Source: Anaerolineaceae bacterium
Lineage (GTDB): Bacteria > Chloroflexota > Anaerolineae > Aggregatilineales > Phototrophicaceae
DNA: 64,000 nucleotides
Assembly: GCA_007693385.1 (NCBI GenBank)
Contig: REDR01000131.1
Location: 124,001 to 188,000 of the forward strand
Direction of reading: 5' to 3'
The notes below the pieces were generated by a model. It made no database searches. It was not told where the DNA came from and saw nothing but the letters and a program-made list of their open reading frames with translations. The position numbers were made by a program, and so were the translations under genes. The stretch's first letter is position 1. Each line of letters starts with the position of its first letter. Below are positions 1 through 64,000 of this stretch, piece after piece.

Positions 1-734
1 TGCCACTGGTGCGCGGCCCGGCGGGAACGCCGGTGACGATCACGTTTTTACGTGGCGATGATCTGGTGGATATTACCATCGTTCGCGCCCGTTTTGAGGT
101 GCCATCGGTAGATTATGAGCTATTAGACGGCGACATCGCCTATGTTTACCTGCTTGACTTCAGCGCCCGTTCACGCCGCCAGCTTGATGAAGCATTTGAG
201 ACGCTAGACGTGAACAACCGCGCCGGATTGGTGCTGGACTTGCGCGGTAATCCGGGCGGCTTGCTCAGTAGCGCGGTGGAAGTGACCAGCGCCTTCGTCG
301 AGGAGGGCGTCATCCTGTACGAGCTGTTTGGCGATGGCACCGAGCGCATCTTCGAGGCGGACGGTTCATACTTTGGACTGGACGTGCCGATTGTGTTGCT
401 TGTCGATCAGACCAGCGCCAGCGCCTCCGAATTGCTGGCCGGTGCGTTGCAAGATAACGGGCTGGCGACGGTGGTCGGTGATGTGACTTTCGGCAAAGGC
501 ACGGTGCAGGTCATCAACCAGTTGAGCAACGGCGGCGGCCTGCGGCTGACCATCGCCGAGTGGCTGACGCCGAATCGCAACTCGATTGAGGCTGTCGGCA
601 TTCAGCCCGACATCGCCGTGCCGATCACCGAGGATTTCGACTTCGAGCGCGATGGCGACATCCAGCTACAGGCCGCTATCGACCTATTGCTGATCGCTGA
701 CGGTGTGCAGGCGGCGGAGGCCAGCGCACCATGA
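1..734 (+). CDS. S41-family C-terminal processing protease, 5' end outside window
   Basis: Carboxyl-terminal part of a CtpA/Prc-type serine protease that works outside the cytoplasmic membrane on exported proteins. The frame is already open at base 3, so the true start, signal peptide and most of the PDZ domain are missing. The first visible residues (RGPAGTPVTITFLRGDD) look like the end of a PDZ domain. The S41 core follows: VLDLRGNPGG, the catalytic serine in TSASASELLAGALQDNG and the catalytic lysine in DVTFGKGTVQ. The tail LRLTIAEWLTPN and IQPDIAVP is also typical of the family. Both members of the Ser/Lys dyad are present, so it should be active. It ends in TGA at 732-734, just before the secG promoter. 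The family call is firm; the substrate is unknown. Confidence 0.93.
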   Translation, partial: PLVRGPAGTPVTITFLRGDDLVDITIVRARFEVPSVDYELLDGDIAYVYLLDFSARSRRQLDEAFETLDVNNRAGLVLDLRGNPGGLLSSAVEVTSAFVEEGVILYELFGDGTERIFEADGSYFGLDVPIVLLVDQTSASASELLAGALQDNGLATVVGDVTFGKGTVQVINQLSNGGGLRLTIAEWLTPNRNSIEAVGIQPDIAVPITEDFDFERDGDIQLQAAIDLLLIADGVQAAEASAP

Positions 735-770
735 TATAGGGCGCGGTGCTGTGGTGTGGCAAGCGTGGGT

Positions 771-798
771 TTGCAAGCGGCGCGGTGCGTGCTATACT
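771..798 (+). promoter_or_regulatory. sigma70-type promoter for secG
   Basis: TTGCAA (771-776) and TATACT (793-798) are separated by 16 bases and lie about 40 bases before the secG ATG. The elements fit the housekeeping consensus and sit in the short gap after the protease gene. Confidence 0.6.
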
Positions 799-838
799 GG
801 CCGCACGATGTCTATGAGTGTGCAAGGAGATTTGTCGT

Positions 839-1063
839 ATGGGTTGGGCATTCCAGATCGCTTCAATTGTGATGGCGGTCATCCTGATTGTGTTGATTAT
901 GATGCAGGTACGCGGCGGCAGTCTGGGTAGTCTGATGGGCGGCGATAGCGGTGGTGGTATCACCCGCACGCGGCGCGGACTGGAAAAGACGGTCTATAAT
1001 TTCACCGTCGGCTTGGCTATCGCCTTTCTGATTATTTGTATCTTATCGGTTGTTTACAACTAA
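839..1063 (+). CDS. secG: Preprotein translocase subunit SecG
   Basis: Small subunit of the SecYEG protein-export channel in the cytoplasmic membrane; it assists SecA-driven translocation. The product is 74 residues with two membrane segments (about residues 3-22 and 54-73). Between them is the conserved glycine-rich loop, RGGSLGSLMGGDSGGG, followed by TRRGLEKTVYNFT, which is characteristic of SecG. I chose ATG 839 because AAGGAGA (824-830) lies 8 bases upstream; a longer in-frame reading would start before this site. It has its own promoter and a strong terminator, so it appears to be a single-gene unit. Confidence 0.93.
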   Translation: MGWAFQIASIVMAVILIVLIMMQVRGGSLGSLMGGDSGGGITRTRRGLEKTVYNFTVGLAIAFLIICILSVVYN

Positions 1064-1096
1064 CAACCAATCGTTCCACACCGATGAAAAAGATCA

Positions 1097-1141
1097 AATC
1101 AGGTGTTTTGTCCTCTAGCAAGACACCTGATTGTGTTTTAA
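1097..1141 (+). terminator. Intrinsic terminator after secG
   Basis: AATCAGGTGT (1097-1106) pairs perfectly with ACACCTGATT (1123-1132). Further weaker pairs continue inward, and the stem is followed by GTGTTTTA. It sits 33 bases after the secG stop. Confidence 0.85.
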
Positions 1142-1257
1142 GGTCAGTTTTGCGATTGAGCGACGCCGTGAAATTCGCATAGTCATTCAAACATGCAGGA
1201 CGCGGCGCACGCTCGATGAACAAGACGACACCTATCTATAGGAGGGACGTTTGAGCG

Positions 1258-3057
1258 ATGTTTCGTGAATATCGCTGGCAAATGGCGGCATTGGTCGTTA
1301 CCGCTTTGATTTTCTTCGCCGTGTTGCTGACCGGCACCGGCGATGATGGCCGGACAGAACCCCCACAGCCTTCACCGACTGCCACCGCACAGAATACCCC
1401 ACAACCGACTCCGACGGAGGTCGTCGTCGCTCAGCCGACGGTAGCGGCCACGCCGCAAGTCGTGACGCCACAACCACAACCGGAGGCTGAAATTGCCCCC
1501 CGTGCCGACGATGTGCCGACATACCGCGAAGCGCTGGTCGGCGAAGTCGGGCGTTTGAATCCGCTTTTCGCGTCGTTGAATCCGGTGGATGCCGACATCA
1601 CCGAATTGATCTTTGAGGGGCTGACCACCGTTGACCAGTTCGGCGACATCGCCCCGCTTCTAGCCGAAGAATGGGCGGTATCTTCCGACGGTTACAACTA
1701 TGTATTCAGCTTGCGCCGTGATGTGCTGTGGCAGGACGGCCAGCCGTTCAGCGTGGACGATGTGCTGTATACGTTCTCGCTGTTGCAGTCGCCGGATTTC
1801 CCCGTTGTGGATGAACTGCGCGAGTTCTGGAAAACGGTTGAGATGGAACGCATCGACGATCACACCATCCGCTTTCGGTTGGCGCAACCGTTAGCGATAT
1901 TCCCCGCCGTGTTGCGCGTCGGCATCCTGCCGGAACACGCCTTGCGCGGTACACAGGCCGACCAGATCGCGGCGCATCCGTTCAACCTATCGCCCATCGG
2001 CACCGGGCCATATCAGCTTGAAGCACTCCGCGCCGTTGATGGCATTATCCGCGCCGTTGATCTGCGTGTCGCGCCGAATCATCGGGCGCGGCCAGATGGT
2101 GCGGATGGTTACGCGGTGGAGCGCGTGACGTTCCGGCTGTACGACACGTTCGACGATGTACTCGACGCCCTGCGCGATGGTGAAGTCGATGGTTACGCCG
2201 GACGCCAGCGTGACGAGCGCCGCCCGTTACAGTCATTGCAATCCGTCGAAATACATCAGACGCTATCCAACGACATCGGCTTCTTGATCTTCAATTGGGC
2301 GAACGATGAACTGTTCTTCCTGCGCGATGATCGCTTTCGCATCGCGCTATCATACGGCTTAAATCGCGCTCCACTGATTGACCGTGCGCTGTACGATCAA
2401 GCGGTGCGGGCGGATAGTCCGATCCCGCGCTTGAGCTGGGCGTACAGCTACGGCGAATCGCTGGGCGCGTCGTGGCGTTACCTGCCGGATCGCGCCAGTG
2501 ACGAGATGGCGGCGGCACGCGAACGCTACATTGAACCGGAAGATTCGCCGATCAGTGAATTCGCGTTTGACCTGCTGACGCCCGATGATCCGGCGCTGGT
2601 GGCGCTGGCCGGTGAGATCGCCGCGCAGTGGGAGGTGCTGGACGTGATCGTGCGCGTCGTCGCCGAAGATGAAGCCGACTATATCGAGCGTTTGCAGGCG
2701 GGCGATTTCGGCGCGGCGCTGGTCGAGCTATCCAAAGCCGGTAATGCTGATCCTGATGTTTACGCTTTCTGGCACGAAGGCCAGCACCCGGACGGCAAGA
2801 ATTACGGCGGCGTCGATAGCCTGACCATCAGCGAAGCGCTAGAGTCGGCGCGGCGTGATCCGGTGGGCACACATCGTCGCATCCATTACGATAATTTCCA
2901 GCGCGAATTTATCAATCGGGCGGTGGCGATTCCGTTGTACGCGCCGCTATTCACCTATGCCGTCGCGCCCCATATCGTCGATGTGCAAATCGGCTTTATC
3001 GGTGCGCCACCGGACCGCTTCGTGACGATTCAAGACTGGCGGATTGAAACACCATGA
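1258..3057 (+). CDS. Family 5 extracellular solute-binding protein (oligopeptide/OppA type)
   Basis: Binding component of a peptide/nickel/opine-type ABC importer, 599 residues. An N-terminal hydrophobic segment (about residues 7-25) is a signal peptide or membrane anchor. It is followed by a Pro/Thr/Gln-rich linker (about 38-80) that holds the domain away from the membrane, a common arrangement in Chloroflexota. The SBP_bac_5 domain fills the rest: YREALVGEVGRLNPLF, ADITELIFEGLTTVD, LAEEWAVSSDGYNYVFSLR and RFRIALSYGLNR are typical family segments. AGGAGGG (1240-1246) precedes the ATG by 11 bases. No permease or ATPase lies next to it, so it is an orphan binding protein here. The family is certain; peptide binding is inferred from the family. 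Confidence 0.88.
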   Translation: MFREYRWQMAALVVTALIFFAVLLTGTGDDGRTEPPQPSPTATAQNTPQPTPTEVVVAQPTVAATPQVVTPQPQPEAEIAPRADDVPTYREALVGEVGRLNPLFASLNPVDADITELIFEGLTTVDQFGDIAPLLAEEWAVSSDGYNYVFSLRRDVLWQDGQPFSVDDVLYTFSLLQSPDFPVVDELREFWKTVEMERIDDHTIRFRLAQPLAIFPAVLRVGILPEHALRGTQADQIAAHPFNLSPIGTGPYQLEALRAVDGIIRAVDLRVAPNHRARPDGADGYAVERVTFRLYDTFDDVLDALRDGEVDGYAGRQRDERRPLQSLQSVEIHQTLSNDIGFLIFNWANDELFFLRDDRFRIALSYGLNRAPLIDRALYDQAVRADSPIPRLSWAYSYGESLGASWRYLPDRASDEMAAARERYIEPEDSPISEFAFDLLTPDDPALVALAGEIAAQWEVLDVIVRVVAEDEADYIERLQAGDFGAALVELSKAGNADPDVYAFWHEGQHPDGKNYGGVDSLTISEALESARRDPVGTHRRIHYDNFQREFINRAVAIPLYAPLFTYAVAPHIVDVQIGFIGAPPDRFVTIQDWRIETP

Positions 3058-3425
3058 TTGACTGGCACACAGCCCGCGCCCATTGTTTAGCGATGCCGGG
3101 CACCAGCGAAGATAAACCGTTCGGCCCGGATGTGCTGGTCATGCGCGTGGCGGATAAGATGTTCGCGCTGTTTGACGCGCAACCGCCCGCCGATGACCAG
3201 CCGACGACGATAAACCTTAAATGCGATCCGGAGCTAGCCGTCATCCTGCGTGAAACATACGCGGCGGTACAGCCCGGCTATCACATGAACAAGCGCCACT
3301 GGAACACGATCACACTAGACGGTAGCATCCCCGACGACGAAGTGCTGGAGATGATCGACGAATCGTATCGTCTGGTAGCGCGTGGGTTGAAAAAGGCGCA
3401 ACGGCAGGCGCTCGGTCTGGATTGA
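3054..3425 (+). CDS. MmcQ/YjbR family protein
   Basis: A 123-residue cytoplasmic protein of the MmcQ/YjbR family, which has a small CyaY-like alpha/beta fold and is often called DNA-binding without strong proof. Family features are the opening helix with a GTSEDKPFG turn, the strand LVMRVADKMFALF, NLKCDPE, the conserved GYHMNKRHWNTI segment and the C-terminal helix with DESYRLVARGL. Its ATG overlaps the stop of the solute-binding protein (ATGA), so the two are translationally coupled. The next gene overlaps in the same way, making a three-gene unit whose members have no obvious shared job. Precise function unknown. Confidence 0.87.
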   Translation: MIDWHTARAHCLAMPGTSEDKPFGPDVLVMRVADKMFALFDAQPPADDQPTTINLKCDPELAVILRETYAAVQPGYHMNKRHWNTITLDGSIPDDEVLEMIDESYRLVARGLKKAQRQALGLD

Positions 3426-4231
3426 TGGCGGGCATCGTCTGTGACCTGAGCGCGGCCTGTCAGCATGTGACCGACGGCGCGACGCTGGCGCTGGGCGGCA
3501 TGACGCTATATCGGCGTCCGGTGGCGTTCGTCGCCGCGTTGCTGGCGTCGCCGCATCCGCCGCGTGACCTGACACTGCTCAATTTCACCGCCGGATTCGA
3601 GTCCGATCTGCTGGTGGGGGCGGGCTGTGTGGCGACGGTGCGCAGTGTCTACTTCGGGCTGGAGTCGTTCGGCCTCGCGCCGATGTTTACCCGTCTCGCC
3701 ACGTCGGGCGCGGTGCGCGTCATGGACGAGACGGAGGCCAGTCTGGTTTATGGCCTGCGGGCACAGATGGCCGGTGTCGGCTTCATGCCGTCTACCGCGT
3801 GGCAGGGCACTGATTTATTGCGCTTGCGCCCTGATGTCCAGACGGTCACCGATCCCTATACCGGCGAGACGCTGACCGCGTTTCCGGCCATCTCGATTGA
3901 TGTGGCGGTGTTGCACGGTCTGGAAGCCGACGAAGAAGGCAACGTCAAGCTGAATCAAAATCTCGGCATTGATTTAGAACTGGTCTATACTGCGCAGACC
4001 GTCATCTGCACGGTGGAGCGCATCGTGCCGCGCTTGCAAAAATCCGCCGACGCGGTGATCGTGCCCGCGCCCGGCGTCGATTTCATCGCGTTAGCGCCGC
4101 GTGGGGCGTCGCCGTCGTCCTGTCATCCGCTTTACGCGGTAGATGGTGAGGCCATCATGCGCTATGTCGATGCGTGTCAGGCCGGACGCTTTGACGATTA
4201 CCTGCGCGAATTTTTGGCGGGCGATGTTTAG
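3422..4231 (+). CDS. CoA-transferase family I subunit (GctA-like), no partner nearby
   Basis: A 269-residue protein resembling one subunit of a family I CoA-transferase (glutaconate/3-oxoacid type), which moves CoA between acyl-CoA and a free acid. Recognisable parts are the N-terminal LALGGMTLYRRPVAFVAALL strand-loop-helix, LTLLNFTAGFESDLLVGAG, AGVGFMPSTAWQGTDLL, and a C-terminal half with LHGLEADEEGNVKLNQN and VICTVERIV. Normal enzymes need a second subunit, usually the next gene, and the active-site glutamate lies on that subunit. None is encoded here: the next gene is the thiamine-binding protein. It starts inside the stop of the YjbR gene (ATGA overlap). Substrate cannot be told from sequence. 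Confidence 0.78.
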   Translation: MMAGIVCDLSAACQHVTDGATLALGGMTLYRRPVAFVAALLASPHPPRDLTLLNFTAGFESDLLVGAGCVATVRSVYFGLESFGLAPMFTRLATSGAVRVMDETEASLVYGLRAQMAGVGFMPSTAWQGTDLLRLRPDVQTVTDPYTGETLTAFPAISIDVAVLHGLEADEEGNVKLNQNLGIDLELVYTAQTVICTVERIVPRLQKSADAVIVPAPGVDFIALAPRGASPSSCHPLYAVDGEAIMRYVDACQAGRFDDYLREFLAGDV

Positions 4232-4242
4232 ATAAAACACCC

Positions 4243-4271
4243 TTGCACCCCGCATCACGCCGCGTTATATT
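4243..4271 (+). promoter_or_regulatory. Promoter upstream of the TPP riboswitch
   Basis: TTGCAC (4243-4248) and TATATT (4266-4271) with a 17-base spacer. Transcription would start about 15 bases before the conserved riboswitch core. Confidence 0.6.
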
Positions 4272-4287
4272 GGCTATGCAACCGAAA

Positions 4288-4381
4288 AATACAGGGGAGT
4301 CCAAGCTATTGGGCTGAGAGGGCGCGTTATGCCGCGCCGACCCTTGAACCTGATCCGGGTCATGCCGGCGTAGGGAGTGAT
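4288..4381 (+). promoter_or_regulatory. TPP riboswitch (THI element)
   Basis: The conserved landmarks of the thiamine pyrophosphate aptamer occur in the right order: GGGGAGTCC (4294-4302), GGGCTGAGAGGG (4311-4322), a GC-rich P3 stem-loop (GGCGCG...CGCGCC), ACCCTTGAACCTGATC (4340-4355), then CATGCCGGCGTAGGGAGTG. It lies in the leader of the thiamine-binding protein gene and should lower its expression when TPP is plentiful. Confidence 0.97.
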
Positions 4382-4414
4382 GAGCCATCGCGGTGTGGCG
4401 ACAATACACCGGCC

Positions 4415-4446
4415 AACCACCCCTTCCGGCGGTGGTTTTTGCGTTT
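4415..4446 (+). terminator. Riboswitch-linked intrinsic terminator
   Basis: AACCACC (4415-4421) pairs with GGTGGTT (4431-4437), followed by TTT and, after GCG, TTTT. A smaller hairpin (GGTGT 4392-4396 with ACACC 4406-4410) lies between the aptamer and this stem. The layout suggests regulation by premature transcription termination, although I did not fold the competing antiterminator. Confidence 0.75.
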
Positions 4447-4509
4447 TAACGACCTCTGATCGGGTGCGGCTTGCGCTTTTTGATGTGTGCGTATATAGGA
4501 GATGAAGCG

Positions 4510-5583
4510 ATGAAGCGATGGTTTGTGTTGCTTTTGCTGGCTGTGCTGGTATGGCCGGTCTATGCGGATGAAGCGGACGAAGAAGCAGAGGACACGGTGG
4601 GCGATGTGCTGACCGTCCTCACGTATGATAGTTTTGTGCTGGACGATGACGTGCGGGCGCTGTTCGAGGAGCAGACCGGCATCACCCTGCGAATCGTGCG
4701 CCTGTCCGATGCGGGGGCGATGGTCAATCAGGCGATCCTCACCCGTGATAATCCGTTGGGCGATGTGCTGTACGGCGTGGATAACACCTTCCTCAGCCGT
4801 GCCCTGAATGCTGATCTGTTCGCGCCGTATGAGGCCGCCGGACTGGATGCCATCCCCGAAGAATTCCGGCTGGATGACGGCGAATTCCGTGTGACGCCGG
4901 TCACGTTTGGCGATGTGTGCTTGAACTATGATGTCGCCTACTTCGAGGAGAATGAATTGCCCGTGCCGGAGACGCTGGCCGATCTGACCGATGAGGCGTA
5001 TCGCGGCCTGCTGGTGGCGCTGAATCCGGCCACATCTTCGCCCGGACTGGCTTTCCTCATGGCGACGATTGCCGAATTCGGCGAAGATGATGATTACACC
5101 TATCTCGATTTCTGGGCGGATTTAGCCGCTAATGATGCGCTGATCGTGCCCGGCTGGTCGGCGGCTTACTTCGGTGAATTCACCGCCACCAGCGACGAAG
5201 GCGAATATCCGCTCGTGGTCAGCTACGCCAGCAGTCCTCCGGCGGAAGTGTTATTTAATGATCTGGAAATCGAGGACGCGCCGACGGCTTCGATCATCGC
5301 GGACGGCATGTGCTTCCGTCAGGTGGAATTCGCCGCTATTCTGGCGAACTCACCGCGTTATGAAGCGGCATCAGCTTTCATCGACTTCTTGATTGATCTG
5401 CCGTTTCAGGGGTCTTTGCCGTTCAGTAACTTCGTGTTTCCGGTCAATATCGAGGCGGAATTGCCCGAACTATTCACCGAGATGGTGACTTTGCCGGAAA
5501 ATCCGGCGACATTGCCTTTCGATGAGATCGACGCCAACCGCGAGCGCTGGATACAGGAATGGACGGAAACCGTCTTGCGCTGA
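4510..5583 (+). CDS. thiB: Thiamine ABC transporter substrate-binding protein (ThiB/TbpA-like)
   Basis: Extracytoplasmic thiamine-binding protein of about 357 residues. A signal peptide (residues 1 to about 21, MKRWFVLLLLAVLVWPVYA) is followed by an acidic stretch. The mature part begins with LTVLTYDSF and continues with a family pattern: DVLYGVDNTFLSRAL, VTFGDVCLNYD, LNPATSSPGLAFLMATIAEFG and VVSYASSPPAEV. ATG 4510 is chosen because AGGAGA (4497-4502) lies 7 bases upstream and it gives a clean signal peptide; an in-frame codon at 4471 would add 13 non-signal residues. The TPP riboswitch in the leader supports thiamine or a precursor as ligand. The usual permease and ATPase partners are not adjacent. 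Confidence 0.9.
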   Translation: MKRWFVLLLLAVLVWPVYADEADEEAEDTVGDVLTVLTYDSFVLDDDVRALFEEQTGITLRIVRLSDAGAMVNQAILTRDNPLGDVLYGVDNTFLSRALNADLFAPYEAAGLDAIPEEFRLDDGEFRVTPVTFGDVCLNYDVAYFEENELPVPETLADLTDEAYRGLLVALNPATSSPGLAFLMATIAEFGEDDDYTYLDFWADLAANDALIVPGWSAAYFGEFTATSDEGEYPLVVSYASSPPAEVLFNDLEIEDAPTASIIADGMCFRQVEFAAILANSPRYEAASAFIDFLIDLPFQGSLPFSNFVFPVNIEAELPELFTEMVTLPENPATLPFDEIDANRERWIQEWTETVLR

Positions 5584-5620
5584 GCGCGGCGGGCGGTATG
5601 GCGTAGGTGAAACAACGCTT

Positions 5621-5648
5621 TTGGGTCATCAACGCGGGATGATATAAT
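5621..5648 (+). promoter_or_regulatory. Promoter for the SH3/beta-lactamase-like gene
   Basis: TTGGGT (5621-5626), a 16-base spacer and a perfect TATAAT (5643-5648), 45 bases before the ATG at 5693. Confidence 0.55.
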
Positions 5649-5692
5649 GCCGTGTGATTATGATGTAAGTTGAAATATAGCGAGGTAAGCTG

Positions 5693-7606
5693 ATGAGGCG
5701 TTTCGCGTTGATGACCGCATTGCTAGTGATGGTCGCCGCTTCCGCGCTGACATGGACGAATGTAGAGGCGACGGGAGTCACGGCGGAGGCGGTTGGCTCG
5801 GCCAATTTGCGCTCCTTGCCGACTGTTGAAGGTGAGTTGATCGGTGAGATACGCAACGGCACGCGCTATCCGGTCATCGGGCGCAGTGAGTTCTTCCCGT
5901 GGGTGCTTCTCGGGCGTCTGGATGGGCTGGGGGCGATGGGCTGGGTGTTTCAGGAGTTGGTGACGATACGGGGCGATCTGAACGTCGTACCCTTCAGCGA
6001 ACAGGAAGTCATCCCCGGCCAGATCAACGAACCGCCACCATCCGACGACGCGCCGCCATCCGACGACGGCGACGGTGAACCCACCGCTACGCTACTCCCC
6101 GATGTGGTGGTGACATCCGGCAACACGCCCACGCCGGAATCGATAGGTGAGCAGGCCACGCCCACTGCTGAACCGACGCAAATACCCGGGATTGTCGGGA
6201 CGGCGCTAGGGTCAATCAATGTGCGCTATGGGCCGGGAGTCGGCTTTCAGCCGCTATATCGCGCTTCGACGGGGGAGATGTTCGAAGTCATCGGCTATCA
6301 TACGCAGTTCCCATGGGTGCAGGTGCGCTTCGAGGATTCGCCCAACGGCGCGGCGTGGATTTCAATTGACCTGCTCGATATACAGGGCAATCTATTCAGC
6401 ACACAGCCGATCTCTACCACTAACTTCAACGATCTGCCCACGCTGACGCCGACTCCGGCGATGCGGGCGTCGTTCAATCCGGTGACCGGCGCGGAAGTCC
6501 CGATCAGTGACGAATTCGCCGCGCTGGGCGATTCGCTGTGGGACTACATCATGAGTCGTAATTTCTTGCTGGGTACGGAGCGCTTCGGCGCGTTGTTCAT
6601 CGGCGATTTGCAGACCGGCGAGGCGATCTCATACGGTAGCGAATACGCCTTTAGCGGCACCAGCATCAACAAAATCGCTATCTTGATGGCCTACTTCGGC
6701 GTGTTGGATGGTGCGCCGACTCCAGCCCAAGCCCGCGACATCGCCAACACGATGATCTGTAGCGAGAACGTGGCGACTAATCGCCTATTGGAGTTGGTCG
6801 GCGGTGGCGATGACCTGCGCGGCGCGGAGGAGACGACACGCTTCTTGCGTGAACTCGGCCTGCGGAATACGTTCATCACCGCGCCGTATCACACCACGAC
6901 GGAACGCGCCACATCAACGCCGATGCCGCGTCCGGCGGAAATCCCGCGCACCGAAGCCAATCAGGAAACAGCCAACCCCAACCCCACCAACCAGCTAACG
7001 GTAGATGAGATGGGCTGGCTGTTGACCAACATCTATGAATGCGCCTACAACGAAGGCGGCCCGTTGCTAGAGGACATTAGCGCGGATAGCATATTCTCCT
7101 TCACGCCGCAGGACTGCCGCAAGATGCTATACATCATGAGCGAAAATACCGTTGATGGCATGATGAAAGCCGGTATGCCTGATGATATGGTGGTATCGCA
7201 CAAGCACGGCTGGCTGTTCGAGACGCACACCAACGCCGGCATTTTCTTCACGCCGAATCGTGATCTAGTGATGGTGATGGCCTTGCATCAGCCCGGCTTC
7301 TTGATCTTCGGCGAGGACTCCCTGCCGACTTTCGCGCATACGTCTATGCGGGCGTACAACTACTACAACCCTGAAACCGCGTTAGACGAACCGCGTGAAG
7401 GGTTCATCCCGCCGGTGGATCAATGCAACTACGGCGTCAATGATCCCATCGTGCAGAATTTAGCATCGTCCAACTTCCTCAGCCGCAACGAGCCGGGACT
7501 GTCCTTCAGCCCTGATCTGTCGCCTGATCTGGCGCTGACGCCCACCTTGCGCCCGACATGGACTCCCGCCCCCGACGAGATCGGCGCGGCGGACTCTGAC
7601 GATTAG
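5693..7606 (+). CDS. Secreted protein with two SH3-like domains and a class A beta-lactamase-like serine hydrolase domain
   Basis: 637-residue exported protein. A signal peptide (about 1-27) is followed by a bacterial SH3-like domain (about 28-90, ANLRSLPTVEGELIGEI), a Pro/Thr-rich linker, a second SH3-like domain (about 165-225, INVRYGPGVGFQPLYRA) and another linker. The serine-hydrolase domain spans about 270-560. Its three motifs are in order: SxxK as SINK (about residue 323), SEN for SDN (about 356) and KHG for KTG (about 502). Two family readings fit: a class A beta-lactamase relative or a peptidoglycan-acting serine hydrolase. The SH3 domains would bind the cell wall, favouring an envelope role over drug resistance. 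RBS GAGGT (5682-5686). A Pro/Asp-rich tail ends the protein. Confidence 0.85.
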   Translation: MRRFALMTALLVMVAASALTWTNVEATGVTAEAVGSANLRSLPTVEGELIGEIRNGTRYPVIGRSEFFPWVLLGRLDGLGAMGWVFQELVTIRGDLNVVPFSEQEVIPGQINEPPPSDDAPPSDDGDGEPTATLLPDVVVTSGNTPTPESIGEQATPTAEPTQIPGIVGTALGSINVRYGPGVGFQPLYRASTGEMFEVIGYHTQFPWVQVRFEDSPNGAAWISIDLLDIQGNLFSTQPISTTNFNDLPTLTPTPAMRASFNPVTGAEVPISDEFAALGDSLWDYIMSRNFLLGTERFGALFIGDLQTGEAISYGSEYAFSGTSINKIAILMAYFGVLDGAPTPAQARDIANTMICSENVATNRLLELVGGGDDLRGAEETTRFLRELGLRNTFITAPYHTTTERATSTPMPRPAEIPRTEANQETANPNPTNQLTVDEMGWLLTNIYECAYNEGGPLLEDISADSIFSFTPQDCRKMLYIMSENTVDGMMKAGMPDDMVVSHKHGWLFETHTNAGIFFTPNRDLVMVMALHQPGFLIFGEDSLPTFAHTSMRAYNYYNPETALDEPREGFIPPVDQCNYGVNDPIVQNLASSNFLSRNEPGLSFSPDLSPDLALTPTLRPTWTPAPDEIGAADSDD

Positions 7607-7631
7607 CGCCGCCGACGGGCGCAGGGTTTTT
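7606..7631 (+). terminator. Possible weak terminator
   Basis: GCGCC (7606-7610) can pair with GGCGC (7618-7622), then TTTTT at 7627-7631. The stem is short and starts on the last base of the stop codon. Confidence 0.4.
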
Positions 7632-7668
7632 CGCTTCGGCTCAATTTGGAATGAGGGATGATTAACGC

Positions 7669-8397
7669 ATGGCGACAGACGACAAGCTAGACGCAATATT
7701 GGGCAAGCTGGACGCGATCATGGCGGCGCAACGGACGCTCGCGGCGGAACAGCGTATTTTATACCGGCAGGTCGAAGCGCTGTTCGCGCTGTACGGTCAG
7801 ATTGATTTCAACGCGCCTCTGCTGGATATGCGCGGCTGGGCGACATCGCCCGATGTGCTGGGCGTGTTACTGCGCTGGATTCAACGCGAACGGCCAGCCG
7901 TCATCCTTGAGTTAGGCGGCGGGCGCTCGACGCTGGTCAGCGCTTATGCTTGCCAGCAGAACGGCGGCCACGTCTACGCGATAGACCATGACGCGGACTT
8001 CGCCGAACTTGCGCGGGAAGAAATCGCCGCGCACGGCCTCAGCGACCATGCGACGATCATTCACGCGCCGCTAGTCGAACACCGCATCGACGGGGAGGCG
8101 TGGGCGTGGTACGACATGGCACATCTGCCCGACCTGCCGCCGATTGATCTGCTTTTTGTCGATGGCCCGGCCCAGCACAATCACCCGCAGTCGATGTTAC
8201 GTTATCCAGCTTTGCCTCTGCTGGCCGGACTGCTGGCCGATGGTGCGCTGATCGTGGTGGATGACGCTGACCGCGAACACGAACGGCGCGTCGTGGCGCG
8301 CTGGCGGACGGCGTTCAAGTTGACTGTATTGCAAGATTTGAGCGCCGAGTACGGCCAATCCGAAAAAGGGGTGAAGGTTTTACGGTGGGCGCGTTGA
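7669..8397 (+). CDS. Class I SAM-dependent methyltransferase (Methyltransf_24 type)
   Basis: 242-residue cytoplasmic protein. After a short helical N-terminus (about 1-45, rich in Lys, Asp and Gln, possibly coiled coil) comes a Rossmann-fold methyltransferase. Motif I is VILELGGGRST, followed by the acidic end of strand 2 (VYAIDHDADF) and the motif LLFVDGPAQHNHPQSMLRY. This last motif is shared with methyltransferases that act on small molecules or sugars near glycan genes. Nothing shows the substrate. The start is supported by GAGGG (7653-7657), 11 bases upstream. It stands alone between two terminators, convergent with the mal operon. Confidence 0.82.
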   Translation: MATDDKLDAILGKLDAIMAAQRTLAAEQRILYRQVEALFALYGQIDFNAPLLDMRGWATSPDVLGVLLRWIQRERPAVILELGGGRSTLVSAYACQQNGGHVYAIDHDADFAELAREEIAAHGLSDHATIIHAPLVEHRIDGEAWAWYDMAHLPDLPPIDLLFVDGPAQHNHPQSMLRYPALPLLAGLLADGALIVVDDADREHERRVVARWRTAFKLTVLQDLSAEYGQSEKGVKVLRWAR

Positions 8398-8422
8398 GGT
8401 GAAAAGCGGCGGGGTTGCTACG

Positions 8423-8460
8423 ATGGGGACGGGCGTTTATGCCCATCCCCATGATTTTTT
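8423..8460 (+). terminator. Intrinsic terminator after the methyltransferase
   Basis: ATGGGGA-C-GGGC (8423-8434) pairs with GCCC-A-TCCCCAT (8441-8452) around a 6-base loop, with one mismatch, followed by GATTTTTT. It terminates plus-strand transcription between convergent genes. Confidence 0.85.
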
Positions 8461-8466
8461 CTGCGT

Positions 8467-9486
8467 TTAACCTTTGACCGAGCCTTGCGTCAGCCCGCCG
8501 ACGATCTGATCCTGCAAGATGAGATACAGGACGACGGAAGGCACGCCGGACACCAGCGCACCGGCGGCGAATTTGCCCCAATCGCGGTTGAATTCCGCGC
8601 TGATGAAGTTGTACAACCCGACCATCAGCGTCCAATTCTCCTGCGAGCGTAGCACGATACGCGCCAGCACGAACTCGTTAAACGTGCCGACGAACGCCAG
8701 CACGCCGACGACGGCCAGAATTGGCCGTACAAGCGGGAAGATCAGCGACCAGAAGATTTGCCAGTGTGAAGCACCGTCAACCAGCGCCGACTCGTCGATG
8801 TCACGCGGCACGGAGTCGAAGAAGCCTTTCATCAGCCATGTGTTGATGCCCATCGCCCCGCCCATGTAAATCAAGATCAGGCCGCCCAGACTGTTCAGGC
8901 CGAACAGCCGCAAGAAGCTCCAATCAATGAACGACAGGAACGGTAACGCGATGGGGATGGCTTCCGCCAACCGTCCGATTTCCAGCAAGATCAAGAACAG
9001 CGCCACCATCGACAGCAGATTCGGGAACGCCTGAATCAGCAGGATGCCCAGCAACAACTGCCGCCGCCCCATGAAGCGGAAGCGGCTGAAGCTGTACGCG
9101 CTGAGCGCGGTGATAAGCACCACTAGAATCGTGCTGGTACCGGCCACGATGAACGAATTGCCGATCCAGTTCCAGAACGGATAGATGTCCAGCCGATCCA
9201 CCATCAGGGCGCGGAAGTTGATCGTCAGATCGCCGATGTCGTCAACGCCCGCCGGTATGAATGTCTGCGTGGACAGCGTACCAGTCGGGTTGAACGCCGA
9301 TGAGACGATAAACATAACCGGAAACAGCGCGAACGTGATAGCGATGCCGATGATAGTCAGGCGTACCGTCAGCGAGATGATCTGCTCACGGCGCGACACG
9401 ACCATGCGGCTCTCGCTATGACTGCCCGACCCGCCCTTCGCGGCGGCGACAACAACCGCATCTTGTTTTGGCGTAATATCAGACAT
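8467..9486 (-). CDS. malG: MalG-type sugar ABC transporter permease
   Basis: Inner-membrane permease subunit of a carbohydrate importer of the maltose type, 339 residues, six predicted membrane spans. The first is around residues 30-55 (IISLTVRLTIIGIAITFALF). The conserved EAA loop that docks to the ATPase is seen in ESALVDGASHWQIFWSLIFP (about residues 228-250). The C-terminus VGGLTQGSVKG is characteristic of MalG. I start at ATG 9486 because GGAGGAGG lies 9 bases upstream; a TTG at 9495 is possible but lacks a spaced RBS. It overlaps the end of malF by 8 bases, so the two are coupled. The ATPase (MalK/MsmX) is not in the window and is probably shared and encoded elsewhere. Confidence 0.92.
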   Translation of the reverse strand: MSDITPKQDAVVVAAAKGGSGSHSESRMVVSRREQIISLTVRLTIIGIAITFALFPVMFIVSSAFNPTGTLSTQTFIPAGVDDIGDLTINFRALMVDRLDIYPFWNWIGNSFIVAGTSTILVVLITALSAYSFSRFRFMGRRQLLLGILLIQAFPNLLSMVALFLILLEIGRLAEAIPIALPFLSFIDWSFLRLFGLNSLGGLILIYMGGAMGINTWLMKGFFDSVPRDIDESALVDGASHWQIFWSLIFPLVRPILAVVGVLAFVGTFNEFVLARIVLRSQENWTLMVGLYNFISAEFNRDWGKFAAGALVSGVPSVVLYLILQDQIVGGLTQGSVKG

Positions 9487-12400
9487 TTTCGCCAACCTCC
9501 TCCCATTGTCTGGTGAAGCGGAATTGGATCATCGTGACGACGGCCACCAGCGCGAAGATCACGATGGTGATGGCGGATGCGTAGCCGTATTGAGCGCCGC
9601 GATCCGTGCCGAACGCCAGATTATACGTGTAACTGATGAGGATGTCCGTATAACCGGCGGGCGTCGGTGTGTTGGGTATCGGTGGATTACCCTGTGTCAA
9701 TAGCTCGATCAGCAGATAATTATTGAAGTTAAATGTGAACGAAGCGATCAACAGCGGGCCAACCGTGACCAGCAGTAGCGGCAAGGTGATATTCCAGAAG
9801 CGCTGGAACACACGAGCGCCATCAACGGCGGCGGCCTCATACACATCGGAGGGGATCGCCTGTAACGCGCCGCTACAAATCAGCATCATATACGGATAGC
9901 CCAGCCACAGATTCACCAGCAAGATCGCGGTCTTCGCCAGCGTCGGGTCGGTGAACCATTGCGGACGCACGCCGAACAGGTCGGCAAACGTATTCGTGAT
10001 GATGCCGAGATTTTGATTCAACATACCTTGCCATACGATGATGCCGATCACGCCCGGTATCGCATAAGGGATGATGAGCAACGAACGGATGATCTTCTTG
10101 CCCGGAATGCCGTCATCGTTGAGGATGATCGCCATGAACAGACCGGCTACGAAGGTCATGAACACCGACAATAGCGCGAACGTCACCGTCCAGACGAAAA
10201 TATCCAGCAACGGCCCATACAGACGCGGGTCGTCGATCAAGCGCTGGAAGTTCAGCAGGCCGATATTGACTCGATAGCCCGGGTTCAACGTCGGCGCACT
10301 CGAATCCAGCGCCAGTACATAGCGCTCGCCGTCGATCTGCGGGCGGCGTAACGTCTCTTCGTAGACTAGCGGACTGATGCGGATGCTGTTGAACTGGTTA
10401 CGCACCAGCGTCGCAGAGGCGATGATGTCGATGGTGTCCGGGTTGAACGTCGCCAGATCAACGCCGTCGATTCGGATGCCGTCGGCCAGATAGATGTAGC
10501 CGTCAACTTTATCGTTGCGCGTCGGGCGAGTCGTGTCGTGATACAGCAACGGCTCGCGGGCGACGCTCAGCGCGAACGCGGTCACGATCACGCCTTCTTC
10601 GACTAGCTGATCGACGATGGGGGCGGGGTCTTCGACGCCTTCAACCGCGTCAATGCGGCTGAGATCGACATACCCTTCGAGAGTTTCCACCCAGAAGTAA
10701 TCGGCGGGGACATAGGAGTTGGTTGCATCGTCGAAGTACAGGATGGCCGCCCGTGCGAATGCTTCGTCGCTCAGATCGGCGGTGGCGGCTTCTTCGGTGC
10801 TGATCTCCGCGCTGGGCGGGATGGAGTCGATGTTGACGAAGGCGTTGGCCTGCGCGTTGAACACCCAGTTTTGCGGCGCATACACGCCTTGATCGGCGAA
10901 GCGCTGATAAACCGTCAACTGATCGCTTGTCAGCAGGTCGATCAACGGTAGCTCAAGGTCGGTCAGTTCGATGCCTTCCAGATCGAGCGCGTCTATATCG
11001 ACGCCGCTCAGCGTGATGAACTGCCCGCCCGCCTCGTTGTACACCCACTCAGACGGCGCATAGATTCCAGCCGCCTCGTATCGGATAACGTAAGACACGC
11101 CGGAGTCGCGCAGGGCTTCAGCCGTCACATCTTCTAGGCCGGGTTCGCCGCGTGCATCAACGAAAGCATCGACGCCCGCGTTATACACCCAGCCGACAGG
11201 GGCGAAGACGCCAGCTTCGGGGAATTCATTAAACAGGGTTGCGCCGCCGAATCCCGGGATTGATCCCGGCGGGCGCGTGGCGATGTCCGGCCCGGTCACG
11301 TCGCCGACATTAACCAGACTGACGCTGTTCAGGTCGAGCCATGCGTCTTCGGTCTCGCTATATACAAAGCGCAGGCGCACCGCGTCGAATGTACCGGTGC
11401 TGTCGTTCGCCAGATATTGCACCACGCCCAAGAAGCCGGGCGCGTTGTATGGCGTCTCTTCTTCCAGATTAAGCGCGGAGATATTCATTCCGGCGGCTTC
11501 CACCGTCGAGAGATCAACGAAGGCCTGCTCGATGTCGTTGAAGATATAACGCAGGAAGTACGGCTGACCGGCGCGGCCTAATTGCGCGGGGATAATGCCG
11601 ATGCGCTCATTAGGCGGATCGTCCGGCGCGCCGAAGTAATCGACCTCTATATCCTGCAAGAAGGCGACGGCTTCCGCCCGTTCACGATCGCCGAGCGCCA
11701 GCGTGAAGCCGCGAAAATCGGCGGGCGTCCCGTTGAGGAACATCGTTTCGTCCGGACGCGCTAATACTGTACTCAGCCGTCCGCGTTCGCGGGTGTCGCT
11801 ATCCAGCCACAGCGCGAACGCGCCGTCCTCTGATTGGAAGATGGCGACCTCGTATATCAGGCCGGTGCGGTAGTCGATGGCTAGCTCTTGTTCAACATCC
11901 AGCACGAACGCGGCGTTGAAGTCGAATTCACGGATGGCGAAGCCCGCCGCCACGCCTTCCAGCGTGCTATCGAGAATATCCTCCGGCGCGGGCACGCGAT
12001 TAAACGCGCCGATGCGATCCGGGATGAAAGCGCCCGCCGACAAGCGGATGCCCAGTGTATCCATCACGCGCCGGTTGCCCACGTCAATCTCGCGGATGTT
12101 CTGGCCGGGCAGGATGAGCAAGGCGCGGTTGATGCGCCGCAAGCCGCTTTCCGTCAGCCACAGCGCGAAGTCGCCCGCTTCGTTCTCGAAGTATGTCGTA
12201 TCGTATACGCGGGCGTTACGCTGATTGATGGTCAGCGATTGTATCGGATCGAACACGTATTGCGGCGTTAGGGCGTAGATGCCGAAGCTATCTTGCGTCG
12301 CCGGATCAATCGGCTCAATGCGAATCTGACCGACAGGCGCATCAAACGAGAAGGAGGTAATACCGGCCTCCGCGATGGCCTCTATGCCGACGCGCTCGAA

Positions 12401-13282
12401 ACCATCAATGACCGGCAGGCGGCCAATGTAAATCGGCTCATCCGGGCGGGCCAGATAGCTGGTACCGTCCTCTGCATCCCACGCGAAGCCGAATTCATCG
12501 CCACGTTGTAACACCGTCACCGGGGCGGTGCTTTCCGTCTCGCGGTCATAGATAATGCCCTGTGTGGCCGCCACGACATAACGCGCCGATGTCTCGACAT
12601 TTTCCGGCGCGGATAACGCCACCGCGATCAGCCCGACGGGTTCAGCGAATTCGAGTTCCAGCGTTTGCCCCCCCAACGCGCCGATGAGCGGGCCGGGTTG
12701 GTCTAGCCGTGTAAATCCGCCTGATGTAGCGACGGGCGGCATGGTGAAGCCGAAATCGGATAGATCAATCTCGCGCAGAGGTTCACCCTGTTCGGCGAAG
12801 ATGACCTCGCCGGTGCGGTCATCCACCAGCCACAGCGCGAAGTCGTCTTCGCCGCCACGATATGGCGTATAAGTGAACGTCCGCGCATCATCCGGCACAT
12901 AGCCCCGATCCGCGATCAGGCGTACCGCCTGTGACTTGCCGAATAGATGCCCGTCGCCGTAGTTGGTGAATGCGTTCTGTACGGTATAAATAACAGGATA
13001 AATGACGAGCATGGTCATTAACGCCAGACCGGGCGACATCCAGCGCAACGGATACAGGCGTGGTATGAACATGATGAGGTTAAAACCAATGGTGACGATG
13101 GCGATGACCAGACCGAGCCCGGGTTCGCCCTCCCGCAGTAAGCTATAAACAATCACCAGCCCGAACGCATTGAGCAACATAAGCCCCAATAGCATCAAGA
13201 CCGATGAAACGGTAGTCGTCCTTTGATTTGAAAAAGCGCGGCCCTCTTTCGAAGGCCGCGCTTCTTGACCGGTTGCGCTCAT
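9479..13282 (-). CDS. malF: MalF-type sugar ABC transporter permease with giant extracytoplasmic insertion
   Basis: 1267-residue permease, far larger than E. coli MalF (514). Three N-terminal membrane segments (about 27-49, 57-75, 83-103) are followed by a roughly 900-residue insertion at the place of the MalF P2 loop. The normal permease core runs from about residue 1024 to the end, with the EAA loop in YEAAAVDGARVFQRFWNI. The insertion has its own repeats. A DFALWL-type motif occurs near residues 146, 370 and 487, and a GVYAP-x-x-WVYN-type motif near 697, 745 and 805, with a looser copy near 862. In E. coli, P2 contacts MalE. The start at 13282 has no clear RBS, lies 10 bases after malE, and the first 20 codons contain a terminator-like hairpin. 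M30 is an alternative start. Confidence 0.88.
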   Translation of the reverse strand: MSATGQEARPSKEGRAFSNQRTTTVSSVLMLLGLMLLNAFGLVIVYSLLREGEPGLGLVIAIVTIGFNLIMFIPRLYPLRWMSPGLALMTMLVIYPVIYTVQNAFTNYGDGHLFGKSQAVRLIADRGYVPDDARTFTYTPYRGGEDDFALWLVDDRTGEVIFAEQGEPLREIDLSDFGFTMPPVATSGGFTRLDQPGPLIGALGGQTLELEFAEPVGLIAVALSAPENVETSARYVVAATQGIIYDRETESTAPVTVLQRGDEFGFAWDAEDGTSYLARPDEPIYIGRLPVIDGFERVGIEAIAEAGITSFSFDAPVGQIRIEPIDPATQDSFGIYALTPQYVFDPIQSLTINQRNARVYDTTYFENEAGDFALWLTESGLRRINRALLILPGQNIREIDVGNRRVMDTLGIRLSAGAFIPDRIGAFNRVPAPEDILDSTLEGVAAGFAIREFDFNAAFVLDVEQELAIDYRTGLIYEVAIFQSEDGAFALWLDSDTRERGRLSTVLARPDETMFLNGTPADFRGFTLALGDRERAEAVAFLQDIEVDYFGAPDDPPNERIGIIPAQLGRAGQPYFLRYIFNDIEQAFVDLSTVEAAGMNISALNLEEETPYNAPGFLGVVQYLANDSTGTFDAVRLRFVYSETEDAWLDLNSVSLVNVGDVTGPDIATRPPGSIPGFGGATLFNEFPEAGVFAPVGWVYNAGVDAFVDARGEPGLEDVTAEALRDSGVSYVIRYEAAGIYAPSEWVYNEAGGQFITLSGVDIDALDLEGIELTDLELPLIDLLTSDQLTVYQRFADQGVYAPQNWVFNAQANAFVNIDSIPPSAEISTEEAATADLSDEAFARAAILYFDDATNSYVPADYFWVETLEGYVDLSRIDAVEGVEDPAPIVDQLVEEGVIVTAFALSVAREPLLYHDTTRPTRNDKVDGYIYLADGIRIDGVDLATFNPDTIDIIASATLVRNQFNSIRISPLVYEETLRRPQIDGERYVLALDSSAPTLNPGYRVNIGLLNFQRLIDDPRLYGPLLDIFVWTVTFALLSVFMTFVAGLFMAIILNDDGIPGKKIIRSLLIIPYAIPGVIGIIVWQGMLNQNLGIITNTFADLFGVRPQWFTDPTLAKTAILLVNLWLGYPYMMLICSGALQAIPSDVYEAAAVDGARVFQRFWNITLPLLLVTVGPLLIASFTFNFNNYLLIELLTQGNPPIPNTPTPAGYTDILISYTYNLAFGTDRGAQYGYASAITIVIFALVAVVTMIQFRFTRQWEEVGENV
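13231..13263 (-). terminator. Terminator/attenuator-like hairpin between malE and malF
   Basis: On the minus strand AAGCGCGGCC and GGCCGCGCTT form a perfect 10-bp stem (plus coordinates 13254-13263 and 13234-13243) with a 10-base loop. It runs into TTTTT. It begins 30 bases after the malE stop but lies within malF codons 7-17, so it could end most transcripts after malE and let a minority read into malFG. Confidence 0.7.
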
Positions 13283-13292
13283 GGTCTATTCG

Positions 13293-14822
13293 TTAGCCGT
13301 CGATGCGCTCGCCGAAAACACTGTCAGTCAGAATCTTGGTGTCGTCATTGAAGGTGAAGGTCACAACGGTGTCCTCTTCCAGCACGAGCGGGATGTTCGG
13401 GCCGTCGGCAACGCCGCCCAGACCGTAATTCTCGCCCCAAGCGCCGTCCATGGCGACCTTGAATTCGTATTCACCCGCCGGGATTTCCAGCGTGATTTCG
13501 TAGATGTCGTCCTCAACCAGCGTCATGAAGGTCGCTTCACAGGCCGGGTTCCAGTCGCCATCACAACCGACCAGCGATTGGAAGTTACCGGGCAGGCCGA
13601 TAACGCGCTCGCCGGATTGCGCGATGTCGATGGCTTCACGGATTTGCACCGCGCCATTCAAGAAACTGCTCTCGGGGTTTTCGCCCTGGCTCACGAGGAT
13701 CAGCGCGTCGCCAGCACCCGCCCACACAGCCGCCATTTCGCGGATATTGGGCATCGGCACCGCATCTTCACCCGCCGCGAGGAAGCCGGGGATGTTCGGG
13801 TCGGTGGTGGTCACACCAGCGAACACCGGGAAGCGTTGCGTCAGGCGTTGCATGGAGTCCTGCGTGGCGATGAACTCGTACAGGAACTGCTGTGCCAGTA
13901 GCGGTTGCTCGGTGAAGGCGCTAATCATGAAGCCTTGACCACCGGAGAACGGCGTACCCGCTTCGGCGCGGCCTTCAGCGCCCGGGAAGCCACTCAGCTC
14001 ATACTCGAACCCACCGATTTCGGCGGCGTCGATGATGCGCTGGCTGAACCACGGGCCGGTGATGAACATGGCTAGTTCACCGGCTTCAAACAAGGAGAAG
14101 ATCACGTCGTTATCGACGTTCGGCACCATCAGACCTTCGGCGTACATTTCGCCCAGCCATTCAGCCGCCGCCAGACCGCCTTCGCTATCGAAGCCGACAT
14201 CCGCCGGGTTGAAGTTGCCATTCGGCAGACGCCCGAAGATGTAGCCCTCAAACGCGGTCAGGATGGGGTAGTGGTGGTAGGTGTCGCCGGTCTGGATCAG
14301 GAACGCATATTCCGCGTCGCCGGATTCGCGCAGTTCACGCGCCAGCTCGGTCACGCCTTCCCACGTTGCCGGAACTTCCGGTACCAGATCAACGTTACGC
14401 ACTAAGGCGACGTTTTCGGTCTGGTAGGGGAGTGCCCACAGTTGTTCGTTATAGGTGAATAGGTCTGTGCCGATGGGGGCAAAAAGATCAGCCAGATCGC
14501 CCAGCTCAAGCGGCAGAACCGCGCCGTTGTCAACCAACTGGCCGACGTTATCGTGCGGCTGAATCAGAATATCGGGGCCTTCGCCGGCCTCGCCAAAGTT
14601 CAACAACTCTTGACGTGCTTCGGCCAATCCGATTTCACGAATCTGGATGCTAACGCCGAAGTTCGCTTCATATTCTTCACCAAGTTCGGTCAGGACTGGG
14701 GCGCGTTCGCCGTCTGCCCAGATGACCAGTGTCTGACCTTGACCCATAGCGGGCACAATGCTGATGGCCGCCATCATCACGGCAGTCAGCGCACTCAACA
14801 GAATCAATCTTGTACGTTTCAT
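13293..14822 (-). CDS. malE: Maltose/maltodextrin-type solute-binding protein with C-terminal X25 module
   Basis: 509-residue exported binding protein of the MalE family. A signal peptide (about 1-27) precedes the family 1 solute-binding domain (about 30-405): TLVIWADGERAPVLTELGEE, GPDILIQPHDNVGQL, LPYQTENVALVRN, AMFITGPWF and GGQGFMISAFTEQPLLAQQF. A second domain (about 408-507) closely resembles the X25 module of pullulanases, with GCDGDWNPACE, LEIPAGEYEFKVAMDGAWGE and GVADGPNIPLVL. This module is normally found on starch-degrading enzymes, so the ligand is probably a maltodextrin. AAAGGAC precedes the ATG by about 9 bases. It is first in the malEFG operon, with its own promoter. Confidence 0.9.
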   Translation of the reverse strand: MKRTRLILLSALTAVMMAAISIVPAMGQGQTLVIWADGERAPVLTELGEEYEANFGVSIQIREIGLAEARQELLNFGEAGEGPDILIQPHDNVGQLVDNGAVLPLELGDLADLFAPIGTDLFTYNEQLWALPYQTENVALVRNVDLVPEVPATWEGVTELARELRESGDAEYAFLIQTGDTYHHYPILTAFEGYIFGRLPNGNFNPADVGFDSEGGLAAAEWLGEMYAEGLMVPNVDNDVIFSLFEAGELAMFITGPWFSQRIIDAAEIGGFEYELSGFPGAEGRAEAGTPFSGGQGFMISAFTEQPLLAQQFLYEFIATQDSMQRLTQRFPVFAGVTTTDPNIPGFLAAGEDAVPMPNIREMAAVWAGAGDALILVSQGENPESSFLNGAVQIREAIDIAQSGERVIGLPGNFQSLVGCDGDWNPACEATFMTLVEDDIYEITLEIPAGEYEFKVAMDGAWGENYGLGGVADGPNIPLVLEEDTVVTFTFNDDTKILTDSVFGERIDG

Positions 14823-14900
14823 TTTAGATGTGTCCTTTCAAGAACCACAACACAAAAAACGATCTTTCATACGCGCCGAATTCACTCGGCCACGACGATC

Positions 14901-14929
14901 ATTATATCTAATATGAGATGAAGATTAAA
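14901..14929 (-). promoter_or_regulatory. Promoter for malEFG
   Basis: On the minus strand a perfect TATAAT (plus 14901-14906) lies 17 bases after TTTAAT (plus 14924-14929). This places transcription start about 70 bases before the malE ATG. The weak -35 suggests a need for an activator. Confidence 0.55.
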
Positions 14930-15012
14930 GTGATTGAAGTCAGAAATGAAATATTACATTGTGCAGAACGCACAAAGTTTTATGAGAAATACCGCACTTT
15001 GATGTGAGTTAA

Positions 15013-15034
15013 CCCCCCGAAACGTTTCGGGGGG
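15013..15034. other. 22-bp perfect palindrome upstream of malE
   Basis: CCCCCCGAAAC is followed directly by its reverse complement GTTTCGGGGGG. The core GAAACGTTTC has the central CG of LacI-family operators, and it lies about 85 bases upstream of the predicted malE -35 box. It could also form a hairpin ending the DUF971 transcript, but there is no T tract on either strand. No regulator gene is adjacent. Confidence 0.55.
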
Positions 15035-15057
15035 CACACACCCTAACGCGAGTAGAT

Positions 15058-15414
15058 TTAGCCGCCGTCGGCGTCCGCCTGCGGGCGCAATTTATACAGA
15101 TATTCCCATGTGTAGATGCCGGTGGAGTGGTCGTCGCCCCAGATCGGCTGAAGCGCGTAATTGCCGACCATGTTCACGGTCTGCACGGTATAATCGCGGG
15201 CGGGCTTTAGCTCCAATGTCAGCAGGTTATCGGGATCGTAGGCCGGATTCATGTACGCATGGCCGCCCCGACATTCCACGCAGGGGCAGGCTTCGCGCAG
15301 TTGCGGCAGGGGATAGCGCGATACTTGCCCGTCGATGTTCCAGACGATTTCCAGAAAGCTCTCCGTTTTGTTCAGCGTGATGTTGGTCGGCTTGGGCTTA
15401 GTCGGATTCATCAT
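15058..15414 (-). CDS. DUF971 (GBBH-like N-terminal) domain protein
   Basis: Small cytoplasmic protein of about 118 residues made almost entirely of a DUF971 domain, the fold found at the N-terminus of gamma-butyrobetaine hydroxylase and in some iron-sulfur-linked proteins. Typical features: VWNIDGQVSRYPLPQLREAC, the CPCVECRGG cysteine motif that could hold a metal, LELKPARDYTVQTVNMVGNYALQ, IWGDDHSTGIYTWEYL. The start is uncertain: ATG 15414 overlaps the stop of the upstream small membrane protein by 17 bases; an ATG at 15447 would add 11 unconserved residues. Function unknown; roles in Fe-S handling are suggested for the family. Confidence 0.82.
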   Translation of the reverse strand: MMNPTKPKPTNITLNKTESFLEIVWNIDGQVSRYPLPQLREACPCVECRGGHAYMNPAYDPDNLLTLELKPARDYTVQTVNMVGNYALQPIWGDDHSTGIYTWEYLYKLRPQADADGG

Positions 15415-15658
15415 CGTCTGGTGCTTCGTCCGCGTCGGATTCTTCATCTGGCTCCGGCGCTTCTTCTATTTCAAATTCCGTTTCGTCAGTCTCCGGCGCT
15501 TCTTCGATCAGTGCGGTGTCGTCGTCAACAGCGCCCGTGCCGGTGTCTACCGTCAGCACGAAGGTGAAGATGATCGCCAGCAAGATCAACAGGGTGATGA
15601 CGATGATGCTCATTGCCATGCCGATGACGTACCATTGGGTACGATTGCCGTTTTCCAT
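15398..15658 (-). CDS. Small single-pass membrane protein with acidic tail
   Basis: 86-residue protein that I do not recognise. One strong membrane segment (about residues 9-33, IGMAMSIIVITLLILLAIIF) is followed by a tail of more than 50 residues made mainly of Asp, Glu, Ala and Pro. I chose the ATG at 15658 because GGAG lies 10 bases upstream; longer in-frame starts would add an Arg/Ser-rich stretch with no RBS. It overlaps the DUF971 gene that follows, so both are probably translated from one message. Being short and low-complexity, its reality rests on the RBS, the membrane segment and the overlap. Confidence 0.62.
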   Translation of the reverse strand: MENGNRTQWYVIGMAMSIIVITLLILLAIIFTFVLTVDTGTGAVDDDTALIEEAPETDETEFEIEEAPEPDEESDADEAPDDDESD

Positions 15659-15771
15659 AGTCCATATACTCCACATTTTGCCCGATGATAATAGTGCCCA
15701 TAGTCTAGCGGAAAGCGGACGAGATTTTAACCCTGAGACGGGCGAATGCGCCGCGCTTAGCCGACGGTATC

Positions 15772-15799
15772 TTGCAACTGGGTAACGCTTTGATACAAT
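15772..15799 (+). promoter_or_regulatory. Promoter for the lipoprotein gene
   Basis: TTGCAA (15772-15777), 16-base spacer, TACAAT (15794-15799), 67 bases before the ATG at 15866. Confidence 0.6.
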
Positions 15800-15865
15800 C
15801 AGATCAGCATGGCGCGGATGACATGATGACGCGCCTTTCCTTTTTACGTGATGAGGTGATAACAA

Positions 15866-16579
15866 ATGGCAGTCGCTTTCAGACTATTCGCTTTGTTGAG
15901 CGCGGTGCTGGCCGTCAGTGCTTGCCAGCAAATACGCGAAACGCAATATTTGATGGAGGTGACGGTTGAAGTAACCCGCGTGGTCGTCGTCACTGCCACG
16001 CCGGACGCCGAGCAAACGACTGTGGCCGAAGTTCAGCCCACCGCGACCCCGACTGACGAACCGACAGCCACCATGACCCCCACACCTGAACCGGAGCCTG
16101 ATGACCCCGAAGACGCTATCCCCGATCCGGTCACGGAATCGATTATCGTCGCCGAGCAAATCTTTGAGGGTGGCCGCATGTACTATCTGCAACCCGTCGG
16201 GCAAATCTGGGTGTTGATTGACGATGACGAGAGCGCCCGTAACGGTGTATGGGCTTTCTATGAAGATACGTGGGAAGATGGGATGCCGGAGAGCGATCCC
16301 GGTATCGAACCGCCGGAAGGCTTCGCGCAACCGATACGCGGCTTCGGCCAACTATGGCGCGATAACGAGTTCGTCCGTAGTTCGCTGGGCTGGGCGCTGG
16401 ACAATGAATACGGCTTCTGGACGGATTATACTTACTTCTTCGGCGGCGAGATCGACGCTGACGGTGAGTTCATACAGGGGCCGGGACGCCATGTGTTCAG
16501 CACCCGCGCCGGTAGGCCGATTGAGTTGATCGAATCTGACGGGACGTGGACGATTTCCGAGCCAGACAACGGCGAATAA
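15866..16579 (+). CDS. Hypothetical lipoprotein
   Basis: 237-residue exported protein of unknown function. The N-terminus is a lipoprotein signal peptide with lipobox AVSAC, so Cys20 would be lipid-modified and the protein anchored outside the membrane. A Thr/Pro/Glu-rich linker (about 45-95, including PTATPTDEPTATMTPTPEPE) leads to a C-terminal domain of about 140 residues rich in Trp, Tyr and Gly. That domain contains GGRMYYLQPVGQIWVLIDDD, GFGQLWRDNEFVRSSLGWAL and an aromatic end. Such domains occur in other Chloroflexota lipoproteins, but I cannot assign a family. GAGGTGAT precedes the start. The histidine kinase gene follows 26 bases later and may be co-transcribed. Confidence 0.8.
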   Translation: MAVAFRLFALLSAVLAVSACQQIRETQYLMEVTVEVTRVVVVTATPDAEQTTVAEVQPTATPTDEPTATMTPTPEPEPDDPEDAIPDPVTESIIVAEQIFEGGRMYYLQPVGQIWVLIDDDESARNGVWAFYEDTWEDGMPESDPGIEPPEGFAQPIRGFGQLWRDNEFVRSSLGWALDNEYGFWTDYTYFFGGEIDADGEFIQGPGRHVFSTRAGRPIELIESDGTWTISEPDNGE

Positions 16580-16605
16580 ATCCGGCGGAGACGAGGGCGG
16601 AGTAG

Positions 16606-17634
16606 ATGCGAGAAGAGCCGGAAGCGGACGCATCGCGGGCGCAATATGAATTCTGGCTACGCGCCACATCGGACGGTGTGATTGTGGCTGATCCTGCCGG
16701 ATTGGTCGTCAGCATCAATCCGGCGGGGTTAGCGATGCTAGGCCAGTCGGCGGAGCAGATCATCGGCCAACCGGCGGAGCGCATCTTTGACAAGCATCCC
16801 GGGCTGGTCAACCTGTTCAAGCGCACCGGCGAGCAAACGCTCGATGTTCGCTTGCCGCGTCGTCGGCTGGCGGTTGGGGTGGGGAATACGCTGGCTGATG
16901 GTGGTCGCATGGTCATCTTGCAGGATGTCACCGAGCGCCGCAATCTGGATGAGCGCCGCGATTCGCTGATCGACGCGATCAGCCACGACCTGAAAAATCC
17001 GATCAACGCGATTAACGGCTTTGCCGAACTGGTCGGCAAATTCGGCGATCTGAATGAGCAACAACAACGCTTCATTGATCGCATCGACCAGACATCAACC
17101 CGCCTGTATCTTCAAATCAAGCGCATGGTTGATCTGGCGTGGCTGGAAGCCGGGATGCCTCTGGAACACAGGCCGCTACAGTTGCGTGACGTGATCGAAC
17201 GTGCGATTGCCGAAGCCGAACCCGTCGCACACGAGCGCGAAATCATCATCGCCACCGCCTTGCAGGATCCTCTGCCGCTTGTGATGGGCGATCCGGCGCG
17301 TCTGCAACAGGCCATCTACAACCTGCTACACAACGCCGTCATCTACTCACAACCGCAACAGGTGATCGTGATTCATAGCTGGGGCGATGAACAGGATGTG
17401 TACTGTAGTGTTGCGGATCGTGGGGCGGGCATTCCTGATGATGAGATTGACCTGATATTTGCCCGACTGTATCGCGGGCGCTCCGGTATGGAGATGGACG
17501 CATCCGGCGGCGGGCTGGGCTTGACCATGACGCGCATCATCATCAAACGGCACGGCGGCGACATCTGGGTATCTAGCAATTTAGGGACGGGGAGTCAATT
17601 CACGTTCGTATTGCCTGCAATGGCTGAAAACTGA
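16606..17634 (+). CDS. Soluble PAS-domain sensor histidine kinase
   Basis: 342-residue kinase without a membrane segment, so it senses an internal or membrane-proximal signal. Domains in order: PAS (about 10-110, SDGVIVADPAGLVVSINPAG), HisKA with the phosphorylated His127 in ISHDLKNPINAINGFAELV, and an HATPase domain with N-box NLLHNAVIYS, G1 DRGAGIP and G2 GGGLGLTMTRIIIKRHGG. All catalytic boxes are present. It lies 26 bases after the lipoprotein gene. No response regulator is next to it, so its partner is unknown; the nearest regulator in the window is 14 kb away. Confidence 0.93.
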   Translation: MREEPEADASRAQYEFWLRATSDGVIVADPAGLVVSINPAGLAMLGQSAEQIIGQPAERIFDKHPGLVNLFKRTGEQTLDVRLPRRRLAVGVGNTLADGGRMVILQDVTERRNLDERRDSLIDAISHDLKNPINAINGFAELVGKFGDLNEQQQRFIDRIDQTSTRLYLQIKRMVDLAWLEAGMPLEHRPLQLRDVIERAIAEAEPVAHEREIIIATALQDPLPLVMGDPARLQQAIYNLLHNAVIYSQPQQVIVIHSWGDEQDVYCSVADRGAGIPDDEIDLIFARLYRGRSGMEMDASGGGLGLTMTRIIIKRHGGDIWVSSNLGTGSQFTFVLPAMAEN

Positions 17635-17649
17635 CATGGAGCAATCTGC

Positions 17650-19332
17650 TTGAATATCAGCATGGTTCGACGGTGGGCGCGGGCGCATTGGCCGCCGCTA
17701 CTCGCCACGCTTTTTTTGTTGCTTTCGGTTGCTGACTTTACATCTTCCGCGCTGAGCTTGACCGGCGGCCAACTGGTCTATGCGCTGGATGATGCTTACA
17801 TTCACATGAGCATCGCGCGCAATCTGGTTGAGGCGGGCGTGTGGGGCGTGACGCCTTATGGCTTCGCGTCGGCGTCGTCGTCGCCACTGTGGACGGCGCT
17901 CATCGCGCTGAGTTATATCCCGTTCGGCGCGAATGAAATCACCCCGTTCGCGCTGAATCTGGTGTTCGCCATCGCGCTGAACTTCGCCCTGCATCACGTC
18001 CTGACCCGTCACGGCGTTTCTGCTGTGCTGAGTCTGGTTGTGCAGTTGGCGGTCATCATACTCGTGCCGGTGTACACGTTGATACTGGGCGGCATGGAGC
18101 ATGTATTACAGATTCTCGTCAACGTGCTGTTCATCGGCTACGCGGCGCAGATGGTCAGCGAATCCGCGCCCGCCCCGTTGCGCTCGCGGCAATGGTTCGT
18201 GTTGCTTCTGCTGGGGGCGCTGGTCGGCTCCGCACGGTACGAAGGGCTGTTTCTAGTGCTGATCTTCTGCGTCTGGCTGGCGTTGCGCTGGCGCGTGATC
18301 CATGCGATTCTACTCGGTGCGGTCAGCATCGCGCCGACGGCGCTATTCGGCCTATATGCGCTGGCGCAGGGCTGGTCTTTCCTGCCGACTTCGCTACTGG
18401 TCAAATCCGACGCGGGCTATCTATCCAGTGCCGGGCCGGGCGCTCTTCTCACTTACTTCATCGCGGATACTTATCAAATCTTCGCTAATCAGCATGTATT
18501 CTCGTTGATGGTGTTGACCGTGCTGGCGGCGTTTTTGCTTCGCTATGCGCGGGAGCGTACCGTGTGGGATGCGCCGTCGCTGATGGGTTTGTCGTTCGTG
18601 GTGATTGCCTTCGTCAATGTGCGGCTGGTTTCTTGGCCGTTTCCCGGCACGTATGCCCGCTATGAGGCGTATCTGGTGCCGCTTGGCCTGCTGGCTATCG
18701 CGGTTCTGCTGTCTGCTTATCTGCCGCGCCGCCTATCGCCGCGTGATGTGCCCGCCTACATGGTGGCGCTATTGCTGGTCGCGTTCTTGTTCAACGACAT
18801 TTATGAACGCTATCGCTTCTTGACGTTCGACAATCCGGCTGTGACCGGCTCGCTCAACATCTACCAGCAACAATATCAGATGGCGGGATTTTTGCGGGAG
18901 CATTATCCGTCTGCGGTGGTCGCCGCCAACGACATCGGCGCGATCAACTACTTCACCGCGATTGATAATGTCGATCTGTGGGGATTGGGCACGATAGAAG
19001 TCGCCCGCGCCCGCGCTGATAACCAGTACAACACGCGCCGCATCTATGAGATAAACGCCGAACGCGGCACGCAAATCGCGCTGGTCTACGAGGCATGGTT
19101 CTATGAATTCGGCGGCCTGCCCTCCGAATGGCGCTTCGCGGGGGCGTGGGTGGTGGCTAACAATGTGATACTCGGTGACGAGCGCGTGTCGTTCTTCGCG
19201 GTAGACCCGAACGAATTCGACGATCTACGCGCCGCGCTGGATGATTACGCCGCGCATCTGCCGGAGGGCGTGCTGTATCTCTCGCCGGATGATCTACGAG
19301 ACGACGATAATGACGACGACTTAAGGGAGTGA
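17650..19332 (+). CDS. Multi-pass membrane glycosyltransferase-like protein
   Basis: 560-residue integral membrane protein with roughly ten hydrophobic spans and a soluble C-terminal part. The N-terminal loop after the first span carries YALDDAYIHMSIARNL, the acidic motif typical of GT-C fold enzymes (GT39/PMT and ArnT relatives) that use lipid-linked sugars. The C-terminal domain (about 395-560) contains VVAANDIGAINYFT and VDLWGLGTIEVARA, also seen in this group. The start is TTG 17650, chosen because GGAG (17638-17641) lies 8 bases upstream; ATG 17662 is the alternative. It is followed 3 bases later by an ABC exporter gene, suggesting a joint role in building or moving an envelope glycolipid. 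Donor and acceptor unknown. Confidence 0.78.
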   Translation: MNISMVRRWARAHWPPLLATLFLLLSVADFTSSALSLTGGQLVYALDDAYIHMSIARNLVEAGVWGVTPYGFASASSSPLWTALIALSYIPFGANEITPFALNLVFAIALNFALHHVLTRHGVSAVLSLVVQLAVIILVPVYTLILGGMEHVLQILVNVLFIGYAAQMVSESAPAPLRSRQWFVLLLLGALVGSARYEGLFLVLIFCVWLALRWRVIHAILLGAVSIAPTALFGLYALAQGWSFLPTSLLVKSDAGYLSSAGPGALLTYFIADTYQIFANQHVFSLMVLTVLAAFLLRYARERTVWDAPSLMGLSFVVIAFVNVRLVSWPFPGTYARYEAYLVPLGLLAIAVLLSAYLPRRLSPRDVPAYMVALLLVAFLFNDIYERYRFLTFDNPAVTGSLNIYQQQYQMAGFLREHYPSAVVAANDIGAINYFTAIDNVDLWGLGTIEVARARADNQYNTRRIYEINAERGTQIALVYEAWFYEFGGLPSEWRFAGAWVVANNVILGDERVSFFAVDPNEFDDLRAALDDYAAHLPEGVLYLSPDDLRDDDNDDDLRE

Positions 19333-19335
19333 TAA

Positions 19336-21162
19336 ATGGGCATGATGAGACGGCGCAGACGCGCAAATATCGACGCGGGCGCAGACGCGCCGGAAATCCC
19401 CGCCGGCCCGGTGCAATGGCGGCGGATGGTCGGTTATCTGGGGCGGTATAAAGCGCGGTTGGCCGTCGCGCTGTTCGCCACGTTAATCAGCGCCGCGTTG
19501 AGTCTGGTTTTTCCGATTGTGGTGCGCGATGTGGTCGATAGCGTATTTGAGCAACGCGATCTGGCGTTGCTGAATCAAATCACGATTTTTCTGCTGGTGG
19601 TGTTCTTCTTCCGTTCGATTTCCAGCCTGATCGAGACGTATAACCTGAACTACGTCGGCGAGCGCATCATGGTTGATCTGCGGCTTGATCTGTACAGCCA
19701 TCTGCAAGCGCAATCGCTCAGCTTTTTCATCAACCGGCGCGTCGGCGAACTTGTCTCGCGCATCGCCTCTGATGTCACCGCGATGCGCTCGGTGCTGACC
19801 GACAACATCAACATCCTGCTACAGCAGACTTTCGTGATGTTCGGCGCTATCGGGCTGATGTTGTTCTTGAATGCGCGGCTGACGTTGTTCATTCTGGCGC
19901 TGATCCCGTTCGTCGTCATCTTCGGCTTTGTGTTTGGCTACTACCTGCGCCGCCTCAGTACGGAGGTGCAGGACGAGTTAGCGGCGGCGACAGTGGTCGC
20001 GGAGGAAGTGTTCCAGAATATCCGCGAAGTCAAGAGCTTTGTGCGCGAACCGTATGAAGTTCAGCGCTATGATGGCGCGGTACAACGTTCTTTCATGGCG
20101 GCGGTGCGCCTGTTGCGCGTGCGGGCGATCTTCGGCCCGACGATGGGCTTTCTGGCTTTCGGCGGATTGTCGCTGATCCTATGGTTTGGTGGCCGTGAGG
20201 TGCTGGCCGGACGGTTGAGCGGCGGCGAGTTGATCGCGTTTTTGATCTACGGCTTGACGGTGGCTGGCAGTTTCGCGTCACTGATCGGGCTGTATACATC
20301 ATTTCAGCAGGCCATCGGCGCGACTAAGCGCGTATTTCAACTGATGGACACGCCATCGACAGTCAATGATCGGCCATCGGCGCGGGACGTGGATACCGCG
20401 CAGGGCGGTATCACATTTGAGGGCGTCACCTTCAGCTACGACGACAAACAGGATGTATTGCGCGGTATTGATCTGGACATCGCGCCCGGCGAAATTATCG
20501 CGCTGGTCGGTCCGAGTGGGGCGGGCAAAAGCACCATGTTCAACCTGATCCCGCGCTTTTATGATCCGACGGATGGCCGCGTGCTGATGGATGGCGTCGA
20601 TCTGCGCGACATCACACAGTCCAGCCTGCGCGATCAAGTCGGCATCGTCCCGCAGGAGACATTGCTATTCGGCGGCACGATATACGATAACATCCGCTAC
20701 GGACGCCTGAGCGCTACCCGTGAGGAAGTGATCGCGGCGGCGTCTGCGGCCAACGCGCACGAGTTCATCACCGGCCTGCCTGACCAGTACGATACGGTTG
20801 TCGGTGAACGCGGCGTCCGGCTCAGTGGCGGCCAGCGTCAGCGCGTCGCCATCGCCCGCGCCATCCTCAAAGACCCGCGCATCCTGCTATTGGATGAGGC
20901 GACATCCAGCCTTGATAGCGAGAGCGAGACGCTGGTGCAAGATGCGCTAGCGCGTTTGATGCAGGATCGCACGACGGTCATCATCGCCCACCGCTTGAGT
21001 ACGATCCGCGTCGCACATCGCATCGTCGTGATGCAAAATGGCACGGTTGCCGATGTCGGCACGCACGATGAATTGATGGCGCGGGATGGCTTATATGCTA
21101 AATTGTACGAGATGCAATTCCGCGAAGAAGACATCGCATGGCGACAGGGGGAGAGCGCATGA
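19336..21162 (+). CDS. ABC exporter, fused permease and ATPase (MsbA/lipid A type)
   Basis: 608-residue half-transporter that would act as a homodimer in the cytoplasmic membrane. Residues about 30-340 form six spans of an ABC type-1 exporter domain, with the coupling-helix region FFINRRVGELVSRIASDV. The ATPase domain (about 355-595) has all motifs: Walker A GPSGAGKST with Lys398, Q-loop VPQETLLFGGTI, signature LSGGQRQRVAIARA (from 496), Walker B ILLLDEAT (516-523) and switch His552. Lipid or glycolipid export is the usual role of this subfamily, and it fits the upstream GT-C-like gene, but the substrate is not shown. Its stop overlaps the next gene's ATG by 4 bases. Confidence 0.92.
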   Translation: MGMMRRRRRANIDAGADAPEIPAGPVQWRRMVGYLGRYKARLAVALFATLISAALSLVFPIVVRDVVDSVFEQRDLALLNQITIFLLVVFFFRSISSLIETYNLNYVGERIMVDLRLDLYSHLQAQSLSFFINRRVGELVSRIASDVTAMRSVLTDNINILLQQTFVMFGAIGLMLFLNARLTLFILALIPFVVIFGFVFGYYLRRLSTEVQDELAAATVVAEEVFQNIREVKSFVREPYEVQRYDGAVQRSFMAAVRLLRVRAIFGPTMGFLAFGGLSLILWFGGREVLAGRLSGGELIAFLIYGLTVAGSFASLIGLYTSFQQAIGATKRVFQLMDTPSTVNDRPSARDVDTAQGGITFEGVTFSYDDKQDVLRGIDLDIAPGEIIALVGPSGAGKSTMFNLIPRFYDPTDGRVLMDGVDLRDITQSSLRDQVGIVPQETLLFGGTIYDNIRYGRLSATREEVIAAASAANAHEFITGLPDQYDTVVGERGVRLSGGQRQRVAIARAILKDPRILLLDEATSSLDSESETLVQDALARLMQDRTTVIIAHRLSTIRVAHRIVVMQNGTVADVGTHDELMARDGLYAKLYEMQFREEDIAWRQGESA

Positions 21163-22145
21163 GCGATCTGACCGATAAGACCGTTGTCGTCACCGGCGCG
21201 ACAGGCTTTCTAGGCGCGGTGATCGTCCGCCAATTGAGCGAACGCGGCGCGAAAGTGCGGGCGCTGGCTCGCCGTCCCGGGCGTGACCTGTATATCCGTG
21301 ATTTGCCCGATGTGGCCGTCGTGCGCGGTGACGTGACCGACTACGCGCAGATGCTAGCGGTGATGAATGGCGCGGACTACGTGATTCACTCGGCGGCGGC
21401 GCTCAGTGGCAACATAGAAACCCAATCGACGGTCAACGTACACGGCACATACAACGTCGCACGGGCGGCGTCAGCCTGTGGCGTGCGCCGGATGGTGCAT
21501 GTCAGCACCATTTCGGTTTATGGCTATCGCTACCGCACCGACGTGACCGAAGAATGCCCGCATGACCCGGGCGCTGACCCGTATCACGTCACCAAGTCGG
21601 GAGCGGAGCGCACGCTGACGAACATCGCCACAGGCTATAATCTGGACTATAGTATCGTGCGTCCGGGCATGATTTACGGTCCGTACAGCCACACATGGAC
21701 GGAGCGCATGTTCAGTCTGGCTCAGCGCGGCGTGTGGTTGGGCGATGGTAGCGGCTCGGCGTATCCGGTGTACGTTGATGACGTGGCCGATCTGTGCCTG
21801 CTATTGCTGACGCACCCCGCCGCCAGCCGCGAAGCGTTCAACTGCACGCCTGACCCGTCTCCGACGTGGCGCGAATTTCTCGGTGAGTATGCGGCGCTGG
21901 CCGGTGGTAGTCGCTGGGTGGGCGTGCCGCGTTTTCTGTTGCGTCCGTTGATGGCGCTTCTCTCGTTCACTGCTCCGGCTAATTCGCGGAACAAAGATTT
22001 GAACGACCTCCTGCCGTTCCTGACCAATCACATCACCTATCGCATGGATAAAGCCCGCGACCTGCTGGACTGGACGCCGCGCACCAGCTTGCAGGATGGC
22101 GTGGCGAATTGTGCGCCGTATCTGCGCGAAAAAGGCTTGCTGTAA
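21159..22145 (+). CDS. NAD-dependent epimerase/dehydratase (extended SDR)
   Basis: 328-residue cytoplasmic enzyme of the extended short-chain dehydrogenase family, which epimerises, dehydrates or reduces nucleotide-sugars or related molecules. It shows the NAD-binding motif VVVTGATGFLGAVIV, DVTDYAQM, HSAAAL, the catalytic serine region VHVSTISVYGY and the YxxxK pair as YHVTK. The segment VRPGMIYGPYSHTWTERMF is also conserved. I start at ATG 21159 because GGGGGAG lies 6 bases upstream and it overlaps the ABC exporter stop (ATGA). With the two genes before it, it forms a probable three-gene unit for an envelope glycolipid. Exact substrate not determinable. Confidence 0.86.
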   Translation: MSDLTDKTVVVTGATGFLGAVIVRQLSERGAKVRALARRPGRDLYIRDLPDVAVVRGDVTDYAQMLAVMNGADYVIHSAAALSGNIETQSTVNVHGTYNVARAASACGVRRMVHVSTISVYGYRYRTDVTEECPHDPGADPYHVTKSGAERTLTNIATGYNLDYSIVRPGMIYGPYSHTWTERMFSLAQRGVWLGDGSGSAYPVYVDDVADLCLLLLTHPAASREAFNCTPDPSPTWREFLGEYAALAGGSRWVGVPRFLLRPLMALLSFTAPANSRNKDLNDLLPFLTNHITYRMDKARDLLDWTPRTSLQDGVANCAPYLREKGLL

Positions 22146-22162
22146 GGCGCGGCATCATAGGG

Positions 22163-22191
22163 TTAACGAACGTATGCCGGTTTGATACAAT
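22163..22191 (+). promoter_or_regulatory. Promoter for argS
   Basis: TTAACG (22163-22168), 17-base spacer, TACAAT (22186-22191), 47 bases before the argS start. Confidence 0.55.
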
Positions 22192-22238
22192 GCGCGGATT
22201 ATGTAGGCTGAAATCATCACCCGTGAGGACGATAAACT

Positions 22239-23954
22239 GTGAAACCATTGCCCGAACAGCACGCCGAATTAGTCGAAGCCGCGATTCATGCGGCACAATC
22301 CGCCGGTGATCTACCCGCGTTTGATCTGTCTGATGTGCCGGTCACCCGCGTGAAGCCGAACCAGTCCGGCGACTACGCTTCGCCGGTAGCGATGGGGCTG
22401 GCGAAATCCGCCCGCATGAAGCCGCTCGACATCGCGCACGCCATCGTCAAGCATCTGCCGGGGGCGGATTTCGTCGGCGCGGTAGAGGTGGCCGGGCCGG
22501 GCTTCATCAATTTTCATCTGGCTCCTGCGTGGCTCCGTGACCAGATCGGCGCGGTCATCGCGGCGGGCGCGGAATTCGGGCGCGTTGATCTGGGCGCGGG
22601 CAAGCGGGCGCAGGTTGAATTCCTCAGCGCGAACCCCACCGGGCCGATCACCATAGGCCGCACACGCGGCGCGATACTGGGTGAAGGCATCGCCCGCGTG
22701 CTAGAAGCGGCGGGTTATGATGTCGAGCGCGAGTACTACTTCAACAACGCGGGCGCACAGATGCGTAAGCTGGGCGAAAGTATGCGGATTCGCTATCTGC
22801 AAGCGGTTAATGTGCCGGTTGATCTGCCCGACGAAGACGACGCCGACTTCTATCAGGGCGATTATCTGATCGACTTCGCCCGCGCTCTAGCCGATGAAGT
22901 GGGCGACTCGTGGGTGGATTCTGACTGGTCAGCGTTCAAAGAATATGCCGAGAAACGCATCTTCGAGTGGATACAGGCTTCGCTAGAACGGGTTAACATC
23001 CGTCACGACATCTTCTTCAATGAGAACCAGCTATATCACAATGGCGACGTGGAGCGCACGCTCAAACGGCTGGAAGAAAAAGGCTATATCTACGTCGCGC
23101 CGGTACGCGAGCAAGAGAGCGACGAAGTGAAGGCGCTCAACGCGCACTTGAAGCCGGCGACATGGTTCCGTAGTACGCAGTTGGGCGATAGCGAAGACCG
23201 CGTTGTGGTCAAGAGCAACGGCGACCCGACTTACACATTGCCCGACATCGCCTATCACATCGACAAGGTAGAACGCGGCTTTGATCTGCTGGTGAATGTG
23301 CTGGGCAGTGACCACAAAAAAGAGGCGGAAGTGGTGCGGATGGGGCTGGATGCGCTGGGCTACCGCACCGATCATCTGCACGTCGTTTTCATGCAGATGG
23401 TACATCTGCGGCGCGGCGGCGAAGAGATCAAGATGAGTACACGCAAGGCCAATTACATCACGCTGGATCAGATGATCGACGAGACCAGCGCCGATGCCAT
23501 TCAATATTTCATGCTTCATCGCAACGCGGATTCGCAGTTCACGTTTGACGTTGATCTGGCCGTCAAACAGAGCAACGAAAATCCGGTGTATTATATCCAG
23601 TATGCTTATGTACGCTGTGCCGGAATCTTCCGTGAGGCGGCGGCACGCGGCTTCAGCGATGACGACGCCGATCTGACTCTGCTGGACGATGAAGCGTTCG
23701 ACTTCCTGCGGAAATGTCTGGAATTGCCGGAGACGCTGACCTACGCCGCGCAGACGTTGACGCCGCACACCATCGCCCATTACGCGCTGGAATTGGCGAA
23801 CAACTTCCATCCGATGTATGACCGCGTGCGCGTGTTCGCGGAGGGCGTCGATCCGGACGTGGCGCGGGCGCGTCTGCGCTTCTACCGTGCCGCACAGGTG
23901 GCATTCGCCCGCGTGCTAACGCTGATGGGCATGTCCGTTCCGGAGCGCATGTAA
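22239..23954 (+). CDS. argS: Arginyl-tRNA synthetase
   Basis: Class I aminoacyl-tRNA synthetase that charges tRNA-Arg, 571 residues, normal for the bacterial enzyme. It has the N-terminal additional domain (about 1-110, DYASPVAMGLAKSARMKP and GPGFINFHL), then the catalytic domain starting with QVEFLSANPTGPITIGRTRG. The tRNA-binding segment YYFNNAGAQM, the KMSK loop IKMSTRKANYITLDQMI and a C-terminal DALR anticodon-binding domain follow. The HIGH signature is degenerate: where most ArgRS have HVGH or HIGN, this one reads TIGR. GTG 22239 is the start; GAGG lies 11 bases upstream. No second argS is seen here, so I assume it is functional. Confidence 0.93.
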   Translation: MKPLPEQHAELVEAAIHAAQSAGDLPAFDLSDVPVTRVKPNQSGDYASPVAMGLAKSARMKPLDIAHAIVKHLPGADFVGAVEVAGPGFINFHLAPAWLRDQIGAVIAAGAEFGRVDLGAGKRAQVEFLSANPTGPITIGRTRGAILGEGIARVLEAAGYDVEREYYFNNAGAQMRKLGESMRIRYLQAVNVPVDLPDEDDADFYQGDYLIDFARALADEVGDSWVDSDWSAFKEYAEKRIFEWIQASLERVNIRHDIFFNENQLYHNGDVERTLKRLEEKGYIYVAPVREQESDEVKALNAHLKPATWFRSTQLGDSEDRVVVKSNGDPTYTLPDIAYHIDKVERGFDLLVNVLGSDHKKEAEVVRMGLDALGYRTDHLHVVFMQMVHLRRGGEEIKMSTRKANYITLDQMIDETSADAIQYFMLHRNADSQFTFDVDLAVKQSNENPVYYIQYAYVRCAGIFREAAARGFSDDDADLTLLDDEAFDFLRKCLELPETLTYAAQTLTPHTIAHYALELANNFHPMYDRVRVFAEGVDPDVARARLRFYRAAQVAFARVLTLMGMSVPERM

Positions 23955-23975
23955 AAACCGCACGCTATTGTGCGG
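23953..23975 (-). terminator. Hairpin with T tract on the minus strand, after argS
   Basis: CCGCAC (23958-23963) pairs with GTGCGG (23970-23975). On the minus strand the stem is followed at once by TTTTT (plus 23953-23957). On the plus strand the T run comes only 13 bases later, so it could weakly end argS transcripts; read from the minus strand it would end antisense transcription entering argS. Confidence 0.45.
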
Positions 23976-24008
23976 CCAAGCTGACGAGTTTTTTAGAGAG
24001 GGTTTTTG

Positions 24009-26912
24009 ATGACTGACATCATTCACGGTTTCCGACTGGAGCGCGAGCAACACGTCGCGGAGATCAACAGCACGGCGTATATTTACCGCCACGTCAAGAC
24101 CGGCGCGGAGTTGCTATCGCTGGTCAACGACGACGAGAACAAGGCGTTTGCCATCACATTCGCCACGCCGCCGCCGGACTCAACCGGCCTGCCGCACATT
24201 CTGGAACATTCGGTGCTGTGCGGTTCGCGCAAGTATCCGGTCAAAGAGCCTTTTGTCGATCTGCTCAAAAGCTCGATGGCGACGTTCCTCAACGCGATGA
24301 CCTTCGCCGATAAGACGATGTATCCTGTCGCCAGCCAGAATTTGCAGGACTTCTACAATCTGGTTGACGTATATCTGGACGCGGTGTTCTTCCCCAACAT
24401 CACGCCGGAAGTGCTGATGCAGGAAGGCTGGCATTTTCATCTGGAAGCGCCGGATGAACCATTGCGTTATAGCGGCGTGGTGTTCAACGAGATGAAAGGC
24501 GCTTATTCCACTGCGGACAATCTGCTATCGGACGCGACGCAATTTTCGCTGTATCCCGATAACGCTTATGGCGTGGATTCCGGCGGCGATCCGGCGGCGA
24601 TCCCTGATCTGACGTTTGAGGACTTCAAACGCTTTCACGAGACGTATTATCACCCCTCCAATGCGCGGATTTTCTTCGCGGGGGATGACGACCCGACGGA
24701 GCGCTTGCGCCTGCTGGACGAATACCTCAGCCAGTTTGAGGCGCTAGACATCGACGCGCAAGTGGCGTTACAGGCGCGTTTTGATGCGCCGCGCCAATCG
24801 ACCCACGTCTATGACTCTGGCGATAGCGACGACGCGAAATCGTATGTCACGGTGGGCTGGCTGTTGCCGGAGCCGGACGACATCGAATTGATGCTCGGCC
24901 TCGATATTTTGCAACATATCCTGCTGGGCACGCAGGCCGCCCCGCTCAAGAAAGCACTGCTAGAAAGCGGGCTGGGCGAGTCCACCGCCGGACACGGCTT
25001 CGATGACGCCATGCGCCAGATGAATTTCGTGACCGGTCTGCGCGGTGTGAAGGCGGACGACACCGATAAAGTCGAGCCGTTGATCCTCAGCACGTTACAA
25101 ACGCTGGTTGATAGCGGCATTGACTCCGCGCAGATCGAAGCGTCGCTGAATACGGTGGAATTCCAATTGCGCGAATTCAACACCGGCGGCTATCCGCGTG
25201 GCTTGATTATGTGCATCCGCGCCTTCTCAACGTGGCTGTATGGCGGCGATCCGGTGGCACCGTTGGCTTTTTCAGCGCCGCTTGAAGCCATCAAAGCGCG
25301 TCTGGCAGGCGGCGAGCGCTATTTTGAAGGCTTGGTCGAGCGCTATCTGCTGGATAACACCCACCGTTCGGTGGTCATCATGAATCCCGATCCTGAGATG
25401 GGGACGCGCCGTGAACGCGCCGAGCGCGAGCGTCTCGATAATCTACGCGCCACGATGAGCGACGACGACATCGAGCGCATCATCCAGCAGACCGCGCAAC
25501 TCAAAATCATGCAGGAGACGCCCGACACTCCCGAAGCGCTGGCGACCTTACCTCTGCTATCCATTGACGACATCGAACGCCAGCCGCGTACCGTCCCGTT
25601 GGCGCATCAAAACGTAGAAGCCGCGCCGGTGCTGTACCACGATCTGCCGACAAATGGCATCATCTACATGGACATCGGCTTTGACCTGAAGATGTTGCCG
25701 CAGGAATTCGTCCCGTATCTGCCGATTTTCACGCGCATCTTGTTGCAGATGGGCACGACGGCTGAGGATTACGTGGCGCTAACCCAGCGCATCGGACGGC
25801 ATACCGGCGGCATAAACGTCTCGACAGTCATCGACGATCACCGCCATTCCGATGACGTGGTGACGCGGCTATTCCTGCGCGGCAAGGCCACCATCGCGCA
25901 GACCGGCGACATGCTCGACATCATGCGCGATGTCCTGCTGGATGCCAGCTTCGCTGATAAAGCGCGTTTCTTGCAGATCGTCCTTGCGGAAAAAGCCCGC
26001 ACCGAAGCCGGTTTGATTCCGGCGGGGCATCGCGTCGTGGTCAATCGTCTGGCCGGACAGTTCGGCATGGCCGGCTGGTTGCGCGAACAATCCGGCGGCG
26101 TCAGCTATCTGTTCTTCCTGCGCCGTCTGCTGGAAGAAGTCGAGCGTGATTGGGACGCGGTGCTGGATAAACTCAACACCATGCGCCGCCTACTGTTCAA
26201 TCGGGCGACGTTGCTGGTCAATGCGACGGTGGACGCCGACGGCTGGCGCGATGTTCAGCCGGTGCTGGCCGAATTCGTGACCGCGCTACCGGAATCCGAC
26301 GCCGCTTTGCAGACTTGGACGGCGGACTATGCGCCGACTAATGAGGGACTGTCGCTTCCCGCACAGGTGAACTACGTCGGCAAGGGCGCGAATTTATACG
26401 CGCTCGGCTATCAGTATCACGGCTCGGCGCAGGTCGCTTTGAATTACTTGCAGACCACGTATCTGTGGAATAAAATCCGCGTGCAGGGCGGCGCGTATGG
26501 CGCTGGCCTATCGCTGAGTCCGCATTCCGGCATGGCGGCCTATTTCTCGTATCGTGATCCGAATCTGGCGGCGACGCTGAAAGTCTATGATGGCGCTGGC
26601 GCGTATCTGCGCGACGCTGAAATGAGCGCCGACGAACTGACCAAGAACATCATCGGCACGATAGGGTCAATCGACCAGTATCAGTTGCCGGACGCGAAGG
26701 GCTATGGCTCGATGTTGCGCTACCTGATCGGCTATTCCGATGAAGAACGGGCGACGGTGCGCGAGCAAATACTGGGCACGACGCCGGATGATTTGCGACG
26801 CTTTGCCGATGCGCTCGACCTGCTGGCGCGGGATGGCGTCGTCGTGGTGCTGGGCGCGGGCGCATCGCTGGCCGATGCCCCCGTGACGCTGGACGTGAAG
26901 AAGATACTTTGA
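24009..26912 (+). CDS. M16C zinc metalloprotease, presequence protease (PreP/Cym1) type
   Basis: 967-residue peptidase built of two linked M16 halves that close around unfolded peptides. The inverted zinc motif is HILEH (His63, Glu66, His67) in [14 protein letters not shown]. It is followed by [15 protein letters not shown] and [17 protein letters not shown], the family signature of PreP; the distal zinc ligand is in EMKGAYS. The C-terminal half ends with the usual QGGAYGAGL-like segment ([17 protein letters not shown]). No signal peptide is visible, so it is probably cytoplasmic and clears short peptides. The ATG at 24009 follows GAGAGGG (23996-24002) at good spacing. dcd starts 40 bases downstream. 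Confidence 0.93.
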
Positions 26913-26952
26913 TGAGCGTGACGATAAACGCGACACAGGGAGCGATGTGACG

Positions 26953-27510
26953 ATGGGACTTAAGCCCGATCATTGGATTCGTAAGATGGCGTTAGAACAC
27001 GGCATGATAGAGCCGTTCGTCGATGGACAGAAGCGCGAAGGCGTGATTAGCTACGGGCTATCGTCCTATGGCTATGATATGCGCGTGGCTGATGAGTTCA
27101 AGGTGTTCACCAACGTGCATTCAGCGATTGTTGATCCGAAGAACTTCAGCCCGCAATCGTTTGTCGATGTACAGACCGATATTTGCATTGTGCCGCCGAA
27201 TTCGTTCGCGCTGGCGCGATCTGTGGAATACTTCCGTATTCCGCGCAGTGTGCTGACTTTGTGCGTCGGTAAATCCACCTATGCCCGCGCCGGAATCGTC
27301 ACCCATGTGACGCCGTTCGAGCCGGGCTGGGAGGGCTTCGTCACGCTGGAAATCAGCAACACCACGCCGCTACCGGCCAGAATATACGCCAATGAGGGCA
27401 TCGCGCAGGTGATCTTCCTCGAAGCGGACGAAGAGTGCGAAATTTCTTACGCGGATAAAGCCGGAAAATATCAGGGGCAGACCGGCGTCACGCCGCCGCA
27501 TCTGGGCTGA
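26953..27510 (+). CDS. dcd: dCTP deaminase
   Basis: Converts dCTP to dUTP (or directly to dUMP in bifunctional forms) for thymidylate synthesis; trimeric cytoplasmic enzyme. The 185-residue product has the family's [22 protein letters not shown] opening and [17 protein letters not shown]. The nucleotide-binding [20 protein letters not shown] and the catalytic glutamate region [14 protein letters not shown] follow, with [18 protein letters not shown] near the end. The start is placed at ATG 26953; a GTG at 26947 would add two residues and sits too close to AGGGAG (26937-26942). The gene is followed by a strong hairpin and tRNA-Val. Confidence 0.94.
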
Positions 27511-27520
27511 GCATGAATGA

Positions 27521-27560
27521 TCGGGCGGGGCGGTTATCAGGGATTGATAATCCCGCCCGA
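27521..27560. other. Long two-part hairpin between dcd and tRNA-Val
   Basis: Outer arms TCGGGCGGG (27521-27529) and CCCGCCCGA (27552-27560) enclose a second stem, TTATCA (27534-27539) with TGATAA (27545-27550). There is no T tract after it. The inner arm contains the -35 box of the tRNA promoter, so structure and promoter share DNA. Confidence 0.6.
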
Positions 27561-27572
27561 ATCGTGTACATT
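27544..27572 (+). promoter_or_regulatory. Promoter for tRNA-Val
   Basis: TTGATA (27544-27549), 17-base spacer, TACATT (27567-27572). Start of transcription would fall about 7 bases before the mature tRNA. Confidence 0.6.
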
Positions 27573-27585
27573 ATGCGACATTCAC

Positions 27586-27658
27586 GGGTGGTTAGCTCAA
27601 TTGGCAGAGCGTCCCGCTTACACCGGGAAGGTTATAGGTTCGAGTCCTATACTACCCA
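27586..27658 (+). tRNA. tRNA-Val (anticodon TAC)
   Basis: 73 bases that fold as a cloverleaf. Acceptor stem GGGTGGT with ACTACCC; D-loop region TAGCTCAATTGGCAGAGC; anticodon arm TCCCG-CTTACAC-CGGGA with anticodon TAC at 27619-27621; T arm with GGTTCGAGTCC. The discriminator base is A at 27658. CCA is not encoded, since ACTACCC is followed by ACA, so the end must be added enzymatically. It stands alone with its own promoter and terminator. Confidence 0.96.
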
Positions 27659-27664
27659 CAACCA

Positions 27665-27690
27665 CAGGCGACCATATGGTCGCCTGTTTT
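27665..27690 (+). terminator. Terminator after tRNA-Val
   Basis: CAGGCGACCAT and ATGGTCGCCTG form a perfect 22-base palindrome (27665-27686) followed by TTTT. It begins 7 bases after the tRNA. Confidence 0.9.
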
Positions 27691-27694
27691 CGTT

Positions 27695-27732
27695 ATCACA
27701 TCATGATGACATCATCACATCATGATGACATC
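27695..27732. repeat. Two perfect tandem copies of a 19-bp unit
   Basis: ATCACATCATGATGACATC occurs at 27695-27713 and again directly at 27714-27732. Each unit contains the palindrome CATCATGATG. It lies between the tRNA terminator and the convergent VIT/VWA gene. Two copies only, without spacers, so it is not a CRISPR. Confidence 0.85.
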
Positions 27733-27792
27733 ACGCCATCGTGTTACGTTGTCGGGCGTCGAAGTCCCGCGCACTAACGCTTTTCGCCGCGC

Positions 27793-30024
27793 CTAGTCGA
27801 TGACTTCATACGCCACGCCCTCGAACACCACGATCACACGATCCGCGATGGCGAAGTATTCGCCCAGTTGCGGGTGCGTCGCCAGCAGATCGAAGTATTC
27901 ATCGCTCAGGAAGCTAACCTCAATCGTCTGCATCGTCTCCGGCGAGAAGGTGGTGTCCGTCCAGACGCCATCAATGCGGATGAACGTCTTGTCGTTCACG
28001 TTCGCAATCGGATTCTGTATCACGCTATGCACATCACCGCCGCCGAACGCGCCATCCTGTTCTTCTGCCAGATCAAAAAGCGCTTCGGCATCATCGGCCA
28101 TCGCTTCGCTCATCGCGGGCAGTGGGGCGCTAGATGGTGCGGAGCGCATCGCGGAAATATCCGCCGCCATATCGACTGCGCCTTCGCCGGTAAATCCGCC
28201 GCTCGTGCCGTCGAAGCTCTGCGCGGCGCGTTCGCGTCCCTGTTGCGTCAGGATGTCGTCCTCTTCGATCAAGAAGCTGGTATACGGCGTGATGATGCCG
28301 TAGCGCACGCTCAGATCAATCACGCTTTGCACCAATTCGGGGTCTTCTCCCTGTAGGCGGATGGTGTTCAGCAGTTCACCGATATGGCGTGTCGCCCACA
28401 GCCGTGCGATGAACGCCTCGCCGCCCGCCGTATCGCGGAGCGATAGGCCATCATACACGAATCGCCGCGTTTCGCCGTCGATCTCGCCGGTCAGCCGCAG
28501 GGTGAAATCGTCGATCCCTTCGCGGTAGCGTCCGGCGATGATGATTTGCTCACCGGCGAACAGATCGCTGAGGCTGTGCGGATGGAGTAATTCGACGAAC
28601 GCTTCGCCAAAATCAAGCGCGACATCGGTCAGCACGGGGGCGCTGATTTTGTTGTACAGGCTGGAAACCGCCTCGTCGATGCGTTCCGATGGGCGAACAT
28701 AAGCGCCCGTCCCTCTGAATGTGTCGGCTAGCTGGTCGAGCAGGAACGTATCGACATCGTAGCCAAGTCCGAAGGTGAATATACGCACGTTATCCGGCGC
28801 GGCGTCGGAGACATTCGCCAGAATATCCGGTGTGCCAGTGATGCCACTGGTCGCCAAACCATCGGTCAAAAACAAAATGGTCGTCGGACGATTGCCTTCT
28901 ACCATGTCTATCGCGGTCAGTAGCGCCTCGTTGATGTTGGTGCCGCCGCCCGGCTCTTCGCCCTTCACCCACTCAATCGCGCCTTCTACCTGCGCGGCGG
29001 GGAGCAATTCACGGGCATACTGGCGCACGCCGGAGCTGAACATCACCACGTTGAAGCGATCCGCCGGACGTAGATTTTCCAGCACGTACAACGTCGCATC
29101 GACGGCTTGCGTCCACATCTCGCCCCACATACTGCCGGATTGATCCAGCACGATGATGACATCTTTAGGGATGATCTGGTCATCGGGGACGGTGAGCGGC
29201 GGCTGAACCATCAGCATGAAGAAGCCATCCTGACCGGCGCTCTCCCTGTAAGACAACAGATTGACGCTGATCGTCTCGTTTGCCAGCCCGTAATACAGGC
29301 TAAAGTCGGAAGCGTCGCGGAAGTTGAGCGCCTCCCAACCGGCGACGAATTCGGTCTCGTCAGCCTCATCACGGAAGACGCCGATAGGGTGGCTTGGTGA
29401 ATAGATGTTGCTGATCGGGTCGCTACTACGTACGCTGACATCAATGCTCATCTGGCCGATGCTCCGGCTGGATAGCGTGTTGGCGTTCATCGGAAAGACG
29501 TAATGCACCAGACTGTTATCTACCGGCAATACCTGCGAATAGGTGAATTCAATGCGCCGCGACTCGCCGACGGGAATCGGGAATACATTGGCCTGAATCG
29601 CGTTCTGCCCGACGTATTCCAACAAAGCCGGATCACGAAATTGACGCACGATCTCGTCATAGATGGCGCGGGCTTGGTCGGCGGGGAGGATTTGCGCTTC
29701 AATCGCCTGCCCGTCAATGTACATCAGCAATTCATCAACGGCGGCTTCGCGGGGTAGCGGAAATAAGAACGTGCCTTCGGCCATGCCGTCGCCTTCGTTG
29801 GTGAACTGCATATCAACGTTGGTCACGGCGATCTGATTTTCGATGGTCACGTTCACGCGCTGGTAGTCGATCTTGAGCCACGCGGGGTCAGTCCACACGC
29901 CCCAACAGCACACCGGCTCAATCGGTTGCGGTAACGGGATGGGGTCGTCGCGTTGCGCGGCGGCAGTCGCGGCGATCATACCGATAGACAGGATCACAAA
30001 TAATCTAAAAAGATGTTTTAACAT
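27793..30024 (-). CDS. Secreted VIT and von Willebrand factor A domain protein
   Basis: 743-residue exported protein. A signal peptide (1 to about 24, MLKHLFRLFVILSIGMIAAT) precedes a VIT domain (about 40-165, FTNEGDGMAEGTFLFPLPRE and EYVGQNAIQANVFPIPVGES). A VWA domain follows (about 282-455) with a complete metal-binding MIDAS start, VIIVLDQSGSMWGEMW. The remaining 280 residues lack a clear family, apart from SVRYGIITPYTSFLIEE, which is typical of bacterial VIT/VWA proteins. I moved the start to the ATG at 30024 because GGAG is 8 bases upstream and a clean signal peptide results; an in-frame ATG 7 codons earlier is weaker. Such proteins are thought to make metal-dependent protein contacts at the surface; the partner is unknown. 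Confidence 0.9.
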   Translation of the reverse strand: MLKHLFRLFVILSIGMIAATAAAQRDDPIPLPQPIEPVCCWGVWTDPAWLKIDYQRVNVTIENQIAVTNVDMQFTNEGDGMAEGTFLFPLPREAAVDELLMYIDGQAIEAQILPADQARAIYDEIVRQFRDPALLEYVGQNAIQANVFPIPVGESRRIEFTYSQVLPVDNSLVHYVFPMNANTLSSRSIGQMSIDVSVRSSDPISNIYSPSHPIGVFRDEADETEFVAGWEALNFRDASDFSLYYGLANETISVNLLSYRESAGQDGFFMLMVQPPLTVPDDQIIPKDVIIVLDQSGSMWGEMWTQAVDATLYVLENLRPADRFNVVMFSSGVRQYARELLPAAQVEGAIEWVKGEEPGGGTNINEALLTAIDMVEGNRPTTILFLTDGLATSGITGTPDILANVSDAAPDNVRIFTFGLGYDVDTFLLDQLADTFRGTGAYVRPSERIDEAVSSLYNKISAPVLTDVALDFGEAFVELLHPHSLSDLFAGEQIIIAGRYREGIDDFTLRLTGEIDGETRRFVYDGLSLRDTAGGEAFIARLWATRHIGELLNTIRLQGEDPELVQSVIDLSVRYGIITPYTSFLIEEDDILTQQGRERAAQSFDGTSGGFTGEGAVDMAADISAMRSAPSSAPLPAMSEAMADDAEALFDLAEEQDGAFGGGDVHSVIQNPIANVNDKTFIRIDGVWTDTTFSPETMQTIEVSFLSDEYFDLLATHPQLGEYFAIADRVIVVFEGVAYEVID

Positions 30025-30117
30025 GCTGTTCACTCCGGCAATCATTCAATGGTCGATTACTTGCAATGACGGCGTTCGTCCGCCATAAGTTCCCGATTGG
30101 CCGGAGTGCGTTGTCCG

Positions 30118-31137
30118 CTAGCGATATTCACCACTGCTATACACGTATACCGCGAATTCTTCGTCCTCTTCGCCGGTGTATACTTCATCCGCCCAGCGAT
30201 ACACCCAGTCAGCATCGGTGATCGACAGGTTGACACAGCCACGACTGCGCCGGTAGCCGAAGCCATCGTGCCAGTAAACGCCGTGCAAGCCGATCATGCC
30301 GTCGAAATATTGAATCCACGGGACTTCTTGCAGATAGTAGAAGTTGGGCGTGTTCTCCAACCACGACATCCTGCCGCGCTCATAGCGCACGTATACATGA
30401 AACAGTCCTTCGCGGGTGTCGAAATTCGGCAAGCCGGTAGAAACCAGCGTGGCGAATACCGGCGTCTGGCCTTCGTAGGCGATCAGTGTCTGCTCGTACA
30501 GGTCAACGCTCACCCAGCGCTCGACCTCTAACCCTTCGGGGCGCTCGATGGGTTCGATCTTGGCGACATGCGTCTGATGAATCCACTGATCGACGCCGAT
30601 CTGATACCAGCGCCAGCCGTCTATCTCATATTCGTCATAGATGCTAAGGCGCGTATAGCGGCTCAGGTACGGGTTGTCGTCGTGTTCTTCGCCGCCCGGA
30701 AACTGGCTGGGGCGTCCGGGGATTAACAGCCACGCCATCGTGAACGGAAGCGGTTCTTCCGGCAATAGCACACCGGCGAAAGTCGATGGGGACAGGTTGC
30801 CGCTAAGCGAGTCGGCGCGTACCCATTGCTCCCAGCCGATCTCCGCCCAGCCATCCACGACGCGATGCACGGTGACGAAATTGAATCCGGCGTCGAGCGT
30901 CCGCACGTAGTCGCCATTCGGCCCGTTAAAAATTTGTAGATCGCCCTGCACGCGGCGGTAAATGCGATCATTGATGCGTTCCTCGTTGGGCGCTAGCTGG
31001 GTGACATCTGGCGCGGGGTAGGCTTCGATTACGTCGTGTGGGACGCCATAACTTTGATCTTCGCTGGCGAAGGCAGGTGCGGCAAAGACCAGCAACAAGG
31101 CGCTTAAAACGGGGAGAATCAGAAATAAGTGACGCAT
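30118..31137 (-). CDS. L,D-transpeptidase (YkuD family) with signal peptide
   Basis: 339-residue exported enzyme that links peptidoglycan stem peptides or attaches proteins to them through a catalytic cysteine. Residues 1-24 are a signal peptide. The middle (about 55-210) holds SH3-like repeats (IYRRVQGDLQIFNGPNGDYV and VDGWAEIGWEQWVRAD). The C-terminal YkuD domain (about 205-335) has the full active-site pattern: IGLHGVYWHDGFG followed by RRSRGCVNLSITDADWVY, where Cys is the nucleophile and the first His its partner. It lies on the same strand and 93 bases upstream of the VIT/VWA gene, so the two may form an envelope pair. Substrate not shown. Confidence 0.92.
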   Translation of the reverse strand: MRHLFLILPVLSALLLVFAAPAFASEDQSYGVPHDVIEAYPAPDVTQLAPNEERINDRIYRRVQGDLQIFNGPNGDYVRTLDAGFNFVTVHRVVDGWAEIGWEQWVRADSLSGNLSPSTFAGVLLPEEPLPFTMAWLLIPGRPSQFPGGEEHDDNPYLSRYTRLSIYDEYEIDGWRWYQIGVDQWIHQTHVAKIEPIERPEGLEVERWVSVDLYEQTLIAYEGQTPVFATLVSTGLPNFDTREGLFHVYVRYERGRMSWLENTPNFYYLQEVPWIQYFDGMIGLHGVYWHDGFGYRRSRGCVNLSITDADWVYRWADEVYTGEEDEEFAVYVYSSGEYR

Positions 31138-31221
31138 AGCGGTTCAAACCTTTTGTTGATTGTAGAAGATGAGCAAAATATAAGTTAAAAGTAGCATCAC
31201 GGTGCGGGGACTGTCAAATAT

Positions 31222-31261
31222 GCCCGCCCTACGGATAACCTGTGTTAGCTGTGTGGCGGGC
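31222..31261. other. Extended imperfect hairpin in the gap before the response regulator
   Basis: The 312-base gap between the L,D-transpeptidase and the response regulator holds a long stem. GCCCGCC (31222-31228) pairs with GGCGGGC (31255-31261), then AC with GT, then TAAC with GTTA around a CTGT loop, with small symmetric internal loops. There is no T tract on either strand, so it is not a standard terminator. I see no convincing ORF in the gap. Confidence 0.5.
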
Positions 31262-31328
31262 GAAATATCGGCGGCACAATGAGAACGTCCATTACACCCC
31301 TGCCATCGGGGATTGTAGAGACGTAGCG

Positions 31329-31439
31329 GGTTATATAGCCCCCGTGACGTTGCTAAAAACTTGAAATAACCCCTATCCGTTAGAAAAACTAGCCGATCTG
31401 TGCAAAATAGAATATCATTGTTACAGACAGGTTATATAG
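31329..31439. repeat. Direct repeat GGTTATATAG before the response regulator
   Basis: GGTTATATAG occurs at 31329-31338 and 31430-31439; the second copy ends 10 bases before the regulator's ATG. The spacing between copy starts is 101 bases. They could be binding sites for the regulator itself or chance A/T-rich repeats. Confidence 0.4.
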
Positions 31440-31449
31440 GTGTTTCAAT

Positions 31450-32157
31450 ATGGTAACAGCACAAGATCGCACGATTTCTATACTGGTCGTTGAAGACGAC
31501 CACGACACAGCTGAGATGATGTGTGCCTTGCTAGAGGACGCCGGCTATTATCCGCTAGCCGTCGATAACGGGCAGACTGCGCTAGAGCACATCGAAGAGC
31601 AAAAGCCGGATATGGTTCTGCTTGACCTGCGTTTGCCGGATGTTGACGGCCTTGAATTGCTGAAGGCGGTACGCGCTCATTCGTTTTTGCCGCTTATCGT
31701 CATCAGTGGCATGGTGCATGACCGTGACCGCGTACACGCGCTGGAAGCCGGTGCCGATGATTTCATGAGCAAGCCGTTTTCGCATGAGGAACTGATCGCC
31801 CGTGTGCGGGCGCTGATCCGCCGTGTGGAATGGACGCCGCAACCGGAGACGAAAGTACGTGTGCGCCAGCTAGAGCTGGATATGCCGCGCCGCCATGCCA
31901 CCATCAACGGGCAGAAATTGCATCTGACGCCGATAGAATACAGCATTCTGGTCACGCTGATGCGTCAGGCCGGCAATATCATCAGCCACGAAGAGCTTTT
32001 GCACGCGGTATGGGGCGATAATTACAAAGGCGATTTCTCGGTGTTGCGCGTCAACGTCAGCCGCTTGCGCCAGAAGCTAGAAATCAACCCGCGCCGTCCG
32101 GCCTATATCGTCACCGTGCCCGGACGCGGCTACTGGATGCCGCTGAATCGCAGTTAG
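31450..32157 (+). CDS. OmpR/PhoB-family response regulator
   Basis: 235-residue two-component regulator. The receiver domain (about 8-125) has the acidic pocket Glu15/Asp16/Asp17, phospho-acceptor Asp59 in MVLLDLRLPD, switch Ser86 and Lys108 in FMSKPF. The C-terminal winged-helix DNA-binding domain (about 135-232) contains LHLTPIEYSILVTLMRQAG, the recognition region VNVSRLRQKLE and the closing IVTVPGRGYWM. All functional residues are present. No kinase gene is adjacent; the two histidine kinases of the window are 14 kb and 7 kb away, so the pairing is unknown. The long upstream gap suggests regulated transcription. Confidence 0.95.
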   Translation: MVTAQDRTISILVVEDDHDTAEMMCALLEDAGYYPLAVDNGQTALEHIEEQKPDMVLLDLRLPDVDGLELLKAVRAHSFLPLIVISGMVHDRDRVHALEAGADDFMSKPFSHEELIARVRALIRRVEWTPQPETKVRVRQLELDMPRRHATINGQKLHLTPIEYSILVTLMRQAGNIISHEELLHAVWGDNYKGDFSVLRVNVSRLRQKLEINPRRPAYIVTVPGRGYWMPLNRS

Positions 32158-32241
32158 CCCGATTCGCGGCGATGTGTTAACCTAGACGACATCTTTATAC
32201 ATCGCTTTTTTCATGACCTAATTTGAGATGAGGGCGTTACT

Positions 32242-33000
32242 ATGTCGTCTGATTACACTGTGATCGCGCCGTTTTATGATCGGCTGGGCTTATCGGATTT
32301 CGCGGCGTCGATGGCGCCACATCTGTTGACATTCGCACAACAACACGATTGGGTAGGGCGGCGCGTGCTGGATTTAGGGTGCGGCACCGGCGGCGCGACG
32401 CGCTGGTTCGCCGAACACGGCTATTCGGTGGTAAGCGTTGACGAAGACGCGGCCATGCTCGATCAACTGCGCGGTAATACCGGCGACGTGGCGCACGTGG
32501 ACGTGCTACAGGCCGACATCCGCGCATTAGACGCCAGCGCGATTGACCGTGCCGACATGGTGCTGGCCGTCGATACGCTCAATGATATGTCGAGCTTGCG
32601 CGATGTCGAAGCGGTGTTGAAAAGCGTCAGCGCGATATTGTCTGCGGGTAAATACTTCTTGTTTGATTTACAAACGTTATACGGTCTGGCGGAGACCGGA
32701 CGGGCGAGCGATTCGCTGATTCACGACGAATCCGGTCTGGTTGTTTTCCAGCAGAGCGCTTATGATTTTGAGCGGCAGGTTTGCCATCTGACTTACGACA
32801 TCTTCGCCGAACAGACGGCGGGCGTGTGGTCGCGTTCGCGGGCGCGACTGGTGCGGCGGGCGTATCCGGTGGCGGCGGTGGCGACGCTGGCAAAGCGGCA
32901 TCAGTTCGAGTTGATGGCGCTGGTAGATGTTAATTTGAACAGAGTGGACGCGAACGCGCTCGATGTGGCGCGTGTGATCTTTATGGTAAAAAAGCTATAG
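32242..33000 (+). CDS. Class I SAM-dependent methyltransferase
   Basis: 252-residue cytoplasmic protein with a standard methyltransferase fold. FYDRLGLSDFAA near the start, motif I VLDLGCGTGGATRWF, VVSVDEDAAML for the acidic ribose contact, LQADIRALD and the motif II/III region VLAVDTLNDMSSLRDVEAV are all clear. This group includes enzymes acting on small molecules, but the substrate cannot be read. GAGGG lies 8 bases before the ATG. One base separates its stop from the next gene, so the two are co-transcribed. No link to neighbours is evident. Confidence 0.85.
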   Translation: MSSDYTVIAPFYDRLGLSDFAASMAPHLLTFAQQHDWVGRRVLDLGCGTGGATRWFAEHGYSVVSVDEDAAMLDQLRGNTGDVAHVDVLQADIRALDASAIDRADMVLAVDTLNDMSSLRDVEAVLKSVSAILSAGKYFLFDLQTLYGLAETGRASDSLIHDESGLVVFQQSAYDFERQVCHLTYDIFAEQTAGVWSRSRARLVRRAYPVAAVATLAKRHQFELMALVDVNLNRVDANALDVARVIFMVKKL

Positions 33001-33001
33001 C

Positions 33002-33673
33002 ATGATTTCTGAGCAGGAACAAACGGACGAATTATTGCTACAGGTTGACCCCGTACCCGGTTCGATCAATCTGTACACCTTTCTAGCGTTCATCGCGGGG
33101 ACAATCGGCGGCTATCTATTCACCGCTTCGGTTTTCGGGCTGGGGCTGTGTAGCGTGCTGGCGGTTTTCATCGGCTTGATCTTCGGCGCGGGCGTGTCGT
33201 ATGTCGCGGAGCGCGTGTTGCGGGCGATTATCGTCTCTAATCGCTTCATCCGCATCGCCTCTGACCGCATCTCGTTTATATTCGGCGGGCGCGAGGTGCG
33301 CCACATTGACCCGCGTGAGGATGTCAACGTGACCGCGTGGCACTTCGCCACCAAGCGCCGTTCGCGCGTGCCGAAGGGCTGGCACGTCGTCGCGCTGGGA
33401 CTCGAGCAGGACGAGATTTTCCTGCCGGTTTATGCGCTGGTCTCGCCGGAAGATTTCGAGGAGATGCAGACGGCGGACTTATACCGTGAACTGACCGGAT
33501 CGCGCAAGGATTACAAGGTCGATCAAGACGTGCGTCTCGCCGGAGAGCAACGGCGCATCCTGATGAACGAAACCGCCCGCAGTATCGACGGCGTAGAGAT
33601 GCGCCTCCACGATATGGAGCATTTAATCGCCCATCTACGCCGACGCTTTCCGGGATGGATGCCGCGCTCATGA
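33002..33673 (+). CDS. Uncharacterised membrane protein with two N-terminal spans
   Basis: 223-residue protein that I do not recognise. Two hydrophobic segments (about residues 20-40 and 43-65, AFIAGTIGGYLFTASVFGLG and VLAVFIGLIFGAGVSYVAER) form a hairpin in the membrane. About 150 mainly polar residues follow, with strands such as RFIRIASDRISFIFGGREVR, resembling a small beta domain. The C-terminus is helical with RLHDMEHLIAHLRRRFPGW, possibly coiled coil. It begins 1 base after the methyltransferase stop and ends in an ATGA overlap with the next gene, so it is in the middle of a three-gene unit. Confidence 0.72.
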   Translation: MISEQEQTDELLLQVDPVPGSINLYTFLAFIAGTIGGYLFTASVFGLGLCSVLAVFIGLIFGAGVSYVAERVLRAIIVSNRFIRIASDRISFIFGGREVRHIDPREDVNVTAWHFATKRRSRVPKGWHVVALGLEQDEIFLPVYALVSPEDFEEMQTADLYRELTGSRKDYKVDQDVRLAGEQRRILMNETARSIDGVEMRLHDMEHLIAHLRRRFPGWMPRS

Positions 33674-35220
33674 TGCGGATGGTGACCGCGCTTTTTGCGG
33701 CGCTCTTTGCGGCGTTCTGCCTGACGATCAGCACCGTGACAGCGCAAACGGACAACACTCTGCGGGCGAATCTCCCCGCCGAAGGGACGATCAGCGACGA
33801 AACGCCGTCGCTCTCGTGGCGCTTTTACGGCTGGCAGGATCAAATGCTGTCTTTTCGCGTCCGCGCCGTCTCCCCGACGCTCGACCCCGTGCTGACCATC
33901 CGCAACGCCGACGGCCAGCGCATCATCGGCAATGACGACTACAACTATCCCGACAGCCGCGACTCGCTGGTGGAGGGCATCACCATTCCGCGCTCTGGCG
34001 AATATGAAGTCATCGTCTCCAGCTTCGGCGAGACGACGGGCGACTTCGTGCTGACCATGCTTCCGGGCTACGCGACATTCTTACTCGATGAGCGCTTCGT
34101 CACGGTTGGCGACTGGACGCCGCACAACCTGACATCGTATCGCGTGCAGGATGGCGTCGCCGCGATAGAGGCTGATGGCGTCGCGCAGACCGGCCTGCTG
34201 GTCAATCCTGATCTGACATTGGGTGAGCGTTATTACATCGAAGCGATCATCGACACGGTATCAGCCCGCAACGATTGGGCGCTGGGGCTGGCCTTGCGTT
34301 ACCGTGATGTCGCCAATTACATCGCGCTGGCATTGAGCGAGCGCGGCGAATGGCGGCTGGTGCATGTCAGCGATGGCGATGAGCGCATCGTGCGCGATTG
34401 GACGCCGCATCCGGCCATCAGCGCGGGCGAAACCGCTTTCCGGCTGGGGGCGCTGGTCGATGGTGATACGATCAGCGTATTCTATGACGGCCTGTTCGTC
34501 GGGCGGGTGGGGGATGTGCCATCCGTCGCTGGCGGCGTTGCGGCAGGTGTCCTAACACGCACGGCGGAAGCGGTGGGCAGTGTGATACGGGCGGAGGTCG
34601 ATGACCTGTTCATCACCGTGCCGACGCGCATCGCTTCCGGCTATGTGTTCCCGACGGAGTTGGTCAGCGCGTCACCGCGCATCGCCGCACAGGAGCTTGT
34701 CCGGCGCGGGGTGATGCCGTCCGGCGGTCAGATGGCGTGGGAAATTGAGGACAGCTTTCTGGATAATCGTGCGCCCGGCGTGGCGCATCTGCCACTGGTG
34801 GCCGACACACGCCTGACCGATTTTGCGCTGGGGGCGACGGTGCAGATGACCTTCACCCGTGAAGAAGGCGTCGCCGGTTGCGGGTTGCTGTTCGGCTATC
34901 AAGATGAGACAGATTACTGGATGGCGTATCTGGATAATAGCGGCGGCTATGGTCTGTCGCGCCGCGTTGATGATAGCTTCGACAATGACGAAGGCTTCTT
35001 CGCGGTGCGCGATGGCTGGGACGTGACCGCGACTAGCGATCTGCTGTTAGTGGTGCGCGATGCCCACGCGCATCTATTCATCAATCGTCAGCACGCCGCA
35101 AGCTGGGATGTGGCGGACGCGGGCGGCGCGGTGGGCAACATCGCCGTGAATTTCGGCTCTAGTGTCATCTCCTGCCAGTTCCGCAACGTGTGGGCGTGGC
35201 GGCTGGATACCGCCGACTAG
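33670..35220 (+). CDS. Exported protein with PPC-like and two LamG-like domains
   Basis: About 516 residues. A signal peptide (1 to about 22, MVTALFAALFAAFCLTIST) precedes a prepeptidase-C-terminal-like beta domain (about 35-125, LRIRNADGQRI-type segments and SGEYEVIVSSFGETTGDFVL). Two concanavalin/LamG-like sandwiches follow (about 140-320 and 350-510), with matching runs such as DWALGLALRYRDVANYIALA and CGLLFGYQDETDYWMAYLDN. These domains usually bind carbohydrate or matrix; no catalytic motif is seen. ATG 33670 overlaps the preceding stop; an earlier in-frame ATG at 33655 is possible. The gene converges with mutS. Confidence 0.75.
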   Translation: MMRMVTALFAALFAAFCLTISTVTAQTDNTLRANLPAEGTISDETPSLSWRFYGWQDQMLSFRVRAVSPTLDPVLTIRNADGQRIIGNDDYNYPDSRDSLVEGITIPRSGEYEVIVSSFGETTGDFVLTMLPGYATFLLDERFVTVGDWTPHNLTSYRVQDGVAAIEADGVAQTGLLVNPDLTLGERYYIEAIIDTVSARNDWALGLALRYRDVANYIALALSERGEWRLVHVSDGDERIVRDWTPHPAISAGETAFRLGALVDGDTISVFYDGLFVGRVGDVPSVAGGVAAGVLTRTAEAVGSVIRAEVDDLFITVPTRIASGYVFPTELVSASPRIAAQELVRRGVMPSGGQMAWEIEDSFLDNRAPGVAHLPLVADTRLTDFALGATVQMTFTREEGVAGCGLLFGYQDETDYWMAYLDNSGGYGLSRRVDDSFDNDEGFFAVRDGWDVTATSDLLLVVRDAHAHLFINRQHAASWDVADAGGAVGNIAVNFGSSVISCQFRNVWAWRLDTAD

Positions 35221-35242
35221 ACCGCCCGCGCCTGTACCGGCC

Positions 35243-37849
35243 TCATTCCTCGTCGGATTTTGCCAGCCGCTTCAATTCGTACAGCTTATTGATCGCCTCA
35301 ATCGGCGTCAGTTCGTCTACGCTCAGCGCCTTCAGCGCTTCAACTGCCGGATTCGGCGGCGCGTCGAACAGGCTCATCTGTTGCGGATTGTGCGAAGCGG
35401 CGCGTATCTCGAAGCCGCCGCCGTCGCGCTCTAGCTGGCCGAGTAATTCGCGGGCGCGTTCTACCACCGGACGCGGCATTCCGGCCAGTTGCGCCACATG
35501 CACGCCGTAACTGCGATCTGCCCCGCCTTCGATCACCTTATGCAGAAAGACCACATCATCGCCGCGCTCGGTCACGGCGACGTTGTAATTCCGCACACGC
35601 GGCAGGACATTGGGCATCGCGGTCAGTTCGTGGTAATGCGTGGCGAATAGCGTGCGGCAATCCAGACGCGGGTTACTGTGGATGTACTCCACCACCGCCC
35701 GCGCAATCGCCAGCCCGTCGTATGTCGATGTGCCGCGCCCGACTTCATCCAGAATCAGCAGACTGCGCCGCGTGCTACCACTCAAAAGCCGCGCCGTCTC
35801 CACCATCTCCACCATGAACGTACTCTGTCCGGCGTGGATTTCGTCCTGTGCGCCGATGCGGGCGAAGATGCGATCTACCAGCCCGATCACCGCCTCATCC
35901 GCCGGGACGAAACTGCCGATTTGCGCCATCAGCGCGATGATGGCGACCTGCCGGATGTAGGTCGATTTTCCCGCCATATTCGGCCCGGTGATGATGTGGA
36001 CGCGGTTCATGCTGTCGAACTGCGTATCGTTGGCGACGTAGCGCCCGCCATCCGGCAACATCTGTTCCACGACGGGATGGCGGCCATCGCGTATGATGAG
36101 CGTGTCATCTTCGGTGAGCGTGGGGCGCGTGTAGCCTTCGCGGGTGGCGACAGTCGCCAGCGAGAGGAACACGTCCAGATGCGCCAGCGCCCGCGCCGTC
36201 TGGATCAGGCGGGCGGCGTGTTCGGCCAGTGACGCGCACAATTCCTCGAATAACTGGCGCTCAATGTCGAGAATTTGCTCTTCGGCGTTCAGCACGAGCG
36301 TCTCGTAATCTTTGAGTTCCGGTGTGATGTAACGCTCGGCATTGACTAGCGTCTGCTTGCGGATGTAGTCGTCGGGTATCTTGTCGGTGTGGGCGTGCGT
36401 CACTTCGATGTAGTAGCCGAAAACTTTGTTGTAGCCGACTTTGATCGTCGGGATGCCGGTACGCCGCCGTTCGGATGGCTCTAGCTCCGCGATCCAGTTA
36501 CGAGCGCCCGCGCTCTTGTTGATGATGTCGTCCAGCGCTTCGGCATAGCCAGCGCGAAAGATGCCGGTTGTGTTCAGCGTGGCCGGTGGCTCATCAACGA
36601 TGGCGCGTTCGATATGGGCGACGACTTCGCCGCATTCGTCCAGCCGTTCGGCCAGCGCATCTAATTGACGTAGCGGACTGATGAGCGCTTTGACGTTCGG
36701 GATGATGCTCAGGCTGTTCTTCAGGCCGACCAGATCACGCGGTCCCGCCCGCCGGATCAGCAGGCGGTTCGTTAGGCGCTCCACATCGCTGACGCCCTTC
36801 AGCGCGTCGGATAATTCCTGCCGGAGCGCTTCATCTCGTGTCAGCGCGTCCACCGCATCCAGCCGCGCATTCAGCCGTTTGATGTCCAGTAGCGGCTGGT
36901 TGATCCACGTATGCAACAGCCGCGCCCCCATCGCCGTCACCGTGCGATCCAGCACGCCGATCAAGCTCCCCTGCGCTTTGCGTTCGCGTAGCGTCGCGGT
37001 CAATTCCAGATTGCGCCGCGTGAATTGATCTAGCACCATGAATCCGGCGGTGGAATAACTGCGAATTGCGGTGATCTGCGCCAGATTGTTCATCTGCGTA
37101 TCGCGCAGATAAGCCAGCACCGCACCCGCCGCGCTGATGGCGTGCGCTTGATCTTTCAGGCCGTAGCCGTCCAGCGTCTTGACGCGGAAATGCTGTTTGA
37201 GCGCTTCGTGCGCGGTGCTGTATTCAAAGCGCCAGTCGGCGACTGCCGTCATGTGATTGCCCTGTGGCAACGTCACGCGCTCCGCCCATGTTTCCGGCAC
37301 GATGACCTCTCGCGGGTTCAGTCGGGCGAGTTCTTCCAGCACGTAAAGCGCGGCGTTCTCGCCTTCTAACTGCGTGGCGGCAAATTCGCCGGTGGTGATG
37401 TCGGCGTAGGCGATTCCGGCGCGTTGCCAGCGTCCCGCCTCCGCGTCACCGTGCGGCATGATCGCCATCAGGTAAGCCGGTTTATCCTCCGGTATCATCC
37501 CCGCTTCGATGATCGTGCCCGGCGTGATGACGCGCACCACTTCGCGGTCAACCGGGCCGCGTCCGTCCGGCTCGCTGACCTGATCGCAGATGGCGATGTG
37601 ATAGCCTTTTTCGACCAGCCGCGCAATGTAGTTCTCGACGCTGTGATGCGGCACACCGGCCATCGGGGTGCGCTGGCCGCCCTTTGAATACGAACGTCCG
37701 GTCAGCGTCAGGTCAAGCTCGCGGGCGGCGATCACCGCGTCGTCGTCGAACATCTCGAAAAAATCGCCCAGCCGGAACAGGACGATGCAATCAGGATATT
37801 GCGCTTTTACATCCAGATATTGCTGGCGTACAGGGGTTACACGCGCCAT
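35243..37849 (-). CDS. mutS: DNA mismatch repair protein MutS
   Basis: 868-residue ATPase that recognises mismatched base pairs. Domain I begins with TPVRQQYLDVKAQYPDCIVL and contains the mismatch-reading Phe-x-Glu in LGDFFEMFDDDA. The connector and lever regions follow. The ATPase domain starts around residue 610 with the P-loop GPNMAGKSTYIRQ (about 615-627) and includes ARIGAQDEIHAGQSTFMVEM, DEVGRGTSTYDGLAIARAV and FATHYHEL. The full set of motifs and length match bacterial MutS1. I start at ATG 37849 after GAGGG; a GTG 5 codons upstream lacks an RBS. mutL is not in the window. It is transcribed away from the ROK gene. Confidence 0.96.
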   Translation of the reverse strand: MARVTPVRQQYLDVKAQYPDCIVLFRLGDFFEMFDDDAVIAARELDLTLTGRSYSKGGQRTPMAGVPHHSVENYIARLVEKGYHIAICDQVSEPDGRGPVDREVVRVITPGTIIEAGMIPEDKPAYLMAIMPHGDAEAGRWQRAGIAYADITTGEFAATQLEGENAALYVLEELARLNPREVIVPETWAERVTLPQGNHMTAVADWRFEYSTAHEALKQHFRVKTLDGYGLKDQAHAISAAGAVLAYLRDTQMNNLAQITAIRSYSTAGFMVLDQFTRRNLELTATLRERKAQGSLIGVLDRTVTAMGARLLHTWINQPLLDIKRLNARLDAVDALTRDEALRQELSDALKGVSDVERLTNRLLIRRAGPRDLVGLKNSLSIIPNVKALISPLRQLDALAERLDECGEVVAHIERAIVDEPPATLNTTGIFRAGYAEALDDIINKSAGARNWIAELEPSERRRTGIPTIKVGYNKVFGYYIEVTHAHTDKIPDDYIRKQTLVNAERYITPELKDYETLVLNAEEQILDIERQLFEELCASLAEHAARLIQTARALAHLDVFLSLATVATREGYTRPTLTEDDTLIIRDGRHPVVEQMLPDGGRYVANDTQFDSMNRVHIITGPNMAGKSTYIRQVAIIALMAQIGSFVPADEAVIGLVDRIFARIGAQDEIHAGQSTFMVEMVETARLLSGSTRRSLLILDEVGRGTSTYDGLAIARAVVEYIHSNPRLDCRTLFATHYHELTAMPNVLPRVRNYNVAVTERGDDVVFLHKVIEGGADRSYGVHVAQLAGMPRPVVERARELLGQLERDGGGFEIRAASHNPQQMSLFDAPPNPAVEALKALSVDELTPIEAINKLYELKRLAKSDEE

Positions 37850-37860
37850 ATTGAACGCCC

Positions 37861-37878
37861 TCACAATGCGCTTTGTGA
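37861..37878. other. Inverted repeat over the mutS ribosome-binding site
   Basis: TCACAA (37861-37866) and TTGTGA (37873-37878) with a 6-base spacer. The left arm overlaps the GAGGG that serves mutS on the minus strand, 12 bases before its ATG, so it could influence mutS translation or act as a regulator site. Confidence 0.4.
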
Positions 37879-37966
37879 AAAAAACAGGTGAATGATTGCT
37901 TACAAGGTGCTATTCTAACAATAGTTTTTTCTGACAACAACACCCGACGAATGGAGAGCAAGAACG

Positions 37967-38932
37967 ATGAGCAAAACGATAATCGGCGTCGATTTAGGCG
38001 GCACACGCATTAGGGCGGCGCGGCTGGATGCGCGTTTGTCAATCATCGAGCGCCACGAGACGCTAACCCGCGCCCACGAAGGGCTTGAGCCAACGCTAGA
38101 GCGCATCAAAGCGGAGATCGGCAAAGTCATCCCCGATAACCGCGATGACGTGCTGGGTATCGGCATCAGCGCGCCCGGTCCGCTAAATCCGGAAACCGGC
38201 GTCATCGTCAGCCCGCCCAACCTGCACGGCTGGCATAACGTCCCGCTTGGCGACATCCTCAAGGATGCTTTCGGCGTGCCGGTCTATACCGGCAATGACG
38301 CCAATCTCGCCATCCTCGCGGAGGCGGCAGTCGGCGCGGCGAAGGGGTACAAACACGCCATCTACGTGACCATCAGCACCGGCATCGGCGGCGGGATGCT
38401 GATTGATGATCGGCTACTGCTGGGGCGTCACGGGCTGGCGGCGGAAGCCGGCCATATGGTGATGGTGGCCGGTGAGCGCGTCTCGACGCTGGAACTAGAA
38501 GCGGCGGGCCCGGCGATGGCGAAGCGAGCGCGAACCCGCATTGAGGCGGGCGAACAATCGCAGATGGTCGCGCTGGTCGATGGTAAGCTGGACGAGATCA
38601 ACGGGGCGACGGTCGGGCGTGCCGCGCAAGCTGGCGATGTGATGGCGCTGGACATCGTAGAACGCGCCGCCCGCGTCTTTGGCATGGGCATCGTCAATCT
38701 GTTGCACCTGTTCAATCCGGAAATCGTGGTCATCGGCGGCGGCGTCAGTCAACTCGGTGATCTGCTGTTTGATCCGATGTGGGAGTCTATCCGCGCTCAC
38801 TGCATTGACGATGCGTACTGGCGCGATCTGGTCATCGTCGGCCCGGAATTGGGCGAAGATGTCAGCGTGATCGGCGCGGCGACGCTGGTCATCACCGACG
38901 GCGGCAAGCGTTCCTTGCAGGACGTGGTTTAG
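37967..38932 (+). CDS. ROK-family protein (sugar kinase-like), zinc motif absent
   Basis: 321-residue protein of the ROK family, which holds glucokinases, N-acetylhexosamine kinases and some repressors. The phosphate motif GVDLGGTRIRAA, ISAPGPLNPETG, the catalytic-loop TGNDANLAILAEA with its Asp, TISTGIGGGMLIDDRL and the C-terminal adenosine motif VVIGGGVSQLG are all present, and there is no DNA-binding N-terminus. However, after EAGHM the usual zinc cluster (pattern CxCGxxGCxE) is missing and replaced by VAGERVSTLELEAAG, so the sugar specificity or even kinase activity is uncertain. GGAG lies 9 bases before the ATG. A glucokinase role would fit the maltodextrin importer at 8-15 kb. Confidence 0.86.
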   Translation: MSKTIIGVDLGGTRIRAARLDARLSIIERHETLTRAHEGLEPTLERIKAEIGKVIPDNRDDVLGIGISAPGPLNPETGVIVSPPNLHGWHNVPLGDILKDAFGVPVYTGNDANLAILAEAAVGAAKGYKHAIYVTISTGIGGGMLIDDRLLLGRHGLAAEAGHMVMVAGERVSTLELEAAGPAMAKRARTRIEAGEQSQMVALVDGKLDEINGATVGRAAQAGDVMALDIVERAARVFGMGIVNLLHLFNPEIVVIGGGVSQLGDLLFDPMWESIRAHCIDDAYWRDLVIVGPELGEDVSVIGAATLVITDGGKRSLQDVV

Positions 38933-38982
38933 CGGACGGCGGCGTTCGGATTCTTACACTGTTCTAGCAATGGCATGATAGC

Positions 38983-40587
38983 ATGATGGGCATTATGAAG
39001 AATATGCTCATGCTATCCCCCATAGACGATTACCGCGTGCGCCAGCGTGATTTTTTGCTACAAATTTCACGGGCGATCACTGCCAAGCTCGACCTGAACG
39101 AAGTGTTGCGGCTGGCGCTCCATGCGTCGCTGATTATGCTCAAGGGGCAGGTGGGGCTGGTGGCGTTACGCGCACAGGATGACGTTTTTTACGTGAAGAT
39201 GGTCAGCGGCGTTGAGCGCGACAAAGTGCCCTCACTCAATGACCATCTGCATCGCCTGAACGAGATCGTCCGCGACGGCGGCGGCGATGACGCGGTGAAC
39301 GATCAATTGAACCTGCTGGCGCAAGCCATCGACCCCGGATTGATCCAGACATTCGCCCTGCCGTTGATGTTTGCGGAGGAGCCGCTCGGCATGATGATTG
39401 TCTGCCGCGACCACGCGACGGATACCACCGTCAATGACCGGCAGGTGCTACAGAGTTTCGCCGATCAAGCCGCGATTGCGGTACACAACGCGCAACTATA
39501 TGAGCGCATCAATCAAGAACGGCAACGGCTGGCCGCCATCCTGCAACATAGCGCCGACGGCGTGATGATCCTCAACCCCGATCTGGTCATTGTGCGCTTT
39601 AACCGCGCTCTGGAACGCATCACCGGCTGGGAAGCGGTGGACGCCATCGGCCAGTATCAAGCCGATGTCCTGCAACTGCACAATCTGGCCGACGGCGATC
39701 TGGCCGACGCTATCGCCGATGGCTGGCCGTTCACGCTGGCCGCTTCCAACTATGCCGAAGCGCCGCTTTATGTCGAAGGCGACCTTCTGCGGGCGGATGG
39801 CATGGCGGTTAGCATCGGCATCACCTACGCGCCGATGTTCAACCCCGATGGCACGCTGAATAACATCATCGCTAATGTGCGCGATATTTCGCATTTCCGG
39901 CAGGCGCAAGACCTGCAAAACACGTTCATCTCGGTGGTATCGCACGAACTCAAGACGCCCGTCGCCATCATCAAAGGCTACGCCGCCACGCTCAACCGCC
40001 CCGACGCACAATGGGATGGCGCGGTGGTGCGCGAGACGCTCGACGTGATCGAAGATGAAGCGGATCGACTCAACGATCTGATACAAAATCTGCTGACTGC
40101 CAGCAAACTACAGACCCAGCGCGAGATGGTGCTGGAGATGGGCGAGGTCGATCTACCGCGCCTGATCGCGCAGAGCGTGGAGCGCTCGCGCAAGCAGACC
40201 GCCGCCCATCGCATCATCACCGATATTTCGCCTGATTTTCCGGTCATCGAAGGCGACTCTACCCGTCTGCGACAGGTGATCGACAATCTCATCAGCAACG
40301 CGATCAAATATTCACCGGAAGGCGGACAGATTGAGGTTTCCGGCGACTATGACGTGGAGTCGGTGACGGTGTGTGTGCGCGATCATGGGGTGGGGTTGGC
40401 GCATGAAGATCAAAAGCGCGTGTTTGATCGCTTCTTCCGCGTGGATGGCAAGCTGACGCGCACCACGCAGGGCACCGGTTTGGGGCTATATCTGGTCAAA
40501 GCCATCATCGAGGCGCACGGCGGCGCGGTGGCGGTGGAGAGCAAAATCGGACAGGGATCGACTTTTTACTTTACCATCCCGCGTTAG
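38983..40587 (+). CDS. GAF-PAS sensor histidine kinase
   Basis: 534-residue soluble kinase. Domains: GAF (about 25-170, LLQISRAITAKLDLNEVLRL to FADQAAIAVHNAQLYERI), PAS (about 180-310, ILQHSADGVMILNPDLVIVRF), HisKA with His321 in VVSHELKTPVAIIKGYAATL, and HATPase with N-box NLISNAIKYSPEGG, G1 DHGVGL and G2 GTGLGLYLVKAIIEAHGG. All motifs needed for autophosphorylation are present. It has no membrane span, so it senses an internal signal. The start is taken at 38983, but ATG codons follow closely and no RBS decides. Its partner is not next to it; the OmpR-type regulator at 31.5 kb is a possible but unproven match. Confidence 0.93.
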   Translation: MMGIMKNMLMLSPIDDYRVRQRDFLLQISRAITAKLDLNEVLRLALHASLIMLKGQVGLVALRAQDDVFYVKMVSGVERDKVPSLNDHLHRLNEIVRDGGGDDAVNDQLNLLAQAIDPGLIQTFALPLMFAEEPLGMMIVCRDHATDTTVNDRQVLQSFADQAAIAVHNAQLYERINQERQRLAAILQHSADGVMILNPDLVIVRFNRALERITGWEAVDAIGQYQADVLQLHNLADGDLADAIADGWPFTLAASNYAEAPLYVEGDLLRADGMAVSIGITYAPMFNPDGTLNNIIANVRDISHFRQAQDLQNTFISVVSHELKTPVAIIKGYAATLNRPDAQWDGAVVRETLDVIEDEADRLNDLIQNLLTASKLQTQREMVLEMGEVDLPRLIAQSVERSRKQTAAHRIITDISPDFPVIEGDSTRLRQVIDNLISNAIKYSPEGGQIEVSGDYDVESVTVCVRDHGVGLAHEDQKRVFDRFFRVDGKLTRTTQGTGLGLYLVKAIIEAHGGAVAVESKIGQGSTFYFTIPR

Positions 40588-40645
40588 TGCGCTAGCCTAG
40601 TACACACAAAATCTAAAATCATGATGGAGAGAGACGAAACACACA

Positions 40646-42007
40646 ATGGAAAATAACCAGACCACCGCTACCGAGACGATGATCCGCTGTTCCAATTGCG
40701 GCCATCAATTCCCCGCACAGGTTTACGCCTATATCGACGTGATGAAAGAACCGCGAGCCAAAGCGCTGTTGCTTTCCGGCCAGATCAACACCGCGCAATG
40801 TCCGGCATGTGGCGCGACGAACGCGATGGGCACGCCGCTACTGTATCACGACGCGACGAAAGAGCTACTCATCGCGCTGGTGCCGATGGAATTGAACATG
40901 AACAAAGACGAGCAAGAACGCGCCATCGGCCAATTGATGAACCAATTGCCGAAAGACAACTTCAAAGGCTATATGTTCAGCCCGCGACGGGCGATGACCA
41001 TGCAGGGCTTGATCGAGCAGGTGCTAGAAGCCGATGGCGTCACCAGAGAGATGATCGAAGAACAGAAGCAACGGGTGACGCTGGCGCAAGAATTGGCCGA
41101 AGCCGAGACGCAAGAAGCACTCGTCAGCCTGATTCAAGCCAACGACGACAAGATCGACGAGCGCTTCATGATGACGCTCAGTTCATTAGTACAGCGCATG
41201 AGCGAAACCGGACAGGCGCAACTGGCACAGCATATCGTGCGCGTGCAGGACGTCATCGTGGAGAATTCCTCATACGGCGAGACCCTGCGCGAGCAACAAC
41301 AACAGCAGGGCGCGGTCTTGCAGGAAGTCGCCGATTCAATTCAGGCGATGGGTGAGGGCGCTCAACGTGCCGACTTTCTCGATCTGGCGTTGTCGTATGC
41401 GGAAGAAGATATGCACCTGCAAGCGCTGGTCAGTCTGGCGCGTCCGGCGTTCGATCACGAATTCTTCCAGATGCTGACCAACCGTATCGAGAGCGCACCG
41501 GCTGAAGAACGTCTGCCGATGGAAAAAGTCCGCGAGGCCGTCCTGCAAGTGACCACCGCCATCGACCAGCAACAGGAAGTCGCCATGCAACAGGCCGCCC
41601 GCTTCTTGCAGGCCGTCGTCAACCATCAAAACCCGCGTGAATTGCTGATCGCCAACGCGCCGCTTGTCGATGATATGTTCATGCAGGTGCTAGATGTCAA
41701 CATTCAACAGGCCGAACAGCAGAAGAACATCCAGCTATTGACGCGCCTCAAAGAGATTCAGCAGACGGTCTATCAAGTTTTGCAGAGTTCGCTAGACCCG
41801 GAATTGCGCTTTCTCAACGAGTTGCTACAGGCTGATGAAGCCGACACGCCGCAGATGATAGCCGAGCGCATTGACGAATTCGGCCCGAATATTCTGGAAG
41901 TCATGGATGCGGTGGAGAATCTGCTGGAACAACAGCAGAGCAACCCGGCATTGGTCAGTCGCCTGCACCAGATACGGGAGCAGATACAGGCACAATTGCA
42001 GGCATAA
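40646..42007 (+). CDS. CpXC-domain protein with long helical C-terminal part
   Basis: 453-residue cytoplasmic protein. The N-terminal CpXC domain (about 12-150) is a zinc-ribbon-like unit with two Cys pairs (IRCSNCGHQF and AQCPACGATN). The rest (about 155-453) is almost entirely helical and rich in Gln, Glu and Leu, with many QQQ runs such as REQQQQQGAVLQEVADSIQ, suggesting coiled coils or helical repeats. The CpXC family is of unknown function, often in multi-domain bacterial proteins. It is probably a scaffold. The gene stands between the histidine kinase and a secreted glycosidase-like gene without obvious coupling to either. Confidence 0.82.
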   Translation: MENNQTTATETMIRCSNCGHQFPAQVYAYIDVMKEPRAKALLLSGQINTAQCPACGATNAMGTPLLYHDATKELLIALVPMELNMNKDEQERAIGQLMNQLPKDNFKGYMFSPRRAMTMQGLIEQVLEADGVTREMIEEQKQRVTLAQELAEAETQEALVSLIQANDDKIDERFMMTLSSLVQRMSETGQAQLAQHIVRVQDVIVENSSYGETLREQQQQQGAVLQEVADSIQAMGEGAQRADFLDLALSYAEEDMHLQALVSLARPAFDHEFFQMLTNRIESAPAEERLPMEKVREAVLQVTTAIDQQQEVAMQQAARFLQAVVNHQNPRELLIANAPLVDDMFMQVLDVNIQQAEQQKNIQLLTRLKEIQQTVYQVLQSSLDPELRFLNELLQADEADTPQMIAERIDEFGPNILEVMDAVENLLEQQQSNPALVSRLHQIREQIQAQLQA

Positions 42008-42131
42008 TGGCGTATCGCCTACGCTTGACCTACGCATCGCCCGCGCCATCTGGTAAAATCCGTGCGCGGTGAGTAATCTTATCCGTGCAATTGCAACTGG
42101 TAATTGACCTATCTAATAGAGGTGAACGACG

Positions 42132-43583
42132 ATGGGAATCAGCATTAAAAAACAAGCGAACTACTCATGGTTCTGGCTACTGGCGATGCTCAGTGCTGTG
42201 GTTTTGGCCTTGAGTTTCGCTATACCGGCCTCCGCGCAGGATGAAGAAGCGGAAGAACCGGAAGCCGCACCGACTGAAGAGGTGCAGGAACAAATCACGC
42301 GGCAAGACCCGCTCTGGGCGCAGTTTACGGCGGCGCGTCGTGCGATTGAGGCGGAGCGCGACGGCGTTGATCTGACGTTCGTCCGTAGCTACCGCTATGC
42401 TCAGCAGGAATACGAGCGCGGCATCGACTGGATATGTGTGGAAGATGTCGCCGAATCGGACGTGCGTCCGGTATATTTCGGCTTTACATGGACGATCACC
42501 GATCTGGGCGGCACGGTGCATCAGGCGCGGACTTCGGTACTGCCCGGCAATGAGATCGTCGTCGCGGTATGCGATGAAGTGATCGAGACCGGCGCCGCCG
42601 CACCCGACACCGCACTGCCCGCACCGATTGAAGGCAGTGGCGCGGTTGGCGACTTTGAGCTGGGCGGCCACGTTGACGGGCTAGGCGCGAACGCAGTCTC
42701 TGCGATGCGTCAATCCGGCATGACATGGGTCAAGAAGCAGGTGCGCTTCAGCGTCGGTGGCGGCACCGGCACCGCGCAATCCTACATCGACGACGCGCGG
42801 AATAACGGCTTCAAGATCATGCTCGGCATCGTCGGCTGGACGAACGAGATGGGCGACTTCGACAACTACATCACCCAGTATGCTGATTTCGTCGGTCAGG
42901 TGGCGGCGTTAGGCCCGGATGCGATTGAAGTCTGGAACGAGCCGAACATCGCCCGTGAATGGCCGGAAGGTCAAATCAGTGGCGCGAATTACACCCGTCT
43001 GCTCCGCGCCGCCTATACATCCATCAAAGCGGCTAATCCGGATGTGATGGTCATCAGTGGCGCTCCTGCCCCCACCGGCGCGGAAGCCGCGTTCCCCGGT
43101 CAGGTGGTCAATGACGATAACTTCATGTTGCAGATGCGCGAAGCGGGCGCGGGCAACTACTTTGACTGCATCGGCTTGCACTACAACGAAGGCATCGTCT
43201 CCCCGACACAAAGCACCGGCGCTCAGGACGGTTATCCGACGCGCTACTTCGGCACGATGCTAGCACGCGGCGCGAACGTCTTCCCCGAGCGTCCGGTTTG
43301 CTGGACGGAGTTGGGCTACCTGAGCGGCGAAGGCATGGGTCAGCCGATCCCGCCCGCGTTCGCGTGGGCGAGTGATGTGACGCTGGCGCAACATGCGACA
43401 TGGTTGGCGGAAGCGGCGCGTCTGTCGGCGCAAAGTGATCGCGTGCGCCTGATGATCGTGTGGAACGTCAACTTCACGCGCTGGGACGATGACCCGATGG
43501 GCGGTTATGCGATGCTCCGTCCGGACGGCACATGCCCGGCCTGCTCGACGCTCGGCACGGTGATGGGTGTTAGTGGCGACTAG
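42132..43583 (+). CDS. Secreted glycoside hydrolase-like protein (cellulase/GH39-like TIM barrel)
   Basis: 483-residue exported protein. A signal peptide (about 1-36, ending near FAIPASAQ) is followed by an acidic linker and an N-terminal beta region of about 120 residues. The TIM-barrel domain spans about 175-480. It has the two expected acids: Glu270 in IEVWNEPNIAREWP as acid/base and Glu393 in VCWTELGYLSG as nucleophile. The overall pattern, including GANYTRLLRAAYTSIKAANP and YFDCIGLHYNEG, fits clan A hydrolases of the GH39/GH5 kind. The substrate is unknown. GAGGTG lies just before the ATG. A bidirectional terminator follows. Confidence 0.8.
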   Translation: MGISIKKQANYSWFWLLAMLSAVVLALSFAIPASAQDEEAEEPEAAPTEEVQEQITRQDPLWAQFTAARRAIEAERDGVDLTFVRSYRYAQQEYERGIDWICVEDVAESDVRPVYFGFTWTITDLGGTVHQARTSVLPGNEIVVAVCDEVIETGAAAPDTALPAPIEGSGAVGDFELGGHVDGLGANAVSAMRQSGMTWVKKQVRFSVGGGTGTAQSYIDDARNNGFKIMLGIVGWTNEMGDFDNYITQYADFVGQVAALGPDAIEVWNEPNIAREWPEGQISGANYTRLLRAAYTSIKAANPDVMVISGAPAPTGAEAAFPGQVVNDDNFMLQMREAGAGNYFDCIGLHYNEGIVSPTQSTGAQDGYPTRYFGTMLARGANVFPERPVCWTELGYLSGEGMGQPIPPAFAWASDVTLAQHATWLAEAARLSAQSDRVRLMIVWNVNFTRWDDDPMGGYAMLRPDGTCPACSTLGTVMGVSGD

Positions 43584-43638
43584 CATCACCCGCGTAGCAC
43601 GCTACGCACGCCCCTACACATAACAGCATAGAAAACAC

Positions 43639-43673
43639 AACCGCCGGACGCACACTGCATCCGGCGGTTTTTT
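43639..43673. terminator. Bidirectional terminator
   Basis: AACCGCCGGA (43639-43648) pairs perfectly with TCCGGCGGTT (43660-43669), followed by TTTTTTGTG on the plus strand. It sits between convergent genes. On the minus strand it is followed by TTGTGTTTTC, so it probably serves both. Confidence 0.9.
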
Positions 43674-43704
43674 GTGTTGTGCTGTAAGGTTGAATCTCGC
43701 GGCG

Positions 43705-44778
43705 TTAGTCGCCGCTGATTTCCGCGCTCGCCGCCGCGTCCGCTTCGGCTTCGCGCTTGGCTTTCTCTTTGGCGTGTTCGCGGGCGAAGATGGTATCTTG
43801 CGGCTTGAGTTCGGTGGGGATGGCCGCTTCTTCTTCGCTGATGAGTCCTTCGGATACCAGCACGCGCTTAAACGACGTGATGGCGACTTCGATCATGTCG
43901 TGATCTGGCTCGCGGGTGGTCAGATGCTGTAGCGCCAGATTCGGCGTGACCATCACCCGCACCCATGGCCGCTCGATGTTCTTGGCCGTCCAGCGCAGAA
44001 GCTCGTAGGCGATACCGGCGATCACCGGAATCAACGCGATGCGCGACACGATCAGCCAGAAAAACGGCGGACGTCCCAGCAACGAAAACACCAGCACGCC
44101 GACGAAGAACACCGTCAGCAAGAAGGCGGTGCCACAGCGCGGATGCTCAATCGGGTACTTGGCGACCACTTCCGGCGTCAGTTCGTCACCGGCTTCATAG
44201 GCGTTGATCGTCTTGTGTTCCGCGCCATGATACCCGAACAGGCGGCGCGTGTTGGCCTCGCGTCCGATGATCCAGATATAGGCGACCAGAATCGCCAGCT
44301 GTACCAGCCCTTCGATCAGGTTAACCAGCGTCGCCGCGACGCCGATGGGCGCTTGCCCGCCTTCGCCGGTCAGTCCTAGCACGCCGCCGATGAACGTCGA
44401 GACGGTGGCCGGGATGAACGAAAACAGGAACAGGCCGAAAACCAGCGCGAAAGCCACCACGCCGAAGCCGATCACCCCGTTGAAGTTCACTTCGTCCTCT
44501 TCGCCCTGCACATCGGCTGACCACATCAGCGCCCGCATACCGAGTCCCAGCGCATCCCACAGGCCGACCAGCCCGCGTACAAACGGGGTACGCATCACGC
44601 GGCTTTGATACAGCGCCTTGTTCAACGGTTGCTCGTGAACGACGATGCGCCCCTCCGGATCACGGGCGGCGATGGCGCTCATCTTCTGGCCGCGCATCAA
44701 CACGCCCTCGATGACCGCTTGCCCGCCATAGTTGAATTTCATCTCGTTCTTGGGTTTGGATAAGATGTCGTTACTCAT
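43705..44778 (-). CDS. DUF1385 (YqhQ-like) membrane protein
   Basis: 357-residue integral membrane protein of the DUF1385 family, widespread in Firmicutes and Chloroflexota and of unknown function. Family features: YGGQAVIEGVLMRGQKMSAI, RTPFVRGLVGLWDALGLGMR, the near-invariant GYHGAEHKTINAYE motif, and PIEHPRCGTAFLLTVFFVGV. Four or five membrane spans are visible. The acidic/lysine-rich C-terminal tail (about 300-357) is unconserved. GGAAG precedes the ATG by 7 bases. The conserved histidines and glutamate in the HGAEHK motif hint at metal binding or catalysis, which is an inference. Confidence 0.93.
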   Translation of the reverse strand: MSNDILSKPKNEMKFNYGGQAVIEGVLMRGQKMSAIAARDPEGRIVVHEQPLNKALYQSRVMRTPFVRGLVGLWDALGLGMRALMWSADVQGEEDEVNFNGVIGFGVVAFALVFGLFLFSFIPATVSTFIGGVLGLTGEGGQAPIGVAATLVNLIEGLVQLAILVAYIWIIGREANTRRLFGYHGAEHKTINAYEAGDELTPEVVAKYPIEHPRCGTAFLLTVFFVGVLVFSLLGRPPFFWLIVSRIALIPVIAGIAYELLRWTAKNIERPWVRVMVTPNLALQHLTTREPDHDMIEVAITSFKRVLVSEGLISEEEAAIPTELKPQDTIFAREHAKEKAKREAEADAAASAEISGD

Positions 44779-44835
44779 ATCATTCTTCCGTTAGTCTGCT
44801 CTCGTCCGTATCATAGCACCATCGCGGGGGATGTG

Positions 44836-46320
44836 TCAGTCTGAAGGTTGCGGGATGCTGGACATCACCTCACCGAAAATCATCTCGCGTTCGCCGCGCC
44901 GGTCAACCTCATACACGCGGATCGCGCCTTCCGGCTGTACCAGCATCCACACCGCGCCGCCGACGACGCACCCCTCCGCGCCGCTTTCGCACTCGGCGGC
45001 GGGTAAATCCAGCGCGTAGCGGCCATCCGTCGGGCGGATGATGCGCGTCTCGCCACTCTGATGCACCAGATACGCTTTATCGCCCGTCGCGCTGATGCTC
45101 AGCGTGGCCGCTTGCTCGGTGCGTGCCCACGCGATGACCGTCTGCCGTCCGTTGTGGTGGCGGGCGCGGACGACGTTGGCGCGTTCGTTGCGGCTGATCT
45201 CCGCGTCGGCCACATCATGCAAATGCGCGATGACCGTCTGCCACGCGACAAACGCCGGGCGCGTCTCGCGGGTGGCGGGGTTCAAGATGCCGAACGATTC
45301 CGCGCCTTCCGGCAAGAGCTGGTCGTATAGCTTATAAACCGCGATGCGCTCCACACCGGCGGCCAGCGCTTGCGCGGCGGCCTGCACCACATACGCGGCT
45401 TGCTGTGCCAGCGTGATCTGGAATTGCGGGCGTTCCACCAGCCAATCGGGATCACGGTTGGGGCTGGCGTTGGTCTCCACGATCCAGATTTGCTTATCTT
45501 CAAAGCCGTGTTGATCCAGCAAGCGACGGTACACGCTCACGATGTCGTAGACGCTATCCGTGCGGAAATAGATATGCAGGCTCAGCGCGTCGAAGTAACC
45601 GTCATATTCGGCGGCGTCGGGGTCGGCGGCGATGCGTTCCAGCAGGCGATCCGTGTACAGGCGCTCGCCACTGTTGACATCATGCCAGTACGTTGTGCCG
45701 GCCAGGTGGATGCGGGCGGCGGGGTTGCCTTCGCGGGCGGCAATCGTCCCCACCTTGACCATCATGAAATAGTCCTCTAGCGTGCCGTCGAATTCAAAGC
45801 CGTATGTGCCGAACTGAATATCCGGCTCGTTGAGGATGATGAAGCGCGTCACGCCACGCGGCGCATAATAGGCCGCCGTTTGCCGCATGAAATTCGCCCA
45901 CAGGTTATCGGGATCATCAACCGGCAGGTACAGGCCACGCGGCACGCCCGCCCCGACGATGCCATCCGTCGCCCATTCCGGCACATTCTTGACCACCGCC
46001 ACGATCTCGCGCCCGCAGGCGGCGGCATTCGTCAGCCATTCATCCGGGATGTTGAGGAAGCCGACGAACTCATCCGGGCCGGTGGGTTGGTGCGCCGCCC
46101 AATCGAATATCAGGCGCTCCCAACCGACGCCCAGATCGCATGTCATCTCCGGAAACCACATGCCTTCCACCACGCCGAAGCGATTCGCCGCCGGTGATGG
46201 CTGTTGGCCGTCGTCGTCTTCCGCCGCCGTGCTGATCGTCACCGCGATCAACCAGCACAGCAGGAGCAAAAAGAGGCGAATATGTCCGCCATTTCGGGCT
46301 GTTCGTGTCATGTTAATCAT
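44836..46320 (-). CDS. Secreted glycoside hydrolase-like protein, coupled to recJ
   Basis: 494-residue exported protein with a signal peptide (about 1-33, LFLLLLCWLIAVTIST) and a TIM-barrel hydrolase-like domain (about 48-370). The likely acid/base is Glu165 in IILNEPDIQFGTYG and the nucleophile Glu282 in IWIVETNASPN. A C-terminal beta domain (about 385-490) follows, as in many clan A glycosidases. It resembles the protein at 42132 in layout, but the sequences differ enough that I cannot say they are close paralogues. Its ATG lies within the recJ reading frame, 8 bases before that gene ends, so a secreted protein is coupled to a DNA repair gene. Confidence 0.78.
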   Translation of the reverse strand: MINMTRTARNGGHIRLFLLLLCWLIAVTISTAAEDDDGQQPSPAANRFGVVEGMWFPEMTCDLGVGWERLIFDWAAHQPTGPDEFVGFLNIPDEWLTNAAACGREIVAVVKNVPEWATDGIVGAGVPRGLYLPVDDPDNLWANFMRQTAAYYAPRGVTRFIILNEPDIQFGTYGFEFDGTLEDYFMMVKVGTIAAREGNPAARIHLAGTTYWHDVNSGERLYTDRLLERIAADPDAAEYDGYFDALSLHIYFRTDSVYDIVSVYRRLLDQHGFEDKQIWIVETNASPNRDPDWLVERPQFQITLAQQAAYVVQAAAQALAAGVERIAVYKLYDQLLPEGAESFGILNPATRETRPAFVAWQTVIAHLHDVADAEISRNERANVVRARHHNGRQTVIAWARTEQAATLSISATGDKAYLVHQSGETRIIRPTDGRYALDLPAAECESGAEGCVVGGAVWMLVQPEGAIRVYEVDRRGEREMIFGEVMSSIPQPSD

Positions 46321-48049
46321 GTGTTTCGGCTCGTCTGATGTCCTGTAAATTCGCTTGTAAACTGCGCCGTCCGTTCCATTCGTTGACCTCCAATTGAAAC
46401 GCGATGTCTACGCGCTCCGGCATGTGGCCGACCCACTCGCCCAGCCGGAAGCCGATGGCGTCCAATGGCGGTTGAGCGGCGCGGGAAATCTTCATCTTGA
46501 GGTGATCGCCCGTCTGTCCGACAGCGCGGTAATCGGCGACGTGGACATTCCGACACAAGAAAGTCGGTTGCGGGTTGCCGTGCCCGCACGGTTCGAGCAA
46601 AGCCAGTTCGGAGACAAGACGCTCGCTTAACTCGTTCAGACTCAATTCGGCGTCAATCGCCAGCGTCGGCACCAGCGTTTGACCGCTCAGCGCGTCCTGT
46701 GCCATCGCGGTGAGTCGTTCGCGCAGGGCGGGTACATTCTGGTTTTGCACGGTGAATCCGGCGGCCAGCGCGTGCCCGCCATGCCGCACCAGCAGATCAG
46801 CGCATTGATCGAGTGCGCCGGTGATGTCGAATTGCGGGATACTGCGGCAACTGGCGCGGCTCTCGGTTTCGCCCTGTTCCATGATGACCGCCGGACGGAA
46901 ATAGGTTTCGGTCAGTCGTCCGGCCACCAGCCCGACGATGCCCGCCTCAAGGTGCGGATCACCGGCGAAGATCAGCGCGGGCGTATCGCCATTATCGCCC
47001 AACTGCGCGGCGATGGTCTGCTGGGCATCGCGGGTCATGGACTGGCGGCGCGTGTTGAGTTCCTGCAACTGCTCGGCCAGAAGTGCCGCCCGCCCCGCGT
47101 CGGATGTGGTCAGCAGGTCATAGGCGAGCATCGCATCGCCCAGCCGTCCGGCGGCATTGATGCGCGGACCGATGACGAAGCCTATCGTCGTCGCCGTGAC
47201 CGTGCCCATTTGCACACCGGCCAATTCCAACATCGCCCGAATGCCGGGACGCTCGGCGCGGTTCAACACTTCCAGACCGCGCCGCACCAGCACGCGATTT
47301 TCCAGCCGATCAAGCGGCATTAAATCGGCCACCGTGCCAATCGCTACCAGATCAAAAAGCGATTCCAGTGGTATGATGTAGTTGCTACCGTCGGCGCGTT
47401 TTTGATCTGCGAAGAAGCGGTCACGTCCGGCGGCCATGATGAGCGCCTGCACCAGCTTGAACGCCATACCGACACCGGCCAGCATGTCCTCCGCGTAGCC
47501 GTCGATTTTGGGATTGAGTACGGCGTAGGCGGCTGGAATCTCCGCGCCGAGTGAGTGGTGGTCGGTCACGATGATGTCCAGCCCGATGTCGCGCCCGTGT
47601 TCCACTTCGCTGATCGAGCGGATGCCGCAATCGACGGTGACGACCAGCGACGCGCCATCGGCTCTGATCTTGTCCAGCGCTTCGTCGTTCAGGCCGTAGC
47701 CCTCATCGACGCGGTGCGGGATGTAGGGCGCGACATCGGCGTTCAATGCCTGTAACGCCTGCACCATCAGCGCGGTGGAGGTCACGCCGTCAGCGTCGAA
47801 GTCGCCATAAATCACGATCTTCTCGCGCTCGCGGATGGCGTGCAGGATGCGCTCCACCGCCTTCTGCATGTCGGGCATGGTGAACGGGTCGTGCGTGGTG
47901 CGCTTGTCGTATAGAAACGTTCGCGCTTTGGCTGGATCGTCAAAGCCGCGATTAACCATCACCTGCGCGACTGCCGGTGACATCTTATCGAAGCGGCGGA
48001 GCAGTGACTCCGGCGCCCGGGTTGCGATGTGCCATTTTTTACTTTGCAT
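46313..48049 (-). CDS. recJ: Single-stranded-DNA-specific exonuclease RecJ
   Basis: 578-residue 5'-3' exonuclease of the DHH superfamily, used in recombinational repair. The metal-binding motifs are in order: IVIYGDFDADGVTSTALMVQ, VTVDCGIRSISEV, VTDHHSLGAEIPAA, then the DHHA1 region with RHGGHALAAGFTVQ. The C-terminal OB-like segment ends in LQANLQDIRRAETHD. Length is normal for bacterial RecJ. No obvious Shine-Dalgarno precedes ATG 48049. The stop overlaps the start of the glycosidase-like gene by 8 bases. Confidence 0.95.
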   Translation of the reverse strand: MQSKKWHIATRAPESLLRRFDKMSPAVAQVMVNRGFDDPAKARTFLYDKRTTHDPFTMPDMQKAVERILHAIREREKIVIYGDFDADGVTSTALMVQALQALNADVAPYIPHRVDEGYGLNDEALDKIRADGASLVVTVDCGIRSISEVEHGRDIGLDIIVTDHHSLGAEIPAAYAVLNPKIDGYAEDMLAGVGMAFKLVQALIMAAGRDRFFADQKRADGSNYIIPLESLFDLVAIGTVADLMPLDRLENRVLVRRGLEVLNRAERPGIRAMLELAGVQMGTVTATTIGFVIGPRINAAGRLGDAMLAYDLLTTSDAGRAALLAEQLQELNTRRQSMTRDAQQTIAAQLGDNGDTPALIFAGDPHLEAGIVGLVAGRLTETYFRPAVIMEQGETESRASCRSIPQFDITGALDQCADLLVRHGGHALAAGFTVQNQNVPALRERLTAMAQDALSGQTLVPTLAIDAELSLNELSERLVSELALLEPCGHGNPQPTFLCRNVHVADYRAVGQTGDHLKMKISRAAQPPLDAIGFRLGEWVGHMPERVDIAFQLEVNEWNGRRSLQANLQDIRRAETHD

Positions 48050-48138
48050 ATCGAATCAACATAACCGAGAATTGACCATGATAAACGCCGATACTAACAT
48101 GGGCATACCGACGACACAAGCGACAAGGGGGCGATTGA

Positions 48139-48813
48139 ATGACTCAGCACGCGCAGATACCGTTGTGGGATGATAAAACGTCGATGGAGAAGATCGAGAA
48201 ATTGCGGCAGATGGTTCTCGACCTGTACGCTTATACACTGGGCGCGGCTAATCAGCATCTGCTGGCCTTGCTGGACGCCGCCGAGCCAGCCAACTCTACG
48301 GAGGCACAGAGCATCGCCCGAATGCGCGATCTCATCAGCCAGCACCCGAACATCCTGTCGCAGAATTGCGAAATCGGCCATGTGACCGCTAGCGGCCTGC
48401 CGGTAGATGTCACTAGCGGGCGTGTCCTGCTGATCCTGCATAAGAAGTTGCGCGTGTGGGTGCCAACCGGCGGCCACACCGAAAATGAACTCGATCCGGC
48501 ACAGACCGCGCTCCGCGAATCGCGTGAGGAGAGCAACTTGCCCGACCTACAATTCTATCCGCGTCCGCATCCCGTCGATTTTGACGTGCATCTCATCCCG
48601 CAAATGCTTGACCGTCCGGAGCATCTGCATCTCGATTTCCGTTATGTGCTATCCACGCGCCAACCGGACAGCGCCCGCGTCTCGCCGGATGAAGCGCTCG
48701 ACATGCGCTGGATGCCGTTTGAAGCGGTGTATGCGGCCGATGACGTGATGCCGGATGTCAAACGGCTGACGCGCAAAGCACAGGCCATCTACGAGCGCGA
48801 AGGAGAACTGTAA
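48139..48813 (+). CDS. Nudix hydrolase
   Basis: 224-residue cytoplasmic pyrophosphohydrolase. The full Nudix box is present as GGHTENELDPAQTALRESRE followed by ESNL, matching G-x5-E-x7-REx-EE. An unusual N-terminal helical region of about 90 residues, with KIEKLRQMVLDLYAYTLGAA, precedes the Nudix fold. Substrates in this family are nucleoside diphosphates linked to other groups; none can be chosen here. AGGGGGCG precedes the ATG. fmt starts 5 bases after the stop, so the two are co-transcribed. Confidence 0.9.
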   Translation: MTQHAQIPLWDDKTSMEKIEKLRQMVLDLYAYTLGAANQHLLALLDAAEPANSTEAQSIARMRDLISQHPNILSQNCEIGHVTASGLPVDVTSGRVLLILHKKLRVWVPTGGHTENELDPAQTALRESREESNLPDLQFYPRPHPVDFDVHLIPQMLDRPEHLHLDFRYVLSTRQPDSARVSPDEALDMRWMPFEAVYAADDVMPDVKRLTRKAQAIYEREGEL

Positions 48814-48817
48814 GCCA

Positions 48818-49738
48818 ATGGCGAAAGTCTTATTCATGGGTACGCCAGATTTCGCCGTGCCCGCCCTGCAAGCCTTGATCGAAGCGCACGAAGTCGTCGC
48901 CGTCGTCACCCAGCCGGATCGCCCCGCCGGACGCGGCCGCCGCTTGCGTGTCTCGCCGGTGAAGCATGTCGCCATCGCGCATGATATTCCGGTATTCCAG
49001 CCGGAGCGCCTGCGCCGTCCCGACGCGCTGGAGACGCTGGCCGGATGGCCTGCCGATGTGTTCGTGGTGGCCGCCTTCGGCCAGATTTTGCCACAGGCCG
49101 CGCTGGATATGCCCGCGCACGGCTCAATTAACGTTCATGCGTCCATCCTCCCGCGCTGGCGTGGTGCCGCGCCGATCCATGCCGCCATCCGCGCCGGAGA
49201 CGCCGAGACAGGCGTCACGATCATGCAGATGGACGCCGGACTGGATACCGGGCCGATGCTGTCCGTCCGCCGCACGCCGATCACGCCGGATGACACCGCA
49301 CAAAACCTGCATGATCGGCTGGCGGAGTTGGGCGCGGCGTTGCTGGCGGAGACGTTGCCGCCGTATCTGGCGGGCGAGATCGTCCCGCAACCACAACCGG
49401 AGGCGGGCGTCACCTACGCGCCGCAGATCACCAAAGCGGAAGGCCGCATCGACTGGGCGCAACCGGCGGACGCTATCACGCGGCAGGTGCGGGCGTTTAC
49501 CCCGTGGCCGGGCACGTTCACCGATTGGGATGGGCGCTTGCTCAAAGTGCATCGCGGCACTGCCAGCGCGGGGAGCGCCCCAGCCGGACAGGTGGTGATG
49601 GTCGATGGTCGGCTGGCAATTGGCACCGGTGACGGGCTTTTCTTCCCCGAAGCAGTCCAGCTAGAGGGCAAGCAGGCCGTCTCCATTGATGATTTTGTGC
49701 GCGGCTATCCGCATGTCGTCGGCGTAACGTTGGGTTAA
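48818..49738 (+). CDS. fmt: Methionyl-tRNA formyltransferase
   Basis: 306-residue enzyme that formylates initiator Met-tRNA using 10-formyl-tetrahydrofolate. The catalytic domain has LFMGTPDFAVPALQALI, TQPDRPAGRGRRLRVSPVK, the SLLP-type motif ASILPRWRGAAPIHAAI with the catalytic Asn/His just before it (INVHA), and MDAGLDTGPML with the catalytic Asp. The C-terminal domain begins near TYAPQITKAEGRIDW and contains AFTPWPGTFTDWDGR. Its length is typical. GAAGGAGA precedes the ATG. def (peptide deformylase) is not adjacent. Confidence 0.96.
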   Translation: MAKVLFMGTPDFAVPALQALIEAHEVVAVVTQPDRPAGRGRRLRVSPVKHVAIAHDIPVFQPERLRRPDALETLAGWPADVFVVAAFGQILPQAALDMPAHGSINVHASILPRWRGAAPIHAAIRAGDAETGVTIMQMDAGLDTGPMLSVRRTPITPDDTAQNLHDRLAELGAALLAETLPPYLAGEIVPQPQPEAGVTYAPQITKAEGRIDWAQPADAITRQVRAFTPWPGTFTDWDGRLLKVHRGTASAGSAPAGQVVMVDGRLAIGTGDGLFFPEAVQLEGKQAVSIDDFVRGYPHVVGVTLG

Positions 49739-49754
49739 CGCGCCCGGATGCCTC

Positions 49755-49782
49755 TCCACAAAGCGCTGAGGCATTGTACAAT
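49755..49782 (+). promoter_or_regulatory. Promoter for the UPF0104 gene and the cluster after it
   Basis: TCCACA (49755-49760), 16-base spacer, TACAAT (49777-49782); a second -10-like TATAAT lies at 49793-49798. Both predict transcripts that start after the GTG at 49788, supporting the downstream translation start. Confidence 0.45.
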
Positions 49783-49829
49783 CTTCCGTGTATATAATTC
49801 GTTGGTTAAACGATGGTGAGTTAATCCCT

Positions 49830-50879
49830 TTGTCAAAACGTTGGCGTATCGGTTTGTTGGGTCTGCTGGTCAGCGCGGCGGCGGTCTATTTCATCGCGTC
49901 GCAGACGGATTTCACGTTACTGCGTGACGCGCTGGATCAAGCACGCTGGATATATGTTGTGCCCTGCGTGGTACTATTGCTCGTCGGTCTGGTCGCACGG
50001 GCGATTCGCTGGCGCTTGTTGCTCAGTGGCGACTTGCCATTGGCGCGTGCTTTCCATATCATGAACGTGGCCTATCTGGTCAATGGCGTGTTGCCGTTGC
50101 GCATCGGCGAAGTAGCGCGGGTGTATCTGGCGACGCGGGCACAGCCGCCGGTGCCGGTTCTCAAGACGACCGGCACGATCATCGTCGAGCGCCTGCTGGA
50201 TTTGCTGGCGGTGGTGATGATGATCGCGCTGGGGCTGGCCTTCGCCGATGTGCCGCCGGTTCTGCGTAGCGCTGGCCTGCTGATCGGCGGCGCGGGGTTC
50301 TTCGGCTTCGGCCTGCTGATCGTGCTGTCGCGGTGGCGCTCGCTCGCCCATCGCCTGCTGGATTTCGCGGGCACTCGCTTGCCGTTCCTGACGCGCTGGG
50401 ATGTCGCCGCATGGCTCGATCAATTTCTGGACGGCCTGCGCCCGTTGGCGCGGTGGCGGACGCTGTGGCCGGCGCTGTTCTGGACGCTGGTCAGTTGGGC
50501 GCTTTCGGTAGCGGCTGGCTACGTGCTGATGTATACATTTTTCCCGACGGCCAGCTTGACCGTGACCGGACTTTACATCGCGGCGGCGGCGCTGGCGATT
50601 GCTGTTCCGGCGACGGTGGGCAGTCTGGGCGTGTATGAAGCCTCTATATTGATCGTGTTGCAATCCACCGGATACGGCGACCCTTACGCGGTGGCGGTGG
50701 CCTTCGCGGTGACGGTGCATTTCGTCAACGTCGCCGTCCACGCGGTCACCGGCTTCATCGGCTTCATAGCGGAAGGCATCACGCTTGAGCAATTATCGGA
50801 TGGCGTGCGCGACATATCGGGCGACGGTGAACCGCCGCCTGTCGCCCGCATTGAGACATCAACAGAAACGAGTAACTGA
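49830..50879 (+). CDS. UPF0104/LPG-synthase-TM family membrane protein
   Basis: About 349 residues with eight or so membrane spans, of the lysylphosphatidylglycerol synthase transmembrane (UPF0104) family. Members are thought to flip or process lipid-linked sugars and phospholipids, and they often sit in glycan clusters. Family segments: SQTDFTLLRDALDQARWIYV, RAFHIMNVAYLVNGVLPLRI, GEVARVYLATR, TTGTIIVERLLDLLAVVMM and VPATVGSLGVYEASILIVLQ. I start at TTG 49830, with GGTGAG 9 bases upstream. A GTG at 49788 would add 14 residues but lies in the promoter. It is the first gene of the 49.8-64 kb cluster; the next gene starts directly at its stop. Confidence 0.83.
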   Translation: MSKRWRIGLLGLLVSAAAVYFIASQTDFTLLRDALDQARWIYVVPCVVLLLVGLVARAIRWRLLLSGDLPLARAFHIMNVAYLVNGVLPLRIGEVARVYLATRAQPPVPVLKTTGTIIVERLLDLLAVVMMIALGLAFADVPPVLRSAGLLIGGAGFFGFGLLIVLSRWRSLAHRLLDFAGTRLPFLTRWDVAAWLDQFLDGLRPLARWRTLWPALFWTLVSWALSVAAGYVLMYTFFPTASLTVTGLYIAAAALAIAVPATVGSLGVYEASILIVLQSTGYGDPYAVAVAFAVTVHFVNVAVHAVTGFIGFIAEGITLEQLSDGVRDISGDGEPPPVARIETSTETSN

Positions 50880-52058
50880 ATGATGCACGATCAAAACAAT
50901 CAGCCGGATTCGCTCAAAATCTTGATTTGCATACTGTATTATCTGCCGCACCGCACCGGCATGCAGTTATACATTCAGCGCATCGCCGAAGCACTGGTCG
51001 AGCGCGGGCATCAGGTCACGGTGTTGGCCGCTAAACATCGCCCCGAACTCGCCGAGCGCGAGACGATCAACGGCGTGGACGTGGTGCGCGTGTGGGCACC
51101 GCCATTCCCGATCAGTCGCGGGATGATTATGCCGCTTTATCCGTATGTGGCGTATCAACTGATTCAGTCGCACGATGTCGTCAGCATCCATTCACCGATG
51201 CCGGAGGCGGCGCTGGTGCATTATCTGGCGCGGCTGGCCGGAAAGGTGGTCATCCCGACGCATCACGGCGATTTGCTCCTGCCGGATGGCTTGCTCAACC
51301 GCGTGATACAGGGCGGCATGTTCTGGATGTACAAGACGATGGCGAAGGCCGCGCCGCGCATCGTCGCCTATACCGAAGATTACGCCGATAATTCGTACTA
51401 CCTGCAACCGTTCCGCGATAAAGTTCAGGTCATCCACCCGCCGATCACCATGCCCGCGCCTGATCTTGAAAACGCGCAGAAGCTCCGCGCCGAATGGTCG
51501 CACGATGGCGGGCCGGTCATCGGCTATGCCGGACGCTTCGTGCAGGAAAAGCGCCCCGATCTGCTGATTAAATCGCTCGATGTCATCAACCGCACGTATC
51601 CATCGGCGCGGATCGTGTTCGCCGGACAGTACGACATCCCGTATGAGAACACATGGGAGCTTTACCGCCCCGTCGTCTCAGCGTATAGCGATCAACTGAT
51701 CTTTCTCGGCTTGATTGACGATATGCAGTTCATGGCCGACTTCTTCGCGGCGTGCGATGTGCTGGCGCTGACCAGCGATAGCGAATGTTTCGCGCTGGTG
51801 CAGGTGGAAGCCATGTTGTGCGGCACGCCGGTTGTGATGACCGATACCCCGGGCGGGCGTGTGCCGGTGCAGAAAACCGGCATGGGCGCTCTGGCGCGTC
51901 CGGGCGATTATCTGCACATGGGACAGACGATCGTCGATGTGCTGGATGATCCGGCGGCCTATGCGCGGGATGTCGAAGCGGTTCGCGCTGTATTCTCTTT
52001 CGAGCGCACCGTCGATCAATACGAATCGCTATTTCGGGAGTATGCGCGGCGTGGTTGA
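50880..52058 (+). CDS. GT4-family glycosyltransferase
   Basis: 392-residue cytoplasmic glycosyltransferase with two Rossmann-like halves, working at the membrane to add a sugar from a nucleotide donor. The N-terminal half has YLPHRTGMQLYIQRIAEALV and VSIHSPMPEAALVHYLARL; the C-terminal half has VIGYAGRFVQEKRPDLLIKS and ECFALVQVEAMLCGTPVVMT. The latter carries the E-x7-E motif of GT-B retaining enzymes. Its ATG overlaps the stop of the preceding membrane protein, and its stop overlaps the methyltransferase, so three genes are coupled. Sugar and acceptor unknown. Confidence 0.93.
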   Translation: MMHDQNNQPDSLKILICILYYLPHRTGMQLYIQRIAEALVERGHQVTVLAAKHRPELAERETINGVDVVRVWAPPFPISRGMIMPLYPYVAYQLIQSHDVVSIHSPMPEAALVHYLARLAGKVVIPTHHGDLLLPDGLLNRVIQGGMFWMYKTMAKAAPRIVAYTEDYADNSYYLQPFRDKVQVIHPPITMPAPDLENAQKLRAEWSHDGGPVIGYAGRFVQEKRPDLLIKSLDVINRTYPSARIVFAGQYDIPYENTWELYRPVVSAYSDQLIFLGLIDDMQFMADFFAACDVLALTSDSECFALVQVEAMLCGTPVVMTDTPGGRVPVQKTGMGALARPGDYLHMGQTIVDVLDDPAAYARDVEAVRAVFSFERTVDQYESLFREYARRG

Positions 52059-52923
52059 TGGCGAAGTGCTGGATCACATGACGCGCAATGAGGCGGACAT
52101 GGCCTTTAAGCGCCGCGTGCGGACGATCTTCGAATGGATTGACCCGCAAGACGACGACTTCATTCTGGATATTCCGTGCGGACGCGGCTTTTATCTGAAT
52201 ATGTTGCGCTATGTCAGCCAATGCCGTCTGGTCGGCGCTGATCTGGACTCGGATGTTATCCGCAAGGCGCAGGCCAACGTCGGCCATCTGCCGGACTTGC
52301 AACTGCATCATGCCAGCGTTTACGACTTGCCGTATCCTGACGGGACGTTTGACGCGGTGATCCTGTCCGAAGTGCTGGAACATCTGGAAGATGATGTCGC
52401 CGCGCTCAAGCAAGTCTGGCGCGTGTTGAAGCCGGGCGGCGTGGTGGCGATCACCGTGCCGAATGCGAACTATCCGTTCCTGTGGGACCCGATCAACTGG
52501 ACGCTAGAACACGGCTTCAACCGTAGAATCCGCAACGGCTTACTGGCTGGCATCTGGGCGAACCATGTGCGGCTGTATCAACGTGACGCGCTGTATATGG
52601 CGGTGTTAGATGCCGGTTTCATCGTGGAGGAAGAACGCGCCTTCACGCATTGGAGTTTCCCATTCATTCACAATCTGGTGTACGGCGTCGGCAAGACGCT
52701 ATTAGAGGCGGGCGCATTGCCGGATTCGATGCACAAAGCCGCAGACCGCATCCAGTTTGACGCGCCGGACGACACCAGCCGGTTCAACCCGATACGCGCC
52801 GGTCTGCGCGTTTTCAACTGGGTGGATCAATTCAACCGCATGGATGAACCGCCCGGACGCTCAACTGTCAATCTGTGTATCAAAGGACGAAAACCACATG
52901 GGACTGACTCCGCCGCCGGATGA
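52051..52923 (+). CDS. Class I SAM-dependent methyltransferase
   Basis: About 290 residues. Motif I is ILDIPCGRGFYLNML, followed by LVGADLDSDVIRKAQANVG and the typical VILSEVLEHLEDDVAALKQV and LKPGGVVAITVPNANYPFLW. This is the ubiE-like/glycan-associated group. The start is uncertain: GTG 52051 lies 10 bases after GGGAG, while ATG 52042 is too close to it. Either way the gene begins inside the end of the glycosyltransferase gene. The partners suggest it methylates a sugar, a lipid carrier or a polyprenol-type intermediate in the same pathway. That is inferred from context only. Confidence 0.86.
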   Translation: MVDGEVLDHMTRNEADMAFKRRVRTIFEWIDPQDDDFILDIPCGRGFYLNMLRYVSQCRLVGADLDSDVIRKAQANVGHLPDLQLHHASVYDLPYPDGTFDAVILSEVLEHLEDDVAALKQVWRVLKPGGVVAITVPNANYPFLWDPINWTLEHGFNRRIRNGLLAGIWANHVRLYQRDALYMAVLDAGFIVEEERAFTHWSFPFIHNLVYGVGKTLLEAGALPDSMHKAADRIQFDAPDDTSRFNPIRAGLRVFNWVDQFNRMDEPPGRSTVNLCIKGRKPHGTDSAAG

Positions 52924-55576
52924 AAACCCATCGCCGCGCCCGATAGACGACATGACGCTGGCGGAAATCACCGCGCAATTCTTCCGCGCCCCGCGCCGCA
53001 CCATACAGGCATTGCGCGGCGCGTCGCTGGTGGATGACGAGACGCCCGCCGTGCCACACGACCACCAACCGGCGGACTCCGCGCCGGATCAACGCGCCGC
53101 ATTCGCCCTGTCGCTGGTCATGGGACTGGCTTTTGCCGGTGCGCTGGCTTCGGGCTTCGCGCTGGTGTGGCGTGGTGTGCTGGGCGGTGATGTGCTATCT
53201 GCGCTGTTGTGGGGATCGGTTGCGGCGAGCGTGGCGAGCGTCGCGCTGTACTGGCTGAAATCATCGTGTGGCGCGACGGGTGACTTCCGCGCCCGCTTCG
53301 CGTATACGCTACCGTTTGCCCCGCGCCAATGGCTCAAGCTGGCGCTGTGGGGCGCGGCGGTCTGGTTGGGCGTGGTAGCCGGTTACACATTCTTAGAAGG
53401 CCAGCCGCGCACCGAAGACGCGCAACTGGCCGCCGGTTTGCCGTATCTGCTGGCCGCGTTCTCGCTGTGGCTATTCGCCGCGATCTTCGCGGGCGATGCG
53501 GTCTGGTCGTCTACGCCGGTTGACCGGACGTTTCCGCAGTGGCATTGGCGACTGTCACGCATCGGGCGCGTGCATCCGGTGCGCGTATTCGCCATCATCT
53601 TGACGCCGGTATTGATGGTCGTGGTGTGGAATCAAACCGCGTTTAATCAGTTCCGCCCCGCCGGTTTCTGGGCGTGGGTGCTGAGTATCGTCTGTATATT
53701 GGTCGCGCTCGCCCCGTCGAGTTGGTCGCCGTTGGTGCTGGGGCGGCGTCTGCTGGCGCTGTGGCCTGCGGATGGCTCGCCGCGTCTGTGCCTGCGTTTT
53801 AGCTGGAAAACGACGATCTTCGTCGTGATCTTGCTGGTCGGTATCGTCTTCCGCCTGCATGACTTCGGCCAGATGCCGCCACAGATGACCAGCGACCACA
53901 AAGAGAAAATACTCGACGCGCAACGTGTTCTCGACGGATCGCGGGATGTGTTCTTCATGAACAACGGCGGGCGCGAAGGCTTCCAGATGTACGCGATGGC
54001 GCTATTCTCGCAACTGCCCGGACAGGGTATGACGCATCATTCGCTGATGCTGTTGGCCGTCATCGAGAGCATCATCACCCTGCCGATTGTGTTCTGGCTG
54101 GGGCGGCAGGTCATGGGACGCGATCAACGCGAAGCGGGCGACATACTCGGCCTGATCTTGATGGCGTTGCTGGCGGTCAGCTACTGGCATCTGGCGATCT
54201 CGCGGCTAGCGTTGCGGATCGTACTCACGCCGTTGGTCGGCGCGTTGCTACTCGGCTTCTTGATCCGCGCCATGCGCCACAATCGCCGCGCTGACTTCAT
54301 CGCCGCCGGTCTGGTGCTGGGCTTCGGCCTGTACACCTATCAGGCGGTGCGGATGATGCCGGTCATGGTGCTGGCGGCGGTCGGTATCGCTATTCTGTGG
54401 CGCTGGCGTGACCTGCGGGCGATCACGCGCTACGTCGTGCATCTGGCGGCGCTGGTCGCCGTCTCGCTGGTCATCTTCATGCCGCTCCTGCGCTTCAGTA
54501 CCGATTATTTCGACTCCTTCTGGATGCGGAGCGCGGGGCGCGTCTTCGGCGATGACGTGATACAGGAGCGCGGCGACGATGGCGAGATTATCTTGCGCGA
54601 TGCCAACATCGAAGACCGCTTCACCGCGTTGATCGACAATCTGCCGGAACTGGGCAACAACATCCGCAACGCGCTATTGATGTTCCACTGGCGCGGCGAT
54701 GAAGCGTGGATCAATGGCGTGCCATTTCATCCGCAACTCGATCCGGTGGCCGGTGCGTTGCTTCTGCTCGGTCTGGCGGCGTGCGCGGTGGCACTGTTCC
54801 GCCTGCGTGATCCGGTGTATTTGCTATTGCCGTTAGCGCTGTTCATCATGCTGTTGCCGTCGGCGCTGTCCATCGCCATGACCAACGAGAACCCCAGCGC
54901 GACGCGCACCAGTGGCGCTATTCCGCCGACATTCGTCATCATGTCTCTGCCGTTGCTAGGGCTGGTGATGACGCTCAAGCGCCTGTTGACGCGGCGGGTG
55001 GCGCTCAGTATTGGCGGCGTGGTGGTGGCACTGCTGGTCTATCTGTCGCTAGGCTTCAACTGGACGCTGTATTATGATGACTACCGCCAGACCTACCGCT
55101 ATACCACATGGCCTTATCGCATTCCGGCGGAGATATTGCGCGGCTTCCACATGAGCGACGGCCACTATGCCAACGCCTACATGATCGGCTATACGCTGTG
55201 GTGGGATTATCGCATCATCGGCATTGAAGCCGGTGCGCTGGACTGGCCGAACGGCATCGTCGGCATCGAGAATCTGCCGCGCTGGATGAGCGATCAACAG
55301 TATTGCGGCGCGGGCGATTACGCGCTCCACACCGGACGCGATTTCATGGTGTTCTATCACCGCGACGACGACGACACCGCCGCGCAACTGCGCGAATGGT
55401 TCCCGGATGGGTACGCCAAGCGCATCATCACGTACAACAGCCCGACATTTGACTTTTATATCTTCCGCGTGCCAGCGATGGGCGATAGGCGCTTCTATGA
55501 ATTCGCCCTGCGCCACGTCGAGAATCCATCCTGTCCACCTATCCCGCCGCCACCTGTTGAGGATCAAAGCGGCTAA
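52898..55576 (+). CDS. GT39-like (PMT/ArnT fold) membrane glycosyltransferase
   Basis: 892-residue integral membrane protein with a cytoplasmic N-terminus (about 1-65), some twelve spans and a large C-terminal extracytoplasmic domain (from about residue 710). The early loop carries FRLHDFGQMPPQMTSDHKEK, the acidic segment of GT-C enzymes. GLYTYQAVRMMPVMVLAAVG and SWYWHLAISRL-like runs (AVSYWHLAISRLALRIVLTP) fit PMT relatives. Such enzymes take sugar from a polyprenyl carrier on the outer face. ATG 52898 follows AAAGGA and overlaps the previous gene by 26 bases. It is followed by the DUF2298 genes, so it probably works with them. Acceptor unknown. Confidence 0.82.
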   Translation: MGLTPPPDENPSPRPIDDMTLAEITAQFFRAPRRTIQALRGASLVDDETPAVPHDHQPADSAPDQRAAFALSLVMGLAFAGALASGFALVWRGVLGGDVLSALLWGSVAASVASVALYWLKSSCGATGDFRARFAYTLPFAPRQWLKLALWGAAVWLGVVAGYTFLEGQPRTEDAQLAAGLPYLLAAFSLWLFAAIFAGDAVWSSTPVDRTFPQWHWRLSRIGRVHPVRVFAIILTPVLMVVVWNQTAFNQFRPAGFWAWVLSIVCILVALAPSSWSPLVLGRRLLALWPADGSPRLCLRFSWKTTIFVVILLVGIVFRLHDFGQMPPQMTSDHKEKILDAQRVLDGSRDVFFMNNGGREGFQMYAMALFSQLPGQGMTHHSLMLLAVIESIITLPIVFWLGRQVMGRDQREAGDILGLILMALLAVSYWHLAISRLALRIVLTPLVGALLLGFLIRAMRHNRRADFIAAGLVLGFGLYTYQAVRMMPVMVLAAVGIAILWRWRDLRAITRYVVHLAALVAVSLVIFMPLLRFSTDYFDSFWMRSAGRVFGDDVIQERGDDGEIILRDANIEDRFTALIDNLPELGNNIRNALLMFHWRGDEAWINGVPFHPQLDPVAGALLLLGLAACAVALFRLRDPVYLLLPLALFIMLLPSALSIAMTNENPSATRTSGAIPPTFVIMSLPLLGLVMTLKRLLTRRVALSIGGVVVALLVYLSLGFNWTLYYDDYRQTYRYTTWPYRIPAEILRGFHMSDGHYANAYMIGYTLWWDYRIIGIEAGALDWPNGIVGIENLPRWMSDQQYCGAGDYALHTGRDFMVFYHRDDDDTAAQLREWFPDGYAKRIITYNSPTFDFYIFRVPAMGDRRFYEFALRHVENPSCPPIPPPPVEDQSG

Positions 55577-55616
55577 ACGTGTATAAGACACGATGTAGCC
55601 AACAGGAGCACGACTG

Positions 55617-58600
55617 ATGTTAGATGCGAACCAACCGTTACCGGCTCGCCCATCCATCTTGAATAACCTGACGGCGGCGAATGCGCTCGTCGTGGTCTTG
55701 CTGGGCATGGCGATCCTGTTCGGCGCGTCATTCCGCTTCATGGCGAACAACTGGGATGACTTCGTGCGCTTTCATCCCGATGAGCGCTACTTGACCGGAC
55801 AAATCGGCCCGAGTCTGGGGCGTGATCTGGCGATCTGTCATGATGCGTCGCCCGCCTGTATGGAACGCATGGCGCGGGTGAGTGACTGTCAGGCACGGTA
55901 TCCGGAAAGCAACGGGCGCGGCGGCTTCTTCGACGCGAATTGTTCCGCCTACAATCCCGAAAATGTGGCGTTAACGCAGTACGTCTACGGCACATTGCCG
56001 CTATTCATCGCCCGCTTGACGGCGGAAGCGATGGTCAGCCAGACCGATGATTCTTTCTGGCTGAGTTATAGCGGCTTCGTGTTCGTGTGGCGGGCGCTCT
56101 CCGCGCTGGCCGATACGCTGGTGATCGTGCTGGTATTTCTCATCGGGCTTCGACTGCATGGCAAATGGATAGGCGTGACGGCGGCCATCCTGTACGCTTT
56201 TGCGGTGTTCCCGATTCAGCAGGCGCACTTCGGCACCGCCGACGCCATCACCAATTTATTCGTGGCGCTGGCCGTCTATTTTCTGGTGCGCGTGGGGGAT
56301 AGCGATAACCTGTGGAATTACGCGCTGTTCGGCGTGGCGGTGGGGGCGGCAGTCGCCAGCCGGATTAACGTCGCGCCGTTGGCTTTTGTGCTGGCTGTGC
56401 CCATCTTGATTCGCATCGCCCCCGCGTTTGATCCGCACCTGCCATCCGCCGAGCGTTCGCGCCACATCATCCGGCCATTGACCGGCGGCATCGTCGCCGC
56501 GTTGTTGGCGATGATCGCCTTTCGCATCGGTAATCCGTATGCGTTCGTCGGGCCGGGATTCTTCGGGCTGGGGTTCAATGAGCGTTTCTTTCAGGCGCTC
56601 GATCAGGCGCAATTCAGCGTTAGCGGCGCGATGGACTGGGCACCGAACTGGCAATGGGTCAACCGCACGCCGTATCTTTTCTCCCTGCAAAATATGATCC
56701 TGTGGGGGATGGGCGTGGCGTTCGGCGTGACCGCGTGGCTGGCGTGCCTGTGGGCGGCATGGCGCATCGTGCGCGGCAAGGTCGGCGCGTTGAGTCAGGC
56801 CGGTCTGGTGGCGTGGGTACTCGGCTATTTCGCGTTCGCCGGTGGCCTGTGGGTGATGTCCATGCGCTACTATCTGCCGCTTTATCCGGTGCTGGCGGTG
56901 CTGGCCGCGTGGTTGCTGGTCAGCGCAATGCGTGGCGCATGGACGGAGCGCGGCTGGGTGGCGCGGGCGGCGGCGTCATCGGCGCTGGTCGGCGTGGTCG
57001 GCTTCACCATGCTATGGGGCGTGATGTTCACCAACATCTACCGCAATCAAGCGACATTCGTGCAGGCCGGTCAATACACATGGGAGCGCGTGCCGGGCGA
57101 TTTCTACATGCAGATTGACGGCGCGGATGAGACGACGCCGTTAGTGAACGTCGGCTTGCGGCACGGCGGCGGCGGGAATGTGCCGTTAGAAGATCGCCTC
57201 AAGCATGAGGCTACACGCCTGATGCCCGATGTCGCCGTCAGTCAGGAGTTCCGCGTCGCCGTCGGCGGCACGGTCACGGAAGTTCATGCGCATCGGCTGG
57301 CCGCCGTCCGCATGGATACCGCATCAGCCGATGATGGCTTCAGCCAGCGCTTGACGCACGACGCCGAGCCGCGAGCCGTGCGGGTGACGATTGCCGATCA
57401 GCACGGCAACACATTAGCGACCGGCCAGATCGACGGCATGTTCCCCGCCGAAACGCACATGCTCGGCGAGCGCTACACCATCCCGCTTGATCGTCCGGTG
57501 AATTTCGAGACAGGCGGGCAATATCTTTTCACGGTGCAGGCGTCGGGCGGCATGATGATCGCATCCGGCGCGGTGATGGCGTCCGAATTGCCATGGGATG
57601 AGGCCGTCCCGCCTAAAGTGTGCTACCCGTTGCCGGATGGCATGACATTGGCCGATAATCCGCCGCCCGGCGTGTACAGCTTCGATGAGTGCAACGCGCT
57701 CCGCACGCCCGCACCATGGGAAGGGCTGGTGCAAATCTTCAATCTGGACATCGCCGCCGGTGATAACGTCATCCAGCGTGACCGCCTCATCACCATCCTT
57801 GACCAGACCGATTACATCTGGGTGAATACCAACCGCCGCTATGATTCGCAATCGCGCATCCCGCTACGCTGGCCGATGACCAATGCGTATTACGACGCGC
57901 TATTCAGTGGCGAACTCGGCTTCGAGCTAGAGCGCGTCTTTGAGGAGACGTTCCAGCTTGGCGGCTTGCGCGTCAGCAGTCAACATCTGCCATTTTATGA
58001 TTCTCCGGCGTGGCTGAATGAATTCGAGCCGGAAGAAGCGTTCCATGTATACGATCATCCGGTGGTGATGTTGTTCCGCAAGACGGACGACTACTCGCCG
58101 GAGAATACGCGCCTGATCCTGCGCGGCGTCCCGTTGACGCGCACCGATCAAGTATTCGAGAGTTACAACGACCCGACTATCGCCAACATCTTGCCGCTTT
58201 CATCGCTGGAAGCCGACGAAGCGCCGACGCATTTGATGTTCACGCCGGAGATGCGCGATCTGCAACGTTCCGGCGGCACATGGGCGGAGCGCTTTAACGT
58301 CAATAGTCCGGTCAATCAGAATCAAGTGCTGGCCGTCGTGGTCTGGTGGGCGGCGATCATCGTGCTCGGTCTGGCGGTGTGGCCGTTGCTGTTCGTCGCT
58401 TTCCCCGCGCTGGCTGATCGCGGCTATGGCTTCGCCAAGATCATCGGCATGACGTTAATCGCGTGGCTGTTGTGGACGCTGGGCACGATGCGTATTCCAC
58501 TATGGAACCAGATGGGCGTGGCGCTGGCTCTGCTGGCGCTGGCCGCGTTGAGTGGCGTGGTGGCGTGGCGTCAGCGCGATAAACTGCTGGCGTATGTCGC

Positions 58601-61001
58601 GCTTCATTGGCGGCTATTGCTGACCATTGAACTGTTATCGCTGGTGCTATTCGTCGCGTTCATCGGCGTGCGCCTGACCAACCCTGACCTGTGGCACAAT
58701 ATCTACGGCGGCGAAAAGCCGATGGATTTCGCCTACTTCAACGGCGTCTTGCGTAGCACCATCTTCCCGGCCATCGACCCATGGTTCGCTGATGGTTACA
58801 TCAACTACTATTATTTCGGCTTCGTGATCGTCAGCGTGCCCACGCTGTTGACCGGCATCGTGCCATCCGTCGCCTATAACCTGATCTTGCCGACGCTGTT
58901 CTCCGTCACCGGCTTGGGCGCGTTCAGCTTGGCGTATAGCGTCGTCGCTTCGTGGCGTACATCGTCCGGCCAGCCGGCTGATCGTCCGCGTCGTCCGCTT
59001 GGTAATGCGTATGTGGCCGGCGTGATGGCGCTACTGCTGGCGGTGGTGCTGGGCAATCTGGACACGGCGCGGGTTTTCGCTAATGGCGTGGCGCAAATCG
59101 GCGGTTACGAGCAACCGACTGGACTCATCGCCTATTATGATCGTCAGTTGCGCGATGAGTTCATCGACACGACGGGCGCACCCCCGACGGAGGAGATGAC
59201 GGAAGTCATCCGCGCTGAAGCGCGTGACCGCGCCGCCAACGCCAACATCTTTGACCGTGTGGGCTACGAAGTGAGCAACGTGACCGGACTCGTTAGCGGC
59301 TTTGTGCGCGGTAGCCAGCGCATGTTATTCCAGAATGTGCCGTTGAACATCAACGCTAGCCGCTGGTTCTGGGCGCCGACGCGCACCATCGCCGAGATAC
59401 CGGATTCCGGCGACGGCGCGATCAACGAAATGCCATATTTCACGTTCTTATACGGCGACATGCACCCGCACATGATGTCTATGCCGTTGATGTTGTTCGC
59501 GCTGGCTTTCGTGTTCCATGAAGTGCTGATCGCCGGACGTGATCGGCGGCGGCGTGCCGCGTGGTGGGCGCTGTTTCTCGGCGCGTTGGTCATCGGGCTG
59601 TTTCAGGCGGTCAACACATGGGAGACGCCGACGTTCATGATTCTCGGCGTGCTGGGGCTGGGCTATGCGTGGTGGCTAAGTTGGGGACGCCTGACGCGAG
59701 ACTCGTTGATTGCGATGGTCGGGCGCGTCGGCGGGTTCATCGTGCTGGCGTGGCTGGTCGCTCTGCCGTTTACGTGGTGGTTCAATAGCGGGCTGACCGA
59801 GTTCAAAATATGGGACGGCAACAAGACGCCGCTATGGGCTTACATCCAGATTCACGGCTTCTTCCTGTTCCTGATCGCCTCTCTGCTCCTGTGGGAGTCG
59901 GGGCGCTGGATGGCGGCGGTGCGCCTGCGTGATCTGCGCGGCAAGATGGGGCTGGTCATGCTGATTGCTGGCGGCTTCTTCGTCGTCTGTCTGGTCGCGC
60001 TGATCCTAGCGATGATCGAATATCAGGTCGCGCTGATCGTCCTGCCCGCCGTCGCGTTGATCGCGCTCCTGTTCTTCCGTCCCGGCCAATCGCGGGCGAT
60101 GCAATATGTACTGGTCATCGCCGGTCTGGGGCTGGCGATTACGATGGGCACGGAAGTCATCACCCTGCGCTTCGACAACGGGCGGCAGAACAGCATCTTC
60201 AAGTTCTACATTCAGGTGTGGTTGATGTTCAGCGTGGTGGGCGGCGTGGTCGTCGCGTGGATGTTGCGCCATCTCAGCGCGTGGCGGGCATGGCTGGCGA
60301 CGGGCTGGCTGGTCGTCTTCGTGACGCTATTTTTCGTGGCGGCGATGTATCCTATCACCGCGACGCAAGGCAAAGCCGCCTTCCGTTTTTCGCATGATGT
60401 CCCGTTGACTCTGGATGGCATGGAATACATGCTTTATGCGCGTCACTGGGAGGACGGCCTGAGCGATCCGGTGGAACTGGAAAGCGACTACCGCGTGATA
60501 CGCTGGCTACAGGACAACGTGCGCGGCACACCGGTCATCATGGAGGCGCTAAGCGGGCGCGTCATCTACCAGTGGGGCAACCGCATCGCTATCAATACCG
60601 GCTTGCCGTCGGTGGTCGGCTGGGACTATCATCAGCGCCAGCAACGCTCGCTGGAGCATCTGCCCGCGCTGGTGGCAAATCGGCGGGCGAACGTTAATGC
60701 GTTCTACACCACCGCCGATATGGATGATGCGGTCAAAATCCTGCATCATTACGATGTCGGCTATGTGATCCTCGCCGATTACGAGCGCAGTCGCTATGAT
60801 CTGTTCGCGGGTGCGGATGGCCTGATGAACGGCGCTTTGCAAAAGTTCGACGACATGACCGCTAGCGGCATTTTACGGATTGTGTATCAAGAAGGCGATG
60901 CGACCATCTACGAAGTACAGCGCGACGCGCTCGACGCGGCTTTTCTAGCGCGTCTGCTGGCTGATGAAGCGGACGAAGCGCTCTGGACGGAGATAGAATG
61001 A
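55617..61001 (+). CDS. Fusion of a GT39-like membrane domain and a DUF2298 (YYY) domain
   Basis: 1794-residue membrane protein, unusually long. The N-terminal half (about 15-450) is a GT-C type domain with DDFVRFHPDERYLTG in its first loop and about ten spans. A soluble extracytoplasmic region (about 480-890) contains beta-rich segments. The C-terminal half (about 905-1794) is a DUF2298 domain: FADGYINYYYFGFVIV (about 1060), FLYGDMHPHMMSMPLML (about 1278) and NSIFKFYIQVWLMFSVVGG (about 1523). It has its own RBS, AGGAG (55604-55608), and overlaps the next gene (ATGA). Role: probably lipid-linked sugar transfer to surface molecules, inferred from family and neighbours. Very few parts are soluble and cytoplasmic. 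Confidence 0.86.
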   Translation: MLDANQPLPARPSILNNLTAANALVVVLLGMAILFGASFRFMANNWDDFVRFHPDERYLTGQIGPSLGRDLAICHDASPACMERMARVSDCQARYPESNGRGGFFDANCSAYNPENVALTQYVYGTLPLFIARLTAEAMVSQTDDSFWLSYSGFVFVWRALSALADTLVIVLVFLIGLRLHGKWIGVTAAILYAFAVFPIQQAHFGTADAITNLFVALAVYFLVRVGDSDNLWNYALFGVAVGAAVASRINVAPLAFVLAVPILIRIAPAFDPHLPSAERSRHIIRPLTGGIVAALLAMIAFRIGNPYAFVGPGFFGLGFNERFFQALDQAQFSVSGAMDWAPNWQWVNRTPYLFSLQNMILWGMGVAFGVTAWLACLWAAWRIVRGKVGALSQAGLVAWVLGYFAFAGGLWVMSMRYYLPLYPVLAVLAAWLLVSAMRGAWTERGWVARAAASSALVGVVGFTMLWGVMFTNIYRNQATFVQAGQYTWERVPGDFYMQIDGADETTPLVNVGLRHGGGGNVPLEDRLKHEATRLMPDVAVSQEFRVAVGGTVTEVHAHRLAAVRMDTASADDGFSQRLTHDAEPRAVRVTIADQHGNTLATGQIDGMFPAETHMLGERYTIPLDRPVNFETGGQYLFTVQASGGMMIASGAVMASELPWDEAVPPKVCYPLPDGMTLADNPPPGVYSFDECNALRTPAPWEGLVQIFNLDIAAGDNVIQRDRLITILDQTDYIWVNTNRRYDSQSRIPLRWPMTNAYYDALFSGELGFELERVFEETFQLGGLRVSSQHLPFYDSPAWLNEFEPEEAFHVYDHPVVMLFRKTDDYSPENTRLILRGVPLTRTDQVFESYNDPTIANILPLSSLEADEAPTHLMFTPEMRDLQRSGGTWAERFNVNSPVNQNQVLAVVVWWAAIIVLGLAVWPLLFVAFPALADRGYGFAKIIGMTLIAWLLWTLGTMRIPLWNQMGVALALLALAALSGVVAWRQRDKLLAYVALHWRLLLTIELLSLVLFVAFIGVRLTNPDLWHNIYGGEKPMDFAYFNGVLRSTIFPAIDPWFADGYINYYYFGFVIVSVPTLLTGIVPSVAYNLILPTLFSVTGLGAFSLAYSVVASWRTSSGQPADRPRRPLGNAYVAGVMALLLAVVLGNLDTARVFANGVAQIGGYEQPTGLIAYYDRQLRDEFIDTTGAPPTEEMTEVIRAEARDRAANANIFDRVGYEVSNVTGLVSGFVRGSQRMLFQNVPLNINASRWFWAPTRTIAEIPDSGDGAINEMPYFTFLYGDMHPHMMSMPLMLFALAFVFHEVLIAGRDRRRRAAWWALFLGALVIGLFQAVNTWETPTFMILGVLGLGYAWWLSWGRLTRDSLIAMVGRVGGFIVLAWLVALPFTWWFNSGLTEFKIWDGNKTPLWAYIQIHGFFLFLIASLLLWESGRWMAAVRLRDLRGKMGLVMLIAGGFFVVCLVALILAMIEYQVALIVLPAVALIALLFFRPGQSRAMQYVLVIAGLGLAITMGTEVITLRFDNGRQNSIFKFYIQVWLMFSVVGGVVVAWMLRHLSAWRAWLATGWLVVFVTLFFVAAMYPITATQGKAAFRFSHDVPLTLDGMEYMLYARHWEDGLSDPVELESDYRVIRWLQDNVRGTPVIMEALSGRVIYQWGNRIAINTGLPSVVGWDYHQRQQRSLEHLPALVANRRANVNAFYTTADMDDAVKILHHYDVGYVILADYERSRYDLFAGADGLMNGALQKFDDMTASGILRIVYQEGDATIYEVQRDALDAAFLARLLADEADEALWTEIE

Positions 61002-63658
61002 GCATGATTTTCGATTGGCTTTTGCGTGAAGGCTGGATCATTGCGGGGTGGTGGCTGGTCATCAGCGCGATGGGCTTCACCGTGTTTCCGGCGCTGGTTC
61101 GGCTGTTGCCCGCCCTGACCGATAAGGGCTACACGCTGGCGCGTCCGGCGGGATTGCTATTTGTGGCGCTGGTCTTCTGGTTGCTGGCCGTGCTAGGCTT
61201 CATCAACAACACATCCGGCGGGATTCTGCTGGCGTGGGTGATCGTCTTGCTCGCCAGCGCCGCGCTGTATAGTCGCCTCTCCGCGCCGTTTGATCTGCGC
61301 GATTGGTGGCGCGATAATCGCTTGCTCATCATCACCACCGAGATTCTATTCATCGTCTTGCTGGTCGGGTTCGCCGCGTTCCGCGCCCATCAAAACGGCT
61401 TCGTCCACACCGAGCAACCGATGGATTTAGCGTTCATGAGCGCTATCCAGCACAGCGAAACATTCCCGCCCAATGATCCATGGCTGGCCGGATACGCCAT
61501 CAGCTACTACTATTTCGGCTATCTGATGGCGGCTATGAATGCGACGCTGGTCGGCGTGCCGTCCACGATTGGCTATAACATGCATCTGGCGCTATTGTTC
61601 GCGCTGGTCGGCACGGCGAGCGTCGGGCTGGTCTATAATCTGGTGCGCGGACGCGCCAGAAACGCGCCATCCACCGCGCCGCGCCGACGGGTGGCGGTGG
61701 GCTTCGGCTTGCTGGGGATGGCCTTCTTACTGCTGATGAGCAACTTTCACATGATCTTCGTTGAGTTGCCGTATCGCAATGCGCTATTCAGCGACGGTTA
61801 CTATCAATTCTGGGATACGAAAAACCGCACCGCCGTTCCTGATGAACCATCCGACATTACGCGGGCGTTCTGGTGGTGGTTCGACCATTCGCGCACCGTC
61901 ACCGAGCGCACCGTGCCCATGCGGATTCCGGCGGGTGTCACCTATCAACAGGACGGGCAGGCCGTCACCGCGACGGAGGCGATCACCACGCCGACGCGCC
62001 AGACGCATGAGGTGATCGACGAATTCCCCGCGTTTAGCTTCTTACTAGGCGACAGTCACCCGCATGTGATGGCGTTGCCGTTTGTGTTGCTGGCGCTGGG
62101 GCTGGCGTTGAACGTCCTGTTATCAGATCGCCCGCCGGACGCCCTGCGGATCGCGTTTTATGGCGTTTGCATCGGGGCGCTGATCTTCCTCAATACGTGG
62201 GATGCGCCGGTCTATGTGGTGGTGATCGTCGGCGCGGAGGCGGTGCGGCGTGTCTTGCGCGGCTCTGCGTCGGGGCGGGGCGCATCGCTACGGCGGGACG
62301 ACATCCTGTTTTTATTCGGTATGGGCGCGGCTCTGTTGGCGGTGATGTTGCTGGTGTATATGCCGTTTCTGGTCGGCTTCACATCACAGTTAGGCGGCGT
62401 GCTGGCGAACGTGGCGCATCCGACGCGCCCGCAACAGCTATTCTTGATGTTCGGCCCGTTCGTGATCTTGCTGGCGGTCTTTCTCGCGGTGGAGTGGTGG
62501 CGCGGACGACGGGCGATGAATTGGGCGCTGGCCGTGCCCGCCGTCACCGGCATCATCGGCGTGTTGTTTTTCCTTCTGCTGATCTTAATGGCGCTCGGCA
62601 TGGCCGACCCGACCTATCAGAATATGATCCGCACCGTCTTCCGGCAAGAAGTGGACGGGATGCGTACCGCGTGGGATGTGCTGACTCCGGCGCTGATCGC
62701 CCGCAGGCTTTCGGCGATTGTTACGCTGATCGTCATTGTGGCGGTCTTGCTGATCGGTCTGGCGCGTTTGTTCCCGCCACATCACGGCATAGAACCGACG
62801 GCGGGCGATCAACCTCAGCCGATTTACACGCCATCTAGCGGCTTCGCGCTCCTGTTGATCGTGTGTGGCGTCGGACTAATCTTGATACCGGAGTTCGTCT
62901 ATCTGCGCGATAACTTCCAGACGCGCATGAACACGATATTCAAATTCTACTATCAGGCGTGGGCGTTGTTCAGCATTTCGGCGGCTTATGGTGTATATAG
63001 CATCGTGCTAGATGAATCACGCCCGCGCCCGCGTTCTGCCCTCCGAATCGCATACGGCGCGTTGACGGTCTTGATACTGGGCGCAGGGATGGTGTATTTT
63101 GTACTGGGCACGTATTCGCGGGCATTGCACGAGACCGGCATCGCCAACAATCCCGACCACGCCCTGACGCTGGACGGCGGCGCGGGGTTCGTCGCGCCGG
63201 AGGACTATCAGGCGATTATGTGTCTGCGTGAGGTGGTCGGGCGGCGGCAGGTGGTCGTCGCGGAGGCCAACCCGCAGGGCGGGCGCGTGAACTACAATCC
63301 GGCACACGGGCGCGTCGGCTCGTTGATCGGGACGCCGATCATTCTAGGCTGGCCCGGCCATCAATCGCAGTGGCGCGGGACGAGTTACCGCGAAGTGCTG
63401 GGCACACGTCCGGCGGATTTAGACCTGCTGTTCACGGCGGAGCGTCTGGATATGGCACAGCCGGTCATTGAGCGTTACGGCATTGATTACATCCTTTACG
63501 GCAACACCGAACGCCTGCATTATGGAAGCGCGGGCGAGTCTAAGTTTCTGGATCATTTCGAGATCGTCTGCGAAGCGCAGGGCGCTTCAGGGACGGCGCG
63601 GATTTTCCGTGTCAGCCGTCCGGCGGGCGAATTCGCAACGTTAAGCGATGGACGATAG
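60998..63658 (+). CDS. DUF2298 (YYY) membrane protein
   Basis: 886-residue integral membrane protein with the DUF2298/Chlor_Arch_YYY signature. The same three motifs as in the C-terminal half of the preceding protein are present: LAGYAISYYYFGYLMAAMNA (about 168), FLLGDSHPHVMALPFVLLAL (about 348) and MNTIFKFYYQAWALFSISAA (about 644). It lacks the N-terminal GT39-like half. A soluble segment of about 90 residues (240-330) lies between the first and second motifs. The C-terminal domain (about 720-886) is outside and ends in VERYGIDYILYGN-type segments (VIERYGIDYILYGNTERLHY). Its ATG overlaps the stop of the fusion gene, so the two are made together and may interact. Confidence 0.9.
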   Translation: MSMIFDWLLREGWIIAGWWLVISAMGFTVFPALVRLLPALTDKGYTLARPAGLLFVALVFWLLAVLGFINNTSGGILLAWVIVLLASAALYSRLSAPFDLRDWWRDNRLLIITTEILFIVLLVGFAAFRAHQNGFVHTEQPMDLAFMSAIQHSETFPPNDPWLAGYAISYYYFGYLMAAMNATLVGVPSTIGYNMHLALLFALVGTASVGLVYNLVRGRARNAPSTAPRRRVAVGFGLLGMAFLLLMSNFHMIFVELPYRNALFSDGYYQFWDTKNRTAVPDEPSDITRAFWWWFDHSRTVTERTVPMRIPAGVTYQQDGQAVTATEAITTPTRQTHEVIDEFPAFSFLLGDSHPHVMALPFVLLALGLALNVLLSDRPPDALRIAFYGVCIGALIFLNTWDAPVYVVVIVGAEAVRRVLRGSASGRGASLRRDDILFLFGMGAALLAVMLLVYMPFLVGFTSQLGGVLANVAHPTRPQQLFLMFGPFVILLAVFLAVEWWRGRRAMNWALAVPAVTGIIGVLFFLLLILMALGMADPTYQNMIRTVFRQEVDGMRTAWDVLTPALIARRLSAIVTLIVIVAVLLIGLARLFPPHHGIEPTAGDQPQPIYTPSSGFALLLIVCGVGLILIPEFVYLRDNFQTRMNTIFKFYYQAWALFSISAAYGVYSIVLDESRPRPRSALRIAYGALTVLILGAGMVYFVLGTYSRALHETGIANNPDHALTLDGGAGFVAPEDYQAIMCLREVVGRRQVVVAEANPQGGRVNYNPAHGRVGSLIGTPIILGWPGHQSQWRGTSYREVLGTRPADLDLLFTAERLDMAQPVIERYGIDYILYGNTERLHYGSAGESKFLDHFEIVCEAQGASGTARIFRVSRPAGEFATLSDGR

Positions 63659-63667
63659 ACCATAGAT

Positions 63668-64000
63668 ATGACGACATTAACGGCAGACGGACGGGCAGAG
63701 ATCGGTACGGCGCGGGCGCGGGTGAGCGTCGAAGCGCTGTGTATCATGGCGTTATTCGGCTTTGTGCTGGTGACGCGCCTCGCGGCGCTGGGCGCGGTGA
63801 CGATGACCCCGGCGGAGATTCCGCCCGCGCTGGCCGCGTGGCGGGCGTTCATGCCCGCGCTGGCCTCCGGTGAGGTGTTCGTGACCGATAGCGCCATGCT
63901 GTTCTGGGCACAGGGCACCGCCATGATGCTATGGGGCGGCTCGGAATGGGCGGCGCGACTATTCACCGCGCTGGCGGGTGTGGCGCTGGTGCTTACGCCG
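63668..64000 (+). CDS. Membrane glycosyltransferase-like protein (GT39/Agl23-like), 3' end outside window
   Basis: The frame is open from ATG 63668 to the last base (111 codons), so the gene continues beyond the window. The visible part has a hydrophobic segment (about 22-42, VEALCIMALFGFVLVTRLAA), then ALGAVTMTPAEIPPALAAWR, VTDSAMLFWAQGTAMMLWGG and EWAARLFTALAGVALVLTP. This pattern (RL-x-x-LG, an acidic loop, W-A-R-L before the next span) resembles the start of GT39-like and Agl23-type proteins that neighbour DUF2298 genes. No RBS is obvious, and it starts 9 bases after the previous stop. Only the N-terminus is seen, so the family is tentative. Confidence 0.6.
   Translation, partial: MTTLTADGRAEIGTARARVSVEALCIMALFGFVLVTRLAALGAVTMTPAEIPPALAAWRAFMPALASGEVFVTDSAMLFWAQGTAMMLWGGSEWAARLFTALAGVALVLTP

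Follow-up and report, generated by a model that had tools for sequence, protein, structure and literature searches.

The MalF subunit encoded in the analysed window (the whole stretch of DNA, 64,000 nucleotides) carries an extracytoplasmic segment of ~900 amino acids that, as judged by sequence comparison, arose from an ordinary P2 domain through successive in-frame duplications within the gene, which left tandem copies, and is not a foreign or new domain. Four P2 units are followed by an array of five shorter repeats. To our knowledge, P2 is the best-studied scaffold for holding the binding protein in ABC importers, and is normally present in one copy. The kind of importer is known; amplification of its scaffold domain by P2 multiplication is not described in the open-access literature searched, many subscription papers being outside that scope.

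The MalF gene and its four P2 units

The malF gene (9479-13282, minus strand) encodes 1,267 amino acids in one open frame with no stop. It lies in a malE-malF-malG operon on one strand, with malE (13293-14822, minus) upstream at the operon start and malG (8467-9495, minus) downstream, overlapping the end of malF. MalE matches SBP_bac_8 (1.9e-30) and NCBIfam MalE (2.3e-54) and MalG matches NCBIfam MalG (2.8e-57), both NCBIfam matches being below their equivalog cut-offs. The whole MalF protein passes the NCBIfam MalF equivalog NF008232 (401.4 bits vs a cut-off of 392); as a six-frame genome hit the gene reaches 350 bits with this model, only the stretch 256-517 being scored. TM1-TM3 (residues 22-105; 12968-13219, minus) are evident from hydropathy, with a Pfam TM_PBP2_N match (PF16296, 1.9e-13) at residues 88-160, and residues 27-161, including the start of P2, align to residues 18-144 of E. 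coli MalF (E = 1.5e-7). The permease core TM4-TM8 (residues 998-1267; 9482-10291, minus) matches BPD_transp_1 (PF00528, 1.4e-21) and aligns over residues 998-1258 to E. coli MalF 250-510 (E = 6.7e-83), with the EAA motif EAAAVDGA at about residues 1149-1156. Judging from these alignments, the protein is a true MalF with its permease core untouched.

The window protein thus shares with E. coli MalF (structure of MalFGK2-E, PDB 2r6g) the TM4-TM8 core, the EAA motif, a P2 between TM3 and TM4 and an alignable P2 start, but differs in having four P2 units and five short repeats (~900 amino acids) where E. coli MalF has one P2 of ~180 amino acids. TM3 ends near residue 105 and the core restarts at LNPGYRVN (residues ~998-1006), so that the segment spans residues 105-1006 (10265-12970). 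The sequence-only reading had called this protein a MalF with an intact core, no frameshift and a roughly fivefold larger insertion in the place of P2, following the third span, and all of these claims hold: identity is supported by the NF008232 score, the core alignment, the N-terminal spans and the malE/malG operon, and the frame is single.

A canonical P2 HMM of about 140 amino acids, made with 20 normal-loop MalFs from this order, matches the window MalF three times, at residues 128-251 (4e-14), 355-401 (8e-8) and 474-593 (4e-12). Profile comparison adds a fourth repeat, so that between TM3 and TM4 there are three HMM matches and four profile-related units instead of a single-copy P2. We divided the segment at a recurring 'RYVYD...D..TG' hairpin, with points picked by eye and borders therefore approximate, into four tandem units of ~106-141 amino acids, all on the minus strand. 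Unit 1 (residues 126-231; 12590-12907) matches the canonical P2 with an E-value of 1.4e-14 in profile-profile comparison, unit 3 (residues 339-455; 11918-12268) with 2e-8, and unit 4, which includes its own C-terminal hairpin (residues 456-596; 11495-11917), with 3e-13. Unit 2 (residues 232-338; 12269-12589), the one found by profile comparison, is the most diverged, and is related to unit 3 (7.9e-13), unit 4 (2e-10) and P2 (2e-5). The repeats are visible to profiles only: protein self-BLAST of the insert returned no repeat pairs, and no DNA tandem repeats were found in malF beyond one 19-base array, which suggests that the duplications are old.

The insertion had been expected to add new beta domains; HMM and profile comparison return instead four copies of P2 and, probably, a repeated C-terminal piece of P2. 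A Pfam search of the segment at E-values up to 10 gave nothing over cut-off and no carbohydrate-binding or solute-binding domain, and a PDB profile search with the segment gave no significant match. These results bear on two other roles. Replacement of the binding protein by the segment is unlikely, because malE adjoins and Pfam shows no solute-binding domain in the segment. It is very improbable, too, that the repeats bind polysaccharide in the manner of carbohydrate-binding modules and so hold starch or glycogen at the importer: polymer binding would fit a locus whose adjoining MalE has a starch-type X25 domain, but Pfam returns no such domain for the segment at a threshold as loose as E = 10, and the repeats go back to P2, a domain that is not known to bind sugar.

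The VYN repeat array and the constraint on the segment

Downstream of unit 4, residues 617-885 hold five repeats of ~45 amino acids of the type 'Y.r..d.GvYaPq.WVYNa...aFvDi' (VYN repeats), whose starts are 49-61 residues apart. The VYN HMM was built from these five repeats and five of the orthologue G055 (described below), and the E-values for the window are thus those of source repeats: 5.9e-17 for repeat 1 (residues 617-662; 11297-11434), 3.5e-20 for repeat 2 (678-721; 11120-11251), 7.5e-18 for repeat 3 (727-765; 10988-11104), 9.3e-22 for repeat 4 (787-829; 10796-10924) and 5.2e-14 for repeat 5 (842-885; 10628-10759), all on the minus strand. With a net charge of -14 per 100 residues, the array is strongly acidic; it stands immediately ahead of the P2 tip and of the LxPGY motif adjoining TM4. 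The tail that follows (residues 886-997; 10292-10627, minus) is possibly a degenerate sixth repeat, with a weak VYN match in G055 only (911-931, E = 1.4).

Among 758 ORFs from 31 regions, the VYN HMM ranked ordinary MalFs directly after the two source proteins, with matches at the C-terminal hairpin of P2. The best of these outside matches are individually weak (G090, E = 5e-4; several others, 0.03-0.3), but that the P2 C-termini of MalFs top the ranking is not expected by chance. In ordinary P2, the second half of the repeat is matched by 'RYVYD..tDa.tD' and its first half by 'VYvAdd.TGfF.p', which comes next in the P2 sequence. Because the hairpin register matches the repeat halves in this way, the array looks like a duplicated P2 end, and it probably derives from repeated duplication of that end. 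Across 61 relatives, the VYN profile is clear only in the source genome and G055, two other hits being at chance level; the VYN part was found in the source genome only among 400 Chloroflexota genomes, in which near relatives are incompletely sampled. Likewise, the P2-unit part was found in the source genome only among 396 genomes of the class, the remaining near relatives being covered by the search of the order.

The segment is predicted to be beta-rich, as had been proposed. An AlphaFold model of residues 105-1006 from three sequences was poor (pLDDT 43), and its VIA-align matches, with Z below 4 over ~40 residues, were set aside. A model of three VYN repeats reached a mean pLDDT of 61.5, with four strands per repeat and a pLDDT of 81-87 in the block of the central repeat (repeat 4). 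A beta-propeller, a closed ring of four-stranded blades, was considered for the array: four strands are predicted per repeat, and with the three-repeat model VIA-align found nothing in the PDB at Z 2 and Foldseek nothing at E = 0.001. The top Foldseek row was an OCRE domain (E = 0.47); with the OCRE model PF17780, relatives score 7.4-9.1 bits vs a cut-off of 24.7 and the window protein has no match.

It is evident from a second genome that the segment has been maintained. G055 (Chloroflexi isolate J038, locus L038), which belongs to another genus, encodes a MalF of 1,253 amino acids with the same architecture and the frame kept. The same architecture in this separate assembly refutes the reading of the segment as an assembly or annotation artefact, to which we give practically no credence; the single open frame, the GC content of ~0.60, even along the whole segment, and the lack of malF DNA repeats beyond the 19-base array also speak against it. 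Between the window and G055, third codon positions of the expanded part are 28-34% identical, about chance at the given GC, dN is 0.41-0.69, and for most regions dS is either saturated or cannot be computed. Because G055 preserves length and architecture at these dN and dS values, the segment is translated and kept.

Amino acid identity between the two proteins is 83% in the core and 42% overall in the expanded P2 (38-51% by part), with the VYN repeats and unit 2 least conserved (38-40%). Pairs of single-P2 MalFs whose cores have an identity of 0.81-0.84 (n = 61 pairs) show a P2 identity of 61% (sd 4, minimum 52%). At comparable core identity, the expanded P2 of another long pair, G076 and G077, is 59% identical, which is the normal level. 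The longest version of P2 is therefore under weaker constraint than a single P2, a result that speaks for some units, chiefly unit 2 and the array, being spacers or partly redundant.

Distribution and origin of the multiplication

We surveyed 91 MalFs, comprising the readable members of the order and one Actinomycetota MAG as the outgroup. One P2-sized segment is present in 82 of the 91 and two in five (G002, G003, G074, G132 and G032); two have four P2 units without the VYN array (G076 and G077) and two have four with it (the window and G055). Among the 82 single-segment proteins, a few match the P2 HMM partially and one (G066) has no P2 that the HMM recognises. The latter is a MalF-like permease of 492 amino acids at locus L152. 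Two further MalF frames, of 686 amino acids in G034 (L043:5216-7273, plus strand) and 691 amino acids in G139 (L049:5637-7709, plus strand), have a long N-terminal stretch with several extra predicted spans before the normal TM1. The same insertion, which the sequence-only reading had proposed to seek in other Chloroflexota malF genes, is present in three relatives of the same family.

In the tree of units, unit 1 of all four long MalFs groups together (99/99), as does unit 4 (80/86). In the window and G055, unit 3 falls in one group with units 2 and 3 of G076/G077 (99/98), and unit 2 lies near unit 4. The MalFs of G076/G077 (Anaerolineae Prado090, L039) accordingly correspond to that of the window by position in units 1, 3 and 4, but their second unit comes from unit 3 where that of the window is nearer unit 4, and they are without the VYN array. 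Because units 1, 3 and 4 cluster according to position in different genera, these proteins share a multi-unit ancestor. This common ancestor rests on the unit tree and not on the core tree, in which the two long-P2 groups are not joined with support. The simplest reading of the unit relationships is a three-unit ancestor, from which each branch gained a fourth unit independently, the branch of the window and G055 acquiring the array afterwards.

The double-P2 MalFs are similar to the window protein in having tandem P2 at the same place, but have only two units, no VYN array and a separate origin. The nearest relative of G032 is a single-P2 protein (G049), and G002, G074 and G132 share one further common doubling, from which it follows that P2 doubled at least three times. 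Such recurrent doubling in separate branches suggests that an added P2 is tolerated or favoured.

The same pattern could arise through drift, in which duplications in an exposed loop arise easily and persist as near-harmless, with no added function. The recurrent and patchy occurrence (9 of the 91 MalFs) is consistent with it, as is the faster divergence of the expanded P2 than of the single P2 in the window and G055. However, about 700 extra residues remain in frame despite saturated synonymous sites, and the added units of G076/G077 are conserved as well as a single P2. We regard drift as quite unlikely.

The nearest published case is that of Thermotogales MalG1/MalG2, whose hydrophilic insert of ~500 amino acids was reported without a function or similarity to known proteins (PMC2246101). 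These are also Mal permease subunits with a very large hydrophilic insert, but the insert is in MalG, between TM1 and TM2, and no P2 multiplication was reported; the two cases are set apart here by description only.

MalE and the role of the repeated P2

The N-terminus of the window MalE, MKRTRLILLSALTAVMMAAISIVPAMGQGQ, is a signal peptide without a lipobox. Five further sugar-binding proteins of the same genome (loci L083, L084, L087, L089 and L092) likewise have type I signal peptides that lack the lipobox Cys; these five and MalE (13293-14822) are encoded beside permeases. On binding proteins of a cell with only one membrane, such signal peptides would be unusual, and the class Anaerolineae is generally held to lack an outer membrane. 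Retention of MalE is thus a sensible need. It is not the sole reason for the expansion, because non-lipidated MalE is the rule among the relatives checked, single-P2 ones included.

The C-terminus of MalE (residues 409-496; 13335-13598, minus) is a pullulanase-type, starch-binding-like X25 domain (Pfam X25_BaPul_like, 4.8e-29). MalE-X25 fusions are common to near relatives, and X25 is absent from MalE of more distant members of the order. The window MalE has one copy, and two copies are found in G055, G077, G049 and a C-terminal MalE fragment of G032. A tie between P2 number and X25 is suggestive only: G055, G077 and G032 are multi-P2, but G049 is single-P2, and X25-bearing MalE is also found beside single-P2 MalFs. 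Elsewhere in the window, 5693-7606 encodes a secreted protein of 637 amino acids that, by eye only, has two SH3-like stretches and resembles a serine beta-lactamase in its C-terminal half.

In E. coli, one P2 keeps hold of MalE during the whole transport cycle, and it is from this that we lean, somewhat above even, towards the repeated P2 being a lengthened docking arm, or a larger docking surface, for MalE. The repeats would form a long arm on the outer face that gives MalE more than one landing place, or reaches further out from the membrane to hold it, and would raise the local amount of a MalE that lacks a lipid anchor. In E. coli, P2 residues 240-249 are among the direct contacts with MalE (PMC3150292), the affinity of maltose-free MalE for the outward-open transporter is ~79 nM (PMC3328499), and contact and signalling between P2 and MalE are credited to Daus 2009 and Grote 2009. 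The counterpart of the membrane-near contact piece (E. coli P2 residues 240-252) and the LxPGY motif are C-terminal to all repeats in the window protein, so the normal contact can be kept, and would stay at the base of the arm for normal delivery. The X25 domain of MalE may bind glucan or wall polysaccharide, which would bring substrate to the same place. An identity of 42% with G055 argues against the docking arm, because stronger constraint would be expected on units that each served as an exact MalE site.

A related reading, which we consider unlikely, is that several MalE molecules would be docked at once as a permease-borne reserve, replacing the lipid anchor in a single-membrane bacterium. 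A stalk is possible but rather doubtful: repeats that bind nothing specific would only lengthen P2, so as to take the MalE contact past the thick wall or S-layer surrounding a cell with one membrane. The acidity of the array fits a stalk, as does the low conservation of the VYN repeats and unit 2 relative to the core, whereas the position of the membrane-near contact beside TM4, after the repeats, places the arm at the membrane with both its ends, and a single P2 is found in close relatives whose cells are of the same kind.

The series of one, two, four and four-plus-array P2 segments inside one order offers a direct test of how the copy number and reach of P2 affect transport and the docking of MalE. 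These results also show that importer scaffolds can grow through self-duplication.

Follow-up and report, generated by a model that had tools for sequence, protein, structure and literature searches.

The main finding of this study is that DUF2298, a large membrane family to which no function has been assigned, adopts in a confident predicted model the shape of the GT-C transferases, with a C-terminal domain of the oligosaccharyltransferase/DPY19 type. Two proteins of this family are encoded in a row of seven genes at the end of the window, i.e., the whole 64,000-nucleotide stretch of Anaerolineaceae DNA that was analyzed. Because the row encodes several membrane enzymes, including two DUF2298 proteins whose predicted shape resembles that of sugar transferases, the cluster probably serves to assemble sugars, or to attach them, at the outer side of the cell. 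To our knowledge, the envelope glycans of Chloroflexota have been little explored, and the cluster is a testable candidate for them, with both of its marker families—DUF2298 (TIGR03662) and Agl23 (TIGR03663)—found in 71 of 71 genomes of the same class. While this family pair is already named in NCBIfam, and one earlier paper lists DUF2298 as a hypothetical gene product, the new point is the predicted GT-C fold with its C-terminal domain, a model that provides residues to mutate and a class of assay.

The gene row and its continuation on the contig

All seven genes are open frames on the plus strand (Table 1), the last of which runs beyond the end of the window, and profile matches bear out the families that a sequence-only reading had named. 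The first gene, which that reading placed at 49830, starts with a GTG at 49788, where the row begins. The gene ends had been described as mostly overlapping, which was overstated: with ATG starts at 52078 and 52898, two of the six junctions overlap (by 26 and 4 bases), three leave gaps of 9–40 bases and at the remaining one the genes abut. Despite these gaps, the row is operon-like. For the methyltransferase, an alternative longer frame from 51859 is possible. The GT39-like protein encoded from 52898 is assigned to no family by NCBIfam profiles; a single Asp in it, D329 (numbered from 52910), is kept in 99% of 75 rows. In the fusion protein, a GT39/PMT-like N-terminal half (PMT_2, 39.4 bits at residues 157–264), in which the HPDE motif is 95–99% conserved across 108 rows, precedes DUF2298 (353.1 bits at 947–1538; TIGR03662, 461.7 bits). 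Both DUF2298 proteins in the window exceed the family cut-offs of 27.8 bits (Pfam PF10060) and 300.25 bits (NCBIfam TIGR03662). No genes for lipid-carrier loading or sugar nucleotides were found within the cluster. In line with the earlier remark that neither Wzy nor an O-antigen ligase is seen in the window, Wzy_C/O-antigen ligase matched none of the 30 window proteins scanned with Pfam, a set smaller than the full list of small ORFs; three Wzy_C matches lie elsewhere in the genome.

Table 1. Position of the genes, domains and motifs discussed in the text (window numbering, except for L004 entries, which are in the numbering of locus L004)
Feature	Position	Strand	Details
UPF0104 flippase-like membrane protein	49788..50879	+	363 aa; PF03706 150 bits; TIGR00374 55.8 bits (cut-off 43.2)
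GT4 glycosyltransferase	50880..52058	+	392 aa; Glycos_transf_1 and Glyco_transf_4
Class I SAM methyltransferase	52078..52923	+	Methyltransf_11 78 bits; ATG start
GT39-like multi-spanning protein	52898..55576	+	PMT_2 23.3 bits, weak, below cut-off
GT39/PMT-like + DUF2298 (TIGR03662) fusion	55617..61001	+	1794 aa
Fusion H53-P54-D55-E56	55773..55784	+	PMT-type acidic pair, in the putative first outer loop
Fusion C-terminal globular domain	60405..60998	+	198 aa; folded alone, pLDDT 92.1
Stand-alone DUF2298 (TIGR03662)	60998..63658	+	886 aa; DUF2298 337.6 bits; TIGR03662 447.1 bits
Stand-alone DUF2298 E139	61412..61414	+	candidate catalytic acid after first core helix
Stand-alone DUF2298 D352-x-H354-x-H356	62051..62065	+	candidate metal-site motif
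Stand-alone DUF2298 R643-x-N645-x-x-F648-K649-x5-W655	62924..62962	+	invariant in 73/73 rows
Stand-alone DUF2298 C-terminal globular domain	63164..63655	+	residues 723-886
Short Agl23-like paralog	63668..64000, on to 65632	+	654 aa; PMT_2 36.7 bits
Short Agl23-like gene, L004 numbering	L004:668-2632
ECF sigma gene	L004:2667-3275
Anti-sigma-like gene	L004:3280-3825
Long TIGR03663 + NHL gene	L004:3659-8236		open at contig end

The contig extends 7.2 kb past the window and there encodes an ECF sigma factor, an anti-sigma-like protein and a second, longer Agl23 protein with NHL repeats. The seventh gene of the row (63668) had been called Agl23-like; it scores 55.8 bits to TIGR03663, below the cut-off of that family (126.25 bits), which is passed by the longer gene further on (201.7 bits). 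A DE and an HGP in the N-terminal part are residues of the Agl23 family. Both are present in the long protein of this contig, and across loci DE occurs in 59 of 61 long Agl23 proteins versus 21 of 105 short ones, and HGP in 58 of 61 versus 7 of 105. As the short proteins are mostly without these residues, the members of the cluster need not all be enzymes.

Predicted fold and conserved residues of DUF2298

The AlphaFold model of the stand-alone DUF2298 protein has a pLDDT of 91.7 and a pTM of 0.94. Among the 50 structural matches listed for it, ranks 1–40 (Z 7.4–13.9) are all GT-C enzymes or AglB C-terminal domains, including every listed match with a Z score of at least 7.4, and most matches begin near residue 99. 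As modeled, DUF2298 has a GT-C fold. The C-terminal domain, taken within this whole-protein model, matches the AglB C-terminal domain 3vu0 with a Z score of 9.6 (rmsd 2.6, 116 residues). That of the fusion protein, folded alone, matches 3vu0 with a Z score of 11.2 (rmsd 3.1 over 127) and is closest to STT3, AglB and DPY19 (Z 8.3–11.2), followed by AftA and AftD (7.3–7.6), with unrelated folds at 4.7 or less. Because DPY19 is tied with STT3/AglB, this match is not specific for oligosaccharyltransferases. At the sequence level, a profile search of the PDB gave no link between DUF2298 and solved GT-C enzymes, returning spurious matches, mostly to membrane helices, and hhalign against four Chloroflexota STT3 proteins gave a weak match confined to the C-terminal segment (probability 20, E 0.0011), which we do not take as proof. 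ArnT is also among the matches to the model (Z 11.0–11.4), and the name of the PF03706 family refers to the membrane region of a lipid-modifying enzyme, both of which would suit enzymes that modify membrane lipids or glycolipids in the way ArnT does. We consider such a role quite improbable, since the ArnT match is weaker than those to STT3 and DPY19; ArnT does not appear among the listed matches to the C-terminal domain either, although such an absence excludes nothing.

In the stand-alone DUF2298, E139, the DxHxH motif and the named residues of the R643–W655 motif (Table 1) are invariant in 73 of 73 rows. E139, directly after helix 100–131 and presumably in the first outer loop, and the DxHxH motif, of which D.H.H is found in 246 of 249 DUF2298 frames, are candidates by conservation and are not equated with the metal ligands of AglB. 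In a tree of 146 domains, for which named loci were subsampled and labels were assigned by position in the frame, a single branch (SH-aLRT 100) divides the two DUF2298 copies of the cluster into two clades; four rows fall on the opposite side (L049_F_647, L070_S_50, L152_XS_3 and L169_XS_85). A rooted tree comprised 67 rows, partly a random draw. An acid/His/Arg set of catalytic type is invariant across both paralogs, which argues against the view that DUF2298 and the Agl23-type proteins are flippases or scramblases of lipid-linked sugars built on a GT-C scaffold, and not transferases. Some GT-C-like proteins do act as flippases: in the part of the report available, Agl23 from Haloarcula hispanica moved lipid-linked Man5GlcNAc2 across liposome membranes and also suppressed the loss of rft1 in yeast, flipping being tested there for the archaeal Agl23 only (PMC11182771). 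The tight co-occurrence of DUF2298 with TIGR03663 fits this view as well. However, the C-terminal domain of DUF2298 is otherwise seen in transferases, and a single flippase family would leave four or more adjoining GT-C modules unexplained, so that we find this alternative distinctly unlikely.

Distribution of the cluster and of STT3

Gene order in relatives, which had been set beforehand as the test of chance adjacency, recurs. The core order—fusion, DUF2298, short Agl23—is found in 84 of 140 loci strings, in 57 of which the GT39-like gene stands ahead of it, and the complete 10-gene order is present in both same-family genomes examined. One of the locus sets was hand-picked, mostly from long contigs, and another was limited to the top 80 of 561. 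There is overlap between the sets: L063 and L170 yielded identical domains, and the contigs of L065 and L138 are equally long. Because the order recurs, the adjacency is more than chance. Across 201 Chloroflexota genomes, both families are strong in 126, only one of them in 4 and 1, and neither in 70 (p 5e-48, kinship ignored). Two single-contig genomes, G003 and G198, retain the parts of the cluster at separate places. Their retention counts for the envelope-glycan reading favored below, and their separation, which shows that linkage is not obligatory, for a chance adjacency of unrelated glycosylation genes. On the strength of the conserved order and the co-occurrence, we reject this explanation, to which we give next to no credence.

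DUF2298 is strong in 130 of the 201 genomes and is also found on a Pseudobutyrivibrio plasmid, amid polysaccharide genes that include an O-antigen ligase; the earlier view that the DUF2298 and Agl23 families are otherwise typical of archaea was therefore too narrow. Around a haloarchaeal plasmid copy, from Halarchaeum, no evident glycan-assembly cluster was seen in the flanking stretches read. In certain families of the phylum, f13 and f15 among them, DUF2298 has no match in any listed genome, so it is not required for every Chloroflexota envelope. STT3 scores at least 68 bits in four of the 201 genomes (G154, G162, G170 and G074), none of them from this class, and matches in all the other sampled genomes are partial and no higher than 32.3 bits. 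Three of these four genomes are without a strong DUF2298; a sample of four is too small to claim replacement.

The sequence-only reading had looked to AglB/PglB beyond 64 kb for the missing transferase. In the genome, we found a single marginal and partial STT3 match (25.5 bits, without WWDxG), which we did not accept as a canonical STT3. Neither DUF2298 protein of the window matches the STT3 profile PF02516 at E 0.01 or contains WWDYG, and WWDxG occurs in 1 of 249 DUF2298 frames (locus L082). The absent transferase need not be AglB/PglB, as both DUF2298 proteins model as GT-C transferases. A bolder possibility, which we rate as rather unlikely, is that DUF2298 is a diverged and so far unrecognized oligosaccharyltransferase family without WWDYG that stands in for STT3 in the majority of Chloroflexota and in some archaea, its paralogs having split before the classes diverged and glycosylating surface proteins. 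Candidate products would be the O-glycans on the archaellin of Litorilinea aerophila, a chloroflexote, as which densities on its archaellum were interpreted in the part of the report available, where the enzyme is not named (PMC12488501).

Proposed function and comparison with known systems

The reading that we favor, and hold to be somewhat more probable than not, is that the cluster is a conserved envelope-glycan machine of Chloroflexota, in which GT-C transferases on the outer face act on polyprenyl-linked sugars. The GT4 enzyme and the methyltransferase would make or cap a lipid-linked sugar inside the cell, and lipid-linked sugar would reach the outer face through the UPF0104 protein, an Agl23-type protein or both. 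There, a set of putative GT-Cs (the GT39-like protein, the GT39 part of the fusion, the two DUF2298 units and the Agl23 pair) would transfer sugars from what may be polyprenyl-phosphate donors, either extending a glycan or modifying a surface protein or polymer. The fold alone gives no substrate. From the lipid-linked glycan pathway originally proposed, this retains a conserved surface-glycan gene set with a core shared with archaea and drops AglB/PglB as the required transferase.

In mycobacteria, AftA, AftB, AftD and Emb share the GT-C fold, and several of them act in series outside the membrane. The DUF2298 model matches AftA with a Z score of 12.2 (501 residues at 5.5 Å), and AftB, AftD and EmbB match too. 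Together with the presence of several unlike GT-Cs in one operon, and of the marker families throughout the class, as would befit a housekeeping wall function, this makes it a serious possibility, at a little under even chances, that the enzymes of the GT-C row assemble a polysaccharide of the cell wall, or one linked to the S-layer, sugar by sugar, in the manner of arabinan, and glycosylate no protein. However, the C-terminal domain is a poorer match to AftA/AftD than to the STT3/AglB/DPY19 group, families such as f13 and f15 lack a DUF2298 match, and no arabinan is known here.

The envelope-glycan machine that we favor also invites comparison with other systems. With STT3, AglB and PglB, the DUF2298 model shares a GT-C core followed by a C-terminal globular domain, but it has three additional N-terminal helices ahead of the matched core; as a further likeness, DUF2298 has an Asp-x-His motif, and four Chloroflexota STT3 sequences contain DHH. 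DPY19, a C-mannosyltransferase, ties with STT3 as the top match (Z 12.9–13.3 for the whole model and 9.7–10.7 for the C-terminal domain), although DUF2298 has no sequence-level match to it. In NCBIfam, TIGR03662 (Chlor_Arch_YYY) takes in both the fusion and the stand-alone layouts and its DUF2298 entry names no function, while TIGR03663 bears the name "flippase activity-associated protein Agl23"; the two DUF2298 proteins and the long downstream protein all exceed the cut-offs of the TIGR03662/TIGR03663 pair, unlike the short Agl23-like paralog, and the NHL repeats and adjoining sigma/anti-sigma genes are additions at this locus. Finally, the long downstream protein belongs to the same NCBIfam family as Agl23 from Haloarcula hispanica and keeps its DE and HGP, but it is bacterial and carries a tail of NHL repeats.

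Composition and conservation of the cluster

Seven same-strand genes, separated by no more than 40 bases or overlapping by 26 and 4 bases, form the proposed envelope-glycan cluster in the window (G000:C5:124001-188000), and three more genes follow, the last of them cut by the contig end at 195238.

Genes of the cluster and its continuation, with other features of the same genome
Feature	Position	Length	Remark
Gene 1, UPF0104/PF03706	window, start 49788		
Gene 2, GT4			
Gene 3, methyltransferase			
Gene 4, GT39-like protein			weak PMT_2 match only
Gene 5, PMT_2+DUF2298 fusion		1794 aa	
Gene 6, stand-alone DUF2298 protein		886 aa	
Gene 7, Agl23-like protein (short Agl23)		654 aa	
ECF sigma gene, then anti-sigma-like gene	L004 (stretch beyond the window):2667-3825		between two Agl23 genes
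Long TIGR03663 (Agl23) gene	beyond the window, after the pair		NHL repeat tail; open at contig end
Glycoside-hydrolase-like protein (LNEPD)	window 44836-46320 (-)	494 aa	signal-like start; no Pfam match at E 0.01
Open frame	window 17650-19332 (+)	560 aa	no Pfam family at E 0.001
Open frame	window 33655-35220 (+)	521 aa	no Pfam family at E 0.001
Wzy_C (O-antigen ligase/polymerase-type), three matches	elsewhere in the genome, G000:C81 and C5:50356-50736		

The HPDE residues of the fusion's GT39 half are kept in 95-99% of rows (n=108), and a single Asp of the GT39-like protein in 99% (n=75).

The gene set is widespread in Chloroflexota. Of the 201 genomes sampled, 142 carry a DUF2298 (TIGR03662) match, which exceeds the cut-off in 130; they include all 71 of the window's class (69 over), where TIGR03663 is likewise found in 71/71 (70 over). 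Strong matches to both families co-occur in 126 of the 201 genomes, with TIGR03662 alone in 4, TIGR03663 alone in 1 and neither in 70 (Fisher p 5e-48, uncorrected for kinship). Gene order is also conserved: among 140 loci strings, many of which end at contig edges and some of which are duplicated between sets, 97 show fusion-DUF2298 and 84 fusion-DUF2298-short Agl23, preceded by a GT39-like gene in 57 and by GT4, methyltransferase and GT39-like genes in 23. Stand-alone DUF2298 genes with sufficient flanking sequence have a second DUF2298 gene within 1.5 kb upstream in 26/32 cases in the class, 10/16 in other classes and 56/64 in the named loci (the best 80 of 561), and an Agl23-like gene within 1.5 kb downstream in 29/34, 9/15 and 56/69, respectively. 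The named relatives are mainly Anaerolineae MAGs (one Aggregatilineales) and the isolate Ornatilinea apprima, which would place the window itself in Anaerolineae. The complete ten-gene order, sigma/anti-sigma pair included, recurs in both same-family genomes examined, and of 59 loci carrying two Agl23 genes, 23 have an ECF sigma gene after the short one; the pair is a candidate regulator of the cluster. Two single-contig genomes (G003 and G198) retain the parts, unlinked. The entire cluster is also present in L109 (JAPUDW010000005.1), labelled a Bacteroidetes MAG; it falls inside Anaerolineae relatives in the tree, and the contig is probably mis-binned or mislabelled.

Fold of the DUF2298 proteins

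The strongest result of this analysis comes from predicted structures. The stand-alone model (pLDDT 91.7, pTM 0.94) retrieved AglB, DPY19, STT3 and AftA with Foldseek (E < 0.001), and in a second, whole-model comparison ranks 1-40 were all GT-C enzymes or AglB C-terminal domains. In these models STT3 (Z 13.9, rmsd 8.1 over 477) and DPY19 (Z 13.3) are tied, followed by AftA (Z 12.2, rmsd 5.5 over 501), ALG12 and Pmt4 (Z 12.2 each) and ArnT (Z 11.4). Because such whole-model values are weak alone for a helical protein, the fusion's C-terminal domain was folded in isolation (pLDDT 92.1). Its ranks 1-20 were exclusively STT3/AglB or DPY19 (Z 8.3-11.2), with AftA/AftD (Z 7.3-7.6) and one more AglB (Z 6.9) lower and the top unrelated match at Z 4.7; it is this gap, as modelled, that carries the most weight. 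The same domain of the stand-alone paralog, within its whole-protein model, matches AglB at Z 9.6. No link between DUF2298 and GT-C enzymes was demonstrable at the sequence level by PDB profile search or by profile comparison with Chloroflexota STT3.

Both DUF2298 proteins of the window lack a PF02516 match and the WWDYG motif, two defining oligosaccharyltransferase hallmarks, and we therefore do not class DUF2298 as an oligosaccharyltransferase. Clear STT3 is found in 4/201 Chloroflexota genomes, with WWDYG/WWDFG in frames of 3 of the 4 loci. DUF2298 may work like an oligosaccharyltransferase, DPY19 or AftA.

Paralogs of DUF2298 and Agl23

In a tree of 146 DUF2298 domains, one branch (SH-aLRT 100) splits 70 almost wholly stand-alone rows from 76 almost wholly fusion-type rows, four rows bearing the opposite label. 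A tree of 67 rows rooted on a haloarchaeal copy supports the stand-alone clade at 92 and the fusion-type clade at 99; the copy from Pseudobutyrivibrio and one from Chloroflexota fall outside both. The simplest reading would be an old duplication within Chloroflexota. Across 73 rows of both paralogs, E139, P157, Y170, Y171, G174, R299, E342, D352, H354, H356, N399, R643, N645, K649, W655, H788 and R804 (886-aa numbering) are invariant. A C-terminal GWxxHxxQxR stretch occurs in 63/73; there, most stand-alone copies have HExQWR and most fusion copies HQxQQR. The Pseudobutyrivibrio xylanivorans gene (plasmid pNP95, L184), a DUF2298 gene from outside Chloroflexota and archaea, stands alone of its family in a polysaccharide cluster that also holds genes for GT2, aminotransferase, O-antigen ligase and epimerase proteins. 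On Halarchaeum plasmid pCBA1220-01 (L185/L186), a DUF2298 frame of ~770 codons spans the record start and has no annotated row in the stretches read.

Long Agl23 keeps HGP in 58/61 rows and DE in 59/61; short Agl23 has them in 7/105 and 21/105, and usually retains a lone Glu among the rows listed. With HGP/DE mostly lost, short Agl23 may, from its sequence, be an altered or non-catalytic partner. In L126 and L106 the long Agl23+NHL gene is split into several shorter frames, broken or mis-sequenced.

Proposed pathway and known glycosylation systems

Our best reading of the cluster is that sugars would be loaded onto a lipid carrier on the inner side, methylated and turned to the outside, where a set of GT-C transferases would complete the glycan and put it in place. 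Our literature search found DUF2298 rarely mentioned: the available text of PMC8756737 lists it as a hypothetical protein within a gene neighbourhood, and we found no further paper on the family and none citing accession TIGR03662 or TIGR03663. In PMC10384203 and PMC9943897 the name Agl23 occurs solely in the reference list, and it is absent from the main text of PMC8993221. According to the accessible part of PMC11182771, Haloarcula Agl23 translocates lipid-linked oligosaccharide, so a flippase role would be real for part of this gene set. In Litorilinea aerophila archaellin, densities at T66 and T145 have been interpreted as O-glycosylation, and the available portion of that report (PMC12488501) suggests repurposing of existing bacterial machinery, there without named enzymes; we infer that these O-glycans may be linked to the cluster described here.
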